IMG/VR virus record: IMGVR_UViG_3300032285_004073
Location: 112,808 to 176,807 of that record
DNA: 64,000 bases
Strand: one strand, 5' to 3'
Source of the DNA: a virus
Position 1 is the first letter of the stretch, and every line of letters begins with the position of its first letter. This document shows, in pieces, positions 1-64,000 of the stretch. Position numbers and translations under genes: made by a program. The notes below the pieces were generated by a model, which saw nothing but the letters and a program-made list of their open reading frames with translations, made no database searches and was not told where the DNA came from.

Positions 1-2
1 TA

Positions 3-560
3 TATGCCCCTAAACAAAGAGTCTATGAAGCAATTAACACTCCAGCTCCTGGTGGTATAACACTTCCAGTAGTATCTGTTAATATAACTAATTTATCCAG
101 AGATAACTCTAGAGTTTTTAACAAATTAGAAGGATTTGCTATAGAAACTGGATCTCATTATAATAGATCTGGTGTATTACAGCATATACCGCAACCAGTA
201 CCGGTTAATATCGGAGTTAATATGACTATTGTCACAAAATTTCAATCAGACATGGATCAAATTATTAGCAATTTTGTTCCATACTGTGATCCTTATATTA
301 TTATCTCTTGGAAATTGCCATCCCCTTCTAAATCGACAGTTCCTTATGAATTAAGAACTGAAGTATTATGGAATGGAACCATCAATACGACTTATCCAAC
401 AGAATTAAATAATACACAAGCTCAAAGATTGGTAGCAGAAACTTCATTTACTATTAAAGGCTGGTTATTTAAGAATGTTAACGAAACAATAAATCGTATA
501 TATACTATAAATTCAGATTTTACTACAGATAATAATACTTCTATTTTTGATACTCTTTAA
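3..560 (+). CDS. Tail sheath stabiliser/completion protein, gp15-like (5' partial)
   Basis: The reading frame is open from base 3, so the gene begins before the window and about 185 C-terminal residues are visible. The stretch DMDQIISNFVPYCDPY followed by SFTIKGWLFKN matches the layout of T4 gp15 (DMFQIVEQILPYFQPH then LTFEVNGWMY). In T4, gp15 forms the hexameric ring that caps the contracted-tail end and joins it to the neck. The gene is followed 23 nt later by the gp13-like neck gene, which supports the role. An internal ATG at 222 is not the start, because upstream codons continue the same conserved protein. Confidence 0.75.
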   Translation, partial: YAPKQRVYEAINTPAPGGITLPVVSVNITNLSRDNSRVFNKLEGFAIETGSHYNRSGVLQHIPQPVPVNIGVNMTIVTKFQSDMDQIISNFVPYCDPYIIISWKLPSPSKSTVPYELRTEVLWNGTINTTYPTELNNTQAQRLVAETSFTIKGWLFKNVNETINRIYTINSDFTTDNNTSIFDTL

Positions 561-583
561 TTTTAAGGATAAGTAATATTATA

Positions 584-1462
584 ATGGATCCAGTATTACC
601 TAATAGTTTTCACGGTTCTTCTACATTTGCACCTAAAATCACCACATATGATGCTTTAGCTCAAAGAGTAAGAAGATCTTTAGGAGAACCTTTAATTCAA
701 ATAGAAGTTAGTAGTGAGCAAATGTATGAAAACATAGATTATGCTTGCGAGTATTTTACTAAATTTGCAGGTACTACGGAAGAATTTTTAATTTTTAGAT
801 CAGATCTTTATGTCCCTGGAGTAGGACTTCCGGTAGGAAGATTAATGAATATTACTCCTCAATTATATAATTCAGCTAATCCAGATTCTGCCACCGCAAG
901 TGTAAGTGCTGGATGGGATATGGATAGAAATGCTTATAGACCAGTTGTTGATGTCTATTCATTCGCAGAGGGTAATAATACAGGTGTTAATACTTTGTTT
1001 ACTATAGAGCATACAATTGCTCAACAAGCATATTTTGGTCATCTTCTCGGTAATGTTGGTTATGATCTTATTACTTGGCAAGCTCTCAAAGGATGGTTGG
1101 ATACAAGAGACAAAGTTTTAGCCTTAACACCTTATATGCGTTTTGATCCTTATAATCAAGTATTAAAACTCATACCAGAACCACAAACACTTCCTCCTTA
1201 TTACGGATTAATTGGTTGTCATATGCAATTACCTATTAAAGACATTGTCAGCCAATTATGGGTTTATAGATATGTGTTAGCTTTGACTAAAATAAGTGTA
1301 GCTCATGTAAGAAGCAAATATGCCGGAACTAATATTTTTGGCGGACAAACAGTTAATGCTACAGATCTTTTCAGACAAGGAGAAAAGGAAAAAGACGAAT
1401 TAGAAGCAGAACTTAAGAAGGAAATGGTTGATACCTTGCCTCCTAAATTCTTTATTGGATAA
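584..1462 (+). CDS. Neck/head completion protein, gp13-like
   Basis: The 292-aa protein has an N-terminal helical segment of the type RVRRSLGEPLIQIEV followed by SSEQMYENIDYACEYF. This pattern (R-x-LG-x-P-x-I-x-I-E-V, then an amphipathic helix) is typical of T4-type gp13 neck proteins (T4 gp13 is 309 aa). Gp13 sits between portal and tail after DNA packaging. It lies between the gp15-like and gp4-like genes. The C-terminus is rich in charge (GEKEKDELEAELKKE). T4 order is 13-14-15, so here the order is changed and no gp14 is visible between them. The assignment is by motif memory and neighbourhood. Confidence 0.65.
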   Translation: MDPVLPNSFHGSSTFAPKITTYDALAQRVRRSLGEPLIQIEVSSEQMYENIDYACEYFTKFAGTTEEFLIFRSDLYVPGVGLPVGRLMNITPQLYNSANPDSATASVSAGWDMDRNAYRPVVDVYSFAEGNNTGVNTLFTIEHTIAQQAYFGHLLGNVGYDLITWQALKGWLDTRDKVLALTPYMRFDPYNQVLKLIPEPQTLPPYYGLIGCHMQLPIKDIVSQLWVYRYVLALTKISVAHVRSKYAGTNIFGGQTVNATDLFRQGEKEKDELEAELKKEMVDTLPPKFFIG

Positions 1463-1464
1463 TT

Positions 1465-1929
1465 TTGAAAATTCCAATTAAAAAGAAAAATAGAAAGTTT
1501 CTGCAAGGAACTTTTAATGCTCGTAATATAAACAAATACAAAGGTTCTTTACCTATTATATATAGAAGTTCTTTGGAACTAGCAGCTTTTCGTTGGATGG
1601 ATAATAACCCTAATGTAATTTCTTGGGGTTCAGAATCTGTGATTATACCTTATCAATCACCTTTAGATGGAAGAGTTCACAGGTATTTTGTTGATTTAGT
1701 TGCCTTGTTAAAAGATAAAGATGGAATTGATAAAAAACTTTTGATAGAAATTAAACCTTCTAAACAAACAGTCAAACCAATTGTTTCTGATCGCAAGAGT
1801 AATAAAACAATGATATATGAACAAACTCAATTTGTTCTTAATCAAGCCAAGTGGTCTGCAGCAGAGCAATGGGCTAAAAATAAAGGTTATATCTTTTTAA
1901 TTTTAACAGAAAAAGATTTAATTCAGTGA
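1465..1929 (+). CDS. Head completion nuclease, gp4-like
   Basis: The 154-aa protein (T4 gp4 is about 150 aa) has the family pattern IIYRSSLELAAFRW, NPNVISWGSE and HRYFVDL. It has a PD-(D/E)XK-type active site: D77 in YFVDL, then E95-I-K97 in LLIEIKP. In T4, gp4 (also called gp50/gp65) finishes DNA-filled heads so that tails can join, and the fold is TnsA/endonuclease-like. The start is a TTG two bases after the gp13 stop; no in-frame ATG lies upstream of the conserved region. The basic N-terminus (KKKNRK) fits DNA contact. Confidence 0.75.
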   Translation: MKIPIKKKNRKFLQGTFNARNINKYKGSLPIIYRSSLELAAFRWMDNNPNVISWGSESVIIPYQSPLDGRVHRYFVDLVALLKDKDGIDKKLLIEIKPSKQTVKPIVSDRKSNKTMIYEQTQFVLNQAKWSAAEQWAKNKGYIFLILTEKDLIQ

Positions 1930-1945
1930 TTGTGACGACTCGGAG

Positions 1946-1953
1946 TATAAATA
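1946..1953 (+). promoter_or_regulatory. T4-type late promoter TATAAATA before the protease gene
   Basis: An exact TATAAATA, the T4 gp55-dependent late promoter -10 box, lies 16 nt before the ATG of the prohead protease gene. There is no -35 requirement in T4 late promoters. Functional use is inferred from the match and the head-gene position. Confidence 0.55.
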
Positions 1954-1969
1954 TTTCCAGTAAATTATT

Positions 1970-2644
1970 ATGAGTCAAAATGTTTATCGTCTTTTAGTAG
2001 AGGAACCCACCTATGAGGTCAAGTATCTTATAGAAGAAAAAAACAGAAACACTCCTTCCATCCTCCATATTGAAGGAGATTTCTTAATGGCCAATGAGCC
2101 TAATAGAAATAAAAGAGTTTATCCGTTAGAAGAAATGGCTAAAGAAGTTTCTCGTTATGAAAAAGATATGATTTTAAATAACAGGGCTACCGGTGAATTA
2201 AATCACCCTAATGAACCAGAAATTAATTTAGAGAGAGTTTGTCATATGGTGACCTCTCTTAGACAAGAGGGAAATATTTTTAAAGGTAAGTCTCGTGTGC
2301 TTTCCACACCTATGGGTCAAATAGTCCGTTCATTAATTATGGATGGTGTTAAACTCGGTGTTTCCAGTAGAGCTCTTGGGCGATTAGAGCCAGATGGCAA
2401 CGGCACCAATAGAGTTGCTGATTTTAAATTAGTTGCAGTCGATGTTGTAGCCGATCCTTCTGTACCATCTGCTTTTGTAAATGGTATTTTAGAATCCAAA
2501 CAATGGATTTTAGCCGATGATGGTAAATTTGCTCCTGTATATGATAAATTTGAAAAGAGCATATCATCTTTGCCTAAGAAACTCACAGATCAATACCTCA
2601 GAGAGCAAGTCATTAATTTTATTAATGCATTAAAAACTCTTTAA
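1970..2644 (+). CDS. Prohead core protease, gp21-like
   Basis: This 224-aa protein (T4 gp21 is 212 aa) is the maturation serine protease of T4-type proheads (peptidase family S80). It carries the conserved ATGELNHPNEPEINLERV block with the catalytic His at H79. The nucleophile block GVSSRALG has candidate Ser at S132/S133, and VVADPSVP follows. Gp21 is built into the prohead core and cuts scaffold, capsid and packaged proteins after a Glu in (L/I)-x-E sites. It therefore links to the (L/I/F)-x-E leader proteins at 6508, 54901, 57476, 59335, 59973 and 60916. The protein itself has LVE and LIE near its N-terminus, which may be self-cleavage sites. Confidence 0.9.
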   Translation: MSQNVYRLLVEEPTYEVKYLIEEKNRNTPSILHIEGDFLMANEPNRNKRVYPLEEMAKEVSRYEKDMILNNRATGELNHPNEPEINLERVCHMVTSLRQEGNIFKGKSRVLSTPMGQIVRSLIMDGVKLGVSSRALGRLEPDGNGTNRVADFKLVAVDVVADPSVPSAFVNGILESKQWILADDGKFAPVYDKFEKSISSLPKKLTDQYLREQVINFINALKTL

Positions 2645-2663
2645 TTTACATTGTCTAAGGGTA

Positions 2664-2671
2664 AATAAATA
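2664..2671 (+). promoter_or_regulatory. Possible late promoter AATAAATA
   Basis: AATAAATA ends 7 nt before the ATG at 2679, inside an AT-rich intergenic gap. The spacing matches the near-leaderless late-type boxes before 27802 and 46276. The motif is common in AT-rich DNA, so support is modest. Confidence 0.3.
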
Positions 2672-2678
2672 ATATAAC

Positions 2679-2942
2679 ATGAGTATTCGTTCCATTATAT
2701 CAAAATTTGTAGCACAGATTTGTGAAAAAAATTACAAAGCTGCTAATTCTACTTTAGATCAAATAGTTTCCGAAAAAGTTACGGCTCGTATCAAAAAAAC
2801 AGCCGAAACACAAAAAGCCAAAAAACAGAAAAAAATTGGCAAAGTAATCGAAAAAGAAGTTAAGAAAGGTCATCCTGTAAAGCAAGCTGCTGCCATTGCT
2901 TACAAAAAAACAGAAAAAAAGGCCCCTAAGAAGAGTAAGTAA
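2679..2942 (+). CDS. Small Lys-rich prohead core/internal protein
   Basis: The 87-aa protein is extremely basic in its second half, with Lys runs around QKAKKQKKIGKVIEKEVKKG. It ends with KGHPVKQAAAIAYKK, a (K/G)-x-P-x-K-Q-A-x-A-I-A motif found in many small phage DNA-associated proteins. It lies between the gp21 and gp22 genes, where T4 relatives encode small core proteins (gp67/gp68). A role as a prohead core or DNA-binding internal protein is inferred from position and charge. No enzymatic motif is seen. Confidence 0.5.
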   Translation: MSIRSIISKFVAQICEKNYKAANSTLDQIVSEKVTARIKKTAETQKAKKQKKIGKVIEKEVKKGHPVKQAAAIAYKKTEKKAPKKSK

Positions 2943-2959
2943 TTGCACAATTAAATTAT

Positions 2960-3838
2960 ATGGATCTCTCATCTATTCTCAAAAATATCGACAGTAATGT
3001 TTTAAATGAAGAAACAGCCACAGCTATTGCCGAGGCGTTTAAAAGTGCAGTTGATGAAAAAGTCAATAATAGAGTAACTCTTGAACTTGAAAGTGCTCTT
3101 AGCAAACAAGATGAAGAGCATGCCACAAAATTAGAAAATCTTTTAGAAGCCATTGACACTGATCATTCAGCTAAATTAGAAACAGTTGTTAATGCTATTA
3201 ATGAAAATCATACAGCCAAGTTAGAAAAGCTTGTTGAATATTACCGCAAGGCTCTTAATGAGAAAGCAGAAAACTTCAGCAACAAGGTTGTAGAAGAGCT
3301 TAGTAACTTTATCGATCTTTATATAGATAAAGCCATTCCTCAAACCCAATTAGAAGAAGCTGTTGCTAATACAACAGCTCGTCAACAGCTCGAGCAAATC
3401 AAAAACATTTTAGCCTTTGATCCATCTCACTTAAATGAAGATGTTAAAAAGATTATCACCCAAGGTAAAAACAAAGTTGATGAATTACAAAATCAATTAA
3501 ATGAATCTTATAGGGAAAATTTAACCCTTAAAGAACATCTTATCCATACACAATCAGCCCTTCTCTTAGAGGAGAAAACTAAGGGCATGCGTACAGCTAA
3601 AAAGAATTTTATTACAAAAATATTGAGCGACAAGTCACCTGAGTATATTTCAGAGAACTTAAATTATGTCGTTGAGATGTTCGAGAGAGAAGAGAAGGAA
3701 ACTTCAGCTTCCCTTGTAGAAGAAGCAAAAGAAGCTTCCTTATCCAAGGGTGTTAAAGTACCTGCCGCTGTAATTTCTGAGAAAAAAGAAATTGACAGTC
3801 CAGTCTCCGGATATCTTACAGCTTTAAAGTCGGTCTAA
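2960..3838 (+). CDS. Prohead core scaffold, gp22-like
   Basis: The 292-aa protein (T4 gp22 is 269 aa) is acidic and almost wholly helical or coiled-coil. It has three imperfect repeats around KLENLLEAIDTDHSAKLETV and AINENHTAKLEKL. It stands directly upstream of the capsid gene, the fixed position of the T4 scaffold. Gp22 forms the inner core on which gp23 assembles and is then degraded by gp21. Several L-x-E candidate cleavage sites occur (for example LLEA and LEEA contexts). The call rests on composition and synteny more than on a single motif. Confidence 0.75.
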   Translation: MDLSSILKNIDSNVLNEETATAIAEAFKSAVDEKVNNRVTLELESALSKQDEEHATKLENLLEAIDTDHSAKLETVVNAINENHTAKLEKLVEYYRKALNEKAENFSNKVVEELSNFIDLYIDKAIPQTQLEEAVANTTARQQLEQIKNILAFDPSHLNEDVKKIITQGKNKVDELQNQLNESYRENLTLKEHLIHTQSALLLEEKTKGMRTAKKNFITKILSDKSPEYISENLNYVVEMFEREEKETSASLVEEAKEASLSKGVKVPAAVISEKKEIDSPVSGYLTALKSV

Positions 3839-3908
3839 GGCCGCTTTTATACGTTGGAGAAGAGCAATTAAGCACTTCCCGAATTCTATTCAAATAGGAG
3901 AACTATAT

Positions 3909-5387
3909 ATGAACAATGTCAAACCAGCCCCTGGTTTCATCGATCGCTCTCGCGCCACTCAACTCTTAGAGAAGTGGGCCCCTGTTCTTGATTATTCAAG
4001 TGACAAGGTTTCCCCAATCCAAGATGAGCATGCCCGTCTTTCAACAGCAATGTTGATGGAAAACCAAGAGCGTTGGTGCTTAGAGGAAGGTAGTGCTAAT
4101 TCTTATGGTGGCAGTGCCTTTGGCTCTGTCCCAGCAGGAGCTAACATCTACAATCCAGCTAATACCCAATATGCTTCTAGTGATAATTATGCGCAGAATG
4201 ATGCTCGCTTACCAAAGGTATTAATCCCAATGGTTCGCCGTACATTCCCAGAACTTATCACTAATGAGATCGTCGGTGTACAACCAATGAGTGGCCCAGT
4301 CGGACTTGCGTTCGCATTACGTTATCGCTATGAGGCAGATAGTTTAGGCTCAACGGGAGTTGATGGCTGGACCAGTGGTGTTTCACAAACCAGCAACACA
4401 GGCATCAGTCGTACAGGTGCAAACCCAACGACAGATGGCTCAGAACTTGGCTATAACTATCTTGATACTCGCTTTACTGGTACTTCAGCTGCCGCCCTTA
4501 CAGGTAACACGGATTTTTACTTCCCTGATTCCGATAAAGGTGTCGCTGCATTACTCAGTCAATTCGAGTTATCTGGAAACATTCCACAGGTCACTGTAGA
4601 GTTCAGTAAGACAGCAGTTGAAGCCGGCACACGCCGTCTCGCAGCTCGCTGGTCTGTTGAGCTCGAGCAGGATCTTAAGAACATGAACGGTCTCGATATC
4701 GACTCTGAATTAACAAATGCCATGAGCTATGAAATTCAAGCCGAAATCGATCGTGAAATGGTCATCAGAATGATCCAGACCTGTCTCAATGCCGGTTCTA
4801 CAAATGGATATAGCTTCTGGTACGCTGCTTCAGCCGACGCTCGTTGGCTCGGAGAGCGTAATCGTGACTTCTACAGCAAGGTAATCGTACAAGCCAATCG
4901 TATTGCTATCCGCAATCGTCGTGGTAGCGCTAATTTCATTATCGCTACACCTAAGGTTTGTGCTATCCTTGAGATGTTACCCGAGTTCCAGTGGATGCCT
5001 GTAAATGGCAACATCAACACCCAACCAACTGGCATTGCCAAGGTTGGCACACTTGGTGGCCGTTTCAACGTCTACCGTGATACTCGTACAGATGCTCAAT
5101 TCCTCGCAGGACAACGCAGTGCAGCTCAAGCTATTGACTATGCCCTCTTAGGCTACAAAGGCACAGAGTACTACGATACAGGTATCGTATACTGCCCATA
5201 TATCCCTGTCATGATTCAACGTACAATCGGGCCTAATGACTTCTCACCTCGCGTGGGACTCATGACCCGTTACGGTGTCGTAGATTATATCTTCGGTGCT
5301 AGCTTGTACTATCACGTAATCATCGTTAGCGGATTGGGTACCTCTTTTGCCGGCGGAGCCAATGGCCAGAGTACAATTTACATCTAA
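3909..5387 (+). CDS. Major capsid protein, gp23-like
   Basis: This 492-aa protein (T4 gp23 is 521 aa) has the diagnostic block VRRTFPELITNEIVGVQPMS followed by GPVGLAFALRYRY. The N-terminal region has LMENQERWCLEE followed by GSANSYGG. The LEE site (after E60) fits gp21 cleavage, comparable to removal of 65 residues in T4. It forms the hexamers of the head. A good ribosome site (AGGAG) precedes the ATG. Codon use is richer in C and G at third positions than in neighbouring genes, as expected for the most highly expressed protein. A strong terminator follows. Confidence 0.95.
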   Translation: MNNVKPAPGFIDRSRATQLLEKWAPVLDYSSDKVSPIQDEHARLSTAMLMENQERWCLEEGSANSYGGSAFGSVPAGANIYNPANTQYASSDNYAQNDARLPKVLIPMVRRTFPELITNEIVGVQPMSGPVGLAFALRYRYEADSLGSTGVDGWTSGVSQTSNTGISRTGANPTTDGSELGYNYLDTRFTGTSAAALTGNTDFYFPDSDKGVAALLSQFELSGNIPQVTVEFSKTAVEAGTRRLAARWSVELEQDLKNMNGLDIDSELTNAMSYEIQAEIDREMVIRMIQTCLNAGSTNGYSFWYAASADARWLGERNRDFYSKVIVQANRIAIRNRRGSANFIIATPKVCAILEMLPEFQWMPVNGNINTQPTGIAKVGTLGGRFNVYRDTRTDAQFLAGQRSAAQAIDYALLGYKGTEYYDTGIVYCPYIPVMIQRTIGPNDFSPRVGLMTRYGVVDYIFGASLYYHVIIVSGLGTSFAGGANGQSTIYI

Positions 5388-5413
5388 TCTTTAGTTGTAA
5401 ATTGTTAAAAGAT

Positions 5414-5450
5414 TTGCCTACCTTGATTGCTCGGGGTAGGCAATTTTTTT
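5414..5450 (+). terminator. Rho-independent terminator after the capsid gene
   Basis: A perfect 9-bp stem, TTGCCTACC paired with GGTAGGCAA, has a 12-nt loop and is followed directly by seven T. It ends the head-gene transcript just downstream of gp23 and insulates it from the promoter that follows. Confidence 0.9.
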
Positions 5451-5452
5451 GC

Positions 5453-5481
5453 TTGTATTTTCCTTTACTATATATTAATAT
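5453..5481 (+). promoter_or_regulatory. Sigma70-like promoter TTGTAT-17-TAATAT
   Basis: TTGTAT (5453-5458) and TAATAT (5476-5481) are 17 bp apart. The -10 box ends exactly 6 nt before the ATG at 5488, so the predicted start site is the ATG itself. The -35 and following TTTCCTT resemble the promoter at 62461. Confidence 0.6.
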
Positions 5482-5487
5482 ATTTGT

Positions 5488-6033
5488 ATGAAATATGCTT
5501 TAACAGGATCTCATGGAGTAGGTAAGACTACTATTATTAATGAGCTATATGATTATCTAGAAGAATCTAAGATTAAACCTATTATTAATAGCAGTAATGC
5601 TCGTAAGATTGCTTTGTCTGGAAGAACAATTAATGATACAGGAGATGATATTGTTCAAATGATTGTTGAATGTAGTCATGTTAGTAAATTCTGTGAGGAT
5701 AATTGGTTTGCAGATCGAAGTGTTTTAGATGGTTATGCATATACGAAATATCTTCATGCTACTGGAAAGGTATCAGATGAAGTAATGAATGTAGTAGGTA
5801 AGCTTATGTCTACATTTGTTAAGCTTTATGATAATATCTTTTATATTCCAGTGGAGTTTGATATGATTAAAGATGGTGTTAGAAAAGAAGATTCTAAATT
5901 TCAAAAGAATATTGATAATATTATTTTTAATACGATGTATGATAATAATGTTCATTTTAATACTATTAGAGGTTCTGTGACAGAAAGAGTGGAAAAGATT
6001 AAGAGTATTATTCACCCTCACTTTGACTTCTAA
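5488..6033 (+). CDS. P-loop nucleoside/nucleotide kinase-like NTPase (AAA_28 type)
   Basis: The 181-aa protein opens with a Walker A loop GSHGVGKTT (residues 7-15). Further on it has WFADRSVLDGYAYTKY, the D-R-S (lid/base-binding) pattern of deoxynucleoside or nicotinamide riboside kinase-like proteins, and IFYIPVEF as a core strand. It probably phosphorylates a nucleoside or nucleotide, but the substrate cannot be read from sequence. The gene lacks a Shine-Dalgarno site and appears to be made from a leaderless transcript. The next gene follows in the same frame after the stop. Confidence 0.6.
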   Translation: MKYALTGSHGVGKTTIINELYDYLEESKIKPIINSSNARKIALSGRTINDTGDDIVQMIVECSHVSKFCEDNWFADRSVLDGYAYTKYLHATGKVSDEVMNVVGKLMSTFVKLYDNIFYIPVEFDMIKDGVRKEDSKFQKNIDNIIFNTMYDNNVHFNTIRGSVTERVEKIKSIIHPHFDF

Positions 6034-6045
6034 GCCTTAAAAATT

Positions 6046-6501
6046 ATTCAAACTTTCGTCCCATACCCTGATTTTGTAGAGTCTGTTAAGTGCCTAGACA
6101 TGAGACGTCTAGGGAAACAAAGAGCTGAAGTATACGGATTGCTTCGGTCTTTTGAAATGGATCCAGAACAAGACAAGAAGCTTGGATTTAGAGATCCTAA
6201 TAAATGGATGTGGTGGGGTCATTTCAATCAATTGATTGATTATGGTATTGCCGCTTGTGATGAATGGATCTCTCGAGGATATAAAGATACCTGTAGAGAG
6301 AAGATAGCAGCTTACAGAGATGTTTTTTCAAAGAATAATGAACTTCCTTTTTGGTTTGGTAATGCCAAAGTGCATTATTCACATCAATGTGTTTTGTTGA
6401 AAAAGGATCCGGAACATTATAGTAAACATTTTCCCTTTGCAGACCCTAATCAAGGTTATATTTGGCCAGACTGCAGACATAACTTCTATTGGTATAAGTA
6501 A
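6046..6501 (+). CDS. MSMEG_6728-type protein (pyrimidine-dimer glycosylase-related), ATT start
   Basis: The conserved protein begins (M)QTFVPYPDFVESVKCLDMRR, then LGKQRAEVYGLL and MWWGHFNQLIDYGIAACDEW. From memory this matches the MSMEG_6728 family, whose members start with MQTF(L/V)PY and are annotated as related to pyrimidine-dimer DNA glycosylases. The nearest ATG (6100) would remove the conserved first 18 residues. The frame upstream holds only ATT codons (6043, 6046) before the preceding stop at 6031, so I place the start at ATT 6046. The activity is uncertain; a DNA-repair role fits the metabolic neighbours. Confidence 0.6.
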   Translation: MQTFVPYPDFVESVKCLDMRRLGKQRAEVYGLLRSFEMDPEQDKKLGFRDPNKWMWWGHFNQLIDYGIAACDEWISRGYKDTCREKIAAYRDVFSKNNELPFWFGNAKVHYSHQCVLLKKDPEHYSKHFPFADPNQGYIWPDCRHNFYWYK

Positions 6502-6507
6502 TAGACA

Positions 6508-6957
6508 ATGGATTTTAAGAGTTATTATAATTTGAATGAAAATGTAAACAAATTTGATATTAATTGGCAAATAGTTCGCACTGATGCCAGAGATATTAAA
6601 GACGTATCAGAAAAAATTTCTTTTGTTATGAAATTTTTAAATGGTCATCCTACAAAAGAAAACTACGGAAGAGTTCATAATTGGCTCCGAATGACTAAAC
6701 TTGGTTATAAATCAGAACCAGAAAAAGCTCAAGAATTTGAACACGCTCTGGATCACATAGAAAACAATAAAGAAAAATATTCCTCACAAGAGGAACAAGG
6801 TGATATATCTTCTATTGATACTTCAAAACTTTTAAAAGTTTATAAAGATTTAAAGAAAAGAAAATATGGATTTCAGATTAAAACAGTACCCAAAGCACAT
6901 ACAGATTTTCTTCTAAAATTAGAAGATGAACTTAAAAAAAGAAAAATTAATCTTTAA
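6508..6957 (+). CDS. Unknown protein with capsid-targeting-like leader
   Basis: This 149-aa protein was not recognised as a family. Its N-terminus MDFKSYYNLNE followed by NVNK resembles the 10-residue capsid-targeting sequence of T4 internal proteins (MKTYQEFIAE), and LNE fits a gp21 cleavage site. The rest is charged and helical, with a Lys-rich C-terminus (DLKKRKYGF, ELKKRKINL). I infer a protein packaged in the head with DNA. It is convergent with the gp16-like gene, with 11 nt between the stops. Confidence 0.5.
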   Translation: MDFKSYYNLNENVNKFDINWQIVRTDARDIKDVSEKISFVMKFLNGHPTKENYGRVHNWLRMTKLGYKSEPEKAQEFEHALDHIENNKEKYSSQEEQGDISSIDTSKLLKVYKDLKKRKYGFQIKTVPKAHTDFLLKLEDELKKRKINL

Positions 6958-6968
6958 TATTATTTCTG

Positions 6969-7448
6969 TCATAATTGAGGATCTGTACCCTCAATTAGTT
7001 CTATCTTTTCTCTTTTAGACGTTTTGTCATATAATTTAGACATTACTTCGTCTCGAGTTGCTATTAATACGTTGGTAGTAGCCGGTTTAAGACTTTTAAC
7101 AGCAGTAACTTCCATCTGTTTAAGTTCTTTATCACTTTTAATTTGTTTATTCTGAAGATTAATTTTATTTAAGCTATCTAAAGCCTTGGTAGTAGCATTA
7201 ATTAAAGATGCTAGCGCAGCAATTTCTTGAGGATTTTGTCCTGTAATGACGATGTCTTTCAAAGAATTGACCGCATCTAACCCAGCTTCTATATTTTCTG
7301 TAGTCTTTTTAAGAATATATTCATTAACATTATCATCAGTAACCTGTTCTTGTGGAACTATTTCTCTGCTTTGTATGTGTGGAGTGCTTGGTATAGAATC
7401 TGCTCTTAACTGCTCTACAATAGCATCTATTTCATTATTAGAATCCAT
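6969..7448 (-). CDS. Small terminase subunit, gp16-like
   Basis: The 159-aa protein (T4 gp16 is 164 aa) shares its layout: an acidic N-terminal tail, a central helical hairpin (EYILKKTTENIEAGLDAVNS, then QEIAALASLINATTKALDSL), and a C-terminal segment NVLIATRDEVMSKLYD. That last segment resembles the T4 segment FMGSPTELMDEIGD. Gp16 recognises DNA and stimulates the gp17 packaging motor. No large terminase gene is visible in the window. It is encoded on the opposite strand to its neighbours and far from the head genes by T4 standards. The call is by pattern, with no catalytic motif to confirm it. Confidence 0.6.
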   Translation of the reverse strand: MDSNNEIDAIVEQLRADSIPSTPHIQSREIVPQEQVTDDNVNEYILKKTTENIEAGLDAVNSLKDIVITGQNPQEIAALASLINATTKALDSLNKINLQNKQIKSDKELKQMEVTAVKSLKPATTNVLIATRDEVMSKLYDKTSKREKIELIEGTDPQL

Positions 7449-7449
7449 G

Positions 7450-7477
7450 TTGATTTATTATACACTTATATTAAAAT
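7450..7477 (+). promoter_or_regulatory. Sigma70-like promoter TTGATT-16-TAAAAT
   Basis: TTGATT (7450-7455) and TAAAAT (7472-7477) lie in the divergent gap between gp16 and the small gene at 7484. The -10 box ends exactly 6 nt before the ATG, again predicting a leaderless message. Confidence 0.45.
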
Positions 7478-7483
7478 ATAGCA

Positions 7484-7660
7484 ATGACAACGAAAATACT
7501 TATTGAAAACGGTGGAGAATTTCATATTCCCCATGAAAAAGTTGCAGAATTGATTAATTGGTTAAATCACGCTCAGGCAATTCGCACGACACCAAAAACA
7601 GAGCAAGTCAAAGAAATTATTAACAATCAATTTACTGGAAAAGAATTGATTAATGGTTAA
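7484..7660 (+). CDS. Small unknown protein (58 aa)
   Basis: The short frame encodes MTTKILIENGGEFHIPHEKV and continues with AELINWLNHAQAIRTT. It is a complete gene between a plausible promoter and the dUTPase gene, whose ATG is 9 nt downstream. No domain was recognised. The regular alternation of strand and helix, and its place at the head of the dut/clamp-loader run, support a real gene. Confidence 0.6.
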   Translation: MTTKILIENGGEFHIPHEKVAELINWLNHAQAIRTTPKTEQVKEIINNQFTGKELING

Positions 7661-7669
7661 AATACCTTT

Positions 7670-8119
7670 ATGGACGAATTTAAAATAGAACCGATAAAGA
7701 TACACTTTATCAAAACACATCCCGATGCAGTTCTTCCTTCCAAGAAGAATGTTAACGATACGGGATATGATCTTACAGCAGTTGAAAATGTTACCATTCC
7801 AGCTAAGGGTGCAGCTGTAGTTCCTACAGGATTACAAGTAGCAAAGACGGAAAGAGGTTTATGGTATTTAATTTTACCAAGATCTGGTATGGGATTCAAA
7901 CATAGCATTCAACCGCATTTAGGTGTTATTGATAATGGATATAGAGGAGATTTAGCAGTAAAGCTTTATAACTTTTCAGACATTGATTATAATGTTAATA
8001 AAGGAGATCGCATAGCGCAGATAGCTTATTTTCCTTTATTGTGTATTGAATCATTTTGGGCTACAGAAACAGAAACAACAGATCGCGGAGATAACGGATT
8101 CGGCAGCTCAGGAAATTGA
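7670..8119 (+). CDS. dut: dUTP diphosphatase (dUTPase)
   Basis: This 149-aa protein is a trimeric-type dUTPase hydrolysing dUTP to dUMP and pyrophosphate, which keeps uracil out of DNA and feeds dTTP synthesis. All five motifs are present: I NDTGYDLTA (29-37), II PRSGMGFKH (70-78), III GVIDNGYRGDL (85-95, catalytic Asp D88), IV GDRIAQI (112-118) and V RGDNGFGSSG (139-148). The length is typical. It overlaps the clamp-loader gene by one base (TGATG), so the two are probably translated together. Confidence 0.95.
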   Translation: MDEFKIEPIKIHFIKTHPDAVLPSKKNVNDTGYDLTAVENVTIPAKGAAVVPTGLQVAKTERGLWYLILPRSGMGFKHSIQPHLGVIDNGYRGDLAVKLYNFSDIDYNVNKGDRIAQIAYFPLLCIESFWATETETTDRGDNGFGSSGN

Positions 8120-9057
8120 TGACAAATCATTACGAAAAACTTTGGGTTGAGAAATATCGTCCTAAAACATTAAAGGATATTATTCTCTCAGAAGAGAATA
8201 GAAAGCATTTTGAAACCCTCGGAGAAGATACTCCTAATATTCTTTTCCACGGTTCGCCAGGAACTGGCAAAAGTACTTTAGCAAAAATTATTGTTAATGA
8301 CATTCTTAAATGCCAATATCTTTATATTAATGCTTCGGATGAAAGTGGAATTGATACTATTAGAAACAAAGTCATTAGTTTTGCCCAGACACGTTCAGTA
8401 GATGGTAAGAAAAAAGTAGTAATATTAGAAGAAGCAGATGGTCTTACAGGAGATGCATTACGCATTCTTCGCAATGTTATGGAAGAATATGTCGACACTA
8501 CTCGTTTTATTCTTACAGCTAATTATCTTAATAAGATAATAGAACCTATTAGATCCCGTTGTTTGCTTTTCAAATTACAACCCGATGTTTTAGACTGCGT
8601 ATCAAGAGTAGTTGATATTATCAAAGCAGAAAATATAACACTAGACGCTAGTGTTAAGTCTAAATTAGTAGAATGGACAAGTAATAGATATCCAGATCTT
8701 AGAAGAATTATTAATGATCTTCAAAAATGTTCCGTCACAGGAACCTTAACATTCTCAGAAGAAAATTTAGTGTCAGATCTCGCTGGGTTTATTATAAAGG
8801 GATTGACAACTGCTAAGATATCAGCTTTAGATCTCAGGAAGAAAGTTATTGAATCTGAAAAAACGTTTAATAATGATTACCAAACACTTTTAAAACAAAT
8901 ATTTGATTATATCTATGATTCTGATTTACCAGAGAAGGAAAAGAAAATACTCCTCGTAGACACTGGAGAATATCTTTATAGAGATAACTTTGTTCTAGAC
9001 CATGAAATTAATTTCTTTTGTTGTCTTCTTGCTATGGAAGCTTCTTTAAGAAATTAA
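8119..9057 (+). CDS. Sliding-clamp loader ATPase, gp44-like
   Basis: The 312-aa AAA+ protein (T4 gp44 is 319 aa) starts LWVEKYRPKTLKD, a hallmark of RFC/gp44 subunits. Walker A is GSPGTGKS (45-52), Walker B-like is VVILEEADG, and the SRC motif is IRSRCLLF. With gp62 it loads the gp45 clamp onto primer-template DNA; neither of those is seen here. I chose ATG 8119 over an in-frame TTG at 8116 because the ATG forms a TGATG overlap with the dut stop. The 3' end overlaps the convergent gene at 9054 by 4 nt. Confidence 0.92.
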   Translation: MTNHYEKLWVEKYRPKTLKDIILSEENRKHFETLGEDTPNILFHGSPGTGKSTLAKIIVNDILKCQYLYINASDESGIDTIRNKVISFAQTRSVDGKKKVVILEEADGLTGDALRILRNVMEEYVDTTRFILTANYLNKIIEPIRSRCLLFKLQPDVLDCVSRVVDIIKAENITLDASVKSKLVEWTSNRYPDLRRIINDLQKCSVTGTLTFSEENLVSDLAGFIIKGLTTAKISALDLRKKVIESEKTFNNDYQTLLKQIFDYIYDSDLPEKEKKILLVDTGEYLYRDNFVLDHEINFFCCLLAMEASLRN

Positions 9058-9617
9058 GCGTAACGTTTTTCAAATGCTCCAGAAGCTGGAATAGAAGTAT
9101 TTTTAGTAGGTAAAGATTGATCTTTCGGTCTATTGCCTAAAGCCCCAAAATCATTTTTTAATTCCTCCGGTTTAGACCCAATGGGTTGTTCATATTTATT
9201 AGGAACACCTTGGACCGGTGGTAAATTATTACCAAAACGCAATACTTCAATATATTTTAAATCTCCAGGAACCTCAAATTCATTAAATTCTGTAGGATAT
9301 TGAACAGTTCGAGGATCACATTTTAAAACTAATACAACATTATTAGAACCGGCAATACTATTTGCATCTTTAGCATTAGCATTATTGGAATTGCCATTTA
9401 CTTCACTAATAAAGAAAAAGGTATCAGGGTTTTGTTGTAAAATGTTTTGAATCCAAGAATGGAACAATTCATCTGTTTCATATCTTTGTTTATAGAAATC
9501 AGACTTAAAAAACTCTGGTCTGAGTTTTACTGGTGTTCCGGTGCGAAAACCTCCGTTTGTATAGTGGGCAAAGGCTCTTTCACATAAGGTTTCGAATTTA
9601 TTGAATTTTTGACTCAT
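9054..9617 (-). CDS. Unknown conserved phage protein (187 aa)
   Basis: I cannot assign a function. The N-terminus FETLCERAFAHYTNGGFRTG, then TPVKLRPEFF, looks like a conserved phage family seen near head and baseplate genes. The C-terminal third is Pro/Asn-rich and probably disordered (PIGSKPEELKNDFGALGNRP). No membrane segment or signal is visible. It is divergent from the gp25-like gene, with a 37-nt gap that carries a CTAAATAT late-like box on the plus strand. Confidence 0.55.
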   Translation of the reverse strand: MSQKFNKFETLCERAFAHYTNGGFRTGTPVKLRPEFFKSDFYKQRYETDELFHSWIQNILQQNPDTFFFISEVNGNSNNANAKDANSIAGSNNVVLVLKCDPRTVQYPTEFNEFEVPGDLKYIEVLRFGNNLPPVQGVPNKYEQPIGSKPEELKNDFGALGNRPKDQSLPTKNTSIPASGAFEKRYA

Positions 9618-9654
9618 AGATATTGTATGTTAGACCTAAATATTTACCTCCGAC

Positions 9655-10161
9655 ATGGCAACTATTCACATAGATAATTTAATTAACCCTCGTCAAGTTA
9701 ATTCAAAGGCTACAGTTTTGACTCAACCTAATAAACCAACTGTAGCTGTTTATACAGATTTACACTTAGATTTATCCGAAATTTATAATATTGGAATAGG
9801 AACAAATCCACAAAAATCTAATGATATTAAAGTAGATAATGATGCAGCTGCTATAAAAAATTCTTTATATAATATTTTTACAACTATTCCCGGACAAAAA
9901 ATATTAAATCCTTCTTTTGGTTGTAATCTTAATCAATTTGTATTTGAAGAAGTATCTGAAATTAAAGGTAAAATAATAGGTGATACTATTTTAAATGCTA
10001 TTAATGTCTATGAACCCAGAGTTCAAGTCCTAAATATACAAGTATATCCTTTACCAGATCAACTGATGTATTACATTATTATGTCATATCAAATGGTTGG
10101 GATAGCTAGCACATTTTCAACGCAAATACAAATATTTCCAAATAATATCTTAATAGTATGA
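9655..10161 (+). CDS. Baseplate wedge protein, gp25-like
   Basis: The 168-aa protein (T4 gp25 is 132 aa) has the GPW/gp25 core: AAIKNSLYNIFTTIPGQKIL, NPSFGCNLNQFVFE, and YEPRVQVLNIQVYP. The T4 equivalents are SIKNSLLGIITTRKG, FDPEFGCDLSDQLFE and NYEPRIDKL. Gp25 sits at the sheath-baseplate junction and starts sheath assembly; it is conserved in contractile systems generally. The extra N-terminal 35 residues are not in T4. It overlaps the gp6 gene by 4 nt (ATGA). Confidence 0.9.
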   Translation: MATIHIDNLINPRQVNSKATVLTQPNKPTVAVYTDLHLDLSEIYNIGIGTNPQKSNDIKVDNDAAAIKNSLYNIFTTIPGQKILNPSFGCNLNQFVFEEVSEIKGKIIGDTILNAINVYEPRVQVLNIQVYPLPDQLMYYIIMSYQMVGIASTFSTQIQIFPNNILIV

Positions 10162-11957
10162 GTAACATCCCTTCCACACCAAATGATTATGTAGCCTTTG
10201 ATGCTACTAATATTAGCGATTTAATAATCAATCGTTTAAATCAAGGTCAGGTATTCACTGATCAAAATTATCAGGGATCTAATATGTCTGCTATTATAGA
10301 CATTATTAGTTATTCTTTTAGTACCTTATTATTTTATCTTAATAAAACAGCTTCAGAAAGTCTTTTTTCAGAAGCTCAGGTGTATGAAAACATGAATAGA
10401 ATTGTTAAACTTTTAAATTATAATCCTCTTGGTAGAATTACACAAAACGTACCTTATACTTTAAACTCTTCATCTTCCTTACCAGCTGGGAACTATATAA
10501 TCCCTCGTTACAGTTATATAAAAGTAGGAGCTGATACGTATTCATTTAATACAGACATAGCTTTTACAAATTCAGCAAACGGAGTAATTGAATTACAAAA
10601 TGTAAATTCTGATTTTTTCCTTTACCAAGGCCAATTTCAAGAATATCCTATATATTCGGCTCAAGGAATTAATAATGAAATACTTTATATTAGCTTGGGA
10701 TCTGACACTTATGTAGACCATTTTAATTTATTTGTTTATGTTAAAGATGTAAACACCGGATTATGGACTCAATGGAAACAAACTCCTAATTTATTTTTAA
10801 ATAAATCCACAGATAAAAATTATGAAATAAGATTTAATGCAAATAAAAATTATGAAATTAAATTTGGTGATAATATTAACGGATCAGCATTAAATGATGG
10901 CGACAAAGTCTTGGTATATTATTTAAATATAAATCCAAACGCTACAGCATTAGCAGCCAATACATTAAACAAATTACCAATTGCTCTCTATAATAGTGTA
11001 AATTACAATCAAATTTTAAATAACACTATTTCTAACCCAACATATATAATACCTCAAAATTATTTAAAATATGTAACTATTAATAATGATTATCCTTCTA
11101 ATCCTTATTCTGAAGAGGAAAGCGTTGATAGCATAAGAAATAACGCACCTAAAAATTTTAGTTTCCAACAAAGATTGGTCACAGCTAATGATTTTCAATC
11201 GTATATAAATTCAAATTATGCTCATTTATTTGCCAATAGTTCCGTAGTTAATAATGACGATTATTTAAGTGGCCATATAAAATATCTATATAACATAGGT
11301 ATAGATTCTCCGCAATCTGATAATAATATTTTATACAGCCAAATTAAATTTGCGAATAGTTGCAATTTTAATAATGTATACGTTTATCTTGTTCCTAAAA
11401 ATTCCACACAACAATACGTAGCAGCTTCGCAAAAGGAATTTATAATATCTGAACTACAAGAAAAAAAGGTTTTAACATCAGAAGTTGTGATTATAGATCC
11501 GGTTTATATGGCTTTAGATTTCTATGCCAAATCACCTTATTCTAAACCTTCAACTAATGACATTAATAATAGTAAACTTTTAATTTACAAACAATCTCAT
11601 AGTAGAAGATCTCCAGCTGGGATTCAAGCTGATGTAATAGCTTTAATTAAAAAGACATTTAATAATCAGACATCGACATTAGGTCAAATGATTGATTTGC
11701 ATAAATTGACAAATGATATTTTAAATATTGATGGAGTAGATCATATTCAAACATATAGAAGTGATACAGATTCTTATGCAGAAGGTATTTCCCTTTTAGT
11801 TTGGAATAATTCTTATCCTCAATTAGACGTTTATACAACATCTCAAAATATACAATTACAATACTTTCAATTTCCAGTATTTAATAACATAAACAATTTA
11901 ATTAATAGAATTCAAATTGTTGATAACAGTGGTGTAATTCAAGTTTCGGATTACTAA
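10158..11957 (+). CDS. Baseplate wedge protein, gp6-like (Baseplate_J)
   Basis: The 599-aa protein (T4 gp6 is 660 aa) starts in the T4-like way: DATNISDLIINRLNQGQVFT, then MSAIIDIISYSFSTLLFYLN. The C-terminal half has the J-protein features, with a basic RRSPAGIQADVIALIKKTF and the later VDHIQTYR. Gp6 dimers link wedges into the inner baseplate ring. The ATGA overlap with the gp25-like gene suggests coupled translation, and the order gp25-gp6 is standard for contractile tails. Confidence 0.88.
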   Translation: MSNIPSTPNDYVAFDATNISDLIINRLNQGQVFTDQNYQGSNMSAIIDIISYSFSTLLFYLNKTASESLFSEAQVYENMNRIVKLLNYNPLGRITQNVPYTLNSSSSLPAGNYIIPRYSYIKVGADTYSFNTDIAFTNSANGVIELQNVNSDFFLYQGQFQEYPIYSAQGINNEILYISLGSDTYVDHFNLFVYVKDVNTGLWTQWKQTPNLFLNKSTDKNYEIRFNANKNYEIKFGDNINGSALNDGDKVLVYYLNINPNATALAANTLNKLPIALYNSVNYNQILNNTISNPTYIIPQNYLKYVTINNDYPSNPYSEEESVDSIRNNAPKNFSFQQRLVTANDFQSYINSNYAHLFANSSVVNNDDYLSGHIKYLYNIGIDSPQSDNNILYSQIKFANSCNFNNVYVYLVPKNSTQQYVAASQKEFIISELQEKKVLTSEVVIIDPVYMALDFYAKSPYSKPSTNDINNSKLLIYKQSHSRRSPAGIQADVIALIKKTFNNQTSTLGQMIDLHKLTNDILNIDGVDHIQTYRSDTDSYAEGISLLVWNNSYPQLDVYTTSQNIQLQYFQFPVFNNINNLINRIQIVDNSGVIQVSDY

Positions 11958-11962
11958 AATAG

Positions 11963-14900
11963 ATGCAAGCTACTCAGGATCCATTAATATTAAACGAATC
12001 AATTTATTTTGATTATTCCCCTCCTCCTACTTTTTCTGGGCATTATAATAGGCATCCTTTTAGAATTCACATAACATCTTCTCATAGCGATCAACATATT
12101 ATTTCTTTAGATGCAAAATATTCAAGATCTTACAACCCTCAACCTAATCCTAATAAATGGTCTTTTTTAAGACCTGAATATAGATTTTTAGATTTAAGTG
12201 GCAATAAAATTAATTACATAACCACTCAAGATACACCATTTTATATTGGTTCAGACGGTAATTTAAATAATGTTAGCGGAACCTTTATTGGTGTTAGTGG
12301 GTTTGCGGAATTTTATTTTATAGATGATATTTATAATTTTGACTTAGCCATAAACAATCAACCTTATACTACTATTATAGCTACTCTACAAACAAGTGGT
12401 ATAAATTATTTTTTCAATAACAATGAATATATTTCTACCTCATATGCCAATAGTTTAGCAACAGCATATCAACCTCATATTTTTTATTATCGAAATCCAG
12501 ATTATATAAAAATATCAGAAAATGGCGGTAGAGATTTTATTAACCCAAGATGGTCTGCCACAACACAACCAATTGTGTTTACTCTTAATTGGAATGGAAA
12601 TTATATCTACAATGATGTAAACATACCAACCTATAATGAACCTTATAATTTTTGTCATTATTTCCCCAATTCTCAAAATCAACAAATACAAATTAAAGCT
12701 AATACAGTTGGCGTAAGTTCCAATTTTAATGATAATCTAGTAATATCCTATAGTAATAAAGATGGTTATCGTTCTCAGAGTTATTGTAAGACATATTTTA
12801 ATATACCCAATAGTCAAACATCTCTCGGAGCTTATATTACAGCATCTGTTAATTTTGATTCTGGTCTAGATTTTACTGGAAATGCGTTTAGTCCCAAGAT
12901 TTGGATATCAAATCCTAATGCTGGTACAGTGACTATTGCTGAGTATAATGACCCTAGCATTTTTAATACTACAGATCCTAACTTTACATCGACTCAATTT
13001 AAAAATTTTAATGTACCTATTGTTATAAATCCAGATTATACCAAAGATAATTTTTCCACAATAGGATTTCATGGCATTAATAGTATAGCAGTTTTACCTC
13101 CTCCGGATTTTAAAGCATGGGCTTGTGACGGTGAATTAAATTACCTTTACAAATTTTCCACAGAGGGAAGTATAATTTCTGCAATTGATATTAACCAAAT
13201 AGTAAAAACACAAAAATTAGGTTTCTTTGTAGAAAATCAAGTTTCTCCAGCTTCTATTACATTAGATAGCAATCTTAATATTTGGATGACTTTATATGAT
13301 ACAGCATCTGTTTTAAAATTAGATCCTAATGGAAATTTCTTATTTGCTTTAAACCCATTATCATCCATCAATTATACACTTCCTCCTAATATAAATTATA
13401 ATTGGTATCTCTACAATGAAATGCAGCCATTATCTGGTGAGGTGCAAAACTTTATTGAACCTACCTATGTTGAAACAGATTTAAACAATAATATCTGGGT
13501 AACATATTCCAATTACGCTAGTGGATTTTTAATAAAATATGATACCAATGGCAATTTACTTAAAACTATTAGTTATCCAGTTCTTTCAAGTCCACAAGAT
13601 TTAGTAGTAGATAATGCAAATAATGTATGGGTTGCATTATCTAATAACTCTGGTGACACTTTAGGCACTTTGGAAAAAAGAAATTCCTTTGGAGTATTAC
13701 TAAGCTCCTTTGGAAATATTACTGGATTGAATAATTTGACTTTAGATTTAAATCAAAATATTTGGTTCACATATTCATATTCTAGAATAGCAACTATAGA
13801 TAATAACACCGCAAATATAACAACAATTAATGTATCAGATTATGATAATACACCTTTAGTAATTCCGAGAGACAACAATTCTCAAATATTTTATTCCTCA
13901 TCACCTCAGACCAAAATAGTATCCAATAGTATTAGTAACATCAACAGAATTATTTATAGCCTTTCAGATGTACCTGCAACAACACCAAGTGGAACTATTG
14001 CCAATTCCTCTTATACAACAGCTAGCCAACAAATTTTAGCAGCAAAGGCTCAGATTCAGCAAGCAGTTATTAACTATGCGGTGACTAATTACCCAAATGC
14101 CATGAGTAATAATCCAACTCTTACAGCGTATTGCTACAGAGATACTGGATTTATAGTAGATGCATTAGCTGCGGACATAGCCAATAATACAAATCATCGA
14201 TCAATTGAAGTGGGTAATTTTTACTACAAAGGTGTAACAAAAAATGTTAATGTACCTTATGGACAATTAATTCTGCCTTCTTACGAATTATCAGCAACAA
14301 TAAATTCTATTAATTACATTGCATCTTATATTAATTCCAATGTAGTTACAGATACTTCTAGAAAAACTGATGTGACATCACGTATGGCTGATGTAGTATA
14401 CCCTCTTCAAACCGGAGGAGCTTTAAAGGCATATTCTCCTGCTGGATCACCTACTACAGACGATATTAATATAGCCAATCTTATAGCTGCTAATAGATCT
14501 GCCCTTCAAGATAAAGTTTCTTATTATGTAATACAAAAGGGATATTTGTTTGATAGTGCTCTTTTACAAATTTGTAAAAGAGATGTTGGGTTGATTGTAG
14601 ATGCTATATACAATGATCTAGTATCCGGAGTCAATGCTAGGTCTATAGAATACGGCTTGGCATATTGGAATGGAAGCACTACAAGATTGCCAGACAGTCT
14701 TGTACCTAATCATAAAGAAAAAACAACAGATACATTTAATTATCTTAACACTTGTATTAAAGATCTTTTAGTTGCTAATGGGTATTTACAAGACACAACA
14801 CCTTCTCCTTACAATATATATGCAGATAAAGGATTAACTGTACCAGATGAATATACATCAGAAACAGCTTTGGAAGGTATAGCTGCCGATTATAAGGGCA

Positions 14901-15952
14901 ATATATATGTTATAAATTCTGTTGAAAATCAAGTATATATGTTTAATTCAACAACTAAGAATTTTACAAATAAATTTTATATTAATCCTCAAGGATTTAA
15001 TTTCTTCTACCAGAACAATATTAATAGCATAGATTATAATGTTTGGACTAAATCAGCTCAAGCTTATGGTGACTGGACTGGGTTTAGATGGATTAATAAA
15101 TATTATAAATATCAAAACTCAAGAATAATATCTTTAACTGGAAGATCTACTAATTTAGATTTTTACGGAAATCATGCGTTTGATGTTTTTAAAGTTAATG
15201 AAAATTTTGACATGGCTGGTCAAATGAAATCTTTAGCTTTTATGCCGGTTTTACAAGATAGCCCAGTTTTCTTTGATAATTTCTTAGGATCTATTTTCGG
15301 TAAAGCTCCTTTTAATCATAATGATCTAGGAATAGAAAGTTATGAAAAGATTGCAAATTTCTTACCCAATAATGTAGATATAGACACTTGTGGTATAGAC
15401 GAACTTTACAACTTAGCCAATTCAGTAAATCAACATGATGGTGATGACTTTACTTTAACCTATCCAAATGAAATTAAAAGATTAATGAATTTAGCTTCCA
15501 TAAATCAATCTATACTTTGGGGTACAACTTCCAAAAATCAAAATTACTTTAAGTCTCCGTCCACAGATGGAGTCTTGAATAGGGGTAAATTGTTAACTAA
15601 CAATTACACAGTTTCTGCTGGAACTCCTGTAATATTAAATACTAGATCACTTAACAGTTATGATCTAATACCCACAGGACCTATCAACGGTTCAACCAAT
15701 TATCCCTTATCTACATTAATTTCTTACATAGGTTTAGATCCACTTAATTGGGAAACATATTACAACATATATGAATTTATACCTGGATTTAGTAAAACGC
15801 TAACTGAAGGTATTATAGATTGGAATAATCCTCAAACAACCATTACTCAAAGTCAATCTTCTCATTATAATTGGGTTGGAAATGAACAAACGTTAGATAA
15901 ATTATTTTCATATAATTTATATAACGGATTAGGATTACTAAAGAATTATTAA
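11963..15952 (+). CDS. Giant baseplate protein with NHL-type propeller, possible gp7 counterpart
   Basis: The 1329-aa protein follows gp6, where T4 has gp7 (1032 aa). Roughly residues 370-650 form NHL/lyase-like propeller blades, with repeated patterns such as ITLDSNLNIWMTLYDTASVL and LVVDNANNVWVALS. Two copies of a phage module follow: YCYRDTGFIVDALAADI (about 720) and ICKRDVGLIVDAIYNDL (about 865), each ending in a (S/N)RSIE motif. The C-terminal 350 residues begin near DFYGNHAFDVFKVNENFDM and look like a conserved attachment region. I infer a wedge protein enlarged by a propeller; the gp7 equivalence is positional only. Confidence 0.6.
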   Translation: MQATQDPLILNESIYFDYSPPPTFSGHYNRHPFRIHITSSHSDQHIISLDAKYSRSYNPQPNPNKWSFLRPEYRFLDLSGNKINYITTQDTPFYIGSDGNLNNVSGTFIGVSGFAEFYFIDDIYNFDLAINNQPYTTIIATLQTSGINYFFNNNEYISTSYANSLATAYQPHIFYYRNPDYIKISENGGRDFINPRWSATTQPIVFTLNWNGNYIYNDVNIPTYNEPYNFCHYFPNSQNQQIQIKANTVGVSSNFNDNLVISYSNKDGYRSQSYCKTYFNIPNSQTSLGAYITASVNFDSGLDFTGNAFSPKIWISNPNAGTVTIAEYNDPSIFNTTDPNFTSTQFKNFNVPIVINPDYTKDNFSTIGFHGINSIAVLPPPDFKAWACDGELNYLYKFSTEGSIISAIDINQIVKTQKLGFFVENQVSPASITLDSNLNIWMTLYDTASVLKLDPNGNFLFALNPLSSINYTLPPNINYNWYLYNEMQPLSGEVQNFIEPTYVETDLNNNIWVTYSNYASGFLIKYDTNGNLLKTISYPVLSSPQDLVVDNANNVWVALSNNSGDTLGTLEKRNSFGVLLSSFGNITGLNNLTLDLNQNIWFTYSYSRIATIDNNTANITTINVSDYDNTPLVIPRDNNSQIFYSSSPQTKIVSNSISNINRIIYSLSDVPATTPSGTIANSSYTTASQQILAAKAQIQQAVINYAVTNYPNAMSNNPTLTAYCYRDTGFIVDALAADIANNTNHRSIEVGNFYYKGVTKNVNVPYGQLILPSYELSATINSINYIASYINSNVVTDTSRKTDVTSRMADVVYPLQTGGALKAYSPAGSPTTDDINIANLIAANRSALQDKVSYYVIQKGYLFDSALLQICKRDVGLIVDAIYNDLVSGVNARSIEYGLAYWNGSTTRLPDSLVPNHKEKTTDTFNYLNTCIKDLLVANGYLQDTTPSPYNIYADKGLTVPDEYTSETALEGIAADYKGNIYVINSVENQVYMFNSTTKNFTNKFYINPQGFNFFYQNNINSIDYNVWTKSAQAYGDWTGFRWINKYYKYQNSRIISLTGRSTNLDFYGNHAFDVFKVNENFDMAGQMKSLAFMPVLQDSPVFFDNFLGSIFGKAPFNHNDLGIESYEKIANFLPNNVDIDTCGIDELYNLANSVNQHDGDDFTLTYPNEIKRLMNLASINQSILWGTTSKNQNYFKSPSTDGVLNRGKLLTNNYTVSAGTPVILNTRSLNSYDLIPTGPINGSTNYPLSTLISYIGLDPLNWETYYNIYEFIPGFSKTLTEGIIDWNNPQTTITQSQSSHYNWVGNEQTLDKLFSYNLYNGLGLLKNY

Positions 15953-15965
15953 ATTGTATTTTCAA

Positions 15966-15973
15966 TCTAAATA
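15966..15973 (+). promoter_or_regulatory. Possible late promoter TCTAAATA
   Basis: TCTAAATA, one mismatch from TATAAATA, lies in the 30-nt gap before the 1514-aa gene and ends 9 nt before its ATG. A weak call based on the motif and its position. Confidence 0.3.
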
Positions 15974-15982
15974 TTAAAAGAA

Positions 15983-18900
15983 ATGAGTTTTACTCCCACA
16001 TTAGCATATAATATACAAGGATCTGGAAACTACCCCTCAGAGAACTATATAAGTTATCCTTTACAGTCTTATTTTATAGCTAATTTAGGACCTTTAAAAT
16101 TTTATAACGGTTTAAAATATAGAAAAAAACCTTACAGTGATGTAGCTAACTTTTATTTAAACTCTCCTATTTTTAATTCTTTTTTTACTTATAGTAATGC
16201 TGTTACATCACAATATTCGGATATTACAGATCCGACCCAAGCCAATATTTTAGTAGAATCTTATAATACCATAGATTTTGGTGATTGGATATCCACACCT
16301 TCTATAACTTTAAATACATCTAACATAAGAAAAACTTACAACATTCCTTCAGAATTTAATTTATTTTATACTACTTTAAATCAAAATACGGATTTAAGTT
16401 ATGGATATTTATTATATCCTAGCAAATTATTTTTAAATCCAGTTAGCTTAACACAAAACGGAAATAACTGGAATTTAACCACAAATATTAATGTAGCATT
16501 ATCTTCGGTTATTGGAATAGAATCAAATTACATAGAACAAGACGCCGCGGATTATCATATAAACACCTATTTAAAAAATACACCCACTTTATTATCATTA
16601 GGATCCGCCGGTCTCAATAGTTCTTATAGTTTATTTTTTGACCTTTGTGCTAATCGTACTCGTACACATAGGCCTATTATTAATTTTACACAAGGATATA
16701 AACCAACATATTTTACTTCTATATTAGAACCTAATTCTATATTGAATCCCGACTCTTTAGTTGTGACATTTAGTGCTGCATGTTCTAATCCCACTTTTAG
16801 TATTACAGAACAAATTATATCTCAAGATGAACCAGATGTTTGGAAATATGATGAAACTACACATTTTAATAATACTTTTGTAATTTTATCATCATATGAT
16901 ATTAAAACAAAATCACCAGTACAAACATTTCAATTATATCAAACAATTACACCAGGAGGTGCAAATTATCCTTTAATTGACAGTAAAAATTGTGTTTTAA
17001 GTGCAACTTTATTTTTAAACAATTCTAATATTAGATATTCTAATCCTCTTTCCAAGAGCACTTACAACGTACATCATACAACGGATTCTATTTTAGGGAT
17101 TAGTTATATAGCAGATTGTGGATTATTTAAAAATAATGACCCTATTAGTGGTTCTCTTACAATCAATAGTAGTCCAGCAAGTTTTAAAACATCTGTACCT
17201 ATTAATAACGTAGCTAGTAATCAAACAATTGTTTGGACTACTCCGTATCCTCCTCATTATTATTCTTATAAAACAAAATTAGCAAATTCAGGCGCTTATT
17301 TAGATTCTAATTCTTTAAATTTTTATCTTTATTCTTCTAATGTACCTACATCAGATAATAACTATAATACTAATCAAAGCAGTTATTATGTTTTATTATC
17401 ATCCTATATTACATCGGATCATAATATTCTTAGTTACAGTTTAGACGCCGTCCCAAACGATCTTATTAGATTTCTTCCTGTTAATTTAGATCCTTTAATA
17501 GCCCCTAATTTAGTTTGTTCTTATGGACCATATACTTCGTTAGTAGCTGGTTCTGCTATACAGACATACAACTTAATTAATTCTCCGTGGGTACCGGTAT
17601 CTGCTGGTGATTGTTTGCGCATAGATTACCCTTATGGTATGTACGGACAAACACCTCTCAGTATAAGGTCATCTCTTTCTTCTAAGGTTGCGGGTCAATT
17701 AGATGCTTTTAATGCAACTAATTTTGTGTTGGCGCCAGATTATCAACAAAATAACGGATTTGCAATAGATTTACAAGTATTGAGTGAAGATTATAATCAA
17801 ATAACATTGAGTGTTTCTAATAATGTTTCTTTAAGCAGTTGGCCTTATATAGATTTGACATATAAAAATATATGTTGGTATTACACAAGTGATGATGTTT
17901 TACCTGATTTAAACATATCTTTAAATATAGCAGACTCAACTGGAAATATTCTCAGTTCTATACAACCTTATCAAGTAATACCTTTTAATAATTTAACATG
18001 GAATGTTAATATTTCTGGATATGGTCCCAATACTTTGACTATATACGTTTCATCTTCAGATGAAACAATAACTCAACCCTCATTTATTGATACTAATCCA
18101 TCACTATTTTCATATTTTGTAGAAAGACAATTTGCTGTAACACCTTTAATTGAATTGGATAACTTGAATATAGACAGAACAATTTCTTTACAAGCACAAT
18201 TACCAATTAACAATACTATAGTCAATATACCATCAGCTTACCAAGATTCCGCTATGTATTGGACTTGGTCTTTTGATGACATAACAGATCCCTCTTTACA
18301 ACCTATATCTGCCAATTACAATGTTTTAAGTTCAGACAATGTTACAATTATATCCAAAGATTATACACATTCAACACCTGGACCTATATCATTGTTAAGT
18401 TCTATAAATTTAGTAATAACACCTCCTCAAGGCAGTAGAGCACAAAATTTACACAATATAAAAGTTGTAGCCCATTCTGATATAATGAACCCTTCGGTTA
18501 TAGGATCCTACAGCTTCACTGTAGATGATTTTCCAAGTACAGATATTTTTAATGCAGATTTTACAACAAGATATAACAATGCTGAAGCAATTGTTTTAGG
18601 GAATACATCTTCCGGACATAATACGATAACTAGAAAGGGCAATGCATCACCTGGAACTAATTTATATTTTAAATTAATACCGTCAGACGTAGCTTCTAAT
18701 TTAGCAAATAATAATGGAGAATTAACTTGGTATTACAATAATCTAGCTATAGATTCAAATTCTGATAATAGTCTTAATTTTGATTTAAGTCTTAGTGCCA
18801 CACCTACAATTCAAAACAATATTTCAGCTGCATCCATTGCCTTAAAATTAACAAATTCTTTTGCTAATGGGTGGACTAGTGCTCATAATGTAAGCGCTAT

Positions 18901-20527
18901 AACATATTTTTATGCAGTTGATCCCATCGATTTTACAACACCTTTAGAATTTAATGTATTTCCACAATTTGGATGGATAGGTAATGATAATCAACTAACT
19001 ATCCTTGACGAGAATAACTATACTTTAATCAATAATCCATCAGCTTATGATAATACTGTAGGACAAACACAAAGTCTTTATTTATCTGCCAATAAAAATT
19101 ATTTTACAAAATACAATTATCAAAGTCAAACAAGCCCAGAAATAATAACCCTACCTTCTTATTTCGGATTAACAAATATAGGATATACACCAAGATCCTT
19201 AGAAGTATTTAATTACGGATTAATGATAGGACTTACGGCTTTTAATAATGATGTTTATCCGGAAATAATGGGTGTAAATTATTATGATCTTGTTAATATA
19301 AATAATGGTTATAATGTAATTGTTAACCAATTTAATATTACATCCCAAACTTTATCCGCCAAAAGCTTTTATACATCAAATTATATATACGATGAATATA
19401 ATAATCTCTATAATTCCATATTTGGCAATCTTTCTTCACTTTTAGTATATTGGAAACTAAATGAAGAAAGCGGTAATCGCTACGATTCAACTCCAAATGG
19501 ATACACTTTAATAGATGTAAATCCGTTTACTCCGTCCGGACAAGGTTTAATAGATAAAGGAATTATAGGAGATGGTTCTGGTTATTTAACTACTGCAAAC
19601 ACCATACCTCTTAGCGGTGATTTTACAATTAATTATTGGGTGAAACCAGAAAAAAATACAACTGGTAATTTCCAATGTTTTGCTGGTTCTGATAATGAAT
19701 TAAATTTTAATGTTCATTCTCGAGGTATATATTATGGTACCTGTAACAATTTTGTGAAAGCTTCTAAATTTATTGAAGTATCAAATGATTGGCATATGGC
19801 TACTCTCACCAGATCCATATCATCTGGTTTAGCAAATATATATTTAGACGGAAATTTAGTGGCAACAAACACATCTGATTTTACAGATTATACAGCTTAT
19901 TTTGGATTGTTGGCCACGTATGACGGTCAGTATGTAGACTCTGCCAATAATTCAATGTTGGATGAATTTAGTATATATAATCAGGTTATTAATATAAATC
20001 AAATATCAAATTTATATAATTATGGTTTAGGCATCACCTACCCATTAACAGATGATAATAGTTATACAACCTTATTAAATTTATCTTCTCTTATATCTCG
20101 CAATAATAACGGCAACAAATTCTTATGTGCTCCTGTTATTGTACCTTATAATGATTTGTATTTTTCATTTACGGTTAAAAATCTTTCCTTGGATCTTAAT
20201 AAAGAAAATACTATTTCAGTCACTCAAACCACTAAATCTAATGGTCCAGCGGTTATAGTCGGTGGGTCTATAACCTATTATCTTTCTAGTCAATATTGGG
20301 TTGAATCTAACACCATACCCTATGCTGATGGCACCTATGATATATTCAATATTACCTTAGGTGATCCTTTTATACCATTACAAAGTGGAGCTGAAGGTTT
20401 AGATAATTTTTATTTATATGCTATCCCTGATTTTTATCAACAGATACCACCTAGTGTTTTTGATTTAGCAAAAATAAATCAAGGATATAAAGGAAATACA
20501 AATATTTGGAGTTTAATAAATCCATGA
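15983..20527 (+). CDS. Giant virion protein (1514 aa) with LamG-like domain
   Basis: This is a long Asn/Ser/Tyr-rich beta protein with no transmembrane segments. Near residues 1150-1350 it has a concanavalin-A/LamG domain: LLVYWKLNEESGNRYDS, SGDFTINYWVKPEKN, DWHMATLTRS and YLDGNLVAT, ending in MLDEFSIYNQVIN. LamG folds bind glycans or proteins, so a cell-surface contact role is likely. Other parts look like repeated immunoglobulin-like or PKD-like strands, but I cannot delimit them by eye. The gene overlaps the next by 4 nt (ATGA). Its place after the gp6 and putative gp7 genes suggests a baseplate or fibre component. Confidence 0.6.
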   Translation: MSFTPTLAYNIQGSGNYPSENYISYPLQSYFIANLGPLKFYNGLKYRKKPYSDVANFYLNSPIFNSFFTYSNAVTSQYSDITDPTQANILVESYNTIDFGDWISTPSITLNTSNIRKTYNIPSEFNLFYTTLNQNTDLSYGYLLYPSKLFLNPVSLTQNGNNWNLTTNINVALSSVIGIESNYIEQDAADYHINTYLKNTPTLLSLGSAGLNSSYSLFFDLCANRTRTHRPIINFTQGYKPTYFTSILEPNSILNPDSLVVTFSAACSNPTFSITEQIISQDEPDVWKYDETTHFNNTFVILSSYDIKTKSPVQTFQLYQTITPGGANYPLIDSKNCVLSATLFLNNSNIRYSNPLSKSTYNVHHTTDSILGISYIADCGLFKNNDPISGSLTINSSPASFKTSVPINNVASNQTIVWTTPYPPHYYSYKTKLANSGAYLDSNSLNFYLYSSNVPTSDNNYNTNQSSYYVLLSSYITSDHNILSYSLDAVPNDLIRFLPVNLDPLIAPNLVCSYGPYTSLVAGSAIQTYNLINSPWVPVSAGDCLRIDYPYGMYGQTPLSIRSSLSSKVAGQLDAFNATNFVLAPDYQQNNGFAIDLQVLSEDYNQITLSVSNNVSLSSWPYIDLTYKNICWYYTSDDVLPDLNISLNIADSTGNILSSIQPYQVIPFNNLTWNVNISGYGPNTLTIYVSSSDETITQPSFIDTNPSLFSYFVERQFAVTPLIELDNLNIDRTISLQAQLPINNTIVNIPSAYQDSAMYWTWSFDDITDPSLQPISANYNVLSSDNVTIISKDYTHSTPGPISLLSSINLVITPPQGSRAQNLHNIKVVAHSDIMNPSVIGSYSFTVDDFPSTDIFNADFTTRYNNAEAIVLGNTSSGHNTITRKGNASPGTNLYFKLIPSDVASNLANNNGELTWYYNNLAIDSNSDNSLNFDLSLSATPTIQNNISAASIALKLTNSFANGWTSAHNVSAITYFYAVDPIDFTTPLEFNVFPQFGWIGNDNQLTILDENNYTLINNPSAYDNTVGQTQSLYLSANKNYFTKYNYQSQTSPEIITLPSYFGLTNIGYTPRSLEVFNYGLMIGLTAFNNDVYPEIMGVNYYDLVNINNGYNVIVNQFNITSQTLSAKSFYTSNYIYDEYNNLYNSIFGNLSSLLVYWKLNEESGNRYDSTPNGYTLIDVNPFTPSGQGLIDKGIIGDGSGYLTTANTIPLSGDFTINYWVKPEKNTTGNFQCFAGSDNELNFNVHSRGIYYGTCNNFVKASKFIEVSNDWHMATLTRSISSGLANIYLDGNLVATNTSDFTDYTAYFGLLATYDGQYVDSANNSMLDEFSIYNQVININQISNLYNYGLGITYPLTDDNSYTTLLNLSSLISRNNNGNKFLCAPVIVPYNDLYFSFTVKNLSLDLNKENTISVTQTTKSNGPAVIVGGSITYYLSSQYWVESNTIPYADGTYDIFNITLGDPFIPLQSGAEGLDNFYLYAIPDFYQQIPPSVFDLAKINQGYKGNTNIWSLINP

Positions 20528-22536
20528 GCGTTTATACATCACCAGCAATTCAATTAACAACATATGCAGACCAAACTACGCAGATATATATGTCTACTGT
20601 TTATGCATTAGTAAGTTCTCAAGTTTTTGTAGAATATAAAAATCCATTTTTAAACAACAACAATCCCAGTTCTTATGTGTTACAATATATTACAGATTTT
20701 GGAGAAGGAGATGTAATTTACTCCGACCCCTCAGACAAGGTATATTATAGTTATAAGAATCCAGGAACTTATTATGTATCATATTCTGCCGTATTATATT
20801 CTAACACGGACAACACAACTTCCATTACACCTGCAAATTCGTTAGTACCATTTGTAATAGAAGCCTCCTGGAAACCTTTTAATGCCAATGAAATAAGATA
20901 TGCCAAAGATCTTATATTAAAATTTCCTTATAATTTAAATCAAATACAAATACAGCCTAATGAATGGGGTGTCAAAGATATTTTTAATACTGCTATAACT
21001 CGTTTACAAGATAATTTAAATTATTTATTATATAACACTAAAACTTTAAACACAAACACTCCAACAGAATATATTGGTTGGTTAGGAAACAATTCCAATA
21101 GTAGAGGAAGTGGTATAAAATGGAACACACAAACATATAACCCTCTCTATTTAAACAACGCATCGTTAGCAACCACACAAGGATCTTCTTATTTTAATAA
21201 TTTAAAAGACAGTGTAGAAATTTTAGATCGTATTTATGTGCTGGACGATACAAGTTTTAGAGCCTTTTATTCTTCAGCTGTACCAACAGAAATAAAATTT
21301 TCTAATACTCAACAAATAGCCTCACTATTAGTAAATCCTTCATCATTAGATTCTAATGACTCCGGTGACACGGTTTATATATCGGATCCCCTAAAGAATA
21401 TAGTATATAAATTCAACATAGATATTACTAATAATGAAATTAACGTACAATTATTTACAGGAGGTTTTGGCGGAGTTGCAGATCATGATAAATTTAATTC
21501 CCCGGTTCAAGTATATTATTTTAAAGAAAATGTATACGTTTTAGATTATAACAACAAATGTGTTAAACAATACAATAAAGATTTAAACTGGATATATACC
21601 TATTATTGTGACGCATTTGAATCAGACCAACCAGCAAGTGTTACAGTCAATCCATCAACATCGGATGTTTATATTTTAAGTGAATCAGCTAATGTGTATA
21701 TATTTAAAAATTTAAATAGCAATCCATACAATTCATTTAGTGCTTTAGAAGCAAAAGACGGGACAAATTTAAACAAAATTATTTTTGATGATTCCGGGGA
21801 TTTTTTCTACATATTATCAGTTAGTAATATATACAAATATTCCTATATTAATACATTTATAAATAAACTTAATATAGAAAACAACCCTTCCATTAATTAT
21901 ATTAGCATTAATAAATCCACCAACAAATCATTTTTAATTACTAGTATTCATTCTATACTAAAAATACAAGATGTATTAGAGACATTTCAATTAGGCGGTG
22001 GATTACCTTACAATTATTGGACAAAAGAACAATTACTGGTTTCAGAAGATGAATTTTCATCCGATATTAATTATAATCGCTCTTTAATTAGAATGGCTCA
22101 AAATGTCAAAACTTTTAGAGATACACTAAATGCTCAAATGGTTTTAGTACAAGCAGATATTCCTTACATTTCTTGGGTTCCTATTGATGTTTCCAATCAA
22201 CCGCTTTTAGACTCTGATGTTGAAAACGAAACATTGGGTGTTGGTGTTAATGAATTACACGTACCCTCGGTTTTCAATAAAGAATTAGACAAAATATATA
22301 CTTCTTTATCCACTCTATTAAATTTTTTAAATATTAATAATGCTGTACCCGAATCTCAATGTTCTGGTAAATTTTGTTGGTCTTGGAAAGCATTATCAAC
22401 TTATAATATAACTTTACCTGTAGTTAGAACTTGTGATATGAATCCTACAAGCTACAAAGAATTATTAGGCGCGTTTCCTGTGGGTTATGCTCCTAGTAAA
22501 ACTTGGGGTGAAGCTATCTCAAATTGTTGTAATTAA
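20524..22536 (+). CDS. Baseplate/tail protein with PKD domain and NHL-type propeller
   Basis: The 670-aa protein starts at ATG 20524, overlapping the previous stop. Residues about 40-95 form a PKD-type domain (ITDFGEGDVIYSD ... YYSYKNPGTYYVSYSAV). Residues about 230-480 carry propeller-like blades (IYVLDDTSF, VYISDPLKNIVYKF, VYVLDYNNKCVKQY, VYILSESANVYIF). The C-terminal region contains Cys-rich SQCSGKFCWSWKAL. Shared architecture with the neighbours argues for a tail-surface protein. No T4 counterpart can be named with confidence. Confidence 0.55.
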   Translation: MSVYTSPAIQLTTYADQTTQIYMSTVYALVSSQVFVEYKNPFLNNNNPSSYVLQYITDFGEGDVIYSDPSDKVYYSYKNPGTYYVSYSAVLYSNTDNTTSITPANSLVPFVIEASWKPFNANEIRYAKDLILKFPYNLNQIQIQPNEWGVKDIFNTAITRLQDNLNYLLYNTKTLNTNTPTEYIGWLGNNSNSRGSGIKWNTQTYNPLYLNNASLATTQGSSYFNNLKDSVEILDRIYVLDDTSFRAFYSSAVPTEIKFSNTQQIASLLVNPSSLDSNDSGDTVYISDPLKNIVYKFNIDITNNEINVQLFTGGFGGVADHDKFNSPVQVYYFKENVYVLDYNNKCVKQYNKDLNWIYTYYCDAFESDQPASVTVNPSTSDVYILSESANVYIFKNLNSNPYNSFSALEAKDGTNLNKIIFDDSGDFFYILSVSNIYKYSYINTFINKLNIENNPSINYISINKSTNKSFLITSIHSILKIQDVLETFQLGGGLPYNYWTKEQLLVSEDEFSSDINYNRSLIRMAQNVKTFRDTLNAQMVLVQADIPYISWVPIDVSNQPLLDSDVENETLGVGVNELHVPSVFNKELDKIYTSLSTLLNFLNINNAVPESQCSGKFCWSWKALSTYNITLPVVRTCDMNPTSYKELLGAFPVGYAPSKTWGEAISNCCN

Positions 22537-22627
22537 AGGGACAATTTCTGGTAAATATTATTAATCAATTCAACAATAGTGACCAGCAATGGTTCTATGG
22601 GGCAACCCATTGGCTTGAGAAAGGATT

Positions 22628-25600
22628 ATGTCTAATAGATTTCACTCAAAATTTCACCGTTCTAATCACCACACTTATACAAATAGTGCGAACCCCGATG
22701 CAGGCCATGACCCTATAGCCAGTCCGGATTCACCTTTTTTAGGTGATTTTGTTTTAAAAGGAGGATTAAGTGCTTTAGTACCTTCAGGAAGCAAATACTC
22801 CGCTACCTTTTTAGGAGCTGGTGTTGGTGTAGGCACAATCACACCTAATACAAGCTTAACAGTTGTTGGATCTATTAGTGCTTCTAATAATATTATAGTT
22901 GGTTATAATAACCAGGCAGTTGATACATCTAGTATTGGTGGTGGTTTTAATAATTCTATCAGTAGTCCATATTCTTATATAGGAGATGGTTCTAATAATT
23001 CTATTAGTAATTCTTATTCTTACATTGGTGGTGGTAATAATAATAATATTTCTGGAAGATATTCTTTCATAGCTGCAGGGTCTTCTAATTATACCAATTT
23101 TCCAAATACGTTTATTTTAGGATCTGGGTTATCTGCTAATCAAGCGAATTTTACATTTGTTAATAATTTAAGTACACCCGGATCGGTCATTGCTAATAGT
23201 ATATCATCTAGATTTATATATTTGTTACATAGCAATCCTAATGATGGTATTAATCCAGTTGTATTTTTAGGTGAAAACGGTAATGGGTCTTTATCTGGTT
23301 TTAATACATCATATGATGAAATACAAAACAAATATTTCATATCTACATTTTTTGGCGACGGCTCTATAGTTCCATATACAACAGCCTTTTTAATAGACCA
23401 AAGTGGTAATGTGGGTATTAATACAAATAGCCCTAACAATAAATTAACTGTTAATGGATCTATCAGTGGTTTAGGCAATCTTTATATTAATAGCAATGAA
23501 TACATTACAGGTTCATCTTATGTTTCTGGTAATCAACTTTTAGCAGGATCCTCTTATATTTCCGGGTCTCAATATCTTTCTGGAGCTTATTCTGTTAAAG
23601 GACATATATATGCATCTGGATCTCAATATCTTTCAGGTTCATTATTCACTGGTAATAATGTAAGCATTAATACAACTAATCAAACCAATGCTTTAACGGT
23701 AAAGGGTTCTATTAGTGCTTCAGATACATTATATGGTAATACCATTAATTGTGCTACTTTAAATGCTACTACTTTAAATGCTACTAATGAATTTGTAACA
23801 AATAAAACCACAGTATATTTTTCATCATCTACTGGAAATTCTTTAATATTAGGAAATCAATTTAATCTCACTCCATTGACATTATCCGGTAATGCAGTTT
23901 TATTAAACGCCTTTAATTCATCAACTCTTAATCCGGTGTTTTATATGACATCAAATGGATATGTTGGTATCAATACCAATAATCCTTCTGCCAACCTTAC
24001 TGTAGTTGGAAACATAAATGCTTCTAGTGATATAAGCACAAGTGGATCTTTATTAGCTTCTAAACCAATTGTAGTTTCTACTTCACCTACATCCAATTTA
24101 AATATAGCTCCATTATCTGCGACAGGTTCTGCGACAGGTTCTGTTTATAGTTCTATACAAAATATTGTAGCAGGTGTTAGTGCTAGCACAGATTATACAA
24201 TGTACAATGATCAAGGCAATTATTTGGATATTGGTATTAATAGCTCTCAATACAACGGAAATCTTTATTATCCTAAATTCAACATAGTAGGTCCTGGTGA
24301 TTCTTATATATTTAATACAGCTAACAACATTGTTATGGGTACAGGATCTTCTTCAGGAAATCTTTTATTCTTTACAGGAGGCACTTCTTCAAGCAATGAA
24401 AGAATGAGAATTACCAATAGTGGTAATATTGCTATTGGAACTACAACAACTGATTCTAATTCCGTTCTTACCATTAAAGGTGATGTTTCTATTAACGGAA
24501 ATCTTAGTTACAACAACAGTAATAATGGTCCGGTTATTAACGGATCTGTAAGAAACATTATCTTAGGTTCTGCTGGACAGGGATACTCTTCCGCTCCAAC
24601 AATAACCATAGATCCTCCCACAGATGTTTTAGACAATAATATTCAAGCAACTGCAACGTGTACTATTAATAATGGCGCTATTAACTCTATAACTATAACT
24701 AATCCGGGTCGTGGTTATATAACACATCCTAATATTACTATTTCTGGAGGAGGATCTCCGACTCAACCCGCAGTGATGTGGGCTATGGCAGATGTTAGAG
24801 CTACATCTAACCCTAGAGGCAGATCTAGCTATGCATCAACAGTTTTATTTTCAGATGGTAGGTTATTTAGTGCTGGGTATAATAACTCAATTCCTAACGG
24901 ATATTCTGTATCCGGTACTAGTTATGTTAATCCTGTAAACGTACCTATATATACTAGCTCTGATACCAATCCTTCATATTTTGTAATACCAGAAACTTAT
25001 TCATTAAACACTCCAGCTGGGTATCAAAATATACCAGCAGGTAGACCCGTTGAATACTGGAATACAGGTGATCATTTATATGTATTAGACAGTAATGGAA
25101 ATCTTTGGAGCGGAGGTGAAAATGCCAACGGAGAATTAGGATTAGGAAATAATACATCTCAATACATTTTAACTCGAATAATATTCAATCAAAACAGTTC
25201 GACATACGGACAATTACTTAATACTAATAATCAAATTGTGAGATTTTCAGTTTCTAAGGATGCCGACAGATCCGGCAGAACATCTTGTATAGCTCTTGCA
25301 GCTAATGGCGCTATATATACTTGGGGTTATAATGGATGGGGTCAATTAGGAATAGTTAATTCCAAAGGAACATTAAATACAGCTGCTCATAATTCACCGG
25401 TTTGTCTTAACAATTATGTAGGCGGAAACACTGGAGTAGGAGGTGGAACGTCTATAACAGTACCCTCAGCACCATCAGCTCCTTACGTATTTCCTAAACA
25501 ATATAAAAACGTTTACATGATAGGAGATGGATATACAAGCTGTTCTTTTATATTAAAAAATGATGGTAGTGTACTAGCCGCGGGATATAACGCATTTGGT

Positions 25601-26410
25601 CAACTTGGTATCGGTAATACAACTAACCCTCCTTCATTTACACCAGTATTATCCGCAGCAAATGCCCCAATAGGTAATGTAAAAGAAATTCACGGTAATA
25701 GTTATGGTGGAGGTTATATAAGCTGTACATATTTCTTATGTAATGATGGATCCCTTTGGTCTACAGGTCATAATAGTTATGGTGCTCTTGGACTCGGTGA
25801 TACTACTCAAAGAGTGTATGCTACTAAAATTACAGCTTTATCAAATTATAATATAACTAAATTTAGGACTATGACTAGACAAGAAGATTATGGTTTTTGT
25901 GTTGCTAGTGATGGTACTAATATATGGACCTGGGGCAGAAACGATTTTGGTCAATTAGGAAAAGGTGTAGCTAATAATACTGCCAATCCGACTCCTTTCT
26001 TAGTTAATACTGTTCCTTTAAATTATTCCAATACCCCCAACACTACAACTTATGTAGGTAATGCCGCTACTACTTGGAGTGGAATTACTATTAAAGATAT
26101 AGCCATTGGTCAAGCATGTTTTGCCATATTAACAAACAATGGTAAGGTTTACAGTTGTGGATATAATAAAGTAGGACAATTAGGATTATCTAATGGTCTA
26201 GACTATGCTGCGTTTTTAACTCATGTTAATATACCGACAGATAATGCAGCTTCTATAGCGATTTGTGGACCCACTGTAAATCAATTTTTACAGATTATCA
26301 CATCTTCCGGCAAAATCTATGCTAGTGGTTATAATGGCCACGGAGAATTGGGCACTGGTGATACAGGAGGTTATTATTACCTACCCACTCAAGTTTACAA
26401 AGGGTTATAA
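22628..26410 (+). CDS. Tail fibre with YadA-like repeats and C-terminal RCC1 propeller
   Basis: The 1260-aa protein has three parts. The N-terminal part has YadA-head-like repeats (SYIGDGSNNSISNSY, SYIGGGNNNNISGRY) and fibre repeats SGSQYLSG. The middle has a phage-fibre G-x-GY...P-x-ITI pair (GQGYSSAPTITI, GRGYITHPNITI). From about residue 720 there are at least seven RCC1 repeats: LWSGGENANGELGLG, IYTWGYNGWGQLGI, VLAAGYNAFGQLGIG, LWSTGHNSYGALGLG, IWTWGRNDFGQLGKG, VYSCGYNKVGQLGLS and IYASGYNGHGELGTG. A weaker one (LFSAGYNNSIPNG) precedes them. Seven blades make a closed RCC1 beta-propeller, here probably a receptor-binding head. An AAGGA ribosome site precedes the ATG. Confidence 0.75.
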   Translation: MSNRFHSKFHRSNHHTYTNSANPDAGHDPIASPDSPFLGDFVLKGGLSALVPSGSKYSATFLGAGVGVGTITPNTSLTVVGSISASNNIIVGYNNQAVDTSSIGGGFNNSISSPYSYIGDGSNNSISNSYSYIGGGNNNNISGRYSFIAAGSSNYTNFPNTFILGSGLSANQANFTFVNNLSTPGSVIANSISSRFIYLLHSNPNDGINPVVFLGENGNGSLSGFNTSYDEIQNKYFISTFFGDGSIVPYTTAFLIDQSGNVGINTNSPNNKLTVNGSISGLGNLYINSNEYITGSSYVSGNQLLAGSSYISGSQYLSGAYSVKGHIYASGSQYLSGSLFTGNNVSINTTNQTNALTVKGSISASDTLYGNTINCATLNATTLNATNEFVTNKTTVYFSSSTGNSLILGNQFNLTPLTLSGNAVLLNAFNSSTLNPVFYMTSNGYVGINTNNPSANLTVVGNINASSDISTSGSLLASKPIVVSTSPTSNLNIAPLSATGSATGSVYSSIQNIVAGVSASTDYTMYNDQGNYLDIGINSSQYNGNLYYPKFNIVGPGDSYIFNTANNIVMGTGSSSGNLLFFTGGTSSSNERMRITNSGNIAIGTTTTDSNSVLTIKGDVSINGNLSYNNSNNGPVINGSVRNIILGSAGQGYSSAPTITIDPPTDVLDNNIQATATCTINNGAINSITITNPGRGYITHPNITISGGGSPTQPAVMWAMADVRATSNPRGRSSYASTVLFSDGRLFSAGYNNSIPNGYSVSGTSYVNPVNVPIYTSSDTNPSYFVIPETYSLNTPAGYQNIPAGRPVEYWNTGDHLYVLDSNGNLWSGGENANGELGLGNNTSQYILTRIIFNQNSSTYGQLLNTNNQIVRFSVSKDADRSGRTSCIALAANGAIYTWGYNGWGQLGIVNSKGTLNTAAHNSPVCLNNYVGGNTGVGGGTSITVPSAPSAPYVFPKQYKNVYMIGDGYTSCSFILKNDGSVLAAGYNAFGQLGIGNTTNPPSFTPVLSAANAPIGNVKEIHGNSYGGGYISCTYFLCNDGSLWSTGHNSYGALGLGDTTQRVYATKITALSNYNITKFRTMTRQEDYGFCVASDGTNIWTWGRNDFGQLGKGVANNTANPTPFLVNTVPLNYSNTPNTTTYVGNAATTWSGITIKDIAIGQACFAILTNNGKVYSCGYNKVGQLGLSNGLDYAAFLTHVNIPTDNAASIAICGPTVNQFLQIITSSGKIYASGYNGHGELGTGDTGGYYYLPTQVYKGL

Positions 26411-26428
26411 TAAGGTAATTATATTATA

Positions 26429-27079
26429 ATGTCTTTTTATAGTTCTACCATATTATTATCAAACTCTAATACAATAAATGTTAGTAATTATGCACCTTTT
26501 TATTTAAGTGTAGATCCTTCTGGAGTTACAACTCCTAATTTAGTTAGACAAATAGATTATATTTGGGGAGACGGTACTTCTCATTCTCAAGTATTAAATC
26601 CGAACCCAACGAGTAATGGTGATCCCCGAAATTATATACAAAATAAACAATTTCTTTCCAAGGATCCGGTTTTATCAGTTTATTTAATAAAGGTTAATGT
26701 TTACACATTAGGGTCTTCAGATCCTATCACTTTTACAATTAACTTAAATTTACAAAATCCTCAATTAGAATCTAATAATATTTTTAATGAATTTCACCTT
26801 GTTAAAACAAAAATGTTTGGACCTGATAACCAGATGCTATATACATTTGAAACTCAAAATCCTAATAACATAATGATGTCTGTCGTTAATTGGAAAAATA
26901 AATCAGCGCCATTATCACTACCTAAATCACCTTTTGTGATTGAAAATAGACCTTATCAACTCACTCAACCTTTAGGATTATCTTCAACTCAACCAGCCAA
27001 AGACATAACAATTGAAAATCCTGCAGATACACCACCCAATCCGGATTTTGGAACCTCAATAAAACGCTTATATCCTTAA
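26429..27079 (+). CDS. Unknown tail-module protein (216 aa)
   Basis: No family was recognised. The early segment YAPFYLSVDPSG ... IDYIWGDGTSHSQVL contains WGDG, typical of PKD-type domains (W-x-D-G/G-D-G), and later strands (VYLIKVNVYTLGSSDPITFT) fit a beta-sandwich. The C-terminus is Pro-rich (ENPADTPPNPDFG). Its position between fibre genes, with only one base to the next start, suggests a small structural or adaptor protein. Confidence 0.5.
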   Translation: MSFYSSTILLSNSNTINVSNYAPFYLSVDPSGVTTPNLVRQIDYIWGDGTSHSQVLNPNPTSNGDPRNYIQNKQFLSKDPVLSVYLIKVNVYTLGSSDPITFTINLNLQNPQLESNNIFNEFHLVKTKMFGPDNQMLYTFETQNPNNIMMSVVNWKNKSAPLSLPKSPFVIENRPYQLTQPLGLSSTQPAKDITIENPADTPPNPDFGTSIKRLYP

Positions 27080-27080
27080 T

Positions 27081-27764
27081 ATGAATTTATACTCTGATAT
27101 TAACAATGCTGGTGAACTTTGGTTAAAAGATTTTCAAAGTAATATAAAACCAGCTTACAATTTACTTTCATCTATATTTATAAAATATAAAAATAATCAA
27201 AATTTTTATCAAGATTTAAATTCTAATAATATTTTAAAATTTGATACTTTTTATGATTCACTTTTTATACAAACAAAAAGTGGATATATTTTTGAAAAAA
27301 TAACAACAAAAGATAATGGCATTTTTCCTTATAGCCAATTTTCAACATTTACATCTTCAACTTCTACAAATAATATAGATTACTGGTTAGACGAAAAATC
27401 TAAAAAAGTATATTTTTCTGGATTTAATGATTTATTGGATTTCAATACACACAAAATTATTTTTTCTATATTTTTAAAAGAATTTAATTTAAATGATGGA
27501 AAGATAAATGATTTATTTTCTCGCACCATAATTCTACCATTATGTTCCGCGCCTACATGGACCAATAGTAATGGGATAAAAGAGGACCCTAAATTAACAT
27601 ATAATCCAGATACGGATTTATTTAATATTTCTTTTTTGATAAAAGATATCAATTTGAATATAGGATTAATAAGTGTTAATTTTGATACTCAAAAAATAGA
27701 TGCTATAAACACTTTTATACCTTTTGTAGGATCGGTTGACATACCTAACATAACAATAAATTAA
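27081..27764 (+). CDS. Unknown tail-module protein (227 aa)
   Basis: No recognisable domain. The protein is rich in Asn, Phe, Ile and Lys, with predicted strands (YIFEKITTKDNG, KIIFSIFLKEFNL) and no signal or membrane segment. It starts one base after the preceding stop, so it is in the same operon and probably part of the tail. Local base composition is very AT-rich even for this genome. Confidence 0.5.
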   Translation: MNLYSDINNAGELWLKDFQSNIKPAYNLLSSIFIKYKNNQNFYQDLNSNNILKFDTFYDSLFIQTKSGYIFEKITTKDNGIFPYSQFSTFTSSTSTNNIDYWLDEKSKKVYFSGFNDLLDFNTHKIIFSIFLKEFNLNDGKINDLFSRTIILPLCSAPTWTNSNGIKEDPKLTYNPDTDLFNISFLIKDINLNIGLISVNFDTQKIDAINTFIPFVGSVDIPNITIN

Positions 27765-27787
27765 TACATTAAAATTGCAGTTTTCTC

Positions 27788-27795
27788 TATAAATA
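27788..27795 (+). promoter_or_regulatory. T4-type late promoter TATAAATA, leaderless spacing
   Basis: An exact TATAAATA ends 6 nt before the ATG at 27802. In T4 late transcription initiates about 6-7 nt after this box, so the message for the beta-helix protein would start at or next to its ATG. Confidence 0.55.
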
Positions 27796-27801
27796 TATCA
27801 A

Positions 27802-29568
27802 ATGGCTTACACAAGAATTCCAAGTTTACCAGGTAATATTACAGTCGACGATGTCAATGATCTTTTAGCCATTGAACAGGATATTACTAGAAAAATTACA
27901 CCATTAACTCTAGTAACTTCCACCGTTCAACAATTATCAACCACAACCGTATTACAGAATACAGACTTATTACCTGTATCACAAGGCGCCTTTAATAACA
28001 TAACCAACAACGTATCCATAGACACGTTAATTAAATATATAGAACAAAATGTTCAATCTATTCAAGATTGTTTTTATGTCGGAACTTACGGAGTAGATGA
28101 AGATAATGATTTAGCCGGAAGAGGTCGTAACGAAGAAGCTCCGTTCTTAACCATTAAAAAAGCCGTTGCAAGAGTTGCTCAATTAAGAGCACAGGGTGAT
28201 AATTCACCTTATACTATATTTGTAAAATCAGGAACTTATGTAGAACAAAATCCTATTTATCTCCCAGCTTATACATCCATCATTGGTGATGGTTTGAGAA
28301 GAGTCAGTATTAGACCAGCAAATCCTACATTAGATATTTTTTGGGTTAATAATGCTTGTTATATTTGGGGAGTAACATTTAGAGGTCATATGAGCCCTTC
28401 AGCTGCAGTAGCATTCCCCATTTCACAAGATGCATTAAACAATGTAGCGCCATATAATACTGATCCCTCACCTTATACATTAGCGTTTAATAACGCATAT
28501 AATTATCAAGACCCGACACATGTAAACAATTATGTAATAGATGCTTCTTTGTATCAACGTAATCCTATTATAACAGTTAGTCCTTACACTCAAGGTTGCA
28601 CCTCTTATGCAGAACAGTCTTATACAAGAGGAGTAGGAAATAATGATGCCGGGTGTGGAATGAGAATAGACGGAGCCTTGGTAAATGGTCCTCTTCCGGA
28701 TGGTGCAGGTATAAGAAGTATGGTTATTGATTCCTTTACTCAGGTTAATCAAGGAGGTAAAGGTATACATCTCCTCAATCATGGTTATGCTCAATTTGTT
28801 AGTACCTTTACAGTTTGTACAACAGAAGGAATTTTAGCAGAAAGTGGTGCAACTTGTTCTATCAGTACTTCTAATTGCACTTTTGGATTGTCTGGTCTAG
28901 TAGCTAGAGGAATGTCCAAAACACCAATATTATCTGGTATTTTTGCAGGAGGCGGATCAGGTGTTAATTCTTTCTCTATAACCAATGTAGGACCGGTTCC
29001 TATTAACAACAATCAGATCATAGCACAATTACCTTATCCCGGATTAGCTTTCACTGTAGGAGATAACTCCATAATACCGTCTTCTGGTGCAGGGTATTCT
29101 GGTATAAGTGAACAAACAATAAGTCCTATTAGTAAGACTAATAGATTATTAAATTTCTTTATTAATAATCCAGTAGTTAAAACTGGTAATAATACTTATA
29201 GAATAGATTTGGATAATAATATAGGTGCAAATCTAGGAGCTTATGTAGGCCAAACTGTAAGATTCTATGCAAGAAGTGCTATAGCAACCGGATCTCACAC
29301 CTTTGAATATATGGGTTGTGGTACCAATATATTAAGTGCTCTTCCTTCTCATGGTGGACAAGTAAATAATTCCAATGAAGTAGTGTATGATGGTTTATAC
29401 GACACTAATGCCCCTGGTATAGTTTACTATACAAGTTCTAATGAAAAGGGTAATTTTAAAGTAGGTCCCAATTTTACTATTGTACAAAGTACTGGTACTA
29501 TTGAAGGAGATACATTTAAAAGATCTATTTTAACTTTAGTTACTCCATTAACGATAGCTTTGGAATAA
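27802..29568 (+). CDS. Right-handed beta-helix tail protein (pectate-lyase-like)
   Basis: The 588-aa protein contains GRNEEAPFLTIKKAVARVAQ then TIFVKSGTYVEQNPIYLPAY, then TSIIGDGLRRVSIRP. This is the classic opening of a pectin/pectate-lyase-like beta-helix in phage tailspikes. Helix rungs follow (CYIWGVTFRG, GIRSMVIDSFTQVNQGGKGI, GTTEGILAESGATCSISTSN-like turns). The N-terminal 90 residues (ITVDDVNDLLAIEQDITRKI) probably form the attachment domain. A depolymerase activity is possible, but no catalytic residues can be assigned by eye. Confidence 0.7.
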   Translation: MAYTRIPSLPGNITVDDVNDLLAIEQDITRKITPLTLVTSTVQQLSTTTVLQNTDLLPVSQGAFNNITNNVSIDTLIKYIEQNVQSIQDCFYVGTYGVDEDNDLAGRGRNEEAPFLTIKKAVARVAQLRAQGDNSPYTIFVKSGTYVEQNPIYLPAYTSIIGDGLRRVSIRPANPTLDIFWVNNACYIWGVTFRGHMSPSAAVAFPISQDALNNVAPYNTDPSPYTLAFNNAYNYQDPTHVNNYVIDASLYQRNPIITVSPYTQGCTSYAEQSYTRGVGNNDAGCGMRIDGALVNGPLPDGAGIRSMVIDSFTQVNQGGKGIHLLNHGYAQFVSTFTVCTTEGILAESGATCSISTSNCTFGLSGLVARGMSKTPILSGIFAGGGSGVNSFSITNVGPVPINNNQIIAQLPYPGLAFTVGDNSIIPSSGAGYSGISEQTISPISKTNRLLNFFINNPVVKTGNNTYRIDLDNNIGANLGAYVGQTVRFYARSAIATGSHTFEYMGCGTNILSALPSHGGQVNNSNEVVYDGLYDTNAPGIVYYTSSNEKGNFKVGPNFTIVQSTGTIEGDTFKRSILTLVTPLTIALE

Positions 29569-29583
29569 TTATATATAACTATT

Positions 29584-29937
29584 ATGGCAAACTACCCACT
29601 TAATTATTTCTTAAGAAAATCTCAAGCTGTAACAACAATTCCTACAATTGTTTATACAGTACCATTTGAAAGAGCTGGTATTCTCATTACAGCTTTAGCT
29701 AGTAATTTAACAAATACAACCCAGACAGTAAATGTATCATTATCGACTACTTCAGTAGCTGGTAGTAATTTCGATATTCTTAAGAATTTTCAATTACCTC
29801 CTAATGATACAACCAATGTAGTAATTAATAAATTAGTCTTAGGAGAATACGATAATTTTATTATATCAGCACCCAATGCTCCCTTGGGATCTGTTAATAT
29901 TACTCTTTCAGTATTAGAATCGGTTAATACCCGATAA
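29584..29937 (+). CDS. Small tail-associated beta protein (117 aa)
   Basis: The sequence includes TIVYTVPFERAGILITALAS, then LTNTTQTVNVSLS. The same V-P-F-E-R-A core occurs near the N-terminus of the protein at 35205 (YQVPFERATFDISLTNL), so the two share a small domain. The fold looks like a beta-sandwich with alternating strands. It sits between the beta-helix and the large repeat fibre, suggesting a virion component that decorates or connects fibres. Confidence 0.55.
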   Translation: MANYPLNYFLRKSQAVTTIPTIVYTVPFERAGILITALASNLTNTTQTVNVSLSTTSVAGSNFDILKNFQLPPNDTTNVVINKLVLGEYDNFIISAPNAPLGSVNITLSVLESVNTR

Positions 29938-29945
29938 CATTAATC

Positions 29946-32900
29946 ATGCAGTCCTACCACCAGACAGTAGCAAATGAAATTCCTTTAAAGAGTTTGGCGT
30001 CCGTTACAAGTCGCCATATTCCTTATTTGTTTAATTTCATATCTTTAGATTTTGCAGAACCTAGTTTGGGGTTACCTACAGGATCATCTACTCAAAAATC
30101 TAATACCAATTATTATTTTCCAGTCATTACCATTCATCCCACTTATAGTGGTTCTAGAGCATTTACAGGAGCCAATTCTTTATATGTAAATAATACCACT
30201 TTATATGTAGGTACTAATATTGTAGCTGGTCCTGGTAATATTACCAATAACACATCTTCTAGTATTGTAGGTGGGTCTAGTAATGCAACAGTTGCTTGTA
30301 ATTCATTCATAGGTGGAGGCTCCGGTAATTCTGCCATTGGTGCCTATTCAAATGTAGTAGGTGGTATAAGCAATAGTGCTAAGGGTCTTTATTCTTCAAT
30401 TCTTGGTGGTAATTTAAATAATGCAGATAATAATGCTTCTGTAATTGCCGGTGGAACCGGTAATATAGCTTGTGGTTACGCTTCTGCAACATTAGGAGGC
30501 AAATACAATTGTGTTACTGGAGATTATTCTTCTGCTATAGGAGCATGTAATACTGTTTCAGGAGATTACTCGACCGTAACAGGTCTGGGCAATAATACAA
30601 AAGGTGATTATACTGCTATAATAGGTGGTAGTAATAATATCATTTGTCAAAGTAAGGCTGGAGATTATGGCGGATCTGTTATAATTGGAGGAAGTACTAG
30701 TTGTATTATTAATAACTCTTTCAATACAATTGCTGGAGGAGAAGGTCATTGTCTACATAATACATCACACGCCTTTGTAGGTGGTGGTATAGGCAATAAT
30801 ATTGAAGGATACTTTTGTCAAAATACTCCGTACCTGGATAGTGCCACTATAGTCGGCGGCTATGTCAATTATATTGGTTGTCATGGATGTAATGCATTCA
30901 TTGGTGGTGGTAGTTTCAATTCAGCATGTTGTGGGGCTTCTAGTGTTGTAGGTGGATGTTATAATAAAGCTGTCGGATGTCAATCCACGGTATCTGGTGG
31001 ATATTCCAATTCTGCCTGTGGTGAGAGTTCTTTTGTAGGTGCAGGTTTTAATAATTGTGCTAATGGACGATTTTCTTTTGTAGGTGCAGGGTTTGGTAAT
31101 CGTGCTGACGGAAATTATTCAGTAGTAGTAGGGGGAGGTAGTGATTTTTGTGAATCAAATACGGCTTCTAGTGATTACTCTTTTATCGGTGCTGGAAGCT
31201 GTAACTGTATTGAATTGTGCGCCTTTGGTTCTGTCATAGTGGGCGGACAAAGCAATTGTATTGCAGGAGCATGTTTACATCAAAGCGCTTTTAATTCTGT
31301 TATAGTAGGTGGCGTTAATAATAGTATCTCCGAAACTGGATGCGGTTCTTTTATAGGCGGTGGTAGTAGCAATAACGTTTCTGGAAGATATTCTGTTATA
31401 GTAGGTGGTGGATTAGATCCTAATACAGTTTCTGGAAACTATTCTTTTATTGGGTCTGGTGGCAATCATTGTTTATGTGGAGACAGTTCATTTATAGGTG
31501 CTGGCGGAGAAAATAAAATAGGTCGATTCTATAATTCTGCTATATTATCAGGAGCAACAAATACTCTTAGTGGTGATGAATCCGCAATTATATCTGGTTT
31601 ATGCAATATTATTTGTAATAATACAGAAGCTTCTATTATAGGTGCAGGTCAATGTAATCACTTAAACGGTTATAGTTCTTTCTTAGGTGCCGGTACGGAA
31701 AATAAAATTTGTGCAGCTGATGCTTCATCTATAGTATCCGGTTGTTCTAATACTATAAAACATTGCCAAAATGGTTGTAGTGTCACAGGTTCTTTTATAG
31801 GTGGCGGTAGTACCAATTATATAAAAAATGATTATTCAGCTATAGTTGGTGGTTACTTAAATACAAACTCTGGCAAATATTCTATTGTAGGAGCAGGTTC
31901 TGGTAATAAAATCTCCAGTAATTTATCATTTATAGCAGGTGGTCAATGCAATGATACAAAGACCTTTGATAATACCTTTATTTTAGGTTCCAAATTAAGT
32001 GCTTCTAAAATTGATTTTACCTATGTTAATAATATCTCTTCTCAGGGTGATGTAAGAGCTAACTATATTAGTTCCAATAGTAGTAATATAACATCTCTTA
32101 CATCTACCAATATAGTTACTAGCAATATTAAAGCACTAGGCATTCTGACAGTCTCGGGAAATGCTATTTTTGGTAATGATGTATCGATAAACAATAATCT
32201 TACAGTATATGGATTAATTTGTGCTGTAAGTGGTATTAAATTTAATACAACCTATGTATCTGCTACAACTGCTTTAAGTGTTATTAATACAGGTATAGGG
32301 CCAGCGTTTTATGTAAGTCAAACAGGTACTTATGATATAGCGCAATTTGTATCTACTCAGGGTTATGAAGTATTGCACGTAGGCAACTCTCCGGTTCTTC
32401 CTTCTAATGGTACAAATGGATATGTTGGTATTAACACTAAGACACCTAATGCAGAACTTACTGTTAATGGTTCTATATCTTCTAATAATTCAATATATAT
32501 TAAGAATTCTGTATATGCAGATAAGATCTATACCCAGACTTTATCAGCTGCCAGTACTATCATAACAAATGATTTATCATCTAATAATAGCGTATATTCT
32601 ATTATATATAAAACACCTCGTGGTAACAGTGATCAATGGCAATCCGTTTATGATAACCAAACCAACATTCTCACCTTAACAGGTAATTGGCAATCAACAT
32701 ATCAAACCGTATGTGCTTTAAGTGCTAGATGGGAATCTGTATATCAAACGGTTTGTGCTTTAAGTGCTGGGTGGCAAACTTTCTATCAAAATTCTAGTTC
32801 GTTTGCAACTACATCTTTTGTACAAAATAATTTCTTACCATTATCCGGTGGCACCATGATTGGTGATATTAGTTCTGTTAATGTTATTAAGGCTAGAGGT

Positions 32901-33386
32901 TTCTGGGCTAACAATACCTATAATAGTTTAAGTGGTAGTGGTGTTATTATTGACTATCTCCAAGGTTCACCAGGCGTAGGACGCATTAGTGTAAATAATG
33001 ATACCGGTTCCGATTCCCTAGCGTTTTACAGCAAAGGTGTAATCAATAATACACCCACATTATATCTTTCATCAAATAATTTTGTTGGTATTAATACACC
33101 CATACCAAACCAACACTTAACCGTCAATGGAAACATCAGTGCCACTGGTATCATATTTGGAGCAGGCACTTTATACAAAGCTGTAACTTCTATAGGTAAC
33201 GGTACATTACGCACTTTTAATTTTAATCACAACTTAAATACAAGAGACATTGTCACACAGGTTTATGATAATATCACCTATGCAGTGGTATATCCTACCA
33301 TAGTGAATACCGGTCTGAATTCTGTAAGTATTACATTCAACACAGCACCAGCCTTAACGGCTTATAGAGTAGTAGTACAAGGATAA
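29946..33386 (+). CDS. Long tail fibre with about 35 YadA-head-like repeats (Cys-rich)
   Basis: The 1146-aa protein is dominated by about 35 repeats of roughly 15-20 residues of the type (S/A)-x-(I/V)-(I/V/L)-G-G-G-x-x-N-x-x-x-G-x-Y-S, between about residues 105 and 680. This resembles the left-handed beta-roll of trimeric autotransporter (YadA) heads. Many repeats carry Cys (CNSFIGGG, ACCGASSVVGG, CNCIELC). A stalk with tandem YQTVCALSA(R/G)W heptad-like repeats follows, then a C-terminal strand domain. I infer a trimeric fibre. The next gene encodes a related protein, suggesting duplication. Confidence 0.7.
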   Translation: MQSYHQTVANEIPLKSLASVTSRHIPYLFNFISLDFAEPSLGLPTGSSTQKSNTNYYFPVITIHPTYSGSRAFTGANSLYVNNTTLYVGTNIVAGPGNITNNTSSSIVGGSSNATVACNSFIGGGSGNSAIGAYSNVVGGISNSAKGLYSSILGGNLNNADNNASVIAGGTGNIACGYASATLGGKYNCVTGDYSSAIGACNTVSGDYSTVTGLGNNTKGDYTAIIGGSNNIICQSKAGDYGGSVIIGGSTSCIINNSFNTIAGGEGHCLHNTSHAFVGGGIGNNIEGYFCQNTPYLDSATIVGGYVNYIGCHGCNAFIGGGSFNSACCGASSVVGGCYNKAVGCQSTVSGGYSNSACGESSFVGAGFNNCANGRFSFVGAGFGNRADGNYSVVVGGGSDFCESNTASSDYSFIGAGSCNCIELCAFGSVIVGGQSNCIAGACLHQSAFNSVIVGGVNNSISETGCGSFIGGGSSNNVSGRYSVIVGGGLDPNTVSGNYSFIGSGGNHCLCGDSSFIGAGGENKIGRFYNSAILSGATNTLSGDESAIISGLCNIICNNTEASIIGAGQCNHLNGYSSFLGAGTENKICAADASSIVSGCSNTIKHCQNGCSVTGSFIGGGSTNYIKNDYSAIVGGYLNTNSGKYSIVGAGSGNKISSNLSFIAGGQCNDTKTFDNTFILGSKLSASKIDFTYVNNISSQGDVRANYISSNSSNITSLTSTNIVTSNIKALGILTVSGNAIFGNDVSINNNLTVYGLICAVSGIKFNTTYVSATTALSVINTGIGPAFYVSQTGTYDIAQFVSTQGYEVLHVGNSPVLPSNGTNGYVGINTKTPNAELTVNGSISSNNSIYIKNSVYADKIYTQTLSAASTIITNDLSSNNSVYSIIYKTPRGNSDQWQSVYDNQTNILTLTGNWQSTYQTVCALSARWESVYQTVCALSAGWQTFYQNSSSFATTSFVQNNFLPLSGGTMIGDISSVNVIKARGFWANNTYNSLSGSGVIIDYLQGSPGVGRISVNNDTGSDSLAFYSKGVINNTPTLYLSSNNFVGINTPIPNQHLTVNGNISATGIIFGAGTLYKAVTSIGNGTLRTFNFNHNLNTRDIVTQVYDNITYAVVYPTIVNTGLNSVSITFNTAPALTAYRVVVQG

Positions 33387-33397
33387 TTTAAATATAT

Positions 33398-35203
33398 ATG
33401 GCTATTAATTTTTTAGATAACGTTTGCGTAAACACAACATTAAGTGCAACTTCAATTTGTTCTTCAAATTTCTGTGGAACAACTTTTTGCGGAACAAATT
33501 TCTACGGTAATGGTTGTGGGTTAACTAACTTAAATGTACCACCTACAACGGCAATATATATTCCGGGCACTGGATTAGGATCAATTAAACCTTTATCCGG
33601 ATCTAATACATCATCAGGGTTTTATTCCATTGTATTAGGAGGTGTCAATAATTCATCTTTAAGTTCTTTTAATGCTATAGGTAATGGATGTTACAATTAC
33701 ACGGAAGGTCGTTATTCCTTGGTAGGAAATGGTTCTTCTAATTGTATTACGCAAAACAATCTTATCTTGATAGGCTCAACTATATTAAACGGATTTGACA
33801 ATTCTATTAATAATAGCACTGGAGGCAATAATAGCATTAATAACACTATTATTGCAGGTTCCAATAACCTTATAGATACTTCTTGCTTCTCTTCCTCTAT
33901 AAATGGTTGTGGACAAAAAATAGGTGCTTATGGATGTTATGCCACTCTTATTAATGGATGTTTAAATAATATAGGAACTGATAAACATTCAACTATAGCT
34001 AACGGATGTTGTAATCAAACTTTAAACGGAAATAACAATTTCATAGGAGCTGGTGTTTGTAATTTGATGAACGGAGCACAATGCTCGACTATATTAAATG
34101 GTTTGAGAAATTGTGTAGGTACCACTTATCTATCTTTAGCAAATGGATTTATTGCCGGAGGTTGTTATAACACTATATGTAGTGGAACTTGCAATTCTTA
34201 CATTTTAGGATGTAATATTACTGCAGGAACCTCTAATACCACCTTCGTAAATAATCTTAGCTCCGGTGGATCAATTTGTAGTACAACATTATATGTCAAT
34301 GGTACACAAATAAATCCAGTTTCTCCGTATGCTTTTAGTAATACCGGAACTAATAACATTGTTACAGCTTGTACTACTCAAAATAATTGTTTTTCACAAG
34401 ATGCTCAATTAAACATCTGTAATTCAGTTATAGGTAGTGGATATAATAATACTATTGCTACTCGTAATCCTAATAATAGTATTAACTCCATGTGTAACTC
34501 CGTTATCAACGGAGGAAGTAATAATTGCATTTCTGCTTATCAAAGCTCCATGCTCAATAATGTTATTGGTGGTGGTGACAATAACAAAATATATAATTCT
34601 AATTATGCATTTATAGCAAATGGAAATTACAATTCTGTAACAGCCAATAACGTTTTTGTCTTAGGTTCTGGATTAAGTGCCAATCAATCTAATTTCACTT
34701 ATGTTAATAATTTAAGTTCTCAGGGCGTTATAACGACCCCCACTATAAGTGCTACTAATACATTTTTAACTAATATAACTTCAACAAATATTGTTGCTAA
34801 TAATATAACAGCCAATAGTAATTTATATGTTAATGGTAATATTACTACCTCAGGTAATATATTTGGTCTTAATCCGTCACCTTTTACTCCTATATCAGGA
34901 AATACCTATAGTCTTCAATTGTCAGACAATTCTTCTACATTCGGTGCTCTCAATGCCGGAGGGTTGATATTATCAATTTTAGGTAATATTAGTTACCCAA
35001 CAGGATATCAAATTAGTATGATTCAATTAGGTGGTATGACTGCACAGGTTTATGTCTCTGGAGGTTATGTCTCTGGAGTTGGAAGTATAAATGTTAATTC
35101 TTCTAATGGATATCTTAAGACAAGCTCTCAATATTCAGCTGCTAGTTTAATTTATACAGGTGCTACTGCAGGTTGGGTATTATACGGCGATCTCTCTAAT
35201 TAA
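33398..35203 (+). CDS. Second YadA-like repeat fibre protein (601 aa)
   Basis: The protein has the same repeat style as the preceding fibre (YSIVLGGVNNSSLSSF, YSLVGNGSSNCITQN, TIIAGSNNLIDTSC) but degenerate. The LGSGLSANQSNFTYVNNLSS segment is nearly identical to segments in the proteins at 22628 and 29946. The N-terminus has closely spaced Cys (SICSSNFCGTTFCGTNFYG). The C-terminal domain (SLQLSDNSSTFGALNAGGLI ... GYQISMIQLGGMTAQVY) is distinct and may be the receptor-facing tip. Trimeric fibre assembly is inferred. Confidence 0.65.
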   Translation: MAINFLDNVCVNTTLSATSICSSNFCGTTFCGTNFYGNGCGLTNLNVPPTTAIYIPGTGLGSIKPLSGSNTSSGFYSIVLGGVNNSSLSSFNAIGNGCYNYTEGRYSLVGNGSSNCITQNNLILIGSTILNGFDNSINNSTGGNNSINNTIIAGSNNLIDTSCFSSSINGCGQKIGAYGCYATLINGCLNNIGTDKHSTIANGCCNQTLNGNNNFIGAGVCNLMNGAQCSTILNGLRNCVGTTYLSLANGFIAGGCYNTICSGTCNSYILGCNITAGTSNTTFVNNLSSGGSICSTTLYVNGTQINPVSPYAFSNTGTNNIVTACTTQNNCFSQDAQLNICNSVIGSGYNNTIATRNPNNSINSMCNSVINGGSNNCISAYQSSMLNNVIGGGDNNKIYNSNYAFIANGNYNSVTANNVFVLGSGLSANQSNFTYVNNLSSQGVITTPTISATNTFLTNITSTNIVANNITANSNLYVNGNITTSGNIFGLNPSPFTPISGNTYSLQLSDNSSTFGALNAGGLILSILGNISYPTGYQISMIQLGGMTAQVYVSGGYVSGVGSINVNSSNGYLKTSSQYSAASLIYTGATAGWVLYGDLSN

Positions 35204-35204
35204 T

Positions 35205-37553
35205 ATGATTGCTAATACTATAGGAACTCTTAGTAAATTAAATAGACAGGTAAAAAATACAGTTCCTACAATAGATGTATATTCTGGTACATTTTACCAA
35301 GTTCCTTTTGAACGAGCCACTTTTGATATATCCCTAACTAATTTAATTGATGATATACAATTAACATATTTTAAATCAGCAGATTATGGCAGCACTGGGG
35401 TTAATTACATATTATATTCCCCAGATTTAAAATATGTTTATTTAATAAACAACACCCACGTCATTCAAGCCGATAATTCTAACAATAAGGGACCTTTAGC
35501 TTCGGTATATGGCGACTCGGTAAAATTTAAAGTAATTAAATCCTGGAATATTGTCGGTGAAGCAATAGGATCTCATTGTCAGTATGGTGGTACGGCTTGT
35601 ATAACCTCTGATGGGCGTTACTTATACGTTCCAACTTACAACCCGTCATCAGCCCCAGGGTCCCGAGCAGGTATTAATATAATAGATACCGTAACTAATA
35701 CTCAAAATTCTCTTGCACAAGGTTATAGAAATTTTTCTACTTTCTTGTCTAAAGACGAAAAATTCTTATTTGTATCTGACCAAGGACTAAATGGTCTTTA
35801 TGCATTTGACATTTCAACAGATAAGATGAATCCTAGGTATTTAACTGGAGGATCCTTATATGATCCCAATATTACTAATAATAATACTAATAGTGGTATT
35901 ATATCCCCTGATAATAAAAATATTTACGTTTCAAGTAATACTCTAGGTGTATTCAAGGTTCCTTTATCTACGTATAATAATAGTGTAGAATTTAAACAAC
36001 CAATTATTAGGTACACGGCCGTGAATGGAGACAATATTAGCAATGGTAATCCAGAGGGATTGAGTATTTCACCAGATGGCAATATATTATATATACCGAA
36101 TTATTCCGTTACTAATGACTCTAAAAAACACTTAGTTCACGTTTTTAATTTATCCTCTAATACAATAACAGGATATTATAGTTCTAGTGACATCCCCACC
36201 AGTCAACAAAAGCCAAGAAACAGTTTTTTAGATCCTACATATACTTATTATTATGATTATAGTTTTCCGTTAACAAATAGCCCGTACGTACTAGTTAGGC
36301 CAATTTCTGATTTTGGTAACGTAAGGGCTGTTCCAGTGTGTTTTGATGGTGCAGGAACAAACTACACACGAACTATAGGAATACCTCCTATAGTCCCTGC
36401 ATCAGCTACTAATTTAAATTTAACCTATAACCGTTCTACAAAATCTCTCACAGCAACCTGGGTTGGATCACCCTATAGTGGCTTTACAGCACCATATAAC
36501 TATTCTCAAACAGCACAATATACTTTAAATTTAACTTCTCCTATACAAACATTAACAACCACAACAACAGCAACAACAGCATTTTTTTCTAATGTTTCTT
36601 CAGACAATGTTTTTAAGGCTTCTCTTTTTTCTTTTAATTCTGTAGGAAAATCATCTAACTATTATCAATTTTTTAGTACAGCATCTTATACTATTACAGC
36701 TTTTGTGCTTGGTGGCGGTGGTAGTGGTGGTGATCAACCATCTTCTGCTAATAGTGGTGGTGGTGGTGGTGGTGCAGCTGTTGCTGCAACTGCATTCCTT
36801 ACTAGTGGCCTTACCTATAATGTTACAGTAGGTAAAGGGGGTGTAGCCGGAGCTTCTTATGGGGGAGTAGAAGACGGTGGATACAGTGCTTTCTCAAATT
36901 TCTATTATTTATCAGCTGATGGAGGTGGAGCCGGGGGATCCAATACTACACCAGCCCATAGTAAAGGGACTGGAGGAGGTGCTGCTGGTACCTATGAAGA
37001 TGGAACCTCTAATCCTGGGGGCTATGGTATAGCGCCGTTTGGAAGTAACGGAGGAAGTAGCACTATTCATTCTGCTGGTGGTGGTGGTAGTGCTCAAAAC
37101 GCTACAGGAGGTATACAATATAATGCAAATGGTGGAGACGGTACGGCATATGTCGGCGGACAAGGTGCCCACGGTAATAATGCATTTTTGATAGATGCTC
37201 TAAGAGGAGGAACTAAACTTCTTGACCTCGGGCAAGATTTTTATGGAGGTGGAGGTGGAGGTGGAGATTATAATCCACTTAATTCCGGTTATGGAGCCTG
37301 GGGAGGTAATGGAGGCGGGGGTTCCGGTGGATATGGTATATATAATTTAGGATCTTCAGCTGGAGTCAACGGTAAAGGTGGAGGTGGAGGTGCCGGTCAC
37401 AATGGTGGACATGGCGTCGTAAAACTCTTTATACCGACCAAATATTATTCTGGTAAGACTACAGGATCACCAACAGTTACAACCACAACATTTAGTTCAG
37501 ACCCTATTATAGTTTTAACCTATAACTATCCAGGTGGAACTTACACTGCTTAA
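35205..37553 (+). CDS. Tail adhesin: propeller, FnIII-like and glycine-rich tip
   Basis: I start the gene at ATG 35205, two bases after the previous stop, giving 782 aa. The order is: a short V-P-F-E-R-A domain; a YVTN/NHL-like propeller (YLYVPTYNPSSAPGS, NIYVSSNTLGVFKV, ILYIPNYSV); a fibronectin-III-like segment (SATNLNLTYNRSTKSLTATW); then from about residue 505 a glycine-rich domain with GGGG runs and LTYNVTVGKGGV. Such Gly-rich domains occur in phage tip adhesins, where polyglycine-II helices carry variable receptor loops (for example Salmonella phage S16 gp38). Host recognition is the likely job. Confidence 0.65.
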   Translation: MIANTIGTLSKLNRQVKNTVPTIDVYSGTFYQVPFERATFDISLTNLIDDIQLTYFKSADYGSTGVNYILYSPDLKYVYLINNTHVIQADNSNNKGPLASVYGDSVKFKVIKSWNIVGEAIGSHCQYGGTACITSDGRYLYVPTYNPSSAPGSRAGINIIDTVTNTQNSLAQGYRNFSTFLSKDEKFLFVSDQGLNGLYAFDISTDKMNPRYLTGGSLYDPNITNNNTNSGIISPDNKNIYVSSNTLGVFKVPLSTYNNSVEFKQPIIRYTAVNGDNISNGNPEGLSISPDGNILYIPNYSVTNDSKKHLVHVFNLSSNTITGYYSSSDIPTSQQKPRNSFLDPTYTYYYDYSFPLTNSPYVLVRPISDFGNVRAVPVCFDGAGTNYTRTIGIPPIVPASATNLNLTYNRSTKSLTATWVGSPYSGFTAPYNYSQTAQYTLNLTSPIQTLTTTTTATTAFFSNVSSDNVFKASLFSFNSVGKSSNYYQFFSTASYTITAFVLGGGGSGGDQPSSANSGGGGGGAAVAATAFLTSGLTYNVTVGKGGVAGASYGGVEDGGYSAFSNFYYLSADGGGAGGSNTTPAHSKGTGGGAAGTYEDGTSNPGGYGIAPFGSNGGSSTIHSAGGGGSAQNATGGIQYNANGGDGTAYVGGQGAHGNNAFLIDALRGGTKLLDLGQDFYGGGGGGGDYNPLNSGYGAWGGNGGGGSGGYGIYNLGSSAGVNGKGGGGGAGHNGGHGVVKLFIPTKYYSGKTTGSPTVTTTTFSSDPIIVLTYNYPGGTYTA

Positions 37554-37558
37554 TAAGT

Positions 37559-38017
37559 TTATGGTCTGACCATAGAAAGCAAATAACTACCCTTGTTAAG
37601 GATGGTTAAAATATCTTCCTTAGTATTATTAAGACCTGAACATACTGTATTTACAAAAGTATTAAATTCCACAGAGGACAGTATATTCTTAAGTTGTGTA
37701 CTAATATCATTATAAGAATTAATAGTAGTAGCCGGGTCTACATTATATTGTGACAAATCTTGAGTATCTATTTGTAAATTGAAGGATGGGAATATTGCAT
37801 TATAAGATTTAGTTGTTCCTATAATCTCTTCCTGAAGCTTGTCAAAGGATTCGTCTAGACTTTCATATACTTCTCCTAATATTTCATGTACATTAATATC
37901 TTCTGCATACCAATGGAGTAGATGAATATGAGTTTGGACAGACTTTAAAATTAAACCAAATACCCTCGTAGAGTCTAAAGAGTCTGGCGTTGTTATTTTG
38001 ACAATTTCTATTTCCAT
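37559..38017 (-). CDS. DUF5856-like (possibly ferritin/Dps-fold) phage protein
   Basis: The 152-aa all-helical protein has LILKSVQTHIHLLHWYAED, INVHEILGEVYESLDESFDK and LQEEIIG. The H-x-H-L-x-H-W ... HE-x-L-x-x-x-Y pattern resembles DUF5856 phage proteins, which look like Dps/ferritin helices. Metal binding is possible through these His/Glu residues but unproven. It ends 5 nt from the convergent adhesin gene and is the last gene of the minus-strand tail run. Confidence 0.5.
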   Translation of the reverse strand: MEIEIVKITTPDSLDSTRVFGLILKSVQTHIHLLHWYAEDINVHEILGEVYESLDESFDKLQEEIIGTTKSYNAIFPSFNLQIDTQDLSQYNVDPATTINSYNDISTQLKNILSSVEFNTFVNTVCSGLNNTKEDILTILNKGSYLLSMVRP

Positions 38018-38021
38018 AATT

Positions 38022-38450
38022 TTATTTTTTTCTAAATATTTCTACCTTTATAAGAAAATCTCCTGTAGTAGTCTCACTAGTACTTACAAGATCATACTCA
38101 AAAGGTATATCAGATTCTATATAGGTTTGTTGTGGACCCTGAAGTGAAGGAGGTATTTCTGGTTTAATAGCAGATAATGATAACCCATCTACAACTACTT
38201 CATATCCATTGTCCTTATAATCCTTAGCCATAGACTCTAATAAGGTTTCTTGATTTTTAAAAAATAATCTCCATACCGGAATGGGTAATAAAGTATTAAG
38301 AGCTGTTATTCTTATAGAACACATTTCACACGGTTTATCTTGTCCAGTTATGGCATGTGTTAACCATCCAATAGCTTTAGAATGCAATAAACAAGCTATC
38401 ACATCACCTAAACCTTTGGCATATCTTAATTTTAAATTTGGTGTTTTCAT
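38022..38450 (-). CDS. Conserved unknown phage protein with CxxC (142 aa)
   Basis: I start at ATG 38450, 4 nt after the upstream gene; a longer reading would overlap the adhesin gene by about 100 nt. The N-terminus LKLRYAKGLGDVIACLLHSK and GQDKPCEMCSIRITALN look like a conserved small phage family with a P-C-x-x-C-S motif, perhaps metal-binding. The function is unknown. Its downstream neighbour is the DUF5856-like gene; both follow tail adhesin genes in one operon. Confidence 0.5.
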   Translation of the reverse strand: MKTPNLKLRYAKGLGDVIACLLHSKAIGWLTHAITGQDKPCEMCSIRITALNTLLPIPVWRLFFKNQETLLESMAKDYKDNGYEVVVDGLSLSAIKPEIPPSLQGPQQTYIESDIPFEYDLVSTSETTTGDFLIKVEIFRKK

Positions 38451-38454
38451 AATA

Positions 38455-39951
38455 TTAATAAAATATACTAACAGAACCACTTCCCCCTTCTTGCCCCCAT
38501 CCAAATCCATTTGCTTTACCGGTATACGTATCTTTAATAGGTGCTCCCTTCCCTCCATTTTGTGTATACCTTATGATAAATCCTTGAATTGATACATAAT
38601 CCTTTCCATCAGAACCCGCATATGCTCCATTGTCTTTATCAACAACTATACCTCCTATTCCTCCGTTTAACCCTCCTCCTCCTCCACCACCTGCACCACC
38701 ACTAGAAGAAGTTTTATTAGTACCTTTATTCCCGGCAATAGCACCACTAGAAGTGTATGAAAGTTTAGCCTGGCCTGCTGATAGTGTACCTGCGCCACCA
38801 CCTCCTCCGCCTCCCGCAGCAATTAATTTTATTTTATCATTAATAGAAACAACTGTAGCTCCTCCACCTCCACCTCCACTACCTCCATAAAGCCCTTTGC
38901 CTAAAGAACCTCCATTTCCTCCATTATAATTCAAAGAATTTTTACCTCCATTACCGCCAAAATCCGCCGGTCTTTTATTATTAAAACCAGGGTAACCTCC
39001 ATAACCTATGGATATCTTAATTTTATCACCAGGTGCTACAGGGATCACTCCATCTAATTCATGGCCACCATTTGCATCTCCTCCTTTATGATTGGCAGTA
39101 GCTCCGCCTCCTCCGCCTCCCCCTCCTATAGCCACCACTGTAATAGAGGTTATCCCATCAGGGACAGTCCATACGCTATCTTTTATAAAATCTATTTTAT
39201 TTTTATTGAGATTAGGTAATGACAAAGGCTGATTGGCTGCTAGAGATGTTGATAAGGTATTAACAAAAGTTAATGGTGAATAAACTGAATCTCTAAAAAT
39301 ATAATTTACATATGTCCATACATTGTTTATATTTTGAAATTGTACAATTATAGCTTGTGAGATATAAACACTTTCTCTTGATAAATTTACATTCATTAAT
39401 CTATCCCAATATCCAAAACTCTTAGGACTTTTGGCAGTTGCTAAAAGGTGATCTGAATTTTTAATATTAGGTGCATAACTATAAGGGAAGAATGTTAAAT
39501 CTATAATAGTATTTTGCGGATAATCTTTTGTAGAATAATTGGTAGTTAACCAAGATTGTCCAACGTGTTTTAATTTAGCATCAACAAAATTATCTATATC
39601 TTTTGTATTTGTAGATTTTAATACTAACGGTGATCGGTTGGCATCTATAGGATACAACACAGAAAATTCTAAATGGCTCCAAGCAGCACTTAAAACGTTA
39701 ACCGTTGTTATAGCTCGTAAAATGTTATCAACTTTGGCCTCTGTGTATGATGCGCTTAATGTTTTATAGTTAGAAACCAATGAAGAAAAGTTGTTAAAAA
39801 TATTCAACAGATTACTATCATTATTATAAAAGATACTGGAAAGATTGCATATAGTTGTATCTAAAGATAATACATTATAATTATGTTTACCTACAGAATC
39901 ACCCACACTGTCATTTATATCTATATTTAAAGTAGGTATTATACAGTTCAT
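38455..39951 (-). CDS. Tail adhesin with glycine-rich C-terminal domain
   Basis: The 498-aa protein begins with a domain (SVGDSVGKHNYNVLSLDTTI) shared with the proteins at 39948 and 40761, likely a baseplate attachment module. From about residue 258 it becomes glycine-rich: SVWTVPDGITSITVVAIGGG, then GGATANHKGGDANGG, GDKIKISIGYGGYPG and several GGGGGGG runs. The pattern matches the glycine-rich tip in the convergent gene at 35205. I infer a receptor-binding protein with polyglycine-II packing. The gene start overlaps the upstream stop by 4 nt. Confidence 0.65.
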   Translation of the reverse strand: MNCIIPTLNIDINDSVGDSVGKHNYNVLSLDTTICNLSSIFYNNDSNLLNIFNNFSSLVSNYKTLSASYTEAKVDNILRAITTVNVLSAAWSHLEFSVLYPIDANRSPLVLKSTNTKDIDNFVDAKLKHVGQSWLTTNYSTKDYPQNTIIDLTFFPYSYAPNIKNSDHLLATAKSPKSFGYWDRLMNVNLSRESVYISQAIIVQFQNINNVWTYVNYIFRDSVYSPLTFVNTLSTSLAANQPLSLPNLNKNKIDFIKDSVWTVPDGITSITVVAIGGGGGGGGATANHKGGDANGGHELDGVIPVAPGDKIKISIGYGGYPGFNNKRPADFGGNGGKNSLNYNGGNGGSLGKGLYGGSGGGGGGATVVSINDKIKLIAAGGGGGGGAGTLSAGQAKLSYTSSGAIAGNKGTNKTSSSGGAGGGGGGGLNGGIGGIVVDKDNGAYAGSDGKDYVSIQGFIIRYTQNGGKGAPIKDTYTGKANGFGWGQEGGSGSVSIFY

Positions 39952-40754
39952 GCTACTAAGAATTTATCAAATACCCAATTACAATCAACTACTTTAAAAG
40001 ACATAGTTATCATATCTTGTAATTCCTGTCTATCCACATAGTTAATACCTACATTTGCTTTTATATATCCAGTGGCTTGCATATCCAGACCCTGTACTAT
40101 TTTACTAATGTATGGACTATCAAAAGAACAATTAGAATCCTGAGGTATTGCACATTTAAAAATAAAAGGTTTTTTAGTTTTAGTATCATTGCAGTTAAAA
40201 GTAGTTTGATTACAATGGACTATACCGGTGCTATATGTTACACAATTTGCTACGATTTTATCGTTTTTAGTTTTACAAATGGTACTAGCGGTTTGTATAC
40301 TAGAATTGTTGTTAACTCTTTCTGTATATCTGTGTAGATATACTACAGCTTGTTGATTTTGAACATAATTAGGAACAATTGTATTAGAATTATTAACTGG
40401 ATAATTAGCATTAAGCCAGGTGCCAACCATTTCTAAATAAGTGGATTGTGTTAAGGTATTAGATAAAATTTCTGGATAGAAAGCCGTAATTGGATTTAAC
40501 CATTTAGCACTATTAGAAAAAACTAAGGTTGTTAATGTATTTAAATTTGCTGAATTACTTTGAATAAAAGTAAGAGAATCTTGTATATAATTTAAATTAT
40601 CAAAAAAGAAACCAATTACTGGTATAATTTCATTGTTATAACTATATTGAATATCATTAACCCAATCATTTAAATTAGAATAATTTGTATTTATATCTGA
40701 TAAACTATCACCTATAGCAGACGAAGATAAAATTTGAGAAAATGTATAATTCAT
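39948..40754 (-). CDS. Tail protein sharing the SxxIGDSL attachment domain (268 aa)
   Basis: The N-terminus SSAIGDSLSDINTNYSNLND is the attachment-type motif also present in the two flanking paralogues. Middle segments share W-x-(N/D)-x-x-(F/Y)-P with them (GTWLNANYPVNNS). The C-terminal part contains paired Cys (IVHCNQTTFNCNDTK, FKCAIPQDSNC), perhaps disulphide or metal sites. It is part of a three-gene paralogue cluster with 4-nt overlap to the next. Probably a fibre or tip protein. Confidence 0.55.
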   Translation of the reverse strand: MNYTFSQILSSSAIGDSLSDINTNYSNLNDWVNDIQYSYNNEIIPVIGFFFDNLNYIQDSLTFIQSNSANLNTLTTLVFSNSAKWLNPITAFYPEILSNTLTQSTYLEMVGTWLNANYPVNNSNTIVPNYVQNQQAVVYLHRYTERVNNNSSIQTASTICKTKNDKIVANCVTYSTGIVHCNQTTFNCNDTKTKKPFIFKCAIPQDSNCSFDSPYISKIVQGLDMQATGYIKANVGINYVDRQELQDMITMSFKVVDCNWVFDKFLVA

Positions 40755-40760
40755 ATATAT

Positions 40761-41549
40761 TTAGCTTTTTATAACCCATTCAAATTTACCTGGATTGTAG
40801 GGATCTGGGTTTGATATCAATTCATAGGATATAGTTTTATATACAAACCTATCATAATCACTTGCTTGGTATTTAATATTAAGCTTAGATCCTCCTGAAC
40901 CAGGACAAGAAAAATTTACAGTAGTATCAGGCGTTGTATTAGTACAATGTGTTTTGGCATCAGAACAAATATGTTGACCTTTAATATCTTGGTTACAACC
41001 TATGGTTCTTCTAGGGTCTGGACAAGGTTTACATTGAATTAATACAGTTCCGTTACTAGGTTTACAGGTTTCTAAATAACTTTCTGAAAATTTAAAATTA
41101 AAGGTATTATCATAATACAATTTAACAAACAAATTAATCACTTGATATGGAGAATAGTTATTAGTAGGGAAATTAAGTTTGACCCAATCTAATAACATAT
41201 TAGCTGATGGGCTAGCTGACCATGTATTATAATTGAGGATTTTGGGGTAGTATAATGAGAATTCATTTACAGACCAAGAAGCACTTAATGTTTGCACCGT
41301 GTTAATAGCTCCGTAATAATTTTGTATTATTCGCTGTATGTTTAAACTCATGTTTTGCATGGTAGCACTAAACTGATTCACAGTAGTACAAAGTGCTTGC
41401 CAATTATTTAAATCCCTTGACAAACTTAACAGATTGGAACTCAGCACTACAACGTTAGTATTAATAATATCAAGAGAATTTCCAACACAAGAATTCTCAT
41501 CTATTAAATCTATATTAGCGCAAGTAGGATCGGTTTTATGTAATTCCAT
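40761..41549 (-). CDS. Tail protein paralogue with Cys-rich C-terminus (262 aa)
   Basis: The N-terminus DENSCVGNSLDIINTNVVVL is related to the IGDSL domain of its downstream neighbours, followed by the same segment types (LSASWSVNEFSLYYPKIL, LLDWVKLNFPTNN). The C-terminal region is Cys-rich (LETCKPSNGTVLIQCKPCPD, HICSDAKTHC). I start at ATG 41549, two bases after the stop of the peptidase gene, rather than at an overlapping TTG at 41561. Likely a baseplate-attached fibre component. Confidence 0.55.
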   Translation of the reverse strand: MELHKTDPTCANIDLIDENSCVGNSLDIINTNVVVLSSNLLSLSRDLNNWQALCTTVNQFSATMQNMSLNIQRIIQNYYGAINTVQTLSASWSVNEFSLYYPKILNYNTWSASPSANMLLDWVKLNFPTNNYSPYQVINLFVKLYYDNTFNFKFSESYLETCKPSNGTVLIQCKPCPDPRRTIGCNQDIKGQHICSDAKTHCTNTTPDTTVNFSCPGSGGSKLNIKYQASDYDRFVYKTISYELISNPDPYNPGKFEWVIKS

Positions 41550-41551
41550 TT

Positions 41552-44500
41552 TTATTTCCAATTAATCTTATAAAGAGATGTATGCACAGGTGAGAATTTA
41601 TTTAAAATTCTTTTTATAGCATTTTGTATACTAACCTTTACATTATCACTTACATTCAAATTACGTATATTAATATTATAATATTTACTTTTACTTCCCT
41701 GGAGTTGAAATTTAAACCAATGTTTAATTTCTTCTACATAATTTCTAGTGCCTATTTGCATATCCCAATTCAAAGTTTTAAACTCTGGCGCAAATTCTGA
41801 TGAATGATATATTTGTTGCATCTCCCCGGTTGTTAAATATATATTATACATTCTTAAATCTGCAACAGATCCCACAAAACGATATCCTTGTGTAGAATTT
41901 AAAAAGTTATTTAAAATAGTATTTTTTACAGAAGCTGCTCCGAGAAGTAAAGATGTTCTGTAATCGTAATGTAATTGTTGAGTATTAGGAAAGAAATTAG
42001 TATGACTTACTGCAATGGCATCAACCATATACTGAGCAAATCCCTGCGTACTATCAAAAACCAAACTAAAATGATGCCACCCAGGAGAAAGAGAAGATGG
42101 GTCAAAATTTAATGATATTAATCTAGCATAATTATTATCCGCATCTGCAACCTTAAATTTCCAACACAAATTATGTCTGGTTGAATAATATTTTCTTAAA
42201 TTTTGATATCCAGTAAAATCACCTTTAGAAATAAAATTTATAGAATCTTGAGGATTAGTTAATCCTCCTAAATTTATTCGAGATACAGCTTGTCCGTTTT
42301 GATCTATAAGATAAGCTTCATTGACCGTGGAATCAATCATTACCATTAAATCATCATGGTAAGAAGATAAAGAACATTTATTAGTTAATAAAGGAGAATC
42401 TATAAAATTAATATATCTATTGCGTTCCTTATTTTGTGTAGACGGATAAGATGTATAAGAATCCTGTGTAGTTACTTTTAATAAATTTTCCTGGGCTAAT
42501 ATATAAGCTGGTTCTTTGTCAGTTGTTGAAAGGAAATGATAATCTTCTTCTAAAGAAGAACTCATAATAGGAATCTGCACTGGTTTAGGAACCGGACAAT
42601 TACTTTGATCTAATAAATTAGAACCTAGGCTATAAGAAAATACAAAATTACCTTTAGAATCTATTTTCGTATATTTTTCATCATTAGATATAATCCAAAG
42701 ATTGTTTTCTCGATCACAAGTTATTTGTCTAGATAACCCTACAACTCCAAATATATTTCTATTCTTATAGAGGTTAATACCTATTATTTCCCAGATATTA
42801 TTATTGTTATCTATAACTGAGGCATTACCATAAATCTCTATCAACTTATTGTTCAAATCTATTTCTATACGGTTAGTAGAAGAAGAAACAGAGACAAGAG
42901 ACACATAGCTACAATTAGCGTCTAATAACATATATTTTTTAATACTGTTATCGTATATATAGAAATAACCAACACTATTCATTTCTATTTGATCAATCTG
43001 TTTTAAGAAAGAAGCATTGGGAATAGTTCTGTCTATAATAATTTTATTATCTGGATCATATTTTATAGCTCTAAAATTTAAAGTGTCAAAGACCCAATAA
43101 CTATAATCTGGTAATCTTTGAACTATACTAAAGGAATGATAATTTGGATCTAGATTGTTTACAGTATTTAAAGAAATAGTATTTTTAGATATTTCGGAGA
43201 ATCTATAATTTAGATTGTGTATACTATTAGTAGCATTATTAACAATTGTTAAAACAGGAGCCTGTAAACGAGATTCGTTTATTAAACCAAATCCGCTACC
43301 GTAATAGTTACCAAATATTTGATACCCATTAATATTACTCCAGTCATCAGCTTTGACCCAGAGAGAAACTGATAATTTATCATTTGGCAATAAACTATCT
43401 GTAGCCGGAAATACTGCATAATTTTCACCAGTCAAATTAAAATAATTGTCTTTAAAATCTGTAGGCAAACTATTATAAACCAATCCATTATTACTAAATA
43501 CAGAACTGTCTATTAATGGCGAAGACAACCAATCAGTTATAGTCAATACATTAGAAGGACTATTGTTAACATAATTGTAATTTAAAGAAGGTAAAAAGTT
43601 TTTACTATCTGATCTCCCTGTGTGATGATACTTATAAAGTATTCCTGGCTTTAAATTTACTTGAGATACTATATCATAGATATACGGTAGGTCTGGATTT
43701 AATCTATCATTATAAACTAAAGAAGTCGCTGATAATGCTTGATCCGAAGTATAATAAGCTGAATTATAATATCTATCTTTCCATACTAAAGAATTATCGG
43801 AATTTCTACATAACCAAGAACACAACCAAATATTATTCACATCATTAGAAGAAAACAAATTCAACCCAGTTGTATGTTCTGTATAACTATAAGCATTGGT
43901 GTAGATTCTATCTGAAACACCTGGTAGTTCTCCTCCTACTGCTCCACTCTCAATAAAACCAGCTTCATTAATAGAAACAATATTTGATGTAGGACTATAG
44001 AAAAAATAGGTATCACCTACAGGCAATTCCATTTTTAATGTATTAGTTTGATATCCTAGGTGAATAGAATTTAATCCACCAGACTGATTAGTACCAGAAT
44101 ATATTTTCGTATATATTCTATTATTGGATAAATTATTATAGTTGTATTCTGTGGTCTGATAATTTTTTAAGGGATGAAAATATAAATCAGTTTCCGCTCC
44201 AGAGGATGTTATATTGAAATTTTCTGTAGGGAATATACCAAGATAATTTTGAAGATAATTTGTATTTTTAGAATATACATGTAAACCGTTTTGAACATTT
44301 AATGGTGATGCTTGATACTTCACTAAAAAACTATTTGCCACACTATCAAAAGATTTTGTTTTACTTTGATAGGAAGACAAATAAAAGACTGCATTAGTTG
44401 GTAAAGCCGAAGTAGGGTCTATATTGACTAGAGATAAAACACCATCAACACTTGCTACTATGTTATTAAAATTAGATCCTGCAGAGAATAATGAAATATA

Positions 44501-46276
44501 ACGATCTCCTAAAAGGTAATCGAATAATTGACTAGAATCTATGTTAGCAGAATTTTTTAAAGGAGTGAATTTTAATTCATCATTCACAATAGTTAAAATT
44601 TGTCCTTGGTTATTTTCTATATATACCTGTGACTTATAAAAATTAAATTTTAATTTATTAATTTCATTGATGTTAGAGAAATATGTATTGATCAACATGC
44701 TGTCGCTAACACCGAAAATATTACCATCAATATCTGCTAAAGGACTTTCTATTAAAGATAATTTATTTGTGATTTCCGGTAGATTATTATCTGATAATAT
44801 ATTGTCGTTTTGGTTTAATGTAGTTAAGAATATACCGTTTTTATTATTAAATGTGATATCTTGTAAATTTTGGAGACCATCAAATATATTAAAAGACATA
44901 CCATTACTAAAAGTAACTGGAGTTTTAGATAATTTTAGTTGTTCTCCTATGATATTAAAATCCAAAGCATTCCAATAGACTCCAGAAAAATTTTTAACAT
45001 GAATTGCTGGTGTTGGTGTAGGAGGAAGTATTACATCAAAATTATTATGAGAAGTAACTGGTGGTGTAGAAGTAACTGGTGGTGTAGAAGTAACTGTTTG
45101 AAATTGAACTAAATTATTGACTCTAGGTGATCCCAAACCTGTAACCAAATCATAGCCGATTGAATTACTATATCCATTACTACCGCTGGTTATGTCTATA
45201 AAATACTTAGAATAATTGGAACTAGCTAAATTATACAAAGTGGTGTTTATGTTTTCTTTACCTACAATATTTAAACCAGCACTGTTCATTTTTGCTATAA
45301 TAGCAGCCCATTGAGGTGCACCAGCACTGGTCCCCACCGTAGAATACCACCCCGAAAGATTGGTATTAGGGTTAGTCATATAAACAGCTACGCCAGCTCC
45401 ATTAACTTCTCCAGCATGATATGATACATCAGGTATTCCTCTTCCTACAAAAGAATTAAAGCCATTTTGATAAGAAGGTCTAGCATTTATATTACTAATT
45501 CCTCCTCCACTACCAGACCAGCCAACCTCTGTATATGTTCCTTGATAAACATTATAATGTGTAGGTGTACCACCATATAGTACAGTACCACCCACTCCCA
45601 ATACATATGGTGAAGCAGCAGGCCAATTTATCTCTGCACCCCAATCACCAGCAGCTGCAACATATTGTGCACTTGTGTTTTCAAATAAAGTATCTGGATA
45701 ATGACCAACCTGATAATCATATCCTTGATAACAAAAACTCATGGATAATATATTGGCTTTAAGTGTATTAATAGCATAATCAATACACTTAAAGACATGA
45801 TATCCGTCTGGATCCACTATTAATGCAATATTAGCAGATAATGCCATAGCATGTGCATATTGCACGTCTAAATTTGTTTCCAAAGCCCATCCTGAATCAT
45901 AGCTAGAAGGCGTTCCGAAAGGGTAATATATTTGAATATTAGTAGAAGGTATTCCTGCCGCAGCGCAAAATGTATCTAGATCTGATTGTACATTAGGATT
46001 ACCAAATACATCTATAATAGCTATAGTTTGACCAGCACCATCAGAATTAAAAGATCCACTAACTATATTTGTTACAGAATTAAATCCATAATAATCATAT
46101 AAATTAGAAGGTACCAACCAACCATTTCCCGTAGGAAATGCTGCAGAAGTTACTGGAGCTGGGATGGTATCTCCATTTATATAAGAACCTGTCTCACCAG
46201 TTAAATTACCATTTTCATCTGTGTACCCCCATCTAATTAAAGGCACTGGTTTAACATTTGCTAAAGGATCTTCCAT
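41552..46276 (-). CDS. Giant tail protein with intact S53 (sedolisin) peptidase domain and LamG
   Basis: The 1574-aa protein carries a complete S53 serine-carboxyl peptidase domain at residues about 55-395. E133 and D137 lie in WALETNLDVQYAHAMA, the oxyanion Asp D211 in AAAGDWGAE, and the nucleophile S317 in GTSAGAPQWAA. The calcium site is DITSGSNGY ... GYDLVTGLGSP (D361 onward). The usual long activation pro-domain is absent. A STPPVTSTPPVTS linker follows, then propeller-like and two LamG-like regions (KLSVSLWVKADDW, SVADLRMYNIYLTTGEMQQI). No signal peptide is visible. It probably digests a host surface protein or itself during adsorption or assembly. Confidence 0.8.
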   Translation of the reverse strand: MEDPLANVKPVPLIRWGYTDENGNLTGETGSYINGDTIPAPVTSAAFPTGNGWLVPSNLYDYYGFNSVTNIVSGSFNSDGAGQTIAIIDVFGNPNVQSDLDTFCAAAGIPSTNIQIYYPFGTPSSYDSGWALETNLDVQYAHAMALSANIALIVDPDGYHVFKCIDYAINTLKANILSMSFCYQGYDYQVGHYPDTLFENTSAQYVAAAGDWGAEINWPAASPYVLGVGGTVLYGGTPTHYNVYQGTYTEVGWSGSGGGISNINARPSYQNGFNSFVGRGIPDVSYHAGEVNGAGVAVYMTNPNTNLSGWYSTVGTSAGAPQWAAIIAKMNSAGLNIVGKENINTTLYNLASSNYSKYFIDITSGSNGYSNSIGYDLVTGLGSPRVNNLVQFQTVTSTPPVTSTPPVTSHNNFDVILPPTPTPAIHVKNFSGVYWNALDFNIIGEQLKLSKTPVTFSNGMSFNIFDGLQNLQDITFNNKNGIFLTTLNQNDNILSDNNLPEITNKLSLIESPLADIDGNIFGVSDSMLINTYFSNINEINKLKFNFYKSQVYIENNQGQILTIVNDELKFTPLKNSANIDSSQLFDYLLGDRYISLFSAGSNFNNIVASVDGVLSLVNIDPTSALPTNAVFYLSSYQSKTKSFDSVANSFLVKYQASPLNVQNGLHVYSKNTNYLQNYLGIFPTENFNITSSGAETDLYFHPLKNYQTTEYNYNNLSNNRIYTKIYSGTNQSGGLNSIHLGYQTNTLKMELPVGDTYFFYSPTSNIVSINEAGFIESGAVGGELPGVSDRIYTNAYSYTEHTTGLNLFSSNDVNNIWLCSWLCRNSDNSLVWKDRYYNSAYYTSDQALSATSLVYNDRLNPDLPYIYDIVSQVNLKPGILYKYHHTGRSDSKNFLPSLNYNYVNNSPSNVLTITDWLSSPLIDSSVFSNNGLVYNSLPTDFKDNYFNLTGENYAVFPATDSLLPNDKLSVSLWVKADDWSNINGYQIFGNYYGSGFGLINESRLQAPVLTIVNNATNSIHNLNYRFSEISKNTISLNTVNNLDPNYHSFSIVQRLPDYSYWVFDTLNFRAIKYDPDNKIIIDRTIPNASFLKQIDQIEMNSVGYFYIYDNSIKKYMLLDANCSYVSLVSVSSSTNRIEIDLNNKLIEIYGNASVIDNNNNIWEIIGINLYKNRNIFGVVGLSRQITCDRENNLWIISNDEKYTKIDSKGNFVFSYSLGSNLLDQSNCPVPKPVQIPIMSSSLEEDYHFLSTTDKEPAYILAQENLLKVTTQDSYTSYPSTQNKERNRYINFIDSPLLTNKCSLSSYHDDLMVMIDSTVNEAYLIDQNGQAVSRINLGGLTNPQDSINFISKGDFTGYQNLRKYYSTRHNLCWKFKVADADNNYARLISLNFDPSSLSPGWHHFSLVFDSTQGFAQYMVDAIAVSHTNFFPNTQQLHYDYRTSLLLGAASVKNTILNNFLNSTQGYRFVGSVADLRMYNIYLTTGEMQQIYHSSEFAPEFKTLNWDMQIGTRNYVEEIKHWFKFQLQGSKSKYYNINIRNLNVSDNVKVSIQNAIKRILNKFSPVHTSLYKINWK

Positions 46277-46282
46277 CTTATA

Positions 46283-46290
46283 TATTTATT
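46283..46290 (-). promoter_or_regulatory. Late-type promoter AATAAATA, leaderless spacing
   Basis: On the minus strand AATAAATA is followed by exactly 6 nt and then the ATG of the S53 protein gene at 46276. The spacing equals that of TATAAATA before 27802. Confidence 0.4.
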
Positions 46291-46304
46291 ATTAAGTCCT
46301 ATAT

Positions 46305-49300
46305 TTAAGATTTAAATAACCCGTAATTGTTACCAAATACATCAGTTCTCCACTGATTTAAGACGCCCTTATTAGTTAGTAAAGAAGTAATTCTATCATT
46401 ATATGAATTAAAACTTAATTCGTTTCTGAAAGTAGGAGGATAGTTAGGCCCTCCAGTCCAAACTTTAAAATTATTAGGATCCCAAAATTGAAAATTATCA
46501 CTTTGAGTACTGAGACCTATTTGATTTTTAGTATCAATTTCGTAACTAGATTGATAAGGGACTAATTTTTGATTATTAACTGTATCTATAATAGTACCAG
46601 CTACCTTTCCAGCATAGTATGGTTGAAACATCCAACTATTATCTACATGATTAATAATAACCGGTGCTAGTTGATCATTTTTTGATAAACCTCTATTTCT
46701 TGGACCATATTTCTCTATATCTAAAAACAACAATTCAGCACTTATAGAATTGAAATAAGTTACACTATTAAGATCTAAACTTATATTATATCCTTTACCT
46801 CTGTAATAAGAAGTACCAAATCTATCTGGCGACATATAACCACCCGTCTGGGTTTTTGAAACCATATTAGAAGGGAATGATACTGTAGCAACTGTAGGGA
46901 AATGCACATTATCTAAATTAGCATAAGGTTCCATTGCTTCTGTTACTAAACTAGAAACGACCGGGAAAAAACTATTATTGCAAAAATTAATATTATATAA
47001 ATTTTGTGTATATTTAAATGGATTTCTAGAATAGTAATTATACTTTGCTGGTTTGAAATCTGAATAACTTTCTAATGTTAAATCACTCTTTTCGTCTGTG
47101 GAATAAGTTACTAAATTTAAAAGAGTAGAAGGTGTCAAATTATAACAAGAGTTAGGAGCCTCTTTATTAATAATCAGTTTATTCCATTGAATATTAAAAG
47201 TAGGAACAGTAAATGGTAAAAATTCTTTCCAATCAATGTTACGATTGCTTCTGTTTATATATTCTATATAACAGTTATTATTTAAAACCATCTGAGATAT
47301 TTCTGGTTGGCTTATAGGAACATAATCATTTACAAATCTAATTTGACCTGCAAAGCTCATGGTTTGCTTATTAAAATTGTTAACCGAATCCGTATTTACA
47401 TATACTTTGCCCCAGAAAGGTTTAGCTCCAAAATTAACTCCTACAGCACTTAAACTATATTGGTTAGTACCATAATCCCAGCCATCCAATTTGACATTAA
47501 TCGGAAATGATATACTAGGTGTATTGAAACTACCTTTCAAAGCATCTGTATGTATAACTGAAGAACGATGACTATATTTGATATAATCTCCAGGTCTTAG
47601 AACCATATCCGATGGAATAAAAGTTTGTGTCCAACTACCGTTTGAAGATAATATAGCCTTATACCAAGAAGGTATCCCAGGACCACAACCTAATAATTTT
47701 AAAGAATAATATTGAATAAAATTATTCAAATCACCGTCTGAGTCTAATAGATAATTTCGTAGATTAAAATAACAACCATCAGAAGACATGGTCTCCATTA
47801 TTTGGTTATAACTTGCATAGTAACCTATATCCATAGAGGTTATTTCTACGCCTGTGTTTTTAATTTGTAAAGCTATTGGTATAGCTTGACCTATGTTATT
47901 AGTTTCTTGACCATCACTAAATATTAGAATTTTTTTAGAAGCATTTGGTCTAGGGCAATTATCATAACTTGGTAATTCTGCAACCTGATTTATAGTTTCG
48001 TTTAAATCTATACAAGCTCCTGATAAATTTGAAACAGAACAACGATTATCTGCAGGATAATTTGTATAAAGAATTGTCTGAGCTAACTGTAATGCATCAG
48101 ATATATTTGTAGAGAAATTGGGATAATCTTCTATATTAGTTTGATTTATTTTATCTAATATATAATATATATCTTTAGTTAAAAATGATAAAAGTTTAAC
48201 ATTACTATCAAAAGATATTAAAGATATTTTAACATCAGCTTGAGTATTGTTTATAGAGACCGCCAAAGACTTTAATAATTGTTTAACAGTGTCAATATCA
48301 AATCGTTGACTTCTACTATTGTCTAACAATACAACTAAATCCACTTGACCAGAAAAATTATTAGGACAATTGATGCTTAAATTATTATATACATGATTTA
48401 TTACAAGATAAGGAACAGTAGCATTTGTTGATGCTGTACTGATTTTAAGAGGATTCCTATAATAGGTATATCTTCTCCCTGTCTTTAATATCATAGGCTT
48501 ATTGTTCCCAGTTTGCCATTTACCAGTACCAAAACCTATATCTAAATCCTTAGTACCATCTATCTGGAAAAAAGAAAATTGAGGACTATTATAAACATTT
48601 AAACCTCTAGTATCAATCCAATTATCTATTTTAAAACTAGAACCAAGACCAAAAGGATCAGCGAAAAGATAATCTGCCATTCCATAATAATCTTTAAGAG
48701 TCTGTCCTTGATTGCCTATAGGTGAATGATTAACAGCTTTGCAAGTACAAGGATGAGTATTAAGAGGAAAAGATTTTGTATTGTTTAAAGGATTTGGATT
48801 TTGGTAATCTTGATTAGTATAAAAATCATGAGGAAATGATTTACCATAAGCACAATCACTAGAATGTTTACAATAATAAAATACATCTTCTGCTGGAGTA
48901 TCTGGTCCTAACCAAATAAATGAAGTATATCCTCCTTCATTAACTTTAAAATTGAGAGAGCTTTGTATAGAACTGTCTATGTAATTAGCGCAATGTGTAG
49001 CTGGAGTGTCGTATACTGGAATAGAATTAACAATGTCGAGTTGACTCAAAGAACCACTTCCTAACCAAGCGGCTTCAATAGGATCGTTATTTACACCAAA
49101 ATTTAATTTATAAATTACATCTGCTTCATTTAAAGTAGTACCTGCAACAGCTCCGGACATAGCATATCCGTTATGTATGTCTTTTAACGCAATGGGTAAA
49201 CAAACTTCTTTATCTAGGGTTGCTGGGACATTAGATGTAGTACTATCAATAACAGTTAAAGGCCAATATATATTATTATCACCTACTGATATAGGTAAAT

Positions 49301-50795
49301 TAGTATAATCAAATTTATATAAAAATGCTTGTTCTGTTGCACTTAAAGAATTGTCTGAATAAACGGAATTAATTCTTAAGTTATTTTCTCTTTTAATAAT
49401 ATTGTCTGCAACATCAGAAAATTTACCAGCTAAAGATCCTTGATTTACTAAACTAGTTTGATTGAGATAAAGATCTGAACCAGAGGACAAAGGAGTAGAA
49501 GATGTGTAATATTTTGATAATATCTTTTGTTTAATAGTAGGATCAAGAACTTCAAATAAAGGTTGAGACTCATCATTTATACTATATTCTTTAAAATCTA
49601 AACTCTTGTAATCTAATTTAAAACCTACATAAGGAAATAAAAATGAAGTAGTGTCATTAGCCTTTAATGTTTTAGCAAGAGTATCATAAACTGTTTGTTG
49701 TGATATACCTTTTAACCAAGCACCTTCTATGACTCCATTTTTATCAGTAAAGATTAAATCGGAATCTAAATAGCTATTACCTGTAACATAACGATTCAAT
49801 GTAAAATTAGAATCATTAATATTAAGAGGTTCAAATATATTAGTAAAAACATCTTCGTTAGTAATTTTATCGCCACTAGGCCAATAGAACCAATTATTTC
49901 CATATTGGAAATCTAAATTCATTATATAATCAGGAGGTCTATTATCCTCGGTTAAAGGTACAGCAGTTAACCCATAAACATTTTCTCCTAGATATTTTTG
50001 AGAACCTATAATTTGATTATTGATTAAAGATGTAAAAGAAGAAGAAAGGGCTAGAGTCGAAAGAGTGGAAAACGATGTAAGGTATTGATTAAAAATTTTA
50101 GATAGAGGAGTAGGAGCAACTCTTGAAAGGAATCGAGTTGATAACAATCCGTTTATTTCTGAATCAGATAAATCAGTAAAAGGTTCTGCATCTGTAAAGC
50201 TTATATATTCATCTATAGAAATTGAAGGATCTGAATCATGGTAATTGTTTTTATCATATAATTCTTCTATTTCTATAAAGAAATCTTCTTTAACTTCCGA
50301 CAACTCCGGATAAAATGATGCTAATGGTGATACTGGAACTCTAGTATATGAATAATCTTTTTTTGTAAAATTGTTTAAAACATATTCATATAAAACATTT
50401 TCTAAACCTAAATTAGAACCATTTAAACTATCTCTGGTTTTAGTTCTTTTTAAAAATTCTCTTTTGGATATTATTATTTGAGATATCTCTTTGAGCTTAT
50501 GTGCAATATAAGGAATAACATAAATTAGATCTTCATCCTTTGTATAGTCAATATCTGATAAGAACAAATCTCTTTCGTCTTGATTAAAAAGATGGGTCAG
50601 ATCTTTTATTAATTGTATATATTGTTGTTTAACACTTTGAGATATCGTATAAGATGAATTTTTAGTATTACTATTCTGATACCAGGAATTAAGATAATCT
50701 AAATAGACTCTTTGAGATGTATCACCAGAACTGCCTTGTTCATTAGCCCAGTCTTGATACGATAAAGGTGTAGAAGTGTTTAACGAAATACTCAT
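46305..50795 (-). CDS. Giant tail protein with von Willebrand A (MIDAS) domain
   Basis: The 1496-aa protein has a von Willebrand factor A domain at about residues 815-1035. The metal-ion site is complete: D825-x-S827-x-S829 (VVLLDNSRS), T896 (NFSTNISDAL) and D961 (ILIFSDGQET). Such domains bind ligands through a divalent metal in integrins and pilus tip adhesins. The N-terminal 200 residues are helical; residues 280-680 hold related segments (GAWLKGISQQTVYDTLAK, AAWLGSGSLSQLDIVN). A run of Cys (YYCKHSSDCAYG, HPCTCKAVNH) lies near 640-690. A virion protein contacting the cell surface is likely. Confidence 0.75.
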   Translation of the reverse strand: MSISLNTSTPLSYQDWANEQGSSGDTSQRVYLDYLNSWYQNSNTKNSSYTISQSVKQQYIQLIKDLTHLFNQDERDLFLSDIDYTKDEDLIYVIPYIAHKLKEISQIIISKREFLKRTKTRDSLNGSNLGLENVLYEYVLNNFTKKDYSYTRVPVSPLASFYPELSEVKEDFFIEIEELYDKNNYHDSDPSISIDEYISFTDAEPFTDLSDSEINGLLSTRFLSRVAPTPLSKIFNQYLTSFSTLSTLALSSSFTSLINNQIIGSQKYLGENVYGLTAVPLTEDNRPPDYIMNLDFQYGNNWFYWPSGDKITNEDVFTNIFEPLNINDSNFTLNRYVTGNSYLDSDLIFTDKNGVIEGAWLKGISQQTVYDTLAKTLKANDTTSFLFPYVGFKLDYKSLDFKEYSINDESQPLFEVLDPTIKQKILSKYYTSSTPLSSGSDLYLNQTSLVNQGSLAGKFSDVADNIIKRENNLRINSVYSDNSLSATEQAFLYKFDYTNLPISVGDNNIYWPLTVIDSTTSNVPATLDKEVCLPIALKDIHNGYAMSGAVAGTTLNEADVIYKLNFGVNNDPIEAAWLGSGSLSQLDIVNSIPVYDTPATHCANYIDSSIQSSLNFKVNEGGYTSFIWLGPDTPAEDVFYYCKHSSDCAYGKSFPHDFYTNQDYQNPNPLNNTKSFPLNTHPCTCKAVNHSPIGNQGQTLKDYYGMADYLFADPFGLGSSFKIDNWIDTRGLNVYNSPQFSFFQIDGTKDLDIGFGTGKWQTGNNKPMILKTGRRYTYYRNPLKISTASTNATVPYLVINHVYNNLSINCPNNFSGQVDLVVLLDNSRSQRFDIDTVKQLLKSLAVSINNTQADVKISLISFDSNVKLLSFLTKDIYYILDKINQTNIEDYPNFSTNISDALQLAQTILYTNYPADNRCSVSNLSGACIDLNETINQVAELPSYDNCPRPNASKKILIFSDGQETNNIGQAIPIALQIKNTGVEITSMDIGYYASYNQIMETMSSDGCYFNLRNYLLDSDGDLNNFIQYYSLKLLGCGPGIPSWYKAILSSNGSWTQTFIPSDMVLRPGDYIKYSHRSSVIHTDALKGSFNTPSISFPINVKLDGWDYGTNQYSLSAVGVNFGAKPFWGKVYVNTDSVNNFNKQTMSFAGQIRFVNDYVPISQPEISQMVLNNNCYIEYINRSNRNIDWKEFLPFTVPTFNIQWNKLIINKEAPNSCYNLTPSTLLNLVTYSTDEKSDLTLESYSDFKPAKYNYYSRNPFKYTQNLYNINFCNNSFFPVVSSLVTEAMEPYANLDNVHFPTVATVSFPSNMVSKTQTGGYMSPDRFGTSYYRGKGYNISLDLNSVTYFNSISAELLFLDIEKYGPRNRGLSKNDQLAPVIINHVDNSWMFQPYYAGKVAGTIIDTVNNQKLVPYQSSYEIDTKNQIGLSTQSDNFQFWDPNNFKVWTGGPNYPPTFRNELSFNSYNDRITSLLTNKGVLNQWRTDVFGNNYGLFKS

Positions 50796-50801
50796 TTAAG
50801 A

Positions 50802-50954
50802 TTAATTTTGTGGTATGGTAATCGGAGTAGATGTTTGATTACCCTTATCGTCTGTACAGCATTGTGAAATATTCAAAACATATACCGGAAAACTTCCTTT
50901 AACGACTTTATTATTTTTAATATAAGATAATAATTTAATAATAGTCTGATTCAT
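50802..50954 (-). CDS. Small unknown protein (50 aa) heading the minus-strand tail run
   Basis: The frame encodes MNQTIIKLLSYIKNNKVVKG followed by SFPVYVLNISQCCTDDKGNQ and ends 6 nt before the von Willebrand A gene. A length of only 50 aa limits support, but the close spacing, sensible composition and a C-C pair suggest a real gene. Function is unknown. It faces away from the heme oxygenase promoter. Confidence 0.5.
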   Translation of the reverse strand: MNQTIIKLLSYIKNNKVVKGSFPVYVLNISQCCTDDKGNQTSTPITIPQN

Positions 50955-50970
50955 ATTATCAAATACTTAC

Positions 50971-50998
50971 TTGACATAGCAATTTTTTTTAATATAAT
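50971..50998 (+). promoter_or_regulatory. Strong sigma70 promoter TTGACA-16-TATAAT for bilin genes
   Basis: Both hexamers are perfect consensus (50971-50976 and 50993-50998), separated by 16 bp with a T-tract. The -10 box ends 6 nt before the heme oxygenase ATG and no Shine-Dalgarno site fits in between, so transcription should start at the ATG. Confidence 0.8.
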
Positions 50999-51004
50999 AG
51001 CTGT

Positions 51005-51577
51005 ATGAATGATAAAAATTTACAACAACGCTTAAAAGAAGAGACTGCAGAGTTACATCGTGAGTCGGAACAACACCCTTTGATGCAATCATTTGTAACA
51101 GGTTCTTTTAAAAAAGAACACCTACTGGATGTATTAATTAATCTCCTTCCTATCTATCAGGTTGTAGAACAACGACTTATCTCTAAAGAAATTATTAACA
51201 ATCCAGAACTCAAGAGAAGTATTAATATTCAAAAAGATATTGATAAACTTGTGCAAGACATAGGTTTAGGTAATCGACAAGTAAGAAAGATTACATCACA
51301 TTGGTTATCTTTTTCTTGGTCTAGAAAATTAGATCTCTTAAAGGGTGATCTCTATCTCAGATGGTTGGCAGATTTCTATGGAGGAAGAATTCTTGCCAAG
51401 TCTCAAGCACCCTATAATGAAACATATGCTTCAGAAAACCCAGGTGCAGTTATTACTACAGTAAGATATATTTTAGATCAAACCTCAAATGATACTACAG
51501 ACGACGAAATTGTAGAGCATACTAAGGGATTTTTTAAATTTCATATTCAGTTATTTGAAGATATATGGACCAATTAA
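51005..51577 (+). CDS. Heme oxygenase (biliverdin-forming)
   Basis: The 190-aa protein opens LQQRLKEETAELHRESEQHP, matching L-x-E-x-T-x-x-x-H of heme oxygenases, with H18 as the proximal heme ligand. YLRWLADFYGGRILAK (117-132) matches the distal-helix signature Y-x-R-Y-L-G-D-L-S-G-G-Q, with G126/G127. It would open heme to biliverdin IX-alpha, CO and iron using host ferredoxin. It is shorter than cyanobacterial enzymes (about 230-240 aa), as phage versions often are. It overlaps the bilin reductase gene by 13 nt, so both are co-translated. Confidence 0.88.
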   Translation: MNDKNLQQRLKEETAELHRESEQHPLMQSFVTGSFKKEHLLDVLINLLPIYQVVEQRLISKEIINNPELKRSINIQKDIDKLVQDIGLGNRQVRKITSHWLSFSWSRKLDLLKGDLYLRWLADFYGGRILAKSQAPYNETYASENPGAVITTVRYILDQTSNDTTDDEIVEHTKGFFKFHIQLFEDIWTN

Positions 51578-52209
51578 GACAGTATTTTGATACCATTACA
51601 CAAGACTTTAATAGTCTTTTAGGTTATTCAAAAACAGGACCTAGTAATTTTATTAGACCAAATTGGATTAACAATTACTACGAACATCATAATCCAGCGT
51701 TAAGACATGCCCATCTTCAGTATTATAAAACTGATAGAATTGGTATTGTACACCTCAACGTATTTCCACAACCCACAATTGATTATCCTATATTAGGTGC
51801 AGACTTAATTGAAATTGGTGGCAAGATTACTGGGTTCTTTCTTGATGTAACACCTATTCATAAAAATCAAATTATACAAAAATCTCTTATACAATTTAAA
51901 AGTATATTGAAGTCACCTCAAAGAAAATTACCAGAATGGGCTAATTTCTTTAGTGAAAATTTTATCTGTATTACACCAGATGAAAATGAAATTGATTATA
52001 TTATGAATAGTTCGAGATATATTATACGTAACTATCTTATTAATCTTAAATTGTATAAAGACAAATATAAGGAAAATATAAAAAAGCAAAATGATTATTG
52101 TATTGGACAAAAGAAAAACGATAAGACATTTAAAGCATTAGCAGCTGATATCGGCGAAGAAGAAGCTAAAAATTTCCTTAATAATTTTATGTTCCCAGAA
52201 ATAGGCTAA
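51565..52209 (+). CDS. Ferredoxin-dependent bilin reductase (PcyA/PebS/PcyX superfamily)
   Basis: The 214-aa protein has the family core VHLNVFPQPTIDYPILGADL, then IEIGGKITGFFLDVTPIHK. The central Asp D94 in FLDVTP corresponds to the catalytic Asp of PcyA (D105, in LDFQP). The C-terminal ALAADIGEEEAKNFLNNFMF resembles the family's final helix. It would reduce biliverdin made by the upstream heme oxygenase, probably to a phycobilin. Which product (phycoerythrobilin, phycocyanobilin or other) cannot be settled by eye. Marine phages carry PebS or PcyX in the same gene order. Confidence 0.85.
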   Translation: MDQLRQYFDTITQDFNSLLGYSKTGPSNFIRPNWINNYYEHHNPALRHAHLQYYKTDRIGIVHLNVFPQPTIDYPILGADLIEIGGKITGFFLDVTPIHKNQIIQKSLIQFKSILKSPQRKLPEWANFFSENFICITPDENEIDYIMNSSRYIIRNYLINLKLYKDKYKENIKKQNDYCIGQKKNDKTFKALAADIGEEEAKNFLNNFMFPEIG

Positions 52210-52218
52210 GTATCAATA

Positions 52219-52413
52219 ATGGATTCCAATTATAGTAATGATGCAGGACAACGCTACCCGACAGGGTTTGAATCAAATGTAAATCGCAGTATAGCTGGTA
52301 ATGTAGTACTTAAAATACCGATACCTCATAAAAACCAACACCAAAAAAAAATTAAAGATCTTTCTGATTGTATCACCAGATTAGCAAATCTTTTAACGAA
52401 AATCAACTCTTAA
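52219..52413 (+). CDS. Small unknown protein (64 aa)
   Basis: The sequence MDSNYSNDAGQRYPTGFESN ... NVVLKIPIPHKNQHQKKIKD is not recognised. The N-terminal half looks disordered and the C-terminal half helical (DLSDCITRLANLLTKI). The start is 10 nt after the bilin reductase stop, in line with the same transcript. Confidence 0.5.
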   Translation: MDSNYSNDAGQRYPTGFESNVNRSIAGNVVLKIPIPHKNQHQKKIKDLSDCITRLANLLTKINS

Positions 52414-52449
52414 TATTTGATTTTCGAGATTCTCTTCATAATTAGATAC

Positions 52450-52638
52450 ATGATACACAAATACAAAATTAATATCTCTTTCTCAGGTTCTACTTTCGGT
52501 GAAAGGGAAACAGCTCTTAATAGAGAAATAGAAAAAGTTCAAAGAGCACTTGTATCCCGAGGATTTAAAGTCATTGATTTTGAGGTTAATAGTAAAACAT
52601 ATCAAAAGGCTATTGTAACTTTTACTTATAATGGTTGA
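52450..52638 (+). CDS. Small unknown protein (62 aa)
   Basis: I start at ATG 52450; the upstream extension is AT-rich, low-complexity and probably non-coding. The predicted protein MIHKYKINISFSGSTFGERE ... RALVSRGFKVIDFEVNSKTY has a beta-alpha-beta-beta pattern like a small ferredoxin-type or ribosome-binding fold. Function is unknown. No Shine-Dalgarno site is seen. Confidence 0.5.
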   Translation: MIHKYKINISFSGSTFGERETALNREIEKVQRALVSRGFKVIDFEVNSKTYQKAIVTFTYNG

Positions 52639-52661
52639 TTTTTAGGTCTTATTGTTATAAT
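52635..52661 (+). promoter_or_regulatory. Possible promoter with extended -10 (TGTTATAAT)
   Basis: TTGATT (52635-52640) precedes TATAAT (52656-52661) by 15 bp. The -10 box is preceded by TG one base away, an extended -10 form. It overlaps the end of the previous gene and stands 12 nt before ATG 52674. The segment CTTATTGTTATAA recurs at 56325-56337. Confidence 0.4.
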
Positions 52662-52673
52662 ATAACAAACTAT

Positions 52674-53126
52674 ATGAAAACAAATATCGAAATATTTTTA
52701 TCTTTTATTATTAAGAGCGTCTCTGGTCTTTTACTTAAATTGATTCCGGGTTTAACACTATTGGTTAATATAAATAAGTGGGCAAACATAAATATTGAAT
52801 TAATTTCAGATGAAAAATCTTTAGTTGAAGCTGATTATTACAATCTTTCTGAAAACGATATTGTTAATTTATTTAGAGAACTTAAATATCTTGCAGAAGA
52901 AGGACATTCTAACCATAAGCAATATCTTATTAAGAGAGTTAATTTCTTAGCAAATGAAGGATTAAATTTTACAGACAATATTAATCTTCCAGAATATCGC
53001 AAACTTAGTCCAGATGAAATCCAAGATATCTTTTTTAAAGATATTGAAAAACCTAAGAGAGGACGCAAAAAGGGTTCACATTCTAAAAGAGATAAAAAGG
53101 GTCGGTTCACTTCTAAAAAGAAGTAA
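52674..53126 (+). CDS. Unknown protein with hydrophobic N-terminus and basic tail (150 aa)
   Basis: The start at ATG 52674 follows a -10 box. Residues about 6-30 (IFLSFIIKSVSGLLLKLIPG, LTLLVNI) are hydrophobic and may form an amphipathic or membrane helix. The middle is helical. The C-terminus is strongly basic (KPKRGRKKGSHSKRDKKGRF), containing the AT-hook-like core G-R-K-K-G. A DNA- or RNA-binding protein near a membrane is a guess. No family recognised. Confidence 0.5.
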   Translation: MKTNIEIFLSFIIKSVSGLLLKLIPGLTLLVNINKWANINIELISDEKSLVEADYYNLSENDIVNLFRELKYLAEEGHSNHKQYLIKRVNFLANEGLNFTDNINLPEYRKLSPDEIQDIFFKDIEKPKRGRKKGSHSKRDKKGRFTSKKK

Positions 53127-53151
53127 AATATCCACAATGTGAATATTTTGG

Positions 53152-53180
53152 TTGATCTTTCCCCTATTTGGGAATATTAT
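53152..53180 (+). promoter_or_regulatory. Sigma70-like promoter TTGATC-17-TATTAT for the DUF932 gene
   Basis: TTGATC (53152-53157) and TATTAT (53175-53180) have ideal 17-bp spacing. The TTGA(C/T)CTTTCCC start is shared with the promoter at 59300. The predicted message has a leader of about 45 nt, A/C-rich, unstructured and without a clear Shine-Dalgarno site. Confidence 0.65.
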
Positions 53181-53230
53181 AGATCTAACAATAACACCAA
53201 AACATTAACAACCAAATAAAACACACACAT

Positions 53231-54040
53231 ATGGATACATACACACTAAATCAAGCAATTCAGATGGCGCCCGCAATCGCCGCAACGGAGCCTTCACCGA
53301 TCGTTTCTGATCGTTACAGCTTCATCAACACCGGAGAGTTCCTCGAGAAGGCAATCGATTCCGGTTGGACCATCCGTGATGTTCGCCAGAGCAGGAACCG
53401 TTTCGGGATGCACAAGGTGGACCTCATCCAGACCCAGTACAAGGACAGTAGCACAGTGGGAGAGGGTATGCCTCAGATCAGCATCATCAATAGCCACGAT
53501 CGCTCCAAGCGATTTCAGGTTATGATGGGCTTTTTCCGTTTGGTTTGTTCCAATGGTCTTGTGATTGCCACAGGAGCTAATCTTAATATTCGAGCCATGC
53601 ACCGCTTCGGTGATGATAAGCTCTCTACTCTCATGAGCACCATGGAGCAGGGTATTAAGCAGTTCAGCGTCATTGGTCAGAAGGTTGATCAGTTCCGCGA
53701 TCGTATTCTCTCTCAGGAAGAGAAGAATGCCCTGGCGCGCTTCGCTCACTACATCAGGTTCCGTTATCGCCAGAATCTTCCTACCTCCATTAAGCCAGAT
53801 GCTCTCCTTGGAGTTCGTAGGGATGTGGATAAGGGAGATGATCTCTGGAGGGTTTACAACACCATCCAGGAGAATATGACTCATGGAGGTCTTAACCTTG
53901 GACGCGGTCTCACCCGTCTTGAGGATGATACTCGTTTCAATAGTGAGTTCTGGGTCGGAGCTGAGGCAGCTCTTACGCACCGCGGAGCTGATTTCGAACA
54001 CACGCTCAAGTCCCTCTTCCCTAAGAAGGAGAGGGCATAA
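53231..54040 (+). CDS. DUF932 protein, apparently highly expressed
   Basis: The 269-aa protein contains ISIINSHDRSKRFQVMMGFF, then RLVCSNGLVIATGANLN. This is the N-S-H-D ... G-x-x-R-x-V-C-x-N-G core of DUF932, a family common in phages and plasmids with unknown biochemical role. Codon use is clearly more GC-rich than in neighbours (for example CGC, CTC and AAG codons), and the promoter is strong, so it is likely one of the most abundant early or middle proteins. A 41-aa gene follows 4 nt later. Confidence 0.75.
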   Translation: MDTYTLNQAIQMAPAIAATEPSPIVSDRYSFINTGEFLEKAIDSGWTIRDVRQSRNRFGMHKVDLIQTQYKDSSTVGEGMPQISIINSHDRSKRFQVMMGFFRLVCSNGLVIATGANLNIRAMHRFGDDKLSTLMSTMEQGIKQFSVIGQKVDQFRDRILSQEEKNALARFAHYIRFRYRQNLPTSIKPDALLGVRRDVDKGDDLWRVYNTIQENMTHGGLNLGRGLTRLEDDTRFNSEFWVGAEAALTHRGADFEHTLKSLFPKKERA

Positions 54041-54044
54041 TCAT

Positions 54045-54170
54045 ATGGCTGGCAAAGGATCCAAACCTCGTATTAAAGACTATAAGAAGTATGTTGAGAA
54101 CTTTCCAAAGCCCTCTAAAAAAGTAGAGGGCTTTGTGACAGTCAAAGGCAAACAAACTAAAAAATATTAA
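54045..54170 (+). CDS. Small basic protein (41 aa) with internal hairpin
   Basis: The frame encodes MAGKGSKPRIKDYKKYVENF followed by PKPSKKVEGFVTVKGKQTKK. M-A-G-K-G-S-x-P-R is a recurrent opening of tiny phage proteins of unknown role. It begins 4 nt after the DUF932 stop. A perfect 12-bp inverted repeat lies inside the coding sequence, which may act on the mRNA. Confidence 0.5.
   Translation: MAGKGSKPRIKDYKKYVENFPKPSKKVEGFVTVKGKQTKKY
54106..54135 (+). repeat. 12-bp perfect inverted repeat
   Basis: CAAAGCCCTCTA (54106-54117) pairs fully with TAGAGGGCTTTG (54124-54135) around a 6-nt loop AAAAAG. There is no T-tract, so it is not a standard terminator. It could stabilise the DUF932 message or slow translation of the small gene. 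Confidence 0.75.
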
Positions 54171-54250
54171 ATTGAAAGTCAAAGATATGGCAGTGATTAT
54201 TCCTAGATAAGCTTGCTCTTCCTTATTATTATCTATAATATATATTCATA

Positions 54251-54769
54251 ATGAAAAACATAGCAAAACTTATTTTAGTGATATTAGCTCTATATCTTTC
54301 GGCTTGTGCTTATTACCCTCCTCCATATGTAAATGCAGAAGGAGTCACAGTTTATCCGCAAGCATGCTATGGTACCGGAGGGGTATATGGTGGTGGATAT
54401 TATCCAATTTACGGAGGATACGGAGGTTGGGGTGGTTGGGGTGGTGGTTACGGATCTGGCAACAGTCTCTTTGGTTGGAATAATGGTAATAACGGTAATA
54501 CTACCATTAATAATGTTTATACCGGAGGCAATACTACAGTGTCTGCTACATCTACAAGAAATATAAATACAACCTCATATAGAGGAAACAATAGTGGTGG
54601 AGGTAGTTATCCAGTTTATGGCAATGCCGGTAGTTATCGAGGTGGAGGTAGCTATCCTGTTTATGGTAATACGGGCGGTTATCGAGGCGGAGGATATGGA
54701 GGAGGCGGTTATCGAGGCGGAGGATATGGAGGAGGCGGTTATCGAGGCGGAGGAGGATATCATCGATAA
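54251..54769 (+). CDS. Glycine/tyrosine-rich lipoprotein
   Basis: The 172-aa protein has a type II signal peptide: MKNIAKLILVILALYLSAC with lipobox L-S-A-C and acylated Cys C19. The mature part starts AYYPPPYVNAEG and is then Gly/Tyr/Asn-rich, with C-terminal repeats of G-G-Y-R-G-G-G-Y-G-G coded by near-perfect 30-bp DNA repeats. It would be a membrane-anchored lipoprotein in a Gram-negative host. Candidate roles are superinfection exclusion or envelope change; nothing in the sequence decides. A TATAAT lies 11 nt before the ATG. Confidence 0.7.
   Translation: MKNIAKLILVILALYLSACAYYPPPYVNAEGVTVYPQACYGTGGVYGGGYYPIYGGYGGWGGWGGGYGSGNSLFGWNNGNNGNTTINNVYTGGNTTVSATSTRNINTTSYRGNNSGGGSYPVYGNAGSYRGGGSYPVYGNTGGYRGGGYGGGGYRGGGYGGGGYRGGGGYHR
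54677..54756 (+). repeat. 30-bp tandem coding repeat (about 2.7 copies)
   Basis: A 30-bp unit beginning GGTTATCGAGGCGGAGGATA and ending TGGAGGAGGC occurs at 54677-54706 and 54707-54736, then partly from 54737. Copies are identical over their shared length, so slippage or recent expansion is likely. The unit encodes GYRGGGYGGG in the lipoprotein. Confidence 0.9.
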
Positions 54770-54888
54770 TGTATTACTTTTGGTTAGTATATTATTTTAT
54801 TAAAAAATCTCCAGAGATTATATATCTCTATATATACAGAGAGATTCTTTATATTAGATTATTAATTTTTGAATTGTTTGATATCTAG

Positions 54889-54896
54889 AATAAATA
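54889..54896 (+). promoter_or_regulatory. Possible late-type promoter AATAAATA
   Basis: AATAAATA lies 4 nt before the GTG start at 54901. The preceding 100 nt (54780-54880) are AT-rich with short inverted repeats (ATCTCT/AGAGAT type) but no clear terminator. Confidence 0.3.
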
Positions 54897-54900
54897 TCTA

Positions 54901-55887
54901 GTGACCCAAATTTTTAATTTAACAATTCAAAAACTTTTAAGCGAATCTAAAGCAATGGCTTTGACTCCTGAAGAGGATCAAGAAGTTAAAAAGGCTATTA
55001 TAGAATATAAAGAATTAATATCATTAATGGATGAAGTAGGTATTAATAACCCTCATCGTCTTACCCCTAAACAAATGTTAGATTTAGGGCAATATAAGAT
55101 AGCCGGTAAACCTATAATTTTTAAAGACATATACATAGGCGGTGAAAGAATCCACGGTATTCAATTAAGTGATATCAAATATAAAAACCGAGCTAAAAAA
55201 GAAGGTAAGCAAGATACTAAGGCCATAGTATATGTAAATTTTGCAAAAGCAAAAATAGATTTAGCAGCTTATATTTTTGAAGCGGATAAGGAAAATAGAG
55301 CTTTGGGTATCAAAAAACCTACAGTAGTCATTAATAATGATTATGTAGGTGGTAAATTAAAAGATCTTTATGCTTTAATTTCTCATGAAATTTTACACGG
55401 CGTTCAAAGATATAAAACACGTAGTCCTGGATATGAACAAGCCACAGAAGACATTATGAATGGCTTAGAATGGGATAAAGTGGATTATTATACAGACCCA
55501 GGAGAAATGGAAGTTCAGATAGGAGAAGTTGTTGGTAACATTCGTTATTATTTTGATAATGAATATTCTAAATATCAAAAGTTTAATAAAACAGAAGGTT
55601 ACCCTGTAAAGGGATGGGAAGAAAGAAAAAAACTTATATTAGAAGATTTAAAAAGATTCTTTAGTAACCCACCGGAAAATTATTACGAATATAAAAAATT
55701 TAAAGTTCCAGAATATTTAAAGCGTAGTGAAGATTTCATAGAAACTATTGTAGGACTCTATGGAGCATCCAAAGAAACCGATAAAGGATACGAAAAGAAA
55801 CAATGGGAAAAACCTTGGAGAAAGCTTCAATCTGCATTATTTAACGTATACAATGAATTGGACAAAAAATATTTAAAACCTTCATAA
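54901..55887 (+). CDS. HExxH metallopeptidase-like protein with capsid-targeting-like leader
   Basis: The 328-aa protein starts at GTG 54901. Residues 161-166 (SHEILH, with H162-E163-x-x-H166 inside LYALISHEILHGVQRYK) form a zinc-metallopeptidase motif. E208/E210-like acidic residues in YTDPGEMEVQIGE could supply the third ligand. The N-terminus MTQIFNLTIQKLLSE followed by SKAM ends in L-S-E, a gp21-type cleavage site, suggesting packaging in the capsid. If so, the protease would be injected with DNA. The rest is helical and Lys/Glu-rich. The substrate is unknown. Confidence 0.55.
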   Translation: MTQIFNLTIQKLLSESKAMALTPEEDQEVKKAIIEYKELISLMDEVGINNPHRLTPKQMLDLGQYKIAGKPIIFKDIYIGGERIHGIQLSDIKYKNRAKKEGKQDTKAIVYVNFAKAKIDLAAYIFEADKENRALGIKKPTVVINNDYVGGKLKDLYALISHEILHGVQRYKTRSPGYEQATEDIMNGLEWDKVDYYTDPGEMEVQIGEVVGNIRYYFDNEYSKYQKFNKTEGYPVKGWEERKKLILEDLKRFFSNPPENYYEYKKFKVPEYLKRSEDFIETIVGLYGASKETDKGYEKKQWEKPWRKLQSALFNVYNELDKKYLKPS

Positions 55888-55922
55888 TACTTAATATACA
55901 TAGATATATCATAAGTATTAAT

Positions 55923-56309
55923 GTGAACTCTCACCCCTCAGAAGAGCATATCCAGGAAAAGGTTTTAGCAAATTTTCAAAATGCTGCAAAGATTTTTTAC
56001 GAAGATTTACAAGATGATTTTTTAAAAGATATTCGAGCCAAATTAGATGATGGTACTATTCAAGTAGATGAAGATGAAATAGCAGAACTTTCTTTAAAAT
56101 ATGCCAAAGAATATGAGTCCATGTTAAAAAGGACTAAAAAAGAAGAAAAGTTTATTAAAGGTTATGTTAATGATACTTTTGATTTAGTTTGTGATAGTCT
56201 TAGTGAAGGTTTAATAGAAAAAGAAGAAGCTGAAATAGTATTTGTAACCCTTAAACATATACTCACAGCGGGTAAAATAGAAACAGATAAAAATACCAAA
56301 TTAAAATAA
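55923..56309 (+). CDS. Unknown acidic helical protein (128 aa)
   Basis: Starts at GTG 55923; the overlapping ATG at 55921 is followed at once by a stop. The sequence EEHIQEKVLANFQNAAKIFY ... EYESMLKRTKKEEKF is charged and helical throughout, with no known motif. It follows the HExxH gene by 35 nt and precedes a promoter at 56313. Confidence 0.5.
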   Translation: MNSHPSEEHIQEKVLANFQNAAKIFYEDLQDDFLKDIRAKLDDGTIQVDEDEIAELSLKYAKEYESMLKRTKKEEKFIKGYVNDTFDLVCDSLSEGLIEKEEAEIVFVTLKHILTAGKIETDKNTKLK

Positions 56310-56312
56310 TAT

Positions 56313-56340
56313 TTGACATACGTTCTTATTGTTATAAAAT
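56313..56340 (+). promoter_or_regulatory. Sigma70-like promoter TTGACA-16-TAAAAT
   Basis: A perfect -35 TTGACA (56313-56318) and TAAAAT (56335-56340) have a 16-bp spacer; the -10 box ends 7 nt before ATG 56348. A TATAAA overlapping at 56333 is an alternative -10. No Shine-Dalgarno site follows. Confidence 0.5.
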
Positions 56341-56347
56341 AATAAGA

Positions 56348-56572
56348 ATGAAATATATCACTTATATTATATATTGTGTATTTATGTACAGCTTAACATT
56401 TATGCCTTTTTTCTATGTTATTTTTTGGAAAAATGCTAGTCCTTGGTGGTTTTTATTGGCAGCTCTTATGGCAAATTGTACGTCATCACCATCTGCTTGG
56501 GGATTATCTGGAGAGATTAAAAAGGACGTAGAAGAAAAGATTTCACACATTATTACAGATGACAAGGAATGA
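56348..56572 (+). CDS. Small membrane protein, two transmembrane segments (74 aa)
   Basis: Residues about 3-27 (YITYIIYCVFMYSLTFMPFF and onward) and 32-45 (PWWFLLAALMANC) are hydrophobic, separated by a short loop WKNAS, and the C-terminus is charged and helical. This suggests a double-pass inner-membrane protein. Role unknown; small phage membrane proteins often act in lysis control or exclusion. It overlaps the next small gene by 14 nt. Confidence 0.5.
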   Translation: MKYITYIIYCVFMYSLTFMPFFYVIFWKNASPWWFLLAALMANCTSSPSAWGLSGEIKKDVEEKISHIITDDKE

Positions 56573-56693
56573 AAAATTAATCCTTAATTCAGAAGATTAT
56601 AATTGGTATAAAGAATATAGAAAACAGATTTTGAATCTTCCTAAGGACCAAAAATTCAAAAAAAAGAAAAAAAGAACTTTCCATTCCAAATAA
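56559..56693 (+). CDS. Small basic protein (44 aa)
   Basis: The frame encodes MTRNEKLILNSEDYNWYKEY followed by RKQILNLPKDQKF and a poly-Lys tail. It overlaps the membrane-protein gene by 14 nt and ends 21 nt before the zinc-finger gene. GAC AAG GAA-type purine-rich DNA upstream could act as a ribosome site. Function unknown. Confidence 0.45.
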   Translation: MTRNEKLILNSEDYNWYKEYRKQILNLPKDQKFKKKKKRTFHSK

Positions 56694-56714
56694 TATTCTA
56701 TATTATACTTGGAT

Positions 56715-56969
56715 ATGAATTGCAAAACCTGCTATAACCCAATTGAACAAGAACGTCTCTTTATTCTCCCTAACACCGTGTTTTGTGCATCATGTGCACA
56801 AAAACATAATAATGTAAAACCTCGCAAAGGTATTATGTGCTACGGGTCTAAAGATTGTGGCGAAATTCAAATCGTATCAGCAGACTATTACGAAGCCAAT
56901 AAAAATTATTTTGTTCCTATTGGAGCTCGTAGCGCTGTAAAGAATTTTAGTAAAAATGTTTGCGCATGA
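56715..56969 (+). CDS. Small zinc-finger protein (84 aa)
   Basis: The N-terminus MNCKTCYNPIEQERL then VFCASCAQK forms a C-x2-C ... C-x2-C zinc ribbon of the DksA/TraR type. A second Cys pair (MCYGSKDCGE) follows. Such small phage proteins may bind RNA polymerase or nucleic acid, but no acidic DksA tip is visible. ATG 56715 was chosen over a TTG at 56709. It overlaps the next gene by 4 nt (ATGA). Confidence 0.6.
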   Translation: MNCKTCYNPIEQERLFILPNTVFCASCAQKHNNVKPRKGIMCYGSKDCGEIQIVSADYYEANKNYFVPIGARSAVKNFSKNVCA

Positions 56970-57205
56970 GTAAATATGTCCTGCAACGCTGGTCGGGGGT
57001 AGCTTGGTATGATACTATGTGCTCCCCTTATGAGACTATGGGGGAAATCAAAGCTCACCTGAAAGATTATGGGTGGCATTATACAGAAAGCAATCCTTAC
57101 AGAATTAAAGATTATAATCCGAAACAAAAAATTAAAAATTATTTTCCAAAATATAATTTAAATTCTGATAAGGGCGTGGTTGTACAAAATACATTTAATT
57201 TCTGA
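56966..57205 (+). CDS. Unknown small protein (79 aa)
   Basis: Starts in an ATGA overlap with the zinc-finger gene. MSKYVLQRWSGVAWYDTMCS ... GEIKAHLKDYGWHYTESNPY is compact and alpha/beta, with many aromatic residues, and was not recognised. The coupling with the zinc-finger gene suggests a shared function. Confidence 0.5.
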   Translation: MSKYVLQRWSGVAWYDTMCSPYETMGEIKAHLKDYGWHYTESNPYRIKDYNPKQKIKNYFPKYNLNSDKGVVVQNTFNF

Positions 57206-57476
57206 CCCAAAAATAAGCGTAAGTATTTGGGTGCAACCAGTAGATCATCTTACAGAAAAATGGACCAGTTTCCATAAAAATGACAAAGAGGCTCAAAAAG
57301 AACTTGAACAAAAATTAATTAAGTTTAGTGAAACACATTTAATAGTTACGGCAAAGAAAACTCTTATAGAATCTAAGCGTACTCGAGGTAGGTTAGAAAA
57401 TAAAAAAGACGGACAAGAGCTTTTTATTTATTCTTTTATGGTGGTTAAGGCCCCTAAGAAGATAAATAGTATATAA
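57180..57476 (+). CDS. Unknown protein (98 aa), TTG start
   Basis: The frame has no early ATG; TTG 57180 lies 3-8 nt after AAGGGCG, a usable ribosome site, and overlaps the previous gene by 26 nt. IHLISDPKISVSIWVQPVDH and FIYSFMVVKAPKKI look like outer beta strands around a helix. Not recognised. It abuts the next gene with a one-base overlap. Confidence 0.45.
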   Translation: MYKIHLISDPKISVSIWVQPVDHLTEKWTSFHKNDKEAQKELEQKLIKFSETHLIVTAKKTLIESKRTRGRLENKKDGQELFIYSFMVVKAPKKINSI

Positions 57477-57871
57477 TGAATAAGAAAGATTTAGATTTAA
57501 TTTCAGAAGCTTATGTCAAAGTAAATAAAACAAAGGCTACTCTTCAGGAGTCTTTTAATTACACAGAACTTGCACATCAAATTTTACATGCAGCTGAAGA
57601 GCTCATGAATGATGGAGTCAGACATACCTTTGCTGAAGTCTGGCACGGTAATGAAGACTACGAAGTAATTTTAGAACGCTATATAGATAGTATTAAAGAT
57701 TTAGTTATCATAGCTTCTCAGTTAAAGAAAGGTGATTTGGAAAAAGTTAAAAAACTTTACAATAGTTTAGACATGGTAGCAAAAGATCATCTTCCAAGAT
57801 CTTTTACTATGTTAGTTGACAATCTTACAGTATCCAATCCTTCAGAAGAAGAGAAAGAAAAAAATGCCTAA
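57476..57871 (+). CDS. Unknown protein with capsid-targeting-like leader (131 aa)
   Basis: N-terminus MNKKDLDLISE followed by AYVKVNKTK: I-S-E then Ala is a good gp21-type cleavage site, and the S/T-E-A-Y form recurs in the protein at 59335 (LTE-AYSS). The rest is helical and acidic (YTELAHQILHAAEELMNDGV). I infer a head-internal protein. The start forms TAATG with the previous stop. Confidence 0.5.
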   Translation: MNKKDLDLISEAYVKVNKTKATLQESFNYTELAHQILHAAEELMNDGVRHTFAEVWHGNEDYEVILERYIDSIKDLVIIASQLKKGDLEKVKKLYNSLDMVAKDHLPRSFTMLVDNLTVSNPSEEEKEKNA

Positions 57872-58169
57872 AATTGTTTATTGGGGTGGCCAAGATTATA
57901 AAGTCGTAGACGGTCAAAAGTCTTATGGCCCTTTTAGCAAACAAGAAGCAGAAGAGTTTGTAAAAGAATTAGAAGATTTAAACAAACCAGGTACTTACGA
58001 AGATTTTAAAAAACTATTTGGTCCTCTTCGCGCTGAACTTAAAAAGCATATTGAAGATACTAAAGTTCAACGCGAAGAGGAAGCTAGAAAAAAGAAAGCA
58101 GCTGGTGAAGCAGAATTAAAAAGTCTTTCTTTCAAAAGACATTTCTCAGACTCTCAAAGTCTTTCCTAG
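57864..58169 (+). CDS. Unknown charged protein (101 aa)
   Basis: I start at ATG 57864, overlapping the previous gene by 8 nt. MPKIVYWGGQDYKVVDGQKS then YGPFSKQEAEEFVKELEDLN resembles small phage proteins whose strand pair precedes a helix. The C-terminal half is a long charged helix (HIEDTKVQREEEARKKKAAG). The 3' end overlaps the convergent phosphoesterase gene by 24 nt. Confidence 0.5.
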   Translation: MPKIVYWGGQDYKVVDGQKSYGPFSKQEAEEFVKELEDLNKPGTYEDFKKLFGPLRAELKKHIEDTKVQREEEARKKKAAGEAELKSLSFKRHFSDSQSLS

Positions 58170-59237
58170 ACTATTAACAGTGGCTTTGTTCCCGTGAACA
58201 ACCACCGGTTCAACACCTATTACATCATCTGTATAGTTGATAATTGAAAATCCATTTTGCCAGTTGCAACTTGGTGCATAATCCGGATCCATCTTACAAG
58301 CACAACCATTTTCATAGTTAGTATTATAGATGTCACCCCTGAGCCCTGCTGCTGGAATTCTTTGACACGTCATGCCCATACGATGAGTATGATTAGTCAT
58401 AGTAGACGTCATCTTCTTCTCCCATTCTCCACGAGCTGACATAGCTCCTATTTTTCTAACAACAGTTCCGTGATAGACAATAAAGTTTGTAGGTAATACA
58501 ACTTCATCAACTAATTTAATTCTACTCCAAGACTCTTTAGGGAAGAAGAGATTTTGATAAGAAAGTTCATCTTTAGCAATCTCGGCCAACTCTCCTAACT
58601 GAGCACTAAGATATCTCCAAAGCCTTCCTTCAACGGAATTGCCTGAATGATTAGCATTAGTCTCAAAGATTAAGGAACCAAACGGTTCTGTAACATCATG
58701 AAGAAGTTTTAAGAATTTATGGTATGCCTCTCTTTCTTTAAGAAGACTTTGTTTATATCTAGCATCCTTTGGATACTTACTAACTGCAAACATATCCATA
58801 GTATCACCATTAAGGATAACTTGCTGTGGTTTAGTCTCTGCAACAGTTTGCAAGAAAAGATCTAAAGTATTCCAATCTTCACAACCAAAATGTGTATCTC
58901 CTATAACACAAGCAATTTTATTAGCTTCTTGTCTAACTTTAGATCTCTCCGGAGCTGGATAAACAATAGGAGCCAATTCCTCAATCGATAATTTAGGATT
59001 TTTAGCAATTGGATCAAATGGAACATATACATCATCTTCACCCAACTCACTATCTTCTGAATAGTATTCATCTACAATAGTTGTTACCGTGTGATGTTTA
59101 CGAGGGCTCACCCAATCAAATATGGTTGACCTGGGTACACCCAGCAGATTAGATATTTCAGTCTTGGACTTACCCTGTTGGAAGAGATCCTGTGCTAAGG
59201 ATTTCTTCTGATCTCGTGTTAGAATGTTATTAGACAT
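58146..59237 (-). CDS. HTH-metallophosphoesterase fusion (363 aa)
   Basis: Residues about 8-45 form a resolvase/Hin-like helix-turn-helix (KSKTEISNLLGVPRSTIFDW). From about 105 there is a calcineurin-type phosphoesterase: GDTH (D114, H116), NGDTMD (D145), NANH (N196, H197), H256 in VYHGT, and the H283-T-H285 pair in TNHTHRM. All metal-binding motifs are present, so it is probably an active nuclease or phosphatase. Fusion with a DNA-binding domain suggests DNA is the target. The gene runs opposite to its neighbours and overlaps the 3' end of the upstream plus-strand gene. Confidence 0.75.
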   Translation of the reverse strand: MSNNILTRDQKKSLAQDLFQQGKSKTEISNLLGVPRSTIFDWVSPRKHHTVTTIVDEYYSEDSELGEDDVYVPFDPIAKNPKLSIEELAPIVYPAPERSKVRQEANKIACVIGDTHFGCEDWNTLDLFLQTVAETKPQQVILNGDTMDMFAVSKYPKDARYKQSLLKEREAYHKFLKLLHDVTEPFGSLIFETNANHSGNSVEGRLWRYLSAQLGELAEIAKDELSYQNLFFPKESWSRIKLVDEVVLPTNFIVYHGTVVRKIGAMSARGEWEKKMTSTMTNHTHRMGMTCQRIPAAGLRGDIYNTNYENGCACKMDPDYAPSCNWQNGFSIINYTDDVIGVEPVVVHGNKATVNSLGKTLRV

Positions 59238-59244
59238 TGTTTTT

Positions 59245-59272
59245 ATATTAATAAATATTTTAAATATATCAA
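59245..59272 (-). promoter_or_regulatory. Sigma70-like promoter TTGATA-16-TAATAT (minus strand)
   Basis: On the minus strand TTGATA (59267-59272) and TAATAT (59245-59250) have a 16-bp spacer, and the -10 box ends 7 nt before the phosphoesterase ATG. The region is very AT-rich, so chance matches are possible. Confidence 0.35.
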
Positions 59273-59299
59273 GTATTAATTTTTAGGGGTTCTTTTTGA

Positions 59300-59328
59300 T
59301 TGACCTTTCCCTAATTATTAGATATTAT
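59300..59328 (+). promoter_or_regulatory. Sigma70-like promoter TTGACC-17-TATTAT, leaderless spacing
   Basis: TTGACC (59300-59305) and TATTAT (59323-59328) are 17 bp apart, and the -10 box ends 6 nt before ATG 59335. The -35 region with its TTTCCC extension matches the promoter at 53152. Confidence 0.65.
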
Positions 59329-59334
59329 TAATAC

Positions 59335-59964
59335 ATGAAAAATAACAATACCACATTGACAGAAGCATATTCCTCTATCTACAATGAAGATATCACCACC
59401 GAGAAAGGTGCTCAACACACACAAGAGCTTATCACACAGCTTCTTGATTACCTTAGCAAGGGTCAGACTATTGCAGCCTTTAAGTATAAATCTAAGGGTC
59501 TCGGGGAGACTGCAGACTACCAGGTACATTTGAATGTTGATTATAAAAAGGCTAAGGAAGAGGATTATAAAAAGCTCGAAGCTTATGAGCCTCAGACAGA
59601 ATTGGAAGCGCAAGCCAAGGAGCACCTTCTCAATCTCTATCGCAACCCAAAAGCTCGTACTCAGAAGCAATTGGACACCTATACCAGTTATGGTAAGGGT
59701 ATCCGAGTCAATAATAACAATGGTTTGTTGCATCTCTTTGGTTACAAGATTAACAAGAAGACCATTGAAAATGGGGTAGAGAAAAAAGATACTCGCGGAG
59801 AACTCAAGAAGGCTTGTGATAATCTCAAGATCAAGCTCAACTTTCTACACCAGGCAATTCGAGATTTTATTCTTGATCCAGACCATATCATTAGCCTCAA
59901 GGCTAAAGGCAATGTCATTGAATTTCAACAAGATGACAACGGTGCTAGCACTGGAGGGGAATAA
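59335..59964 (+). CDS. Abundant protein with LTE leader, likely head-internal (209 aa)
   Basis: N-terminus MKNNNTTLTE followed by AYSSIYNE: L-T-E then Ala fits gp21 cleavage. The remainder is lysine-rich and helical (AKEEDYKKLEAYEPQTELEA, KKACDNLKIKLNFLHQAIRD). Codon use is GC-shifted like gp23 and the DUF932 gene, and the promoter is strong, pointing to high expression. No family recognised. An internal protein made in bulk and packaged with DNA is the simplest reading. Confidence 0.55.
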   Translation: MKNNNTTLTEAYSSIYNEDITTEKGAQHTQELITQLLDYLSKGQTIAAFKYKSKGLGETADYQVHLNVDYKKAKEEDYKKLEAYEPQTELEAQAKEHLLNLYRNPKARTQKQLDTYTSYGKGIRVNNNNGLLHLFGYKINKKTIENGVEKKDTRGELKKACDNLKIKLNFLHQAIRDFILDPDHIISLKAKGNVIEFQQDDNGASTGGE

Positions 59965-59972
59965 GTAATTTG

Positions 59973-60914
59973 GTGAATTTTAGAGAATTCTTTACAGAAA
60001 GATATATTTCCAGTGATGGGGTAGCAGACAGGTATTATAAATTACCTTCATCTAAGCTACCTCATTACATTTTAAAAGATGAATTGACTCAATATAAATT
60101 TTCTAATGATAAAGAAAATTCTATTGGAGTCTTAAAACCGTATCGTAGAGCTGGAAACGTACATGCGGCTTGTACTTTTGAACCTAATAAATTAGATTTA
60201 AGAGTATTTCTTTTCCATTTAGCCAAGTATAGACATACAGATGAAAAACCTAAAAACGCTTTTCATCAAAGACTTTGGAAAGATTTCTATGAATCTGTTG
60301 TAGACGATACAGTCCGCATTGTTAATGAACAATTAAAGTTCAATCCAGATGCTGTTTTATATTATGTACAATCTAAAAGTCCTTTTAATGAAGCAGTAAG
60401 AAGTAAAATCAATACACCTTCTCATAAGGTAAGCAAGAAAACCTTTGGTGATTTGTATAAGATATATAAGTCTAATAAGTTTATTCTTAACTCATTAGTT
60501 AAGTCCAATATTAAAGATGATAAATATCCCAATCGTAGTATTATAGCTAAAAATGCTTTAGAAAAATTATTAGATATAGTAGGCAAGGATGGAAACATTC
60601 AACAAGAACCTTTGTCTTTAGAAAAGGTTGCAGAGTATATAATCGATTTAAAGGTAATAGATAAAAATAAAATACCAGCTGGAGATGCAGGGTTTGCAAC
60701 TAATAAAGCCTGGGTTCAAGAACGTCTAGTACCTAATGGGTTTTTTAATTTGCCCGATGCTAGTGGAAAAACTATTATAGTTATAGACGATAATATCAAT
60801 TCAGAAAGTACCTATATGGAAATTAATAGTAAAATAAATCAAAGGGATAAATATATTAAAATTATTTGGGTAGTAGGTATTATGCCTGAAGAAGTTATAA
60901 AAAATATAAAATAG
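59973..60914 (+). CDS. Capsid-targeted protein, possible phosphoribosyltransferase fold (313 aa)
   Basis: I start at GTG 59973 because this gives MNFREFFTE, matching MQFKEFFTE of the next gene and the T4 leader MKTYQEFIAE; a TTG at 59970 is the alternative. The C-terminal GKTIIVIDDNINSESTYMEI resembles the PRPP-binding loop of type I phosphoribosyltransferases (V-V-D-D-x-x-x-(S/T)-G/S), followed by IIWVVGIM as a core strand. The other 250 residues are Lys-rich and unrecognised. If the leader works, the enzyme is packaged and injected. Confidence 0.5.
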   Translation: MNFREFFTERYISSDGVADRYYKLPSSKLPHYILKDELTQYKFSNDKENSIGVLKPYRRAGNVHAACTFEPNKLDLRVFLFHLAKYRHTDEKPKNAFHQRLWKDFYESVVDDTVRIVNEQLKFNPDAVLYYVQSKSPFNEAVRSKINTPSHKVSKKTFGDLYKIYKSNKFILNSLVKSNIKDDKYPNRSIIAKNALEKLLDIVGKDGNIQQEPLSLEKVAEYIIDLKVIDKNKIPAGDAGFATNKAWVQERLVPNGFFNLPDASGKTIIVIDDNINSESTYMEINSKINQRDKYIKIIWVVGIMPEEVIKNIK

Positions 60915-60915
60915 T

Positions 60916-61515
60916 ATGCAATTTAAAGAATTCTTTACAGAAGAAAAAAATGTAACACCAGAAAAGAGGTATCACAATATGGTTATTCTTTACGGAATGC
61001 CGGCATCTGGTAAGTCTTCAGTCCTTAGACACGGATTAATTAATCTTCCTAATATTAAAGTGTTAACATCTGATCATTGGTTAGAAATGATAGCCAAAAA
61101 GGAAAATTTAAATTTAAAAGACCCAGCAGTTGTTAATGCTTTACATAAAAGAGTATCTCCAAAATTTGACAAATACCGAGAAGACGTTCTCCATACCAAT
61201 AATAAAGCTAACATCGTTATAGAAAATATTGGTAAAAATTATCATAAGCTTTTAAAATTAATAACAAAAGCCCAATCAGAAGGTTTTAGAGTTATATTAG
61301 TTTGGATCAAAGTGGAAAAAGAAACCTCAGTGAAGGCTAATGTTGCAAGAGATAGATTTGTCAATCCAGAAGAAATAGAAATTTCTTATGAAAATACACG
61401 TAAACATTTTGAAGCATTAGTTGATGATGTAGACGAAGCATGGATAATAGATAATGATACACATCCAAATTTTAATGATTTTAGAAGTTCTAAATTTGTA
61501 AAAAGAATAAAATGA
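60916..61515 (+). CDS. Zeta-toxin-like P-loop kinase with capsid-targeting-like leader (199 aa)
   Basis: The leader is MQFKEFFTE followed by EKNV. Then VILYGMPASGKSSVLRHG holds Walker A (GMPASGKSS, residues 27-35), and VLTSDHWLEMIAK supplies the D-x-W/H region typical of zeta-toxin and polynucleotide-kinase-like P-loop proteins. NIVIENIGKNYHKLLKLITK and VILVWIKVEKETSVKANVAR fit the later strand and lid with Arg. It may phosphorylate a nucleotide sugar or nucleic-acid end. It is one base after the preceding gene, which has the same leader. Confidence 0.6.
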   Translation: MQFKEFFTEEKNVTPEKRYHNMVILYGMPASGKSSVLRHGLINLPNIKVLTSDHWLEMIAKKENLNLKDPAVVNALHKRVSPKFDKYREDVLHTNNKANIVIENIGKNYHKLLKLITKAQSEGFRVILVWIKVEKETSVKANVARDRFVNPEEIEISYENTRKHFEALVDDVDEAWIIDNDTHPNFNDFRSSKFVKRIK

Positions 61516-61709
61516 ATATTGATAAGTTAACAAAAGAACAATTAATAGAAATTCTTAATGAGCTAAAGACTTGTGAGGGAACTATTTATGATGTATTTGA
61601 AAATACAACTAATCCCAATACTAAAATATGGATTCATGCATGGAGACGATATTGTGATAACTCTAGCGACATAGAAGATTATTATCCTCCGTCTTTAATA
61701 AATTTATGA
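61512..61709 (+). CDS. Small unknown protein (65 aa)
   Basis: Begins in an ATGA overlap with the kinase gene. MNIDKLTKEQLIEILNELKT is a helical start, and WIHAWRRYCDNSSDIEDYY follows. Not recognised. The overlap on both sides places it in the kinase operon. Confidence 0.5.
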   Translation: MNIDKLTKEQLIEILNELKTCEGTIYDVFENTTNPNTKIWIHAWRRYCDNSSDIEDYYPPSLINL

Positions 61710-61849
61710 CATTGGAAGAAGAAAGAGACTACTGGAAAGAGTTAGTTAAAGAATTAGCTGACAGAATGGATCAGGAAATTATAAAAGAATATAAATTAAA
61801 AATAGAAAATAATAGTTGCAATTCTGAACAATTAGAGTTATTATTTTAA
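61706..61849 (+). CDS. Small acidic helical protein (47 aa)
   Basis: The frame encodes MTLEEERDYWKELVKELADR followed by MDQEIIKEYKLKI, a single charged helix, starting in an ATGA overlap with the previous stop. It ends 33 nt before the tRNA. Function unknown. Confidence 0.5.
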   Translation: MTLEEERDYWKELVKELADRMDQEIIKEYKLKIENNSCNSEQLELLF

Positions 61850-61882
61850 ACATAAGAATTGATCTTTGATAGTACATTTTAA

Positions 61883-61955
61883 CGCAGGATGGACAAACGG
61901 TTAAGTCGTTGCGCTCATAACGCAAAGATTCCGGGTTCGATTCCCGGTCCTGCCA
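61883..61955 (+). tRNA. tRNA-Met (CAU), initiator-like features
   Basis: The cloverleaf folds fully: acceptor CGCAGGA/TCCTGCC (6 pairs plus an unpaired C1-C72), U8, D-arm GAC/GTC with GG in the loop, anticodon stem TTGCG/CGCAA around loop CTCATAA (anticodon CAU), and T-arm CCGGG-TTCGATT-CCCGG. CCA is not encoded. The mismatched 1-72 pair and A11-U24 pair are bacterial initiator marks. However, the anticodon stem lacks the three consecutive G-C pairs of the initiator (it has G-C, C-G, G-C), so identity is open. An Ile-CAU tRNA is also possible. Confidence 0.9.
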
Positions 61956-61984
61956 AATATTGCCAGTGTATCTTTATATACCAA

Positions 61985-62049
61985 GTATTGTTTAAGTGGC
62001 TGCTTAAACAATACAAGCCCTCAGCCAAAGGGGCTGGCTTATAAAATTT
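61985..62049 (+). terminator. Two hairpins after the tRNA, likely terminator/processing region
   Basis: A perfect 12-bp stem GTATTGTTTAAG/CTTAAACAATAC has loop TGGCTG (61985-62014). It is followed by a second hairpin (AAGC...CAGCC/GGCTG-GCTT, 62015-62040) and then ATAAAATTT. The second is a weak rho-independent terminator; the first may guide tRNA 3' processing. Confidence 0.55.
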
Positions 62050-62459
62050 AACCGCTCTCTAGTTGTAGGTATAATCCTAGAGAGGAGTAAAGCTGAGTTG
62101 TCCGTTGGTGATTAGTAAGCTTTACTTTCGTTGGGGGAGCCAAAGACCTATGGTAAGCTTCGATCCCAGTGTTTGATAAATACAGACTAGACGGCGCGCT
62201 GGCTCCATGCCGGCACCCGTTGAGAAAGAAACAAAATCCGGAACAAAAGTCTTTCATACCACTAATTTCTTTAGTAATGCTACCAAACGCATGTCTCAAG
62301 TCGTGGGAGTACGGATACCGAAGCCGTTGGAACGCAGAGAGATAAAGAAAAAGTAAGAAGACTCGTTGCCTTGACGATACCAGCGCGATGGTGAGAGGAA
62401 CGTATAAAAGAAAAATAGGAGCTAAAGCTTTAGTCAAGCAGAGGCTCCTATTTTTTTTT
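62050..62459 (+). ncRNA. Candidate large structured non-coding RNA (about 400 nt)
   Basis: No protein reading is convincing here, yet the sequence is clearly more GC-rich than its surroundings and folds repeatedly: CTCTCTAG/CTAGAGAG (62055/62077), AAGCTTTAC/GTAAGCTT (62117/62153), GCTGGC/GCCGGC (62198/62209) and ACCA/TGGT near 62380. It ends in a strong terminator at 62412-62459. ACAGACTAGACGGC (62182-62195) resembles the group I intron P7/P3 segment, with CCGTT (62102) able to pair with GACGG (62190). A full intron core is not proven. The site next to a tRNA resembles phage-borne large RNAs. Class unknown. Confidence 0.5.
62412..62459 (+). terminator. Rho-independent terminator
   Basis: AAAATAGGAGC pairs with GCTCCTATTTT in an 11-bp stem with a loop of about 21 nt, ending in a run of nine T (62451-62459). 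It closes the candidate ncRNA and lies directly before the next promoter. Confidence 0.85.
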
Positions 62460-62460
62460 C

Positions 62461-62489
62461 TTGTATTTCCTTCTATAATTTTATATTAT
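62461..62489 (+). promoter_or_regulatory. Sigma70-like promoter TTGTAT-17-TATTAT, leaderless spacing
   Basis: TTGTAT (62461-62466) and TATTAT (62484-62489) have a 17-bp spacer and the -10 box ends 6 nt before ATG 62496. The terminator-plus-TTGTATTT(T)CCTT layout repeats that at 5414-5481. Confidence 0.65.
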
Positions 62490-62495
62490 AGATAC

Positions 62496-62900
62496 ATGAT
62501 AGAACAAACACCACTTCCTTTCTTTTGTAATGATGGCGGCTTTAAGGCTTCTGGCATTAAGGACACTAATAATTGCACGGTTATAAGCTTTGCAATTGTT
62601 ACTGGTGTTGAATATAAAACAGCAGATTATATTGCAGTAAAAACCAAGCGTCGTCGTAGTTGTGGGCATTGGCCACATAAGATGGTTGCATATGCTAAAA
62701 GAGTTTATAATTTTAAATTTAAAAAATTTAAATTCTCCTCTATGACAATACAAAAATTTATTAGGACCTATCCAAGTGGTAGATATTATGTTGCTACTAA
62801 TAGGCATTGTTTTGCAATTATTGATGGTGTCGTTAATGATCATTCTGATATCAATAAACGTTTTGGAATCATTAAAGAGGCATGGCAATTTATTAATTAA
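62496..62900 (+). CDS. Papain-like cysteine-peptidase-fold protein (134 aa)
   Basis: ATG 62496 was chosen because it fits the promoter; longer in-frame readings run into the terminator. DTNNCTVISFAIVTGVEYKT has a Cys at a helix start (N-C-x-V-x-x-x-A-x-x-T-G), and YYVATNRHCFAIIDGVVNDH has the His strand (H-C-x-A-I-x-D-G). This C-then-H pattern is common to small phage proteins with a C39/papain-like fold. Activity and substrate are unknown; it may be an early host-directed protein. Confidence 0.5.
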   Translation: MIEQTPLPFFCNDGGFKASGIKDTNNCTVISFAIVTGVEYKTADYIAVKTKRRRSCGHWPHKMVAYAKRVYNFKFKKFKFSSMTIQKFIRTYPSGRYYVATNRHCFAIIDGVVNDHSDINKRFGIIKEAWQFIN

Positions 62901-62925
62901 TCCTATATATTATAACAATGCCTCA

Positions 62926-63222
62926 ATGAACCCTTTATCAGAGCTCAAAGAACATAGGTTTAATGGAATGATCCCTGAGAAGGAGATCTTAAAGAATTTG
63001 CCTGAAGATATTGTTCCTATCTGGGAGAAGTATATGAGAGGCAAAACAGTTCAAGAGATTGGATTTGATGATTGGGGAATCTATGATTATGATTATGATG
63101 CCTTTCGTAGGCATATTATCAATCTTTGTCTAAAGCATATGGATGATGAAGATAAGGAGAAAAGAGCTGTTGTATTAGATGAGTTAACTAAACAGGCCCA
63201 GAACCTTGATATGGGATATTGA
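62926..63222 (+). CDS. Unknown protein (98 aa)
   Basis: I start at ATG 62926, because the frame further upstream overlaps the previous gene in a low-complexity shadow. MNPLSELKEHRFNGMIPEKE ... IWEKYMRGKTVQEIGFDDWG suggests a helical protein with an HTH-like middle (RGKTVQEIGFDDWGIYDYDY), but this is weak. Not recognised. Confidence 0.5.
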   Translation: MNPLSELKEHRFNGMIPEKEILKNLPEDIVPIWEKYMRGKTVQEIGFDDWGIYDYDYDAFRRHIINLCLKHMDDEDKEKRAVVLDELTKQAQNLDMGY

Positions 63223-63229
63223 AAAAAGC

Positions 63230-63258
63230 TTGAAGTGTCCTAAAGAGCCCTATAGTAT
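63230..63258 (+). promoter_or_regulatory. Sigma70-like promoter TTGAAG-17-TAGTAT, leaderless spacing
   Basis: TTGAAG (63230-63235) and TAGTAT (63253-63258) are 17 bp apart; the -10 box ends 6 nt before ATG 63265. AAAGG lies between, too near the ATG for normal ribosome binding. TATAGT at 63251 is an alternative -10. Confidence 0.5.
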
Positions 63259-63264
63259 AAAGGC

Positions 63265-63549
63265 ATGAAAAAGAAAATTGATGCAACCCATAAGGAATTC
63301 TGTGATTGGTTTCTTGCTGAAATTAGGCAAAAAGGAGATATGAATGAGATTAAGAAGGAATGGTCAGAAGTAGAGGCCTGTATCTATGAATCTGATAAAG
63401 ATTATAAGATGTACTTTAAACTCTATAAAGATGATGATAGGTCTGTAAGACAGATTAAAGGTTCAAAGCAGCTCTTTAATCCAACTATTGTTATTGATAA
63501 AGATGAAGAGGGTAATTTAATTGGAATAGAAATTCTAGCATACAAGTAA
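63265..63549 (+). CDS. Unknown protein (94 aa)
   Basis: MKKKIDATHKEFCDWFLAEI then RQKGDMNEIKKEWSEVEACI, followed by strands (MYFKLYKDDDRSVRQIKG). An alpha-beta small protein of no known family. It is one base from the next gene, so both share a transcript from the promoter at 63230. Confidence 0.5.
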   Translation: MKKKIDATHKEFCDWFLAEIRQKGDMNEIKKEWSEVEACIYESDKDYKMYFKLYKDDDRSVRQIKGSKQLFNPTIVIDKDEEGNLIGIEILAYK

Positions 63550-63550
63550 T

Positions 63551-63880
63551 ATGAATTATATATTCGCAGTTATTACCAAGGTCCCAAAGCCTAAGGATGG
63601 CAATGTCTATGATGCTGTTATGGTTAAGGACTGGGATGAGTTTAATAAGGAGCAGATTTATCGAATGGCTGTAGAAGAGGACTTTGATAAGCCTAATGAT
63701 TATATTAATGCTCATATCCCTGTGTTTGCCTTAGGGGAAGTCCTTATCCTTGATGGATCTTATGGTAGGGAGATAGCTGGAATGAGGAGGAAGCCATCGA
63801 AGTGGTTTGTAGATGTTGAAGAGTTTGATAACCTAGATGATGCTGTAAAGAAGGCTCAAGAAGTACTCAAGGAGGATTAA
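63551..63880 (+). CDS. Unknown acidic protein (109 aa)
   Basis: MNYIFAVITKVPKPKDGNVY then DAVMVKDWDEFNKEQIYRMA; strand-helix alternation and an acidic C-terminal helix (DNLDDAVKKAQEVLKED). Not recognised. It ends just before a GGAGG-led small gene. Confidence 0.5.
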   Translation: MNYIFAVITKVPKPKDGNVYDAVMVKDWDEFNKEQIYRMAVEEDFDKPNDYINAHIPVFALGEVLILDGSYGREIAGMRRKPSKWFVDVEEFDNLDDAVKKAQEVLKED

Positions 63881-63883
63881 AAT

Positions 63884-64000
63884 ATGAATGAAGAAAGATA
63901 CTATCCAGGTAAAGGTTGTCAATGCTATGCACACTCTGAATATGAATGTGCTTGTAATGTAGATTGGACAGAACCTGAAGTCTATGAATTGAGGGATGAA
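63884..64000 (+). CDS. Unknown Cys-rich protein (3' partial)
   Basis: The gene runs off the right edge with 39 codons visible. ATG 63884 has a good GGAGG 8 nt upstream, overlapping the end of the previous gene. The sequence has clustered Cys (GKGCQCYAHSEYECACNVDW), suggesting metal binding. Nothing more can be said. Confidence 0.55.
   Translation, partial: MNEERYYPGKGCQCYAHSEYECACNVDWTEPEVYELRDE

Follow-up and report, generated by a model that had tools for sequence, protein, structure and literature searches.

A probable eight-bladed RCC1-type propeller as an exchangeable head on a fibre of a T4-like phage

We focus here on a fibre gene in the window, by which we mean the whole 64,000-nucleotide stretch analysed (C1:112808-176807 of a 176,807-bp virus record), and on the domain at the C-terminus of its product (Table 1). 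The phage is T4-like, with genes at 1970-11957 for a gp23-type capsid protein, a gp21-type protease, a clamp loader and a baseplate wedge, among which the gp25/gp6-type baseplate genes at 9655-11957 mark the tail locus. Its capsid protein shares 34-36% identity with the best-matching homologues from cyanophages. On the plus strand at 51005-52209, a heme oxygenase gene is followed by one for a PcyA-like ferredoxin-dependent bilin reductase, and this adjacent pair suggests a host among the cyanobacteria; psbA was looked for and not found. We regard the phage as probably a cyanophage and infer a freshwater origin. Three plus-strand ORFs of the structural gene cluster (11963-15952, 20506-22536 and 35160-37553) give weak NHL, SGL, SBBP and lactonase-type matches and are possibly further beta-propellers. 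On the minus strand, a 1574-aa ORF (41552-46276) looks sedolisin (S53)-like by eye in its N-terminal part (E..D and GTSAGAP motifs), a reading that sequence searches of Pfam, NCBIfam and the PDB did not support, and a 1496-aa ORF (46305-50795) carries a von Willebrand A domain (PF13519, E 1.4e-10).

Table 1. Parts of the fibre gene and its immediate neighbours, in window coordinates
Feature	Position	Strand	Basis or remark
Conserved NHL-like gene upstream of the variable slot	20506..22536	+	
Fibre gene, 1260 aa	22628..26410	+	ORF list, domain searches
Conserved N-terminal anchor, aa 1-50	22628..22777	+	common to 16 viral loci
Shaft, aa 51-639	22778..24544	+	sequence; tblastn against relatives
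Short YadA-head-like beta-roll stretch, aa 102-170	22931..23137	+	sequence, by eye
Linker domain, aa 640-715	24545..24772	+	phrog_5342 tail fiber (E 1.4e-14), others
RCC1-type propeller, aa 716-1256	24773..26395	+	Pfam, AlphaFold, L008 replicate, fold search
Long b-c loop, unit 1	24941..25045	+	variable length, mostly low pLDDT
Long b-c loop, unit 3	25400..25501	+	variable length, mostly low pLDDT
Long b-c loop, unit 6	25997..26089	+	variable length, mostly low pLDDT
Conserved gene downstream of the variable slot	26429..27079	+	

The gene product would be a tail or baseplate fibre of this T4-like phage. Its first 50 residues, of the pattern MSNRFHSKFHRxNHHTY..NPDAGHDPIAS..PF.GDFVL, would fix the fibre to the virion and would be followed by a long, repetitive, beta-structured and presumably trimeric shaft, which contains 'VGINT..PN..LTVNGSIS' segments. 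Within the shaft, the beta-roll-like stretch has repeats of about 15 residues and is the sole basis for the term 'YadA-type' used in the first-pass annotation; as a family assignment we abandon it, Pfam giving no YadA head or anchor family in the fibre protein at E <= 1. The linker, a module frequent in phage fibre and baseplate proteins, forms its own separate strands in the AlphaFold model. The remainder is the RCC1 domain, which matches PF25390 (E 3.2e-52; 178.5 bits against a cut-off of 150), PF00415 (E 2.2e-30; 105.4 bits against 21.7, in seven stretches) and PF13540 (E 7.7e-21), and finds UVR8, HERC and RPGR among PDB sequences. Seven exact G-x-[ND]-x-x-G-x-L-G motifs begin at aa 830, 900, 986, 1047, 1103, 1178 and 1234, whereas none of 20,000 shuffled versions of the C-terminal 649 residues had more than two. 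The predicted four-strand blades, repeated with the G-x-N-x-x-G-x-L-G loop, begin at aa 716 (nt 24773) and stop at aa 1256 (nt 26395), four residues before the end of the protein, so that the first-pass annotation, which had placed C-terminal RCC1 repeats at 24772-26407, was right about their identity and position and nearly exact about their edges. No further ORF of the virus record gives an RCC1 match.

The same annotation described a closed, seven-bladed propeller. A complete propeller is indeed predicted, but the AlphaFold strand list, taken with a degenerate first repeat, gives eight four-strand units rather than seven. The model (single chain; input aa 612-1260 and 13 relatives) has a pTM of 0.84 and a pLDDT of 80-95 for most propeller strands. 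The strands run c0, d0, seven a-b-c-d sets, a8 and b8 (c0 716-721, d0 736-741, a8 1230-1235, b8 1249-1256), with b4 weakly formed. The eighth blade is predicted to combine the first two with the last two strands, a 2+2 closure that is rare in propellers at large and typical of RCC1-like domains, the named exception (PMC8458387). A second model, of the relative L008, has the same strand pattern for each unit included; c0 is absent there and the first unit is of low confidence. In VIA-align alignments, the fold match to UVR8 covers units 2-8 (Z 33.6, rmsd 4.0, 353 residues), while that to HERC2 covers units 1-7 (Z 32.7, rmsd 3.8, 346 residues); since both registers fit seven-bladed structures equally well, all eight units would lie in one wider ring.

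Alternatively, the head would have seven blades and a surplus unit, unpacked or degenerate. To our knowledge, every RCC1 structure named among the PDB matches listed is seven-bladed, and we recognised no eight-bladed one among them, though one may still exist. AlphaFold, furthermore, may fit additional blades in different ways (PMC9218822). The equal fit of the two registers speaks against this alternative, as does the recurrence of eight units in each of the six related fibre heads looked at, and we consider it unlikely. Counting the a-strand motif by eye gives eight units in each of the divergent relatives L008, L031, L012, L024 and L026; a single-unit HMM, trained on compact 50-aa units, finds seven clear units in the window protein, eight in L008 and fewer in L031 and L012. 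The fibre head is thus probably an eight-bladed RCC1-type propeller, a count that is based on AlphaFold models built from shallow alignments.

Among six relatives, the b-c loops vary most in length, with a mean SD of 5.6 residues where the other loops have 0.1-1.3; identity is lowest, at 0.16, in the short c-d loops. We considered the b-c loops as a receptor face and dropped the idea, as the propeller topology sets them on the side by which the chain comes in and goes out; they may thus look towards the shaft and away from the cell.

The first-pass annotation had proposed a search for the same module swapped among related fibres, and such exchange was found. First of all, scanning with residues 1-198 of the fibre protein shows that its N-terminus is common to 16 viral loci. 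When 11 complete proteins, those of the window, L008 and L031 among them, are compared pairwise over their first 50 residues, 55 of 55 pairs are homologous, at a mean identity of 74%. C-terminal homology, on the other hand, assessed over the last 150 aa (about 80 aa for proteins of 136-138 aa), is confined to an RCC1 group (the window, L008, L012 and L031; six pairs) and a K1-lyase_C group (L023, L024 and L026; three pairs), while the C-termini of L014, L015, L016 and L017 match no other among the 11. At L022, the head at this locus is a Peptidase_S74 domain. Second, the genes 5' of the slot (11963, 15983 and 20506) are conserved in most loci that share the N-terminus, and those 3' of it (26429, 27081 and 27802) in most records that reach far enough; heads thus exchange on a conserved base between conserved flanks. 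Third, L024 and L026 have a minimal anchor gene of 136-138 aa and bear the RCC1 head on the fibre gene after it. L024 and L025 are 92% identical across 9.1 kb and 77% identical along the shaft of this second fibre gene; past the shaft, L024 ends in the RCC1 head and L025 in an unrelated head that has no Pfam match. L025 also has, 3' of the second fibre gene, a separate RCC1 gene that is open-ended and contains 13 RCC1 stretches (L025:12738-14675). The records of L014 and L015 (170 and 226 kb), which carry other heads, gave no RCC1 match.

The closest phage relatives of the fibre head are 40-47% identical to it. A scan of bacterial and archaeal genomes yielded proteins of 24-30% identity and nothing closer, so that no cellular donor can be named. 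Of the proposal that the head was obtained by domain transfer, transfer between phages stands; a eukaryotic or bacterial donor is conjectural.

A conserved N-terminal end combined with an exchangeable C-terminal head at a tail locus is the arrangement by which phage receptor-binding fibres are recognised, and the conserved end would be the virion-proximal one. Relatives replace the propeller with unrelated heads while retaining the base and the neighbouring genes, and the propeller, which would be distally exposed in such a fibre, most likely binds the host surface. A swappable C-terminal receptor-binding head is accordingly the most likely reading, which we hold with some confidence. It upholds the earlier idea of a receptor-binding head as far as C-terminal position and exchange at a conserved fibre locus are concerned, but outward exposure and receptor binding itself are inferred from this architecture. 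The propeller might also serve within the fibre as a structural or adaptor domain, bound by another protein that bears the true receptor-binding tip. The next two genes (26429 and 27081) are conserved beside the fibre gene and have no assigned function, and the length-variable b-c loops point to the chain-entry side, as such an adaptor might have it. An adaptor would be expected to be conserved together with its partner, yet unrelated domains replace the head beside these same conserved neighbours, which makes this arrangement improbable.

RCC1 domains on phage fibres are already known from public databases: Pseudomonas phages Littlefix (tail fibre A0A2K9VHT9) and PollyC (A0A2K9VI36) have, like the window, an RCC1 propeller in a tail-fibre protein, and PHROG 7220, 4219, 16766 and 20500 likewise comprise phage proteins with RCC1 domains. 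These belong to other phages, have other fibre bases and show distant sequence similarity only. In the literature searched we found no description of RCC1 domains on phage tails or fibres, and a survey of jumbo phages does not mention them. The best fold matches to the window propeller (Z 25.8-33.6) are UVR8, HERC1/HERC2, RPGR and RCC1 itself, which share its repeat motif, four-strand blades and 2+2 closure; in structural alignments they are 20-24% identical to it, and they have seven units where the window propeller, borne on a phage fibre, has a predicted eight. A bacterial RCC1-type propeller with a protein target (Z 17.5) is smaller, secreted and stand-alone.

Stand-alone phage RCC1 proteins (phAPEC6, GAP32; L035-L047) share the repeat family with the window fibre and differ from it in their length of about 380 aa, their seven units of some 50 residues each and their lack of a shaft, and, unlike the window, their genes often form tandem arrays. 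Several neighbouring RCC1 genes per viral contig were seen in L035-L039, L043, L047, L053, L054 and L056; many of these genes have products of the size and unit make-up just given, and others are longer. PHROGs files phage RCC1 proteins mostly under DNA metabolism, and for the protein of the jumbo phage phAPEC6 a role in ordering DNA was proposed by analogy to eukaryotic RCC1 (PMC7247149). On that reading, phage RCC1 proteins would condense or spool DNA, and the filing of PHROG 7220, 4219 and 16766 would be right. The window domain, on the other hand, is fused to a fibre shaft within a baseplate and fibre cluster, where S74 and K1-lyase_C heads are its alternatives in relatives; for this fibre, shaft fusion and head exchange thus favour host recognition, and we find DNA condensation very improbable. 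The fibre architecture also casts doubt on the filing itself. We suggest, as a tentative and finely balanced proposal, that a class of eight-bladed RCC1 propellers has come to serve T4-like phages as a mobile head for receptor binding and that the 'DNA-condensing' phage RCC1 families are largely host-recognition heads.

The case for RCC1 as an exchangeable phage fibre head is architectural and comparative, and would set right the 'DNA condensation' label now in wide use. A second gain is a form of the fold with eight blades that can be put to the test, the solved members identified here having, as far as we know, seven. Apart from these two points, the biology is that of ordinary head swapping.

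Follow-up and report, generated by a model that had tools for sequence, protein, structure and literature searches.

The window analysed here, a 64,000-nucleotide stretch of IMG/VR record IMGVR_UViG_3300032285_004073 (positions 112,808 to 176,807 of that record), derives from an aquatic T4-like phage known from metagenomes only. On its minus strand lies a gene for a 1574-aa protein, a genuine open reading frame that starts with ATG and contains no internal stops, in which an N-terminal S53 (sedolisin) peptidase domain is followed by a Thr/Pro-rich linker (TSTPPVTSTPPVTS) and a long C-terminal part (Table 1). An assembly chimera was ruled out because a contig from a separate sample (L001, IMG/VR 3300037189_016767) matched the S53 domain at 100% and carried the same genes; in addition, an independent relative (L002) encodes a fused protein that is 62% identical to that of the window. 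A W/Y-'GNL'-type motif in the leader was common, by eye, to L002 and L071 and, loosely, to L068.

Table 1. Features of the S53-bearing gene and of its surroundings in the window.
Feature	Position	Strand	Remarks
S53-bearing tail protein gene	41552..46276	-	1574 aa; N-terminal S53, TP-rich linker, LamG-containing C-terminal part
Leader, aa 1-46	46139..46276	-	short; without signal peptide or pro-domain
S53 (sedolisin) peptidase domain, aa 47-399	45080..46138	-	sequence, AF2 model, alignments
Catalytic E133	45878-45880	-	codon
Catalytic D137	45866-45868	-	codon
Oxyanion D211	45644-45646	-	codon
Nucleophile S317	45326-45328	-	codon
Predicted Ca site of the S53 domain		-	D361/I362/G374/D376; alignment
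TP-rich linker, aa 400-423	45008..45079	-	module boundary; S53-less homologues begin at aa 424-429
Tail protein part, aa 424-1574	41552..45007	-	41-51% identity with S53-less relatives L059/L066, L063, L065
LamG/pentaxin (concanavalin-like) region, aa 1398-1505	41762..42085	-	below cut-off here; L063 homologue above
Upstream gene, baseplate-cluster protein	46305..50795	-	1496 aa; VWA domain aa 819-1014
Downstream gene	40761..41549	-	262 aa from ATG (TTG ORF to 41561); kept in all relatives
Downstream gene	39948..40754	-	268 aa; kept in all relatives
Protein with Gly-rich domain	38455..39951	-	498 aa; L065 homologue matches PHROG tail fibre families
T4-type baseplate wedge genes (gp25-like, gp6-like)	9655..11957	+	establish myovirus tail

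Residues 47-399 form an S53 (sedolisin) domain beyond reasonable doubt. A phmmer search against PDB sequences returned kumamolisins as the sole matches, the best being kumamolisin-As (4ne7; E = 2.7e-16, aa 78-400), and the AlphaFold2 (AF2) model of the domain (pLDDT 86.5, pTM 0.90) matched sedolisins in Foldseek at 5e-23 (1sn7) and subtilisins at about 1e-11 to 1e-10. Kumamolisin, kumamolisin-As and sedolisin (MEROPS S53; 1gt9, 1sio, 4ne7, 1ga1) have the fold in common with the phage domain (TM-score 0.72-0.79 on the query), together with the Glu-Asp-Ser plus Asp tetrad, the GTSxxxP motif and the C-terminal Ca site. Cellular S53s show conservation of at least 95% at 37 columns, of which the phage domain kept 36; together with the Foldseek match, this excludes chance resemblance. 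The original prediction of a complete S53 domain at the N-terminus was thus borne out by the sequence search and by a structural model, the latter being a check that it had proposed; the Pfam search proposed alongside failed to recover the domain, and Pfam (PF00082 included), NCBIfam and PHROGs profiles gave no S53 or S8 call on the 1574-aa protein. PF00082 (S8, Asp-His-Ser triad) was likewise without a match in the whole record, and PADLOC returned nothing on the sequence. Phage S53s can therefore go unannotated, as the usual profile libraries may fail to detect them.

All four predicted key residues (E133, D137, D211 and S317) aligned in phmmer with the catalytic E, D, D and S of kumamolisin, D211 being placed opposite the N of 1zvj (a D164N mutant) and S317 lying within GTSAxxP, and the C-terminal Ca-site motif (Asp-Ile/Val ... 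Gly-x-Asp), also predicted, was located by alignment (D361, I362 ... G374, D376). The tetrad was invariant in 15 of 15 aligned phage S53s, even where identity to the window domain fell to about 32%, and the fused proteins of the window phage and L002 both retained the complete tetrad as well as the Ca aspartates. At variable columns these two domains agreed at 52%. The S53 domain is under purifying selection (dN 0.33, dS 1.70; for the rest of the protein, dN 0.40, dS 1.34), and it is probably an active enzyme. Its specificity or activity may nevertheless be altered, because where kumamolisin and sedolisin have the substrate-binding Gly after SxS[FW], the window protein has Cys and L002 has Ile, and both carry Leu in place of the otherwise invariant Pro146 of 'AHAxAP'.

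Characterised S53s usually have a long N-terminal activation pro-domain, which lies outside the family-defining peptidase unit. As predicted, this was missing: only 46 residues precede the S53 domain, and no Pro-kuma_activ (PF09286) was found in the complete 176,807-bp record. No signal peptide was detected in the 1574-aa protein either (maximum 15-residue hydropathy of 0.57 within the first 70 residues), and in both respects, as in being joined to a 1150-aa tail protein, it differs from kumamolisin and sedolisin. The missing pro-domain is, however, not the phage peculiarity that it had been taken for, since the nearest cellular S53s (L007-L009, L012) have a signal peptide and a short leader without a PF09286 match; pro-domain loss by the phage was thereby ruled out as an explanation. 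The closest sequences came from a Gammaproteobacteria MAG (L007) and a Verrucomicrobia MAG (L008), both at 43%, and from Paenibacillus (L012); they resemble the phage domain in lacking Pro-kuma_activ and in having the same motifs, but they are free enzymes of ~390-530 aa with signal-peptide-like N-termini. A pro-domain was present in the more distant cellular S53s L034 and L036.

The genome was identified as T4-like by its Portal_T4 (1.4e-95) and gp23 matches. In the relative L063, the homologue of the 1574-aa protein gene follows the homologues of W20506-W27081, which belong to the tail cluster and share its strand. This gene order, together with Portal_T4 and gp25/gp6, assigns the gene to the tail/baseplate cluster that one T4-like myovirus would carry, in agreement with the prediction of an S53 domain on a phage tail protein. 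Direct homology of the 1574-aa protein to any named T4 baseplate protein was not found, PDB profile searches with its C-terminal part and with the upstream VWA protein both gave zero matches, and the AF2 model of the C-terminal 1151 aa was unusable (pLDDT 37). The LamG assignment held in part: the Pentaxin match in the window protein stayed below threshold (21.1 bits vs a cut-off of 25), while Laminin_G_3 in the L063 homologue lay above it (37.4 bits vs 27.6). The 1574-aa protein is very probably a virion tail protein, most likely built into the particle because it has no signal peptide.

Three syntenic relatives (L059/L066, L063 and L065; two of these records are fragments) encode a protein that corresponds to the LamG-containing part from aa 424-429 onwards and has no S53, and no S53 remnant was found upstream of the shorter homologues. 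Because these proteins start there, the peptidase can be regarded as an added N-terminal module; in the most likely history suggested by the comparison, residues 424-1574 were ancestral to the phage group and S53 was added in the lineage of the window phage and L002. The relative L065 (IMG/VR 3300032223_002232) has a tail gene set identical in kind to that of the window phage, but its two peptidases are encoded by genes of their own and its tail protein begins at aa 429. One of these peptidases, an S8 subtilisin, is encoded immediately upstream of the tail protein homologue; the other, a stand-alone S53 located elsewhere, clusters with the S53 domains of the window protein and L002 (100/97). 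L068, the nearest member of the clade apart from the fused proteins, is also a stand-alone S53 gene and lies outside the tail cluster, and a tail location is therefore not essential to this clade; a tail homologue of its C-terminal domain was looked for and none was found.

The substrates of known tail enzymes are mostly sugars or peptidoglycan. We favour, by a narrow balance, the reading that the tail-borne S53 peptidase acts on host surface proteins, and the substrate itself is rather likely to be a host surface protein. The S53 peptidase, attached via the Thr/Pro-rich linker to the N-terminus of a tail/baseplate-associated protein, would be built into the virion as part of the 1574-aa chain; at adsorption the lectin-like part would grip the surface of the host, and the tethered Glu-Asp-Ser peptidase, with Asp211 completing the oxyanion hole, would cleave proteins there, in the way that depolymerases on tails degrade capsules, so that a receptor is exposed or a path to the membrane cleared. 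Such a peptidase on the tail, with a fold long studied for acid catalysis, would suggest that the barrier being removed consists of protein (S-layers, outer-membrane proteins, adhesins). The S53 family is marked by peptidase activity with an acid pH optimum and by resistance to pepstatin. Against the surface-cutting reading stand the acid preference of characterised S53 enzymes, which are acid peptidases, in the usually near-neutral water around an aquatic phage, the Gly to Cys/Ile and Pro to Leu changes, and the stand-alone L068.

Alternatively, S53 might be a maturation enzyme that cuts its own chain or neighbouring fibre proteins in assembly and then stays or is freed at the TP-rich linker, an unlikely reading in our estimate. 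An N-terminal peptidase with a flexible linker before the remainder would suit it, and known sedolisins auto-process. TPP1 is an example of such auto-processing (PMC2914745). The three syntenic relatives, however, make the C-terminal and downstream proteins without S53 at the locus, and because their proteins start cleanly at aa 424-429 (two from fragmentary records, L065 with its S53 elsewhere) assembly appears to need none there; furthermore, the genome encodes its own gp21-type head protease. Between these two roles, the observations would thus favour cutting at the host surface over the maturation of fibres, since these relatives do without the peptidase and begin their tail protein just past its position.

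It is rather improbable that the enzyme acts not in the virion but in the infected cell, within or upon its envelope (helping takeover, nutrient release, superinfection exclusion or lysis), with the tail fusion incidental. Phage S53s with such a role seem to exist, because other IMG/VR contigs have S53s with lipoprotein-type signal peptides, and L068 is a close relative that stands alone; the window protein, on the other hand, lacks a signal peptide and is fused to a tail protein within the tail gene set. Even less probable is a binding-only module, an adhesive pseudo-enzyme recognising peptide-like surface structures: the substitutions after SxSF and at Pro146 are unusual at otherwise well conserved positions, but the catalytic residues and Ca aspartates of both fused proteins, and the tetrad across the phage S53s, were kept. 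That the domain is instead an S8 subtilase or a non-catalytic 'subtilisin-like' tail-sheath-type fold is scarcely credible and was ruled out by the alignment and the AF2 model, for although clan SB folds resemble one another, a single Pfam S8 model also matches some S53s and one sheath domain is likewise named subtilisin-like (PMC12796325), Foldseek preferred sedolisins to subtilisins by ~10 orders of magnitude, the acid residues E133/D137 stand where a His/Asp arrangement would, and PF00082 was unmatched.

No match was obtained by tblastn against 50,697 isolate phage records, whether the query was the S53 domain, the complete 1574-aa protein, the upstream VWA protein, the S53s of L068 and L077 or L036, an S53 with a pro-domain, and the titles and abstracts of the literature on sedolisins and phages mentioned no phage sedolisin and no S53 in a phage tail. 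The view of S53 as an undescribed tail component therefore stands as far as those titles and abstracts go, but S8 peptidases precede it, in L065 and in the cultured cyanophage Synechococcus phage S-SCSM1, whose SSCSM1_228 combines an S8 subtilase with Laminin_G_3 and is annotated 'baseplate wedge subunit (virion protein)'. Like the window protein (S53 aa 47-399, LamG aa ~1398-1505), SSCSM1_228 carries an N-terminal clan-SB peptidase and a C-terminal LamG on one chain encoded in a T4-like tail fibre gene cluster; unlike it, the peptidase is S8, and the gp23 proteins of the two phages are only 36% identical. The 4120-aa baseplate wedge protein of S-SCSM1 was rejected as the peptidase carrier, there being no peptidase in it. 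Within these searches, S53 on a phage tail appears to be new; a tail protein joining a clan-SB peptidase to LamG is already known from S-SCSM1 (S8).

We propose, with slightly less than even confidence, that the tail sedolisins of aquatic T4-like phages are protein-degrading counterparts of capsule depolymerases within a wider phage S53 set (tail-fused, stand-alone, lipoprotein) that arose by three or more acquisitions from cellular S53s lacking a pro-domain, with S53 and S8 both recruited to one tail gene region depending on the host surface; if true, this wider set is so far unreported. Because close relatives carry S53, S8 or no peptidase around a single conserved tail gene, comparing them makes the role of tail peptidases directly testable. 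The S53 fold also occurs in giant viruses (Terrestrivirus, Barrevirus, Sylvanvirus and Homavirus; Foldseek E <= 4e-24), which, unlike the window phage, infect eukaryotes and in which it is not a tail component.

The 1574-aa tail protein is encoded by a minus-strand ORF (46276..41552) that is open throughout, and the observation of a complete S53 domain within it is right. When the protein was compared with all PDB sequences by phmmer, kumamolisins were the only matches (best 4ne7, E = 2.7e-16, aa 78-400), and E133, D137, D211 and S317 lay opposite the kumamolisin catalytic residues. An AF2 model of aa 40-405 (pTM 0.90, pLDDT 86.5), computed from an alignment in which 29 cellular S53s, drawn from retrieved loci, and one phage relative accompanied the window domain, agreed in fold with sedolisins: its nearest PDB structures were kumamolisin-As (5.0e-23) and a Pseudomonas sedolisin (TM-score up to 0.79), with subtilisins ranking behind (starting at ~1e-11 to 1e-10). 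The Pfam profile proposed in the original prediction, PF00082, matched nothing in the protein or across the entire 176,807-bp record, and no S53 or S8 match to the protein was found in Pfam, NCBIfam or PHROGs.

The IMG/VR record, of which the window forms part, is a T4-like genome (Portal_T4 at 1.4e-95; gp23, gp21-type, gp25 and gp6 proteins). Because its gp23 is only ~36% identical to those of the best-matching isolates, which are cyanophages, the phage is, by this measure, a deep, uncultured lineage; L001, a contig from a different sample, carries the same genes and matches the S53 domain at 100%. Five more same-strand genes follow the tail gene (layout in the table), including one for a 498-aa Gly-rich protein whose homologue in the related contig L065 matches tail fibre families. 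The VWA neighbour is a baseplate-cluster protein, since its homologue in L060, a 218-kb phage whose record has Portal_T4, is flanked by gp25-gp6-gp7-like genes on one side and a portal-like gene on the other. That homologue (L060:8926-13692, 29% identical) has no VWA match, and the VWA domain looks like an insertion; both large members of the gene set would thus have gained extra domains.

Features of the S53 tail protein, its VWA neighbour and the lipoprotein-type viral S53s
Feature	Position	Size	Remark
Leader	N-terminal	46 aa	no signal peptide
S53 domain	aa 47-399		
Thr/Pro-rich linker	aa 400-423		
C-terminal part		1151 aa	LamG/pentaxin-like region at end; match over cut-off in L063 homologue
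VWA protein	window 46305-50795	1496 aa	28 bases before 1574-aa gene; VWA domain at aa 819-1014, insertion-like
Lipoprotein-type S53	L072:2738-4021		
Lipoprotein-type S53	L077:5593-7119		near terminase large subunit
Lipoprotein-type S53	L078:225-1586		near QueE-like gene
Lipoprotein-type S53	L079:5644-8208		
Lipoprotein-type S53	L080:2677-3891		
Lipoprotein-type S53	L081:5743-7020		
Lipoprotein-type S53	L083:253-1503		

The gene set recurs in four relatives (L002, L059/L066, L063 and L065). L002 has the same S53 fusion (55% identity across the protein, 62% within the domain), and the other three have shorter homologues of 1116-1154 aa that start at window aa 424-429, are 41-51% identical and have no S53 remnant beside them. 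By this comparison the S53 domain is an added module on the tail protein. In L063 the tail gene comes after homologues of window tail-cluster genes 20506-27764, all on one strand. In L065 a 949-aa S8 subtilisin (5082-7928; PF00082 at 1.9e-21; D156, H223 and S729 motifs) stands immediately upstream of the homologous tail gene, and a stand-alone S53 gene occurs elsewhere in the genome. The subtilisin has large insertions and one weak relative only, MH319765, among isolate or single-cell phages; L065:1-4173 encodes a protein of the tail region, at least 1391 aa long and consisting mostly of Thr/Pro-rich repeats (TPTNTPTVTP...) with a Gly/Cys-rich end.

The activation pro-domain is indeed missing, but this is no oddity of the phage: the nearest cellular S53s, in which a signal peptide and short leader precede the domain, likewise give no match to the pro-domain family PF09286, which is present in more distant ones (L034, L036). 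Its absence is most simply read as inherited from a pro-domain-less cellular subgroup. The four catalytic residues are kept in all 15 phage S53 sequences, and the window domain retains 36 of the 37 columns with 95% or more conservation among cellular S53s. The two fused domains (window and L002) are identical at 52% of variable columns, and dN/dS, with dS near saturation, is ~0.2 for the domain against ~0.3 for the remainder of the protein. In both fused proteins the invariant Pro146 is replaced by Leu, and the Gly after SxSF by Cys or Ile. The better bet from these sequences is an active enzyme, possibly of changed specificity.

A profile-guided, pattern-based scan of IMG/VR yielded 17 loci with S53s, counts that are lower bounds; phage status of L070, L071, L074, L075 and L081 follows the IMG/VR classification. 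L068 and L071 are stand-alone forms without a signal peptide, and in L074 the domain is N-terminal in a 664-aa protein. Those of L072 and L077-L083 bear lipoprotein-type signal peptides and have the look of phage-encoded peptidases that are exported and act from the infected cell. The tree groups the window domain with those of L002 and L068 (support 100/97); L071 joins this clade at lower support (76/87), and a Verrucomicrobia S53 adjoins the group (75/87). The lipoprotein-type forms fall at two other points, which suggests at least three acquisitions.

Among viral models, Foldseek matched giant-virus S53s and, less strongly, cyanophage proteins of the S8 type. The S8 match in S-SCSM1, a phage for which mass spectrometry is reported to have identified 45 virion proteins (PMC9602691), is SSCSM1_228, which joins PF00082 (2.9e-26) and Laminin_G_3 (1.2e-25) in a single chain, is annotated as a virion protein and is encoded in a tail fibre cluster. 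At annotation level, the combination of a clan-SB peptidase with LamG in a T4-like tail is therefore already known, although the peptidase is S8 in S-SCSM1 and S53 in the window. The S53 version was found neither among 50,697 phage records, from which close matches to the window may be missing, nor in the literature searched, where coverage of subscription journals was thin.

The S53 domain could serve in assembly processing, or it could be carried by the virion as an enzyme that acts on the host surface. The latter is most likely, given that a peptidase is variably present around a conserved tail protein, that a different peptidase family lies next to the same gene in L065, and that the partner domains are lectin-like and a signal peptide is absent. 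The main difficulty for a host-surface role is pH, since characterised sedolisins work in acid.

Adjoining the adhesin gene set, window 51005-52209 encodes a heme oxygenase and then a ferredoxin-dependent bilin reductase (PcyX/PcyA-like), a pair at the same place in L002 and L059; such cassettes have been described for aquatic phages (PMC11480375). The set is closed by a 152-aa protein (37559-38017) matching phrog_858 (starvation-inducible regulator, Dps-like), kept in all relatives. A 1260-aa tail-cluster protein (22628-26410) has an RCC1-like repeat region; partial matches to the protein occur in 135 phage records, chiefly cyanophages.
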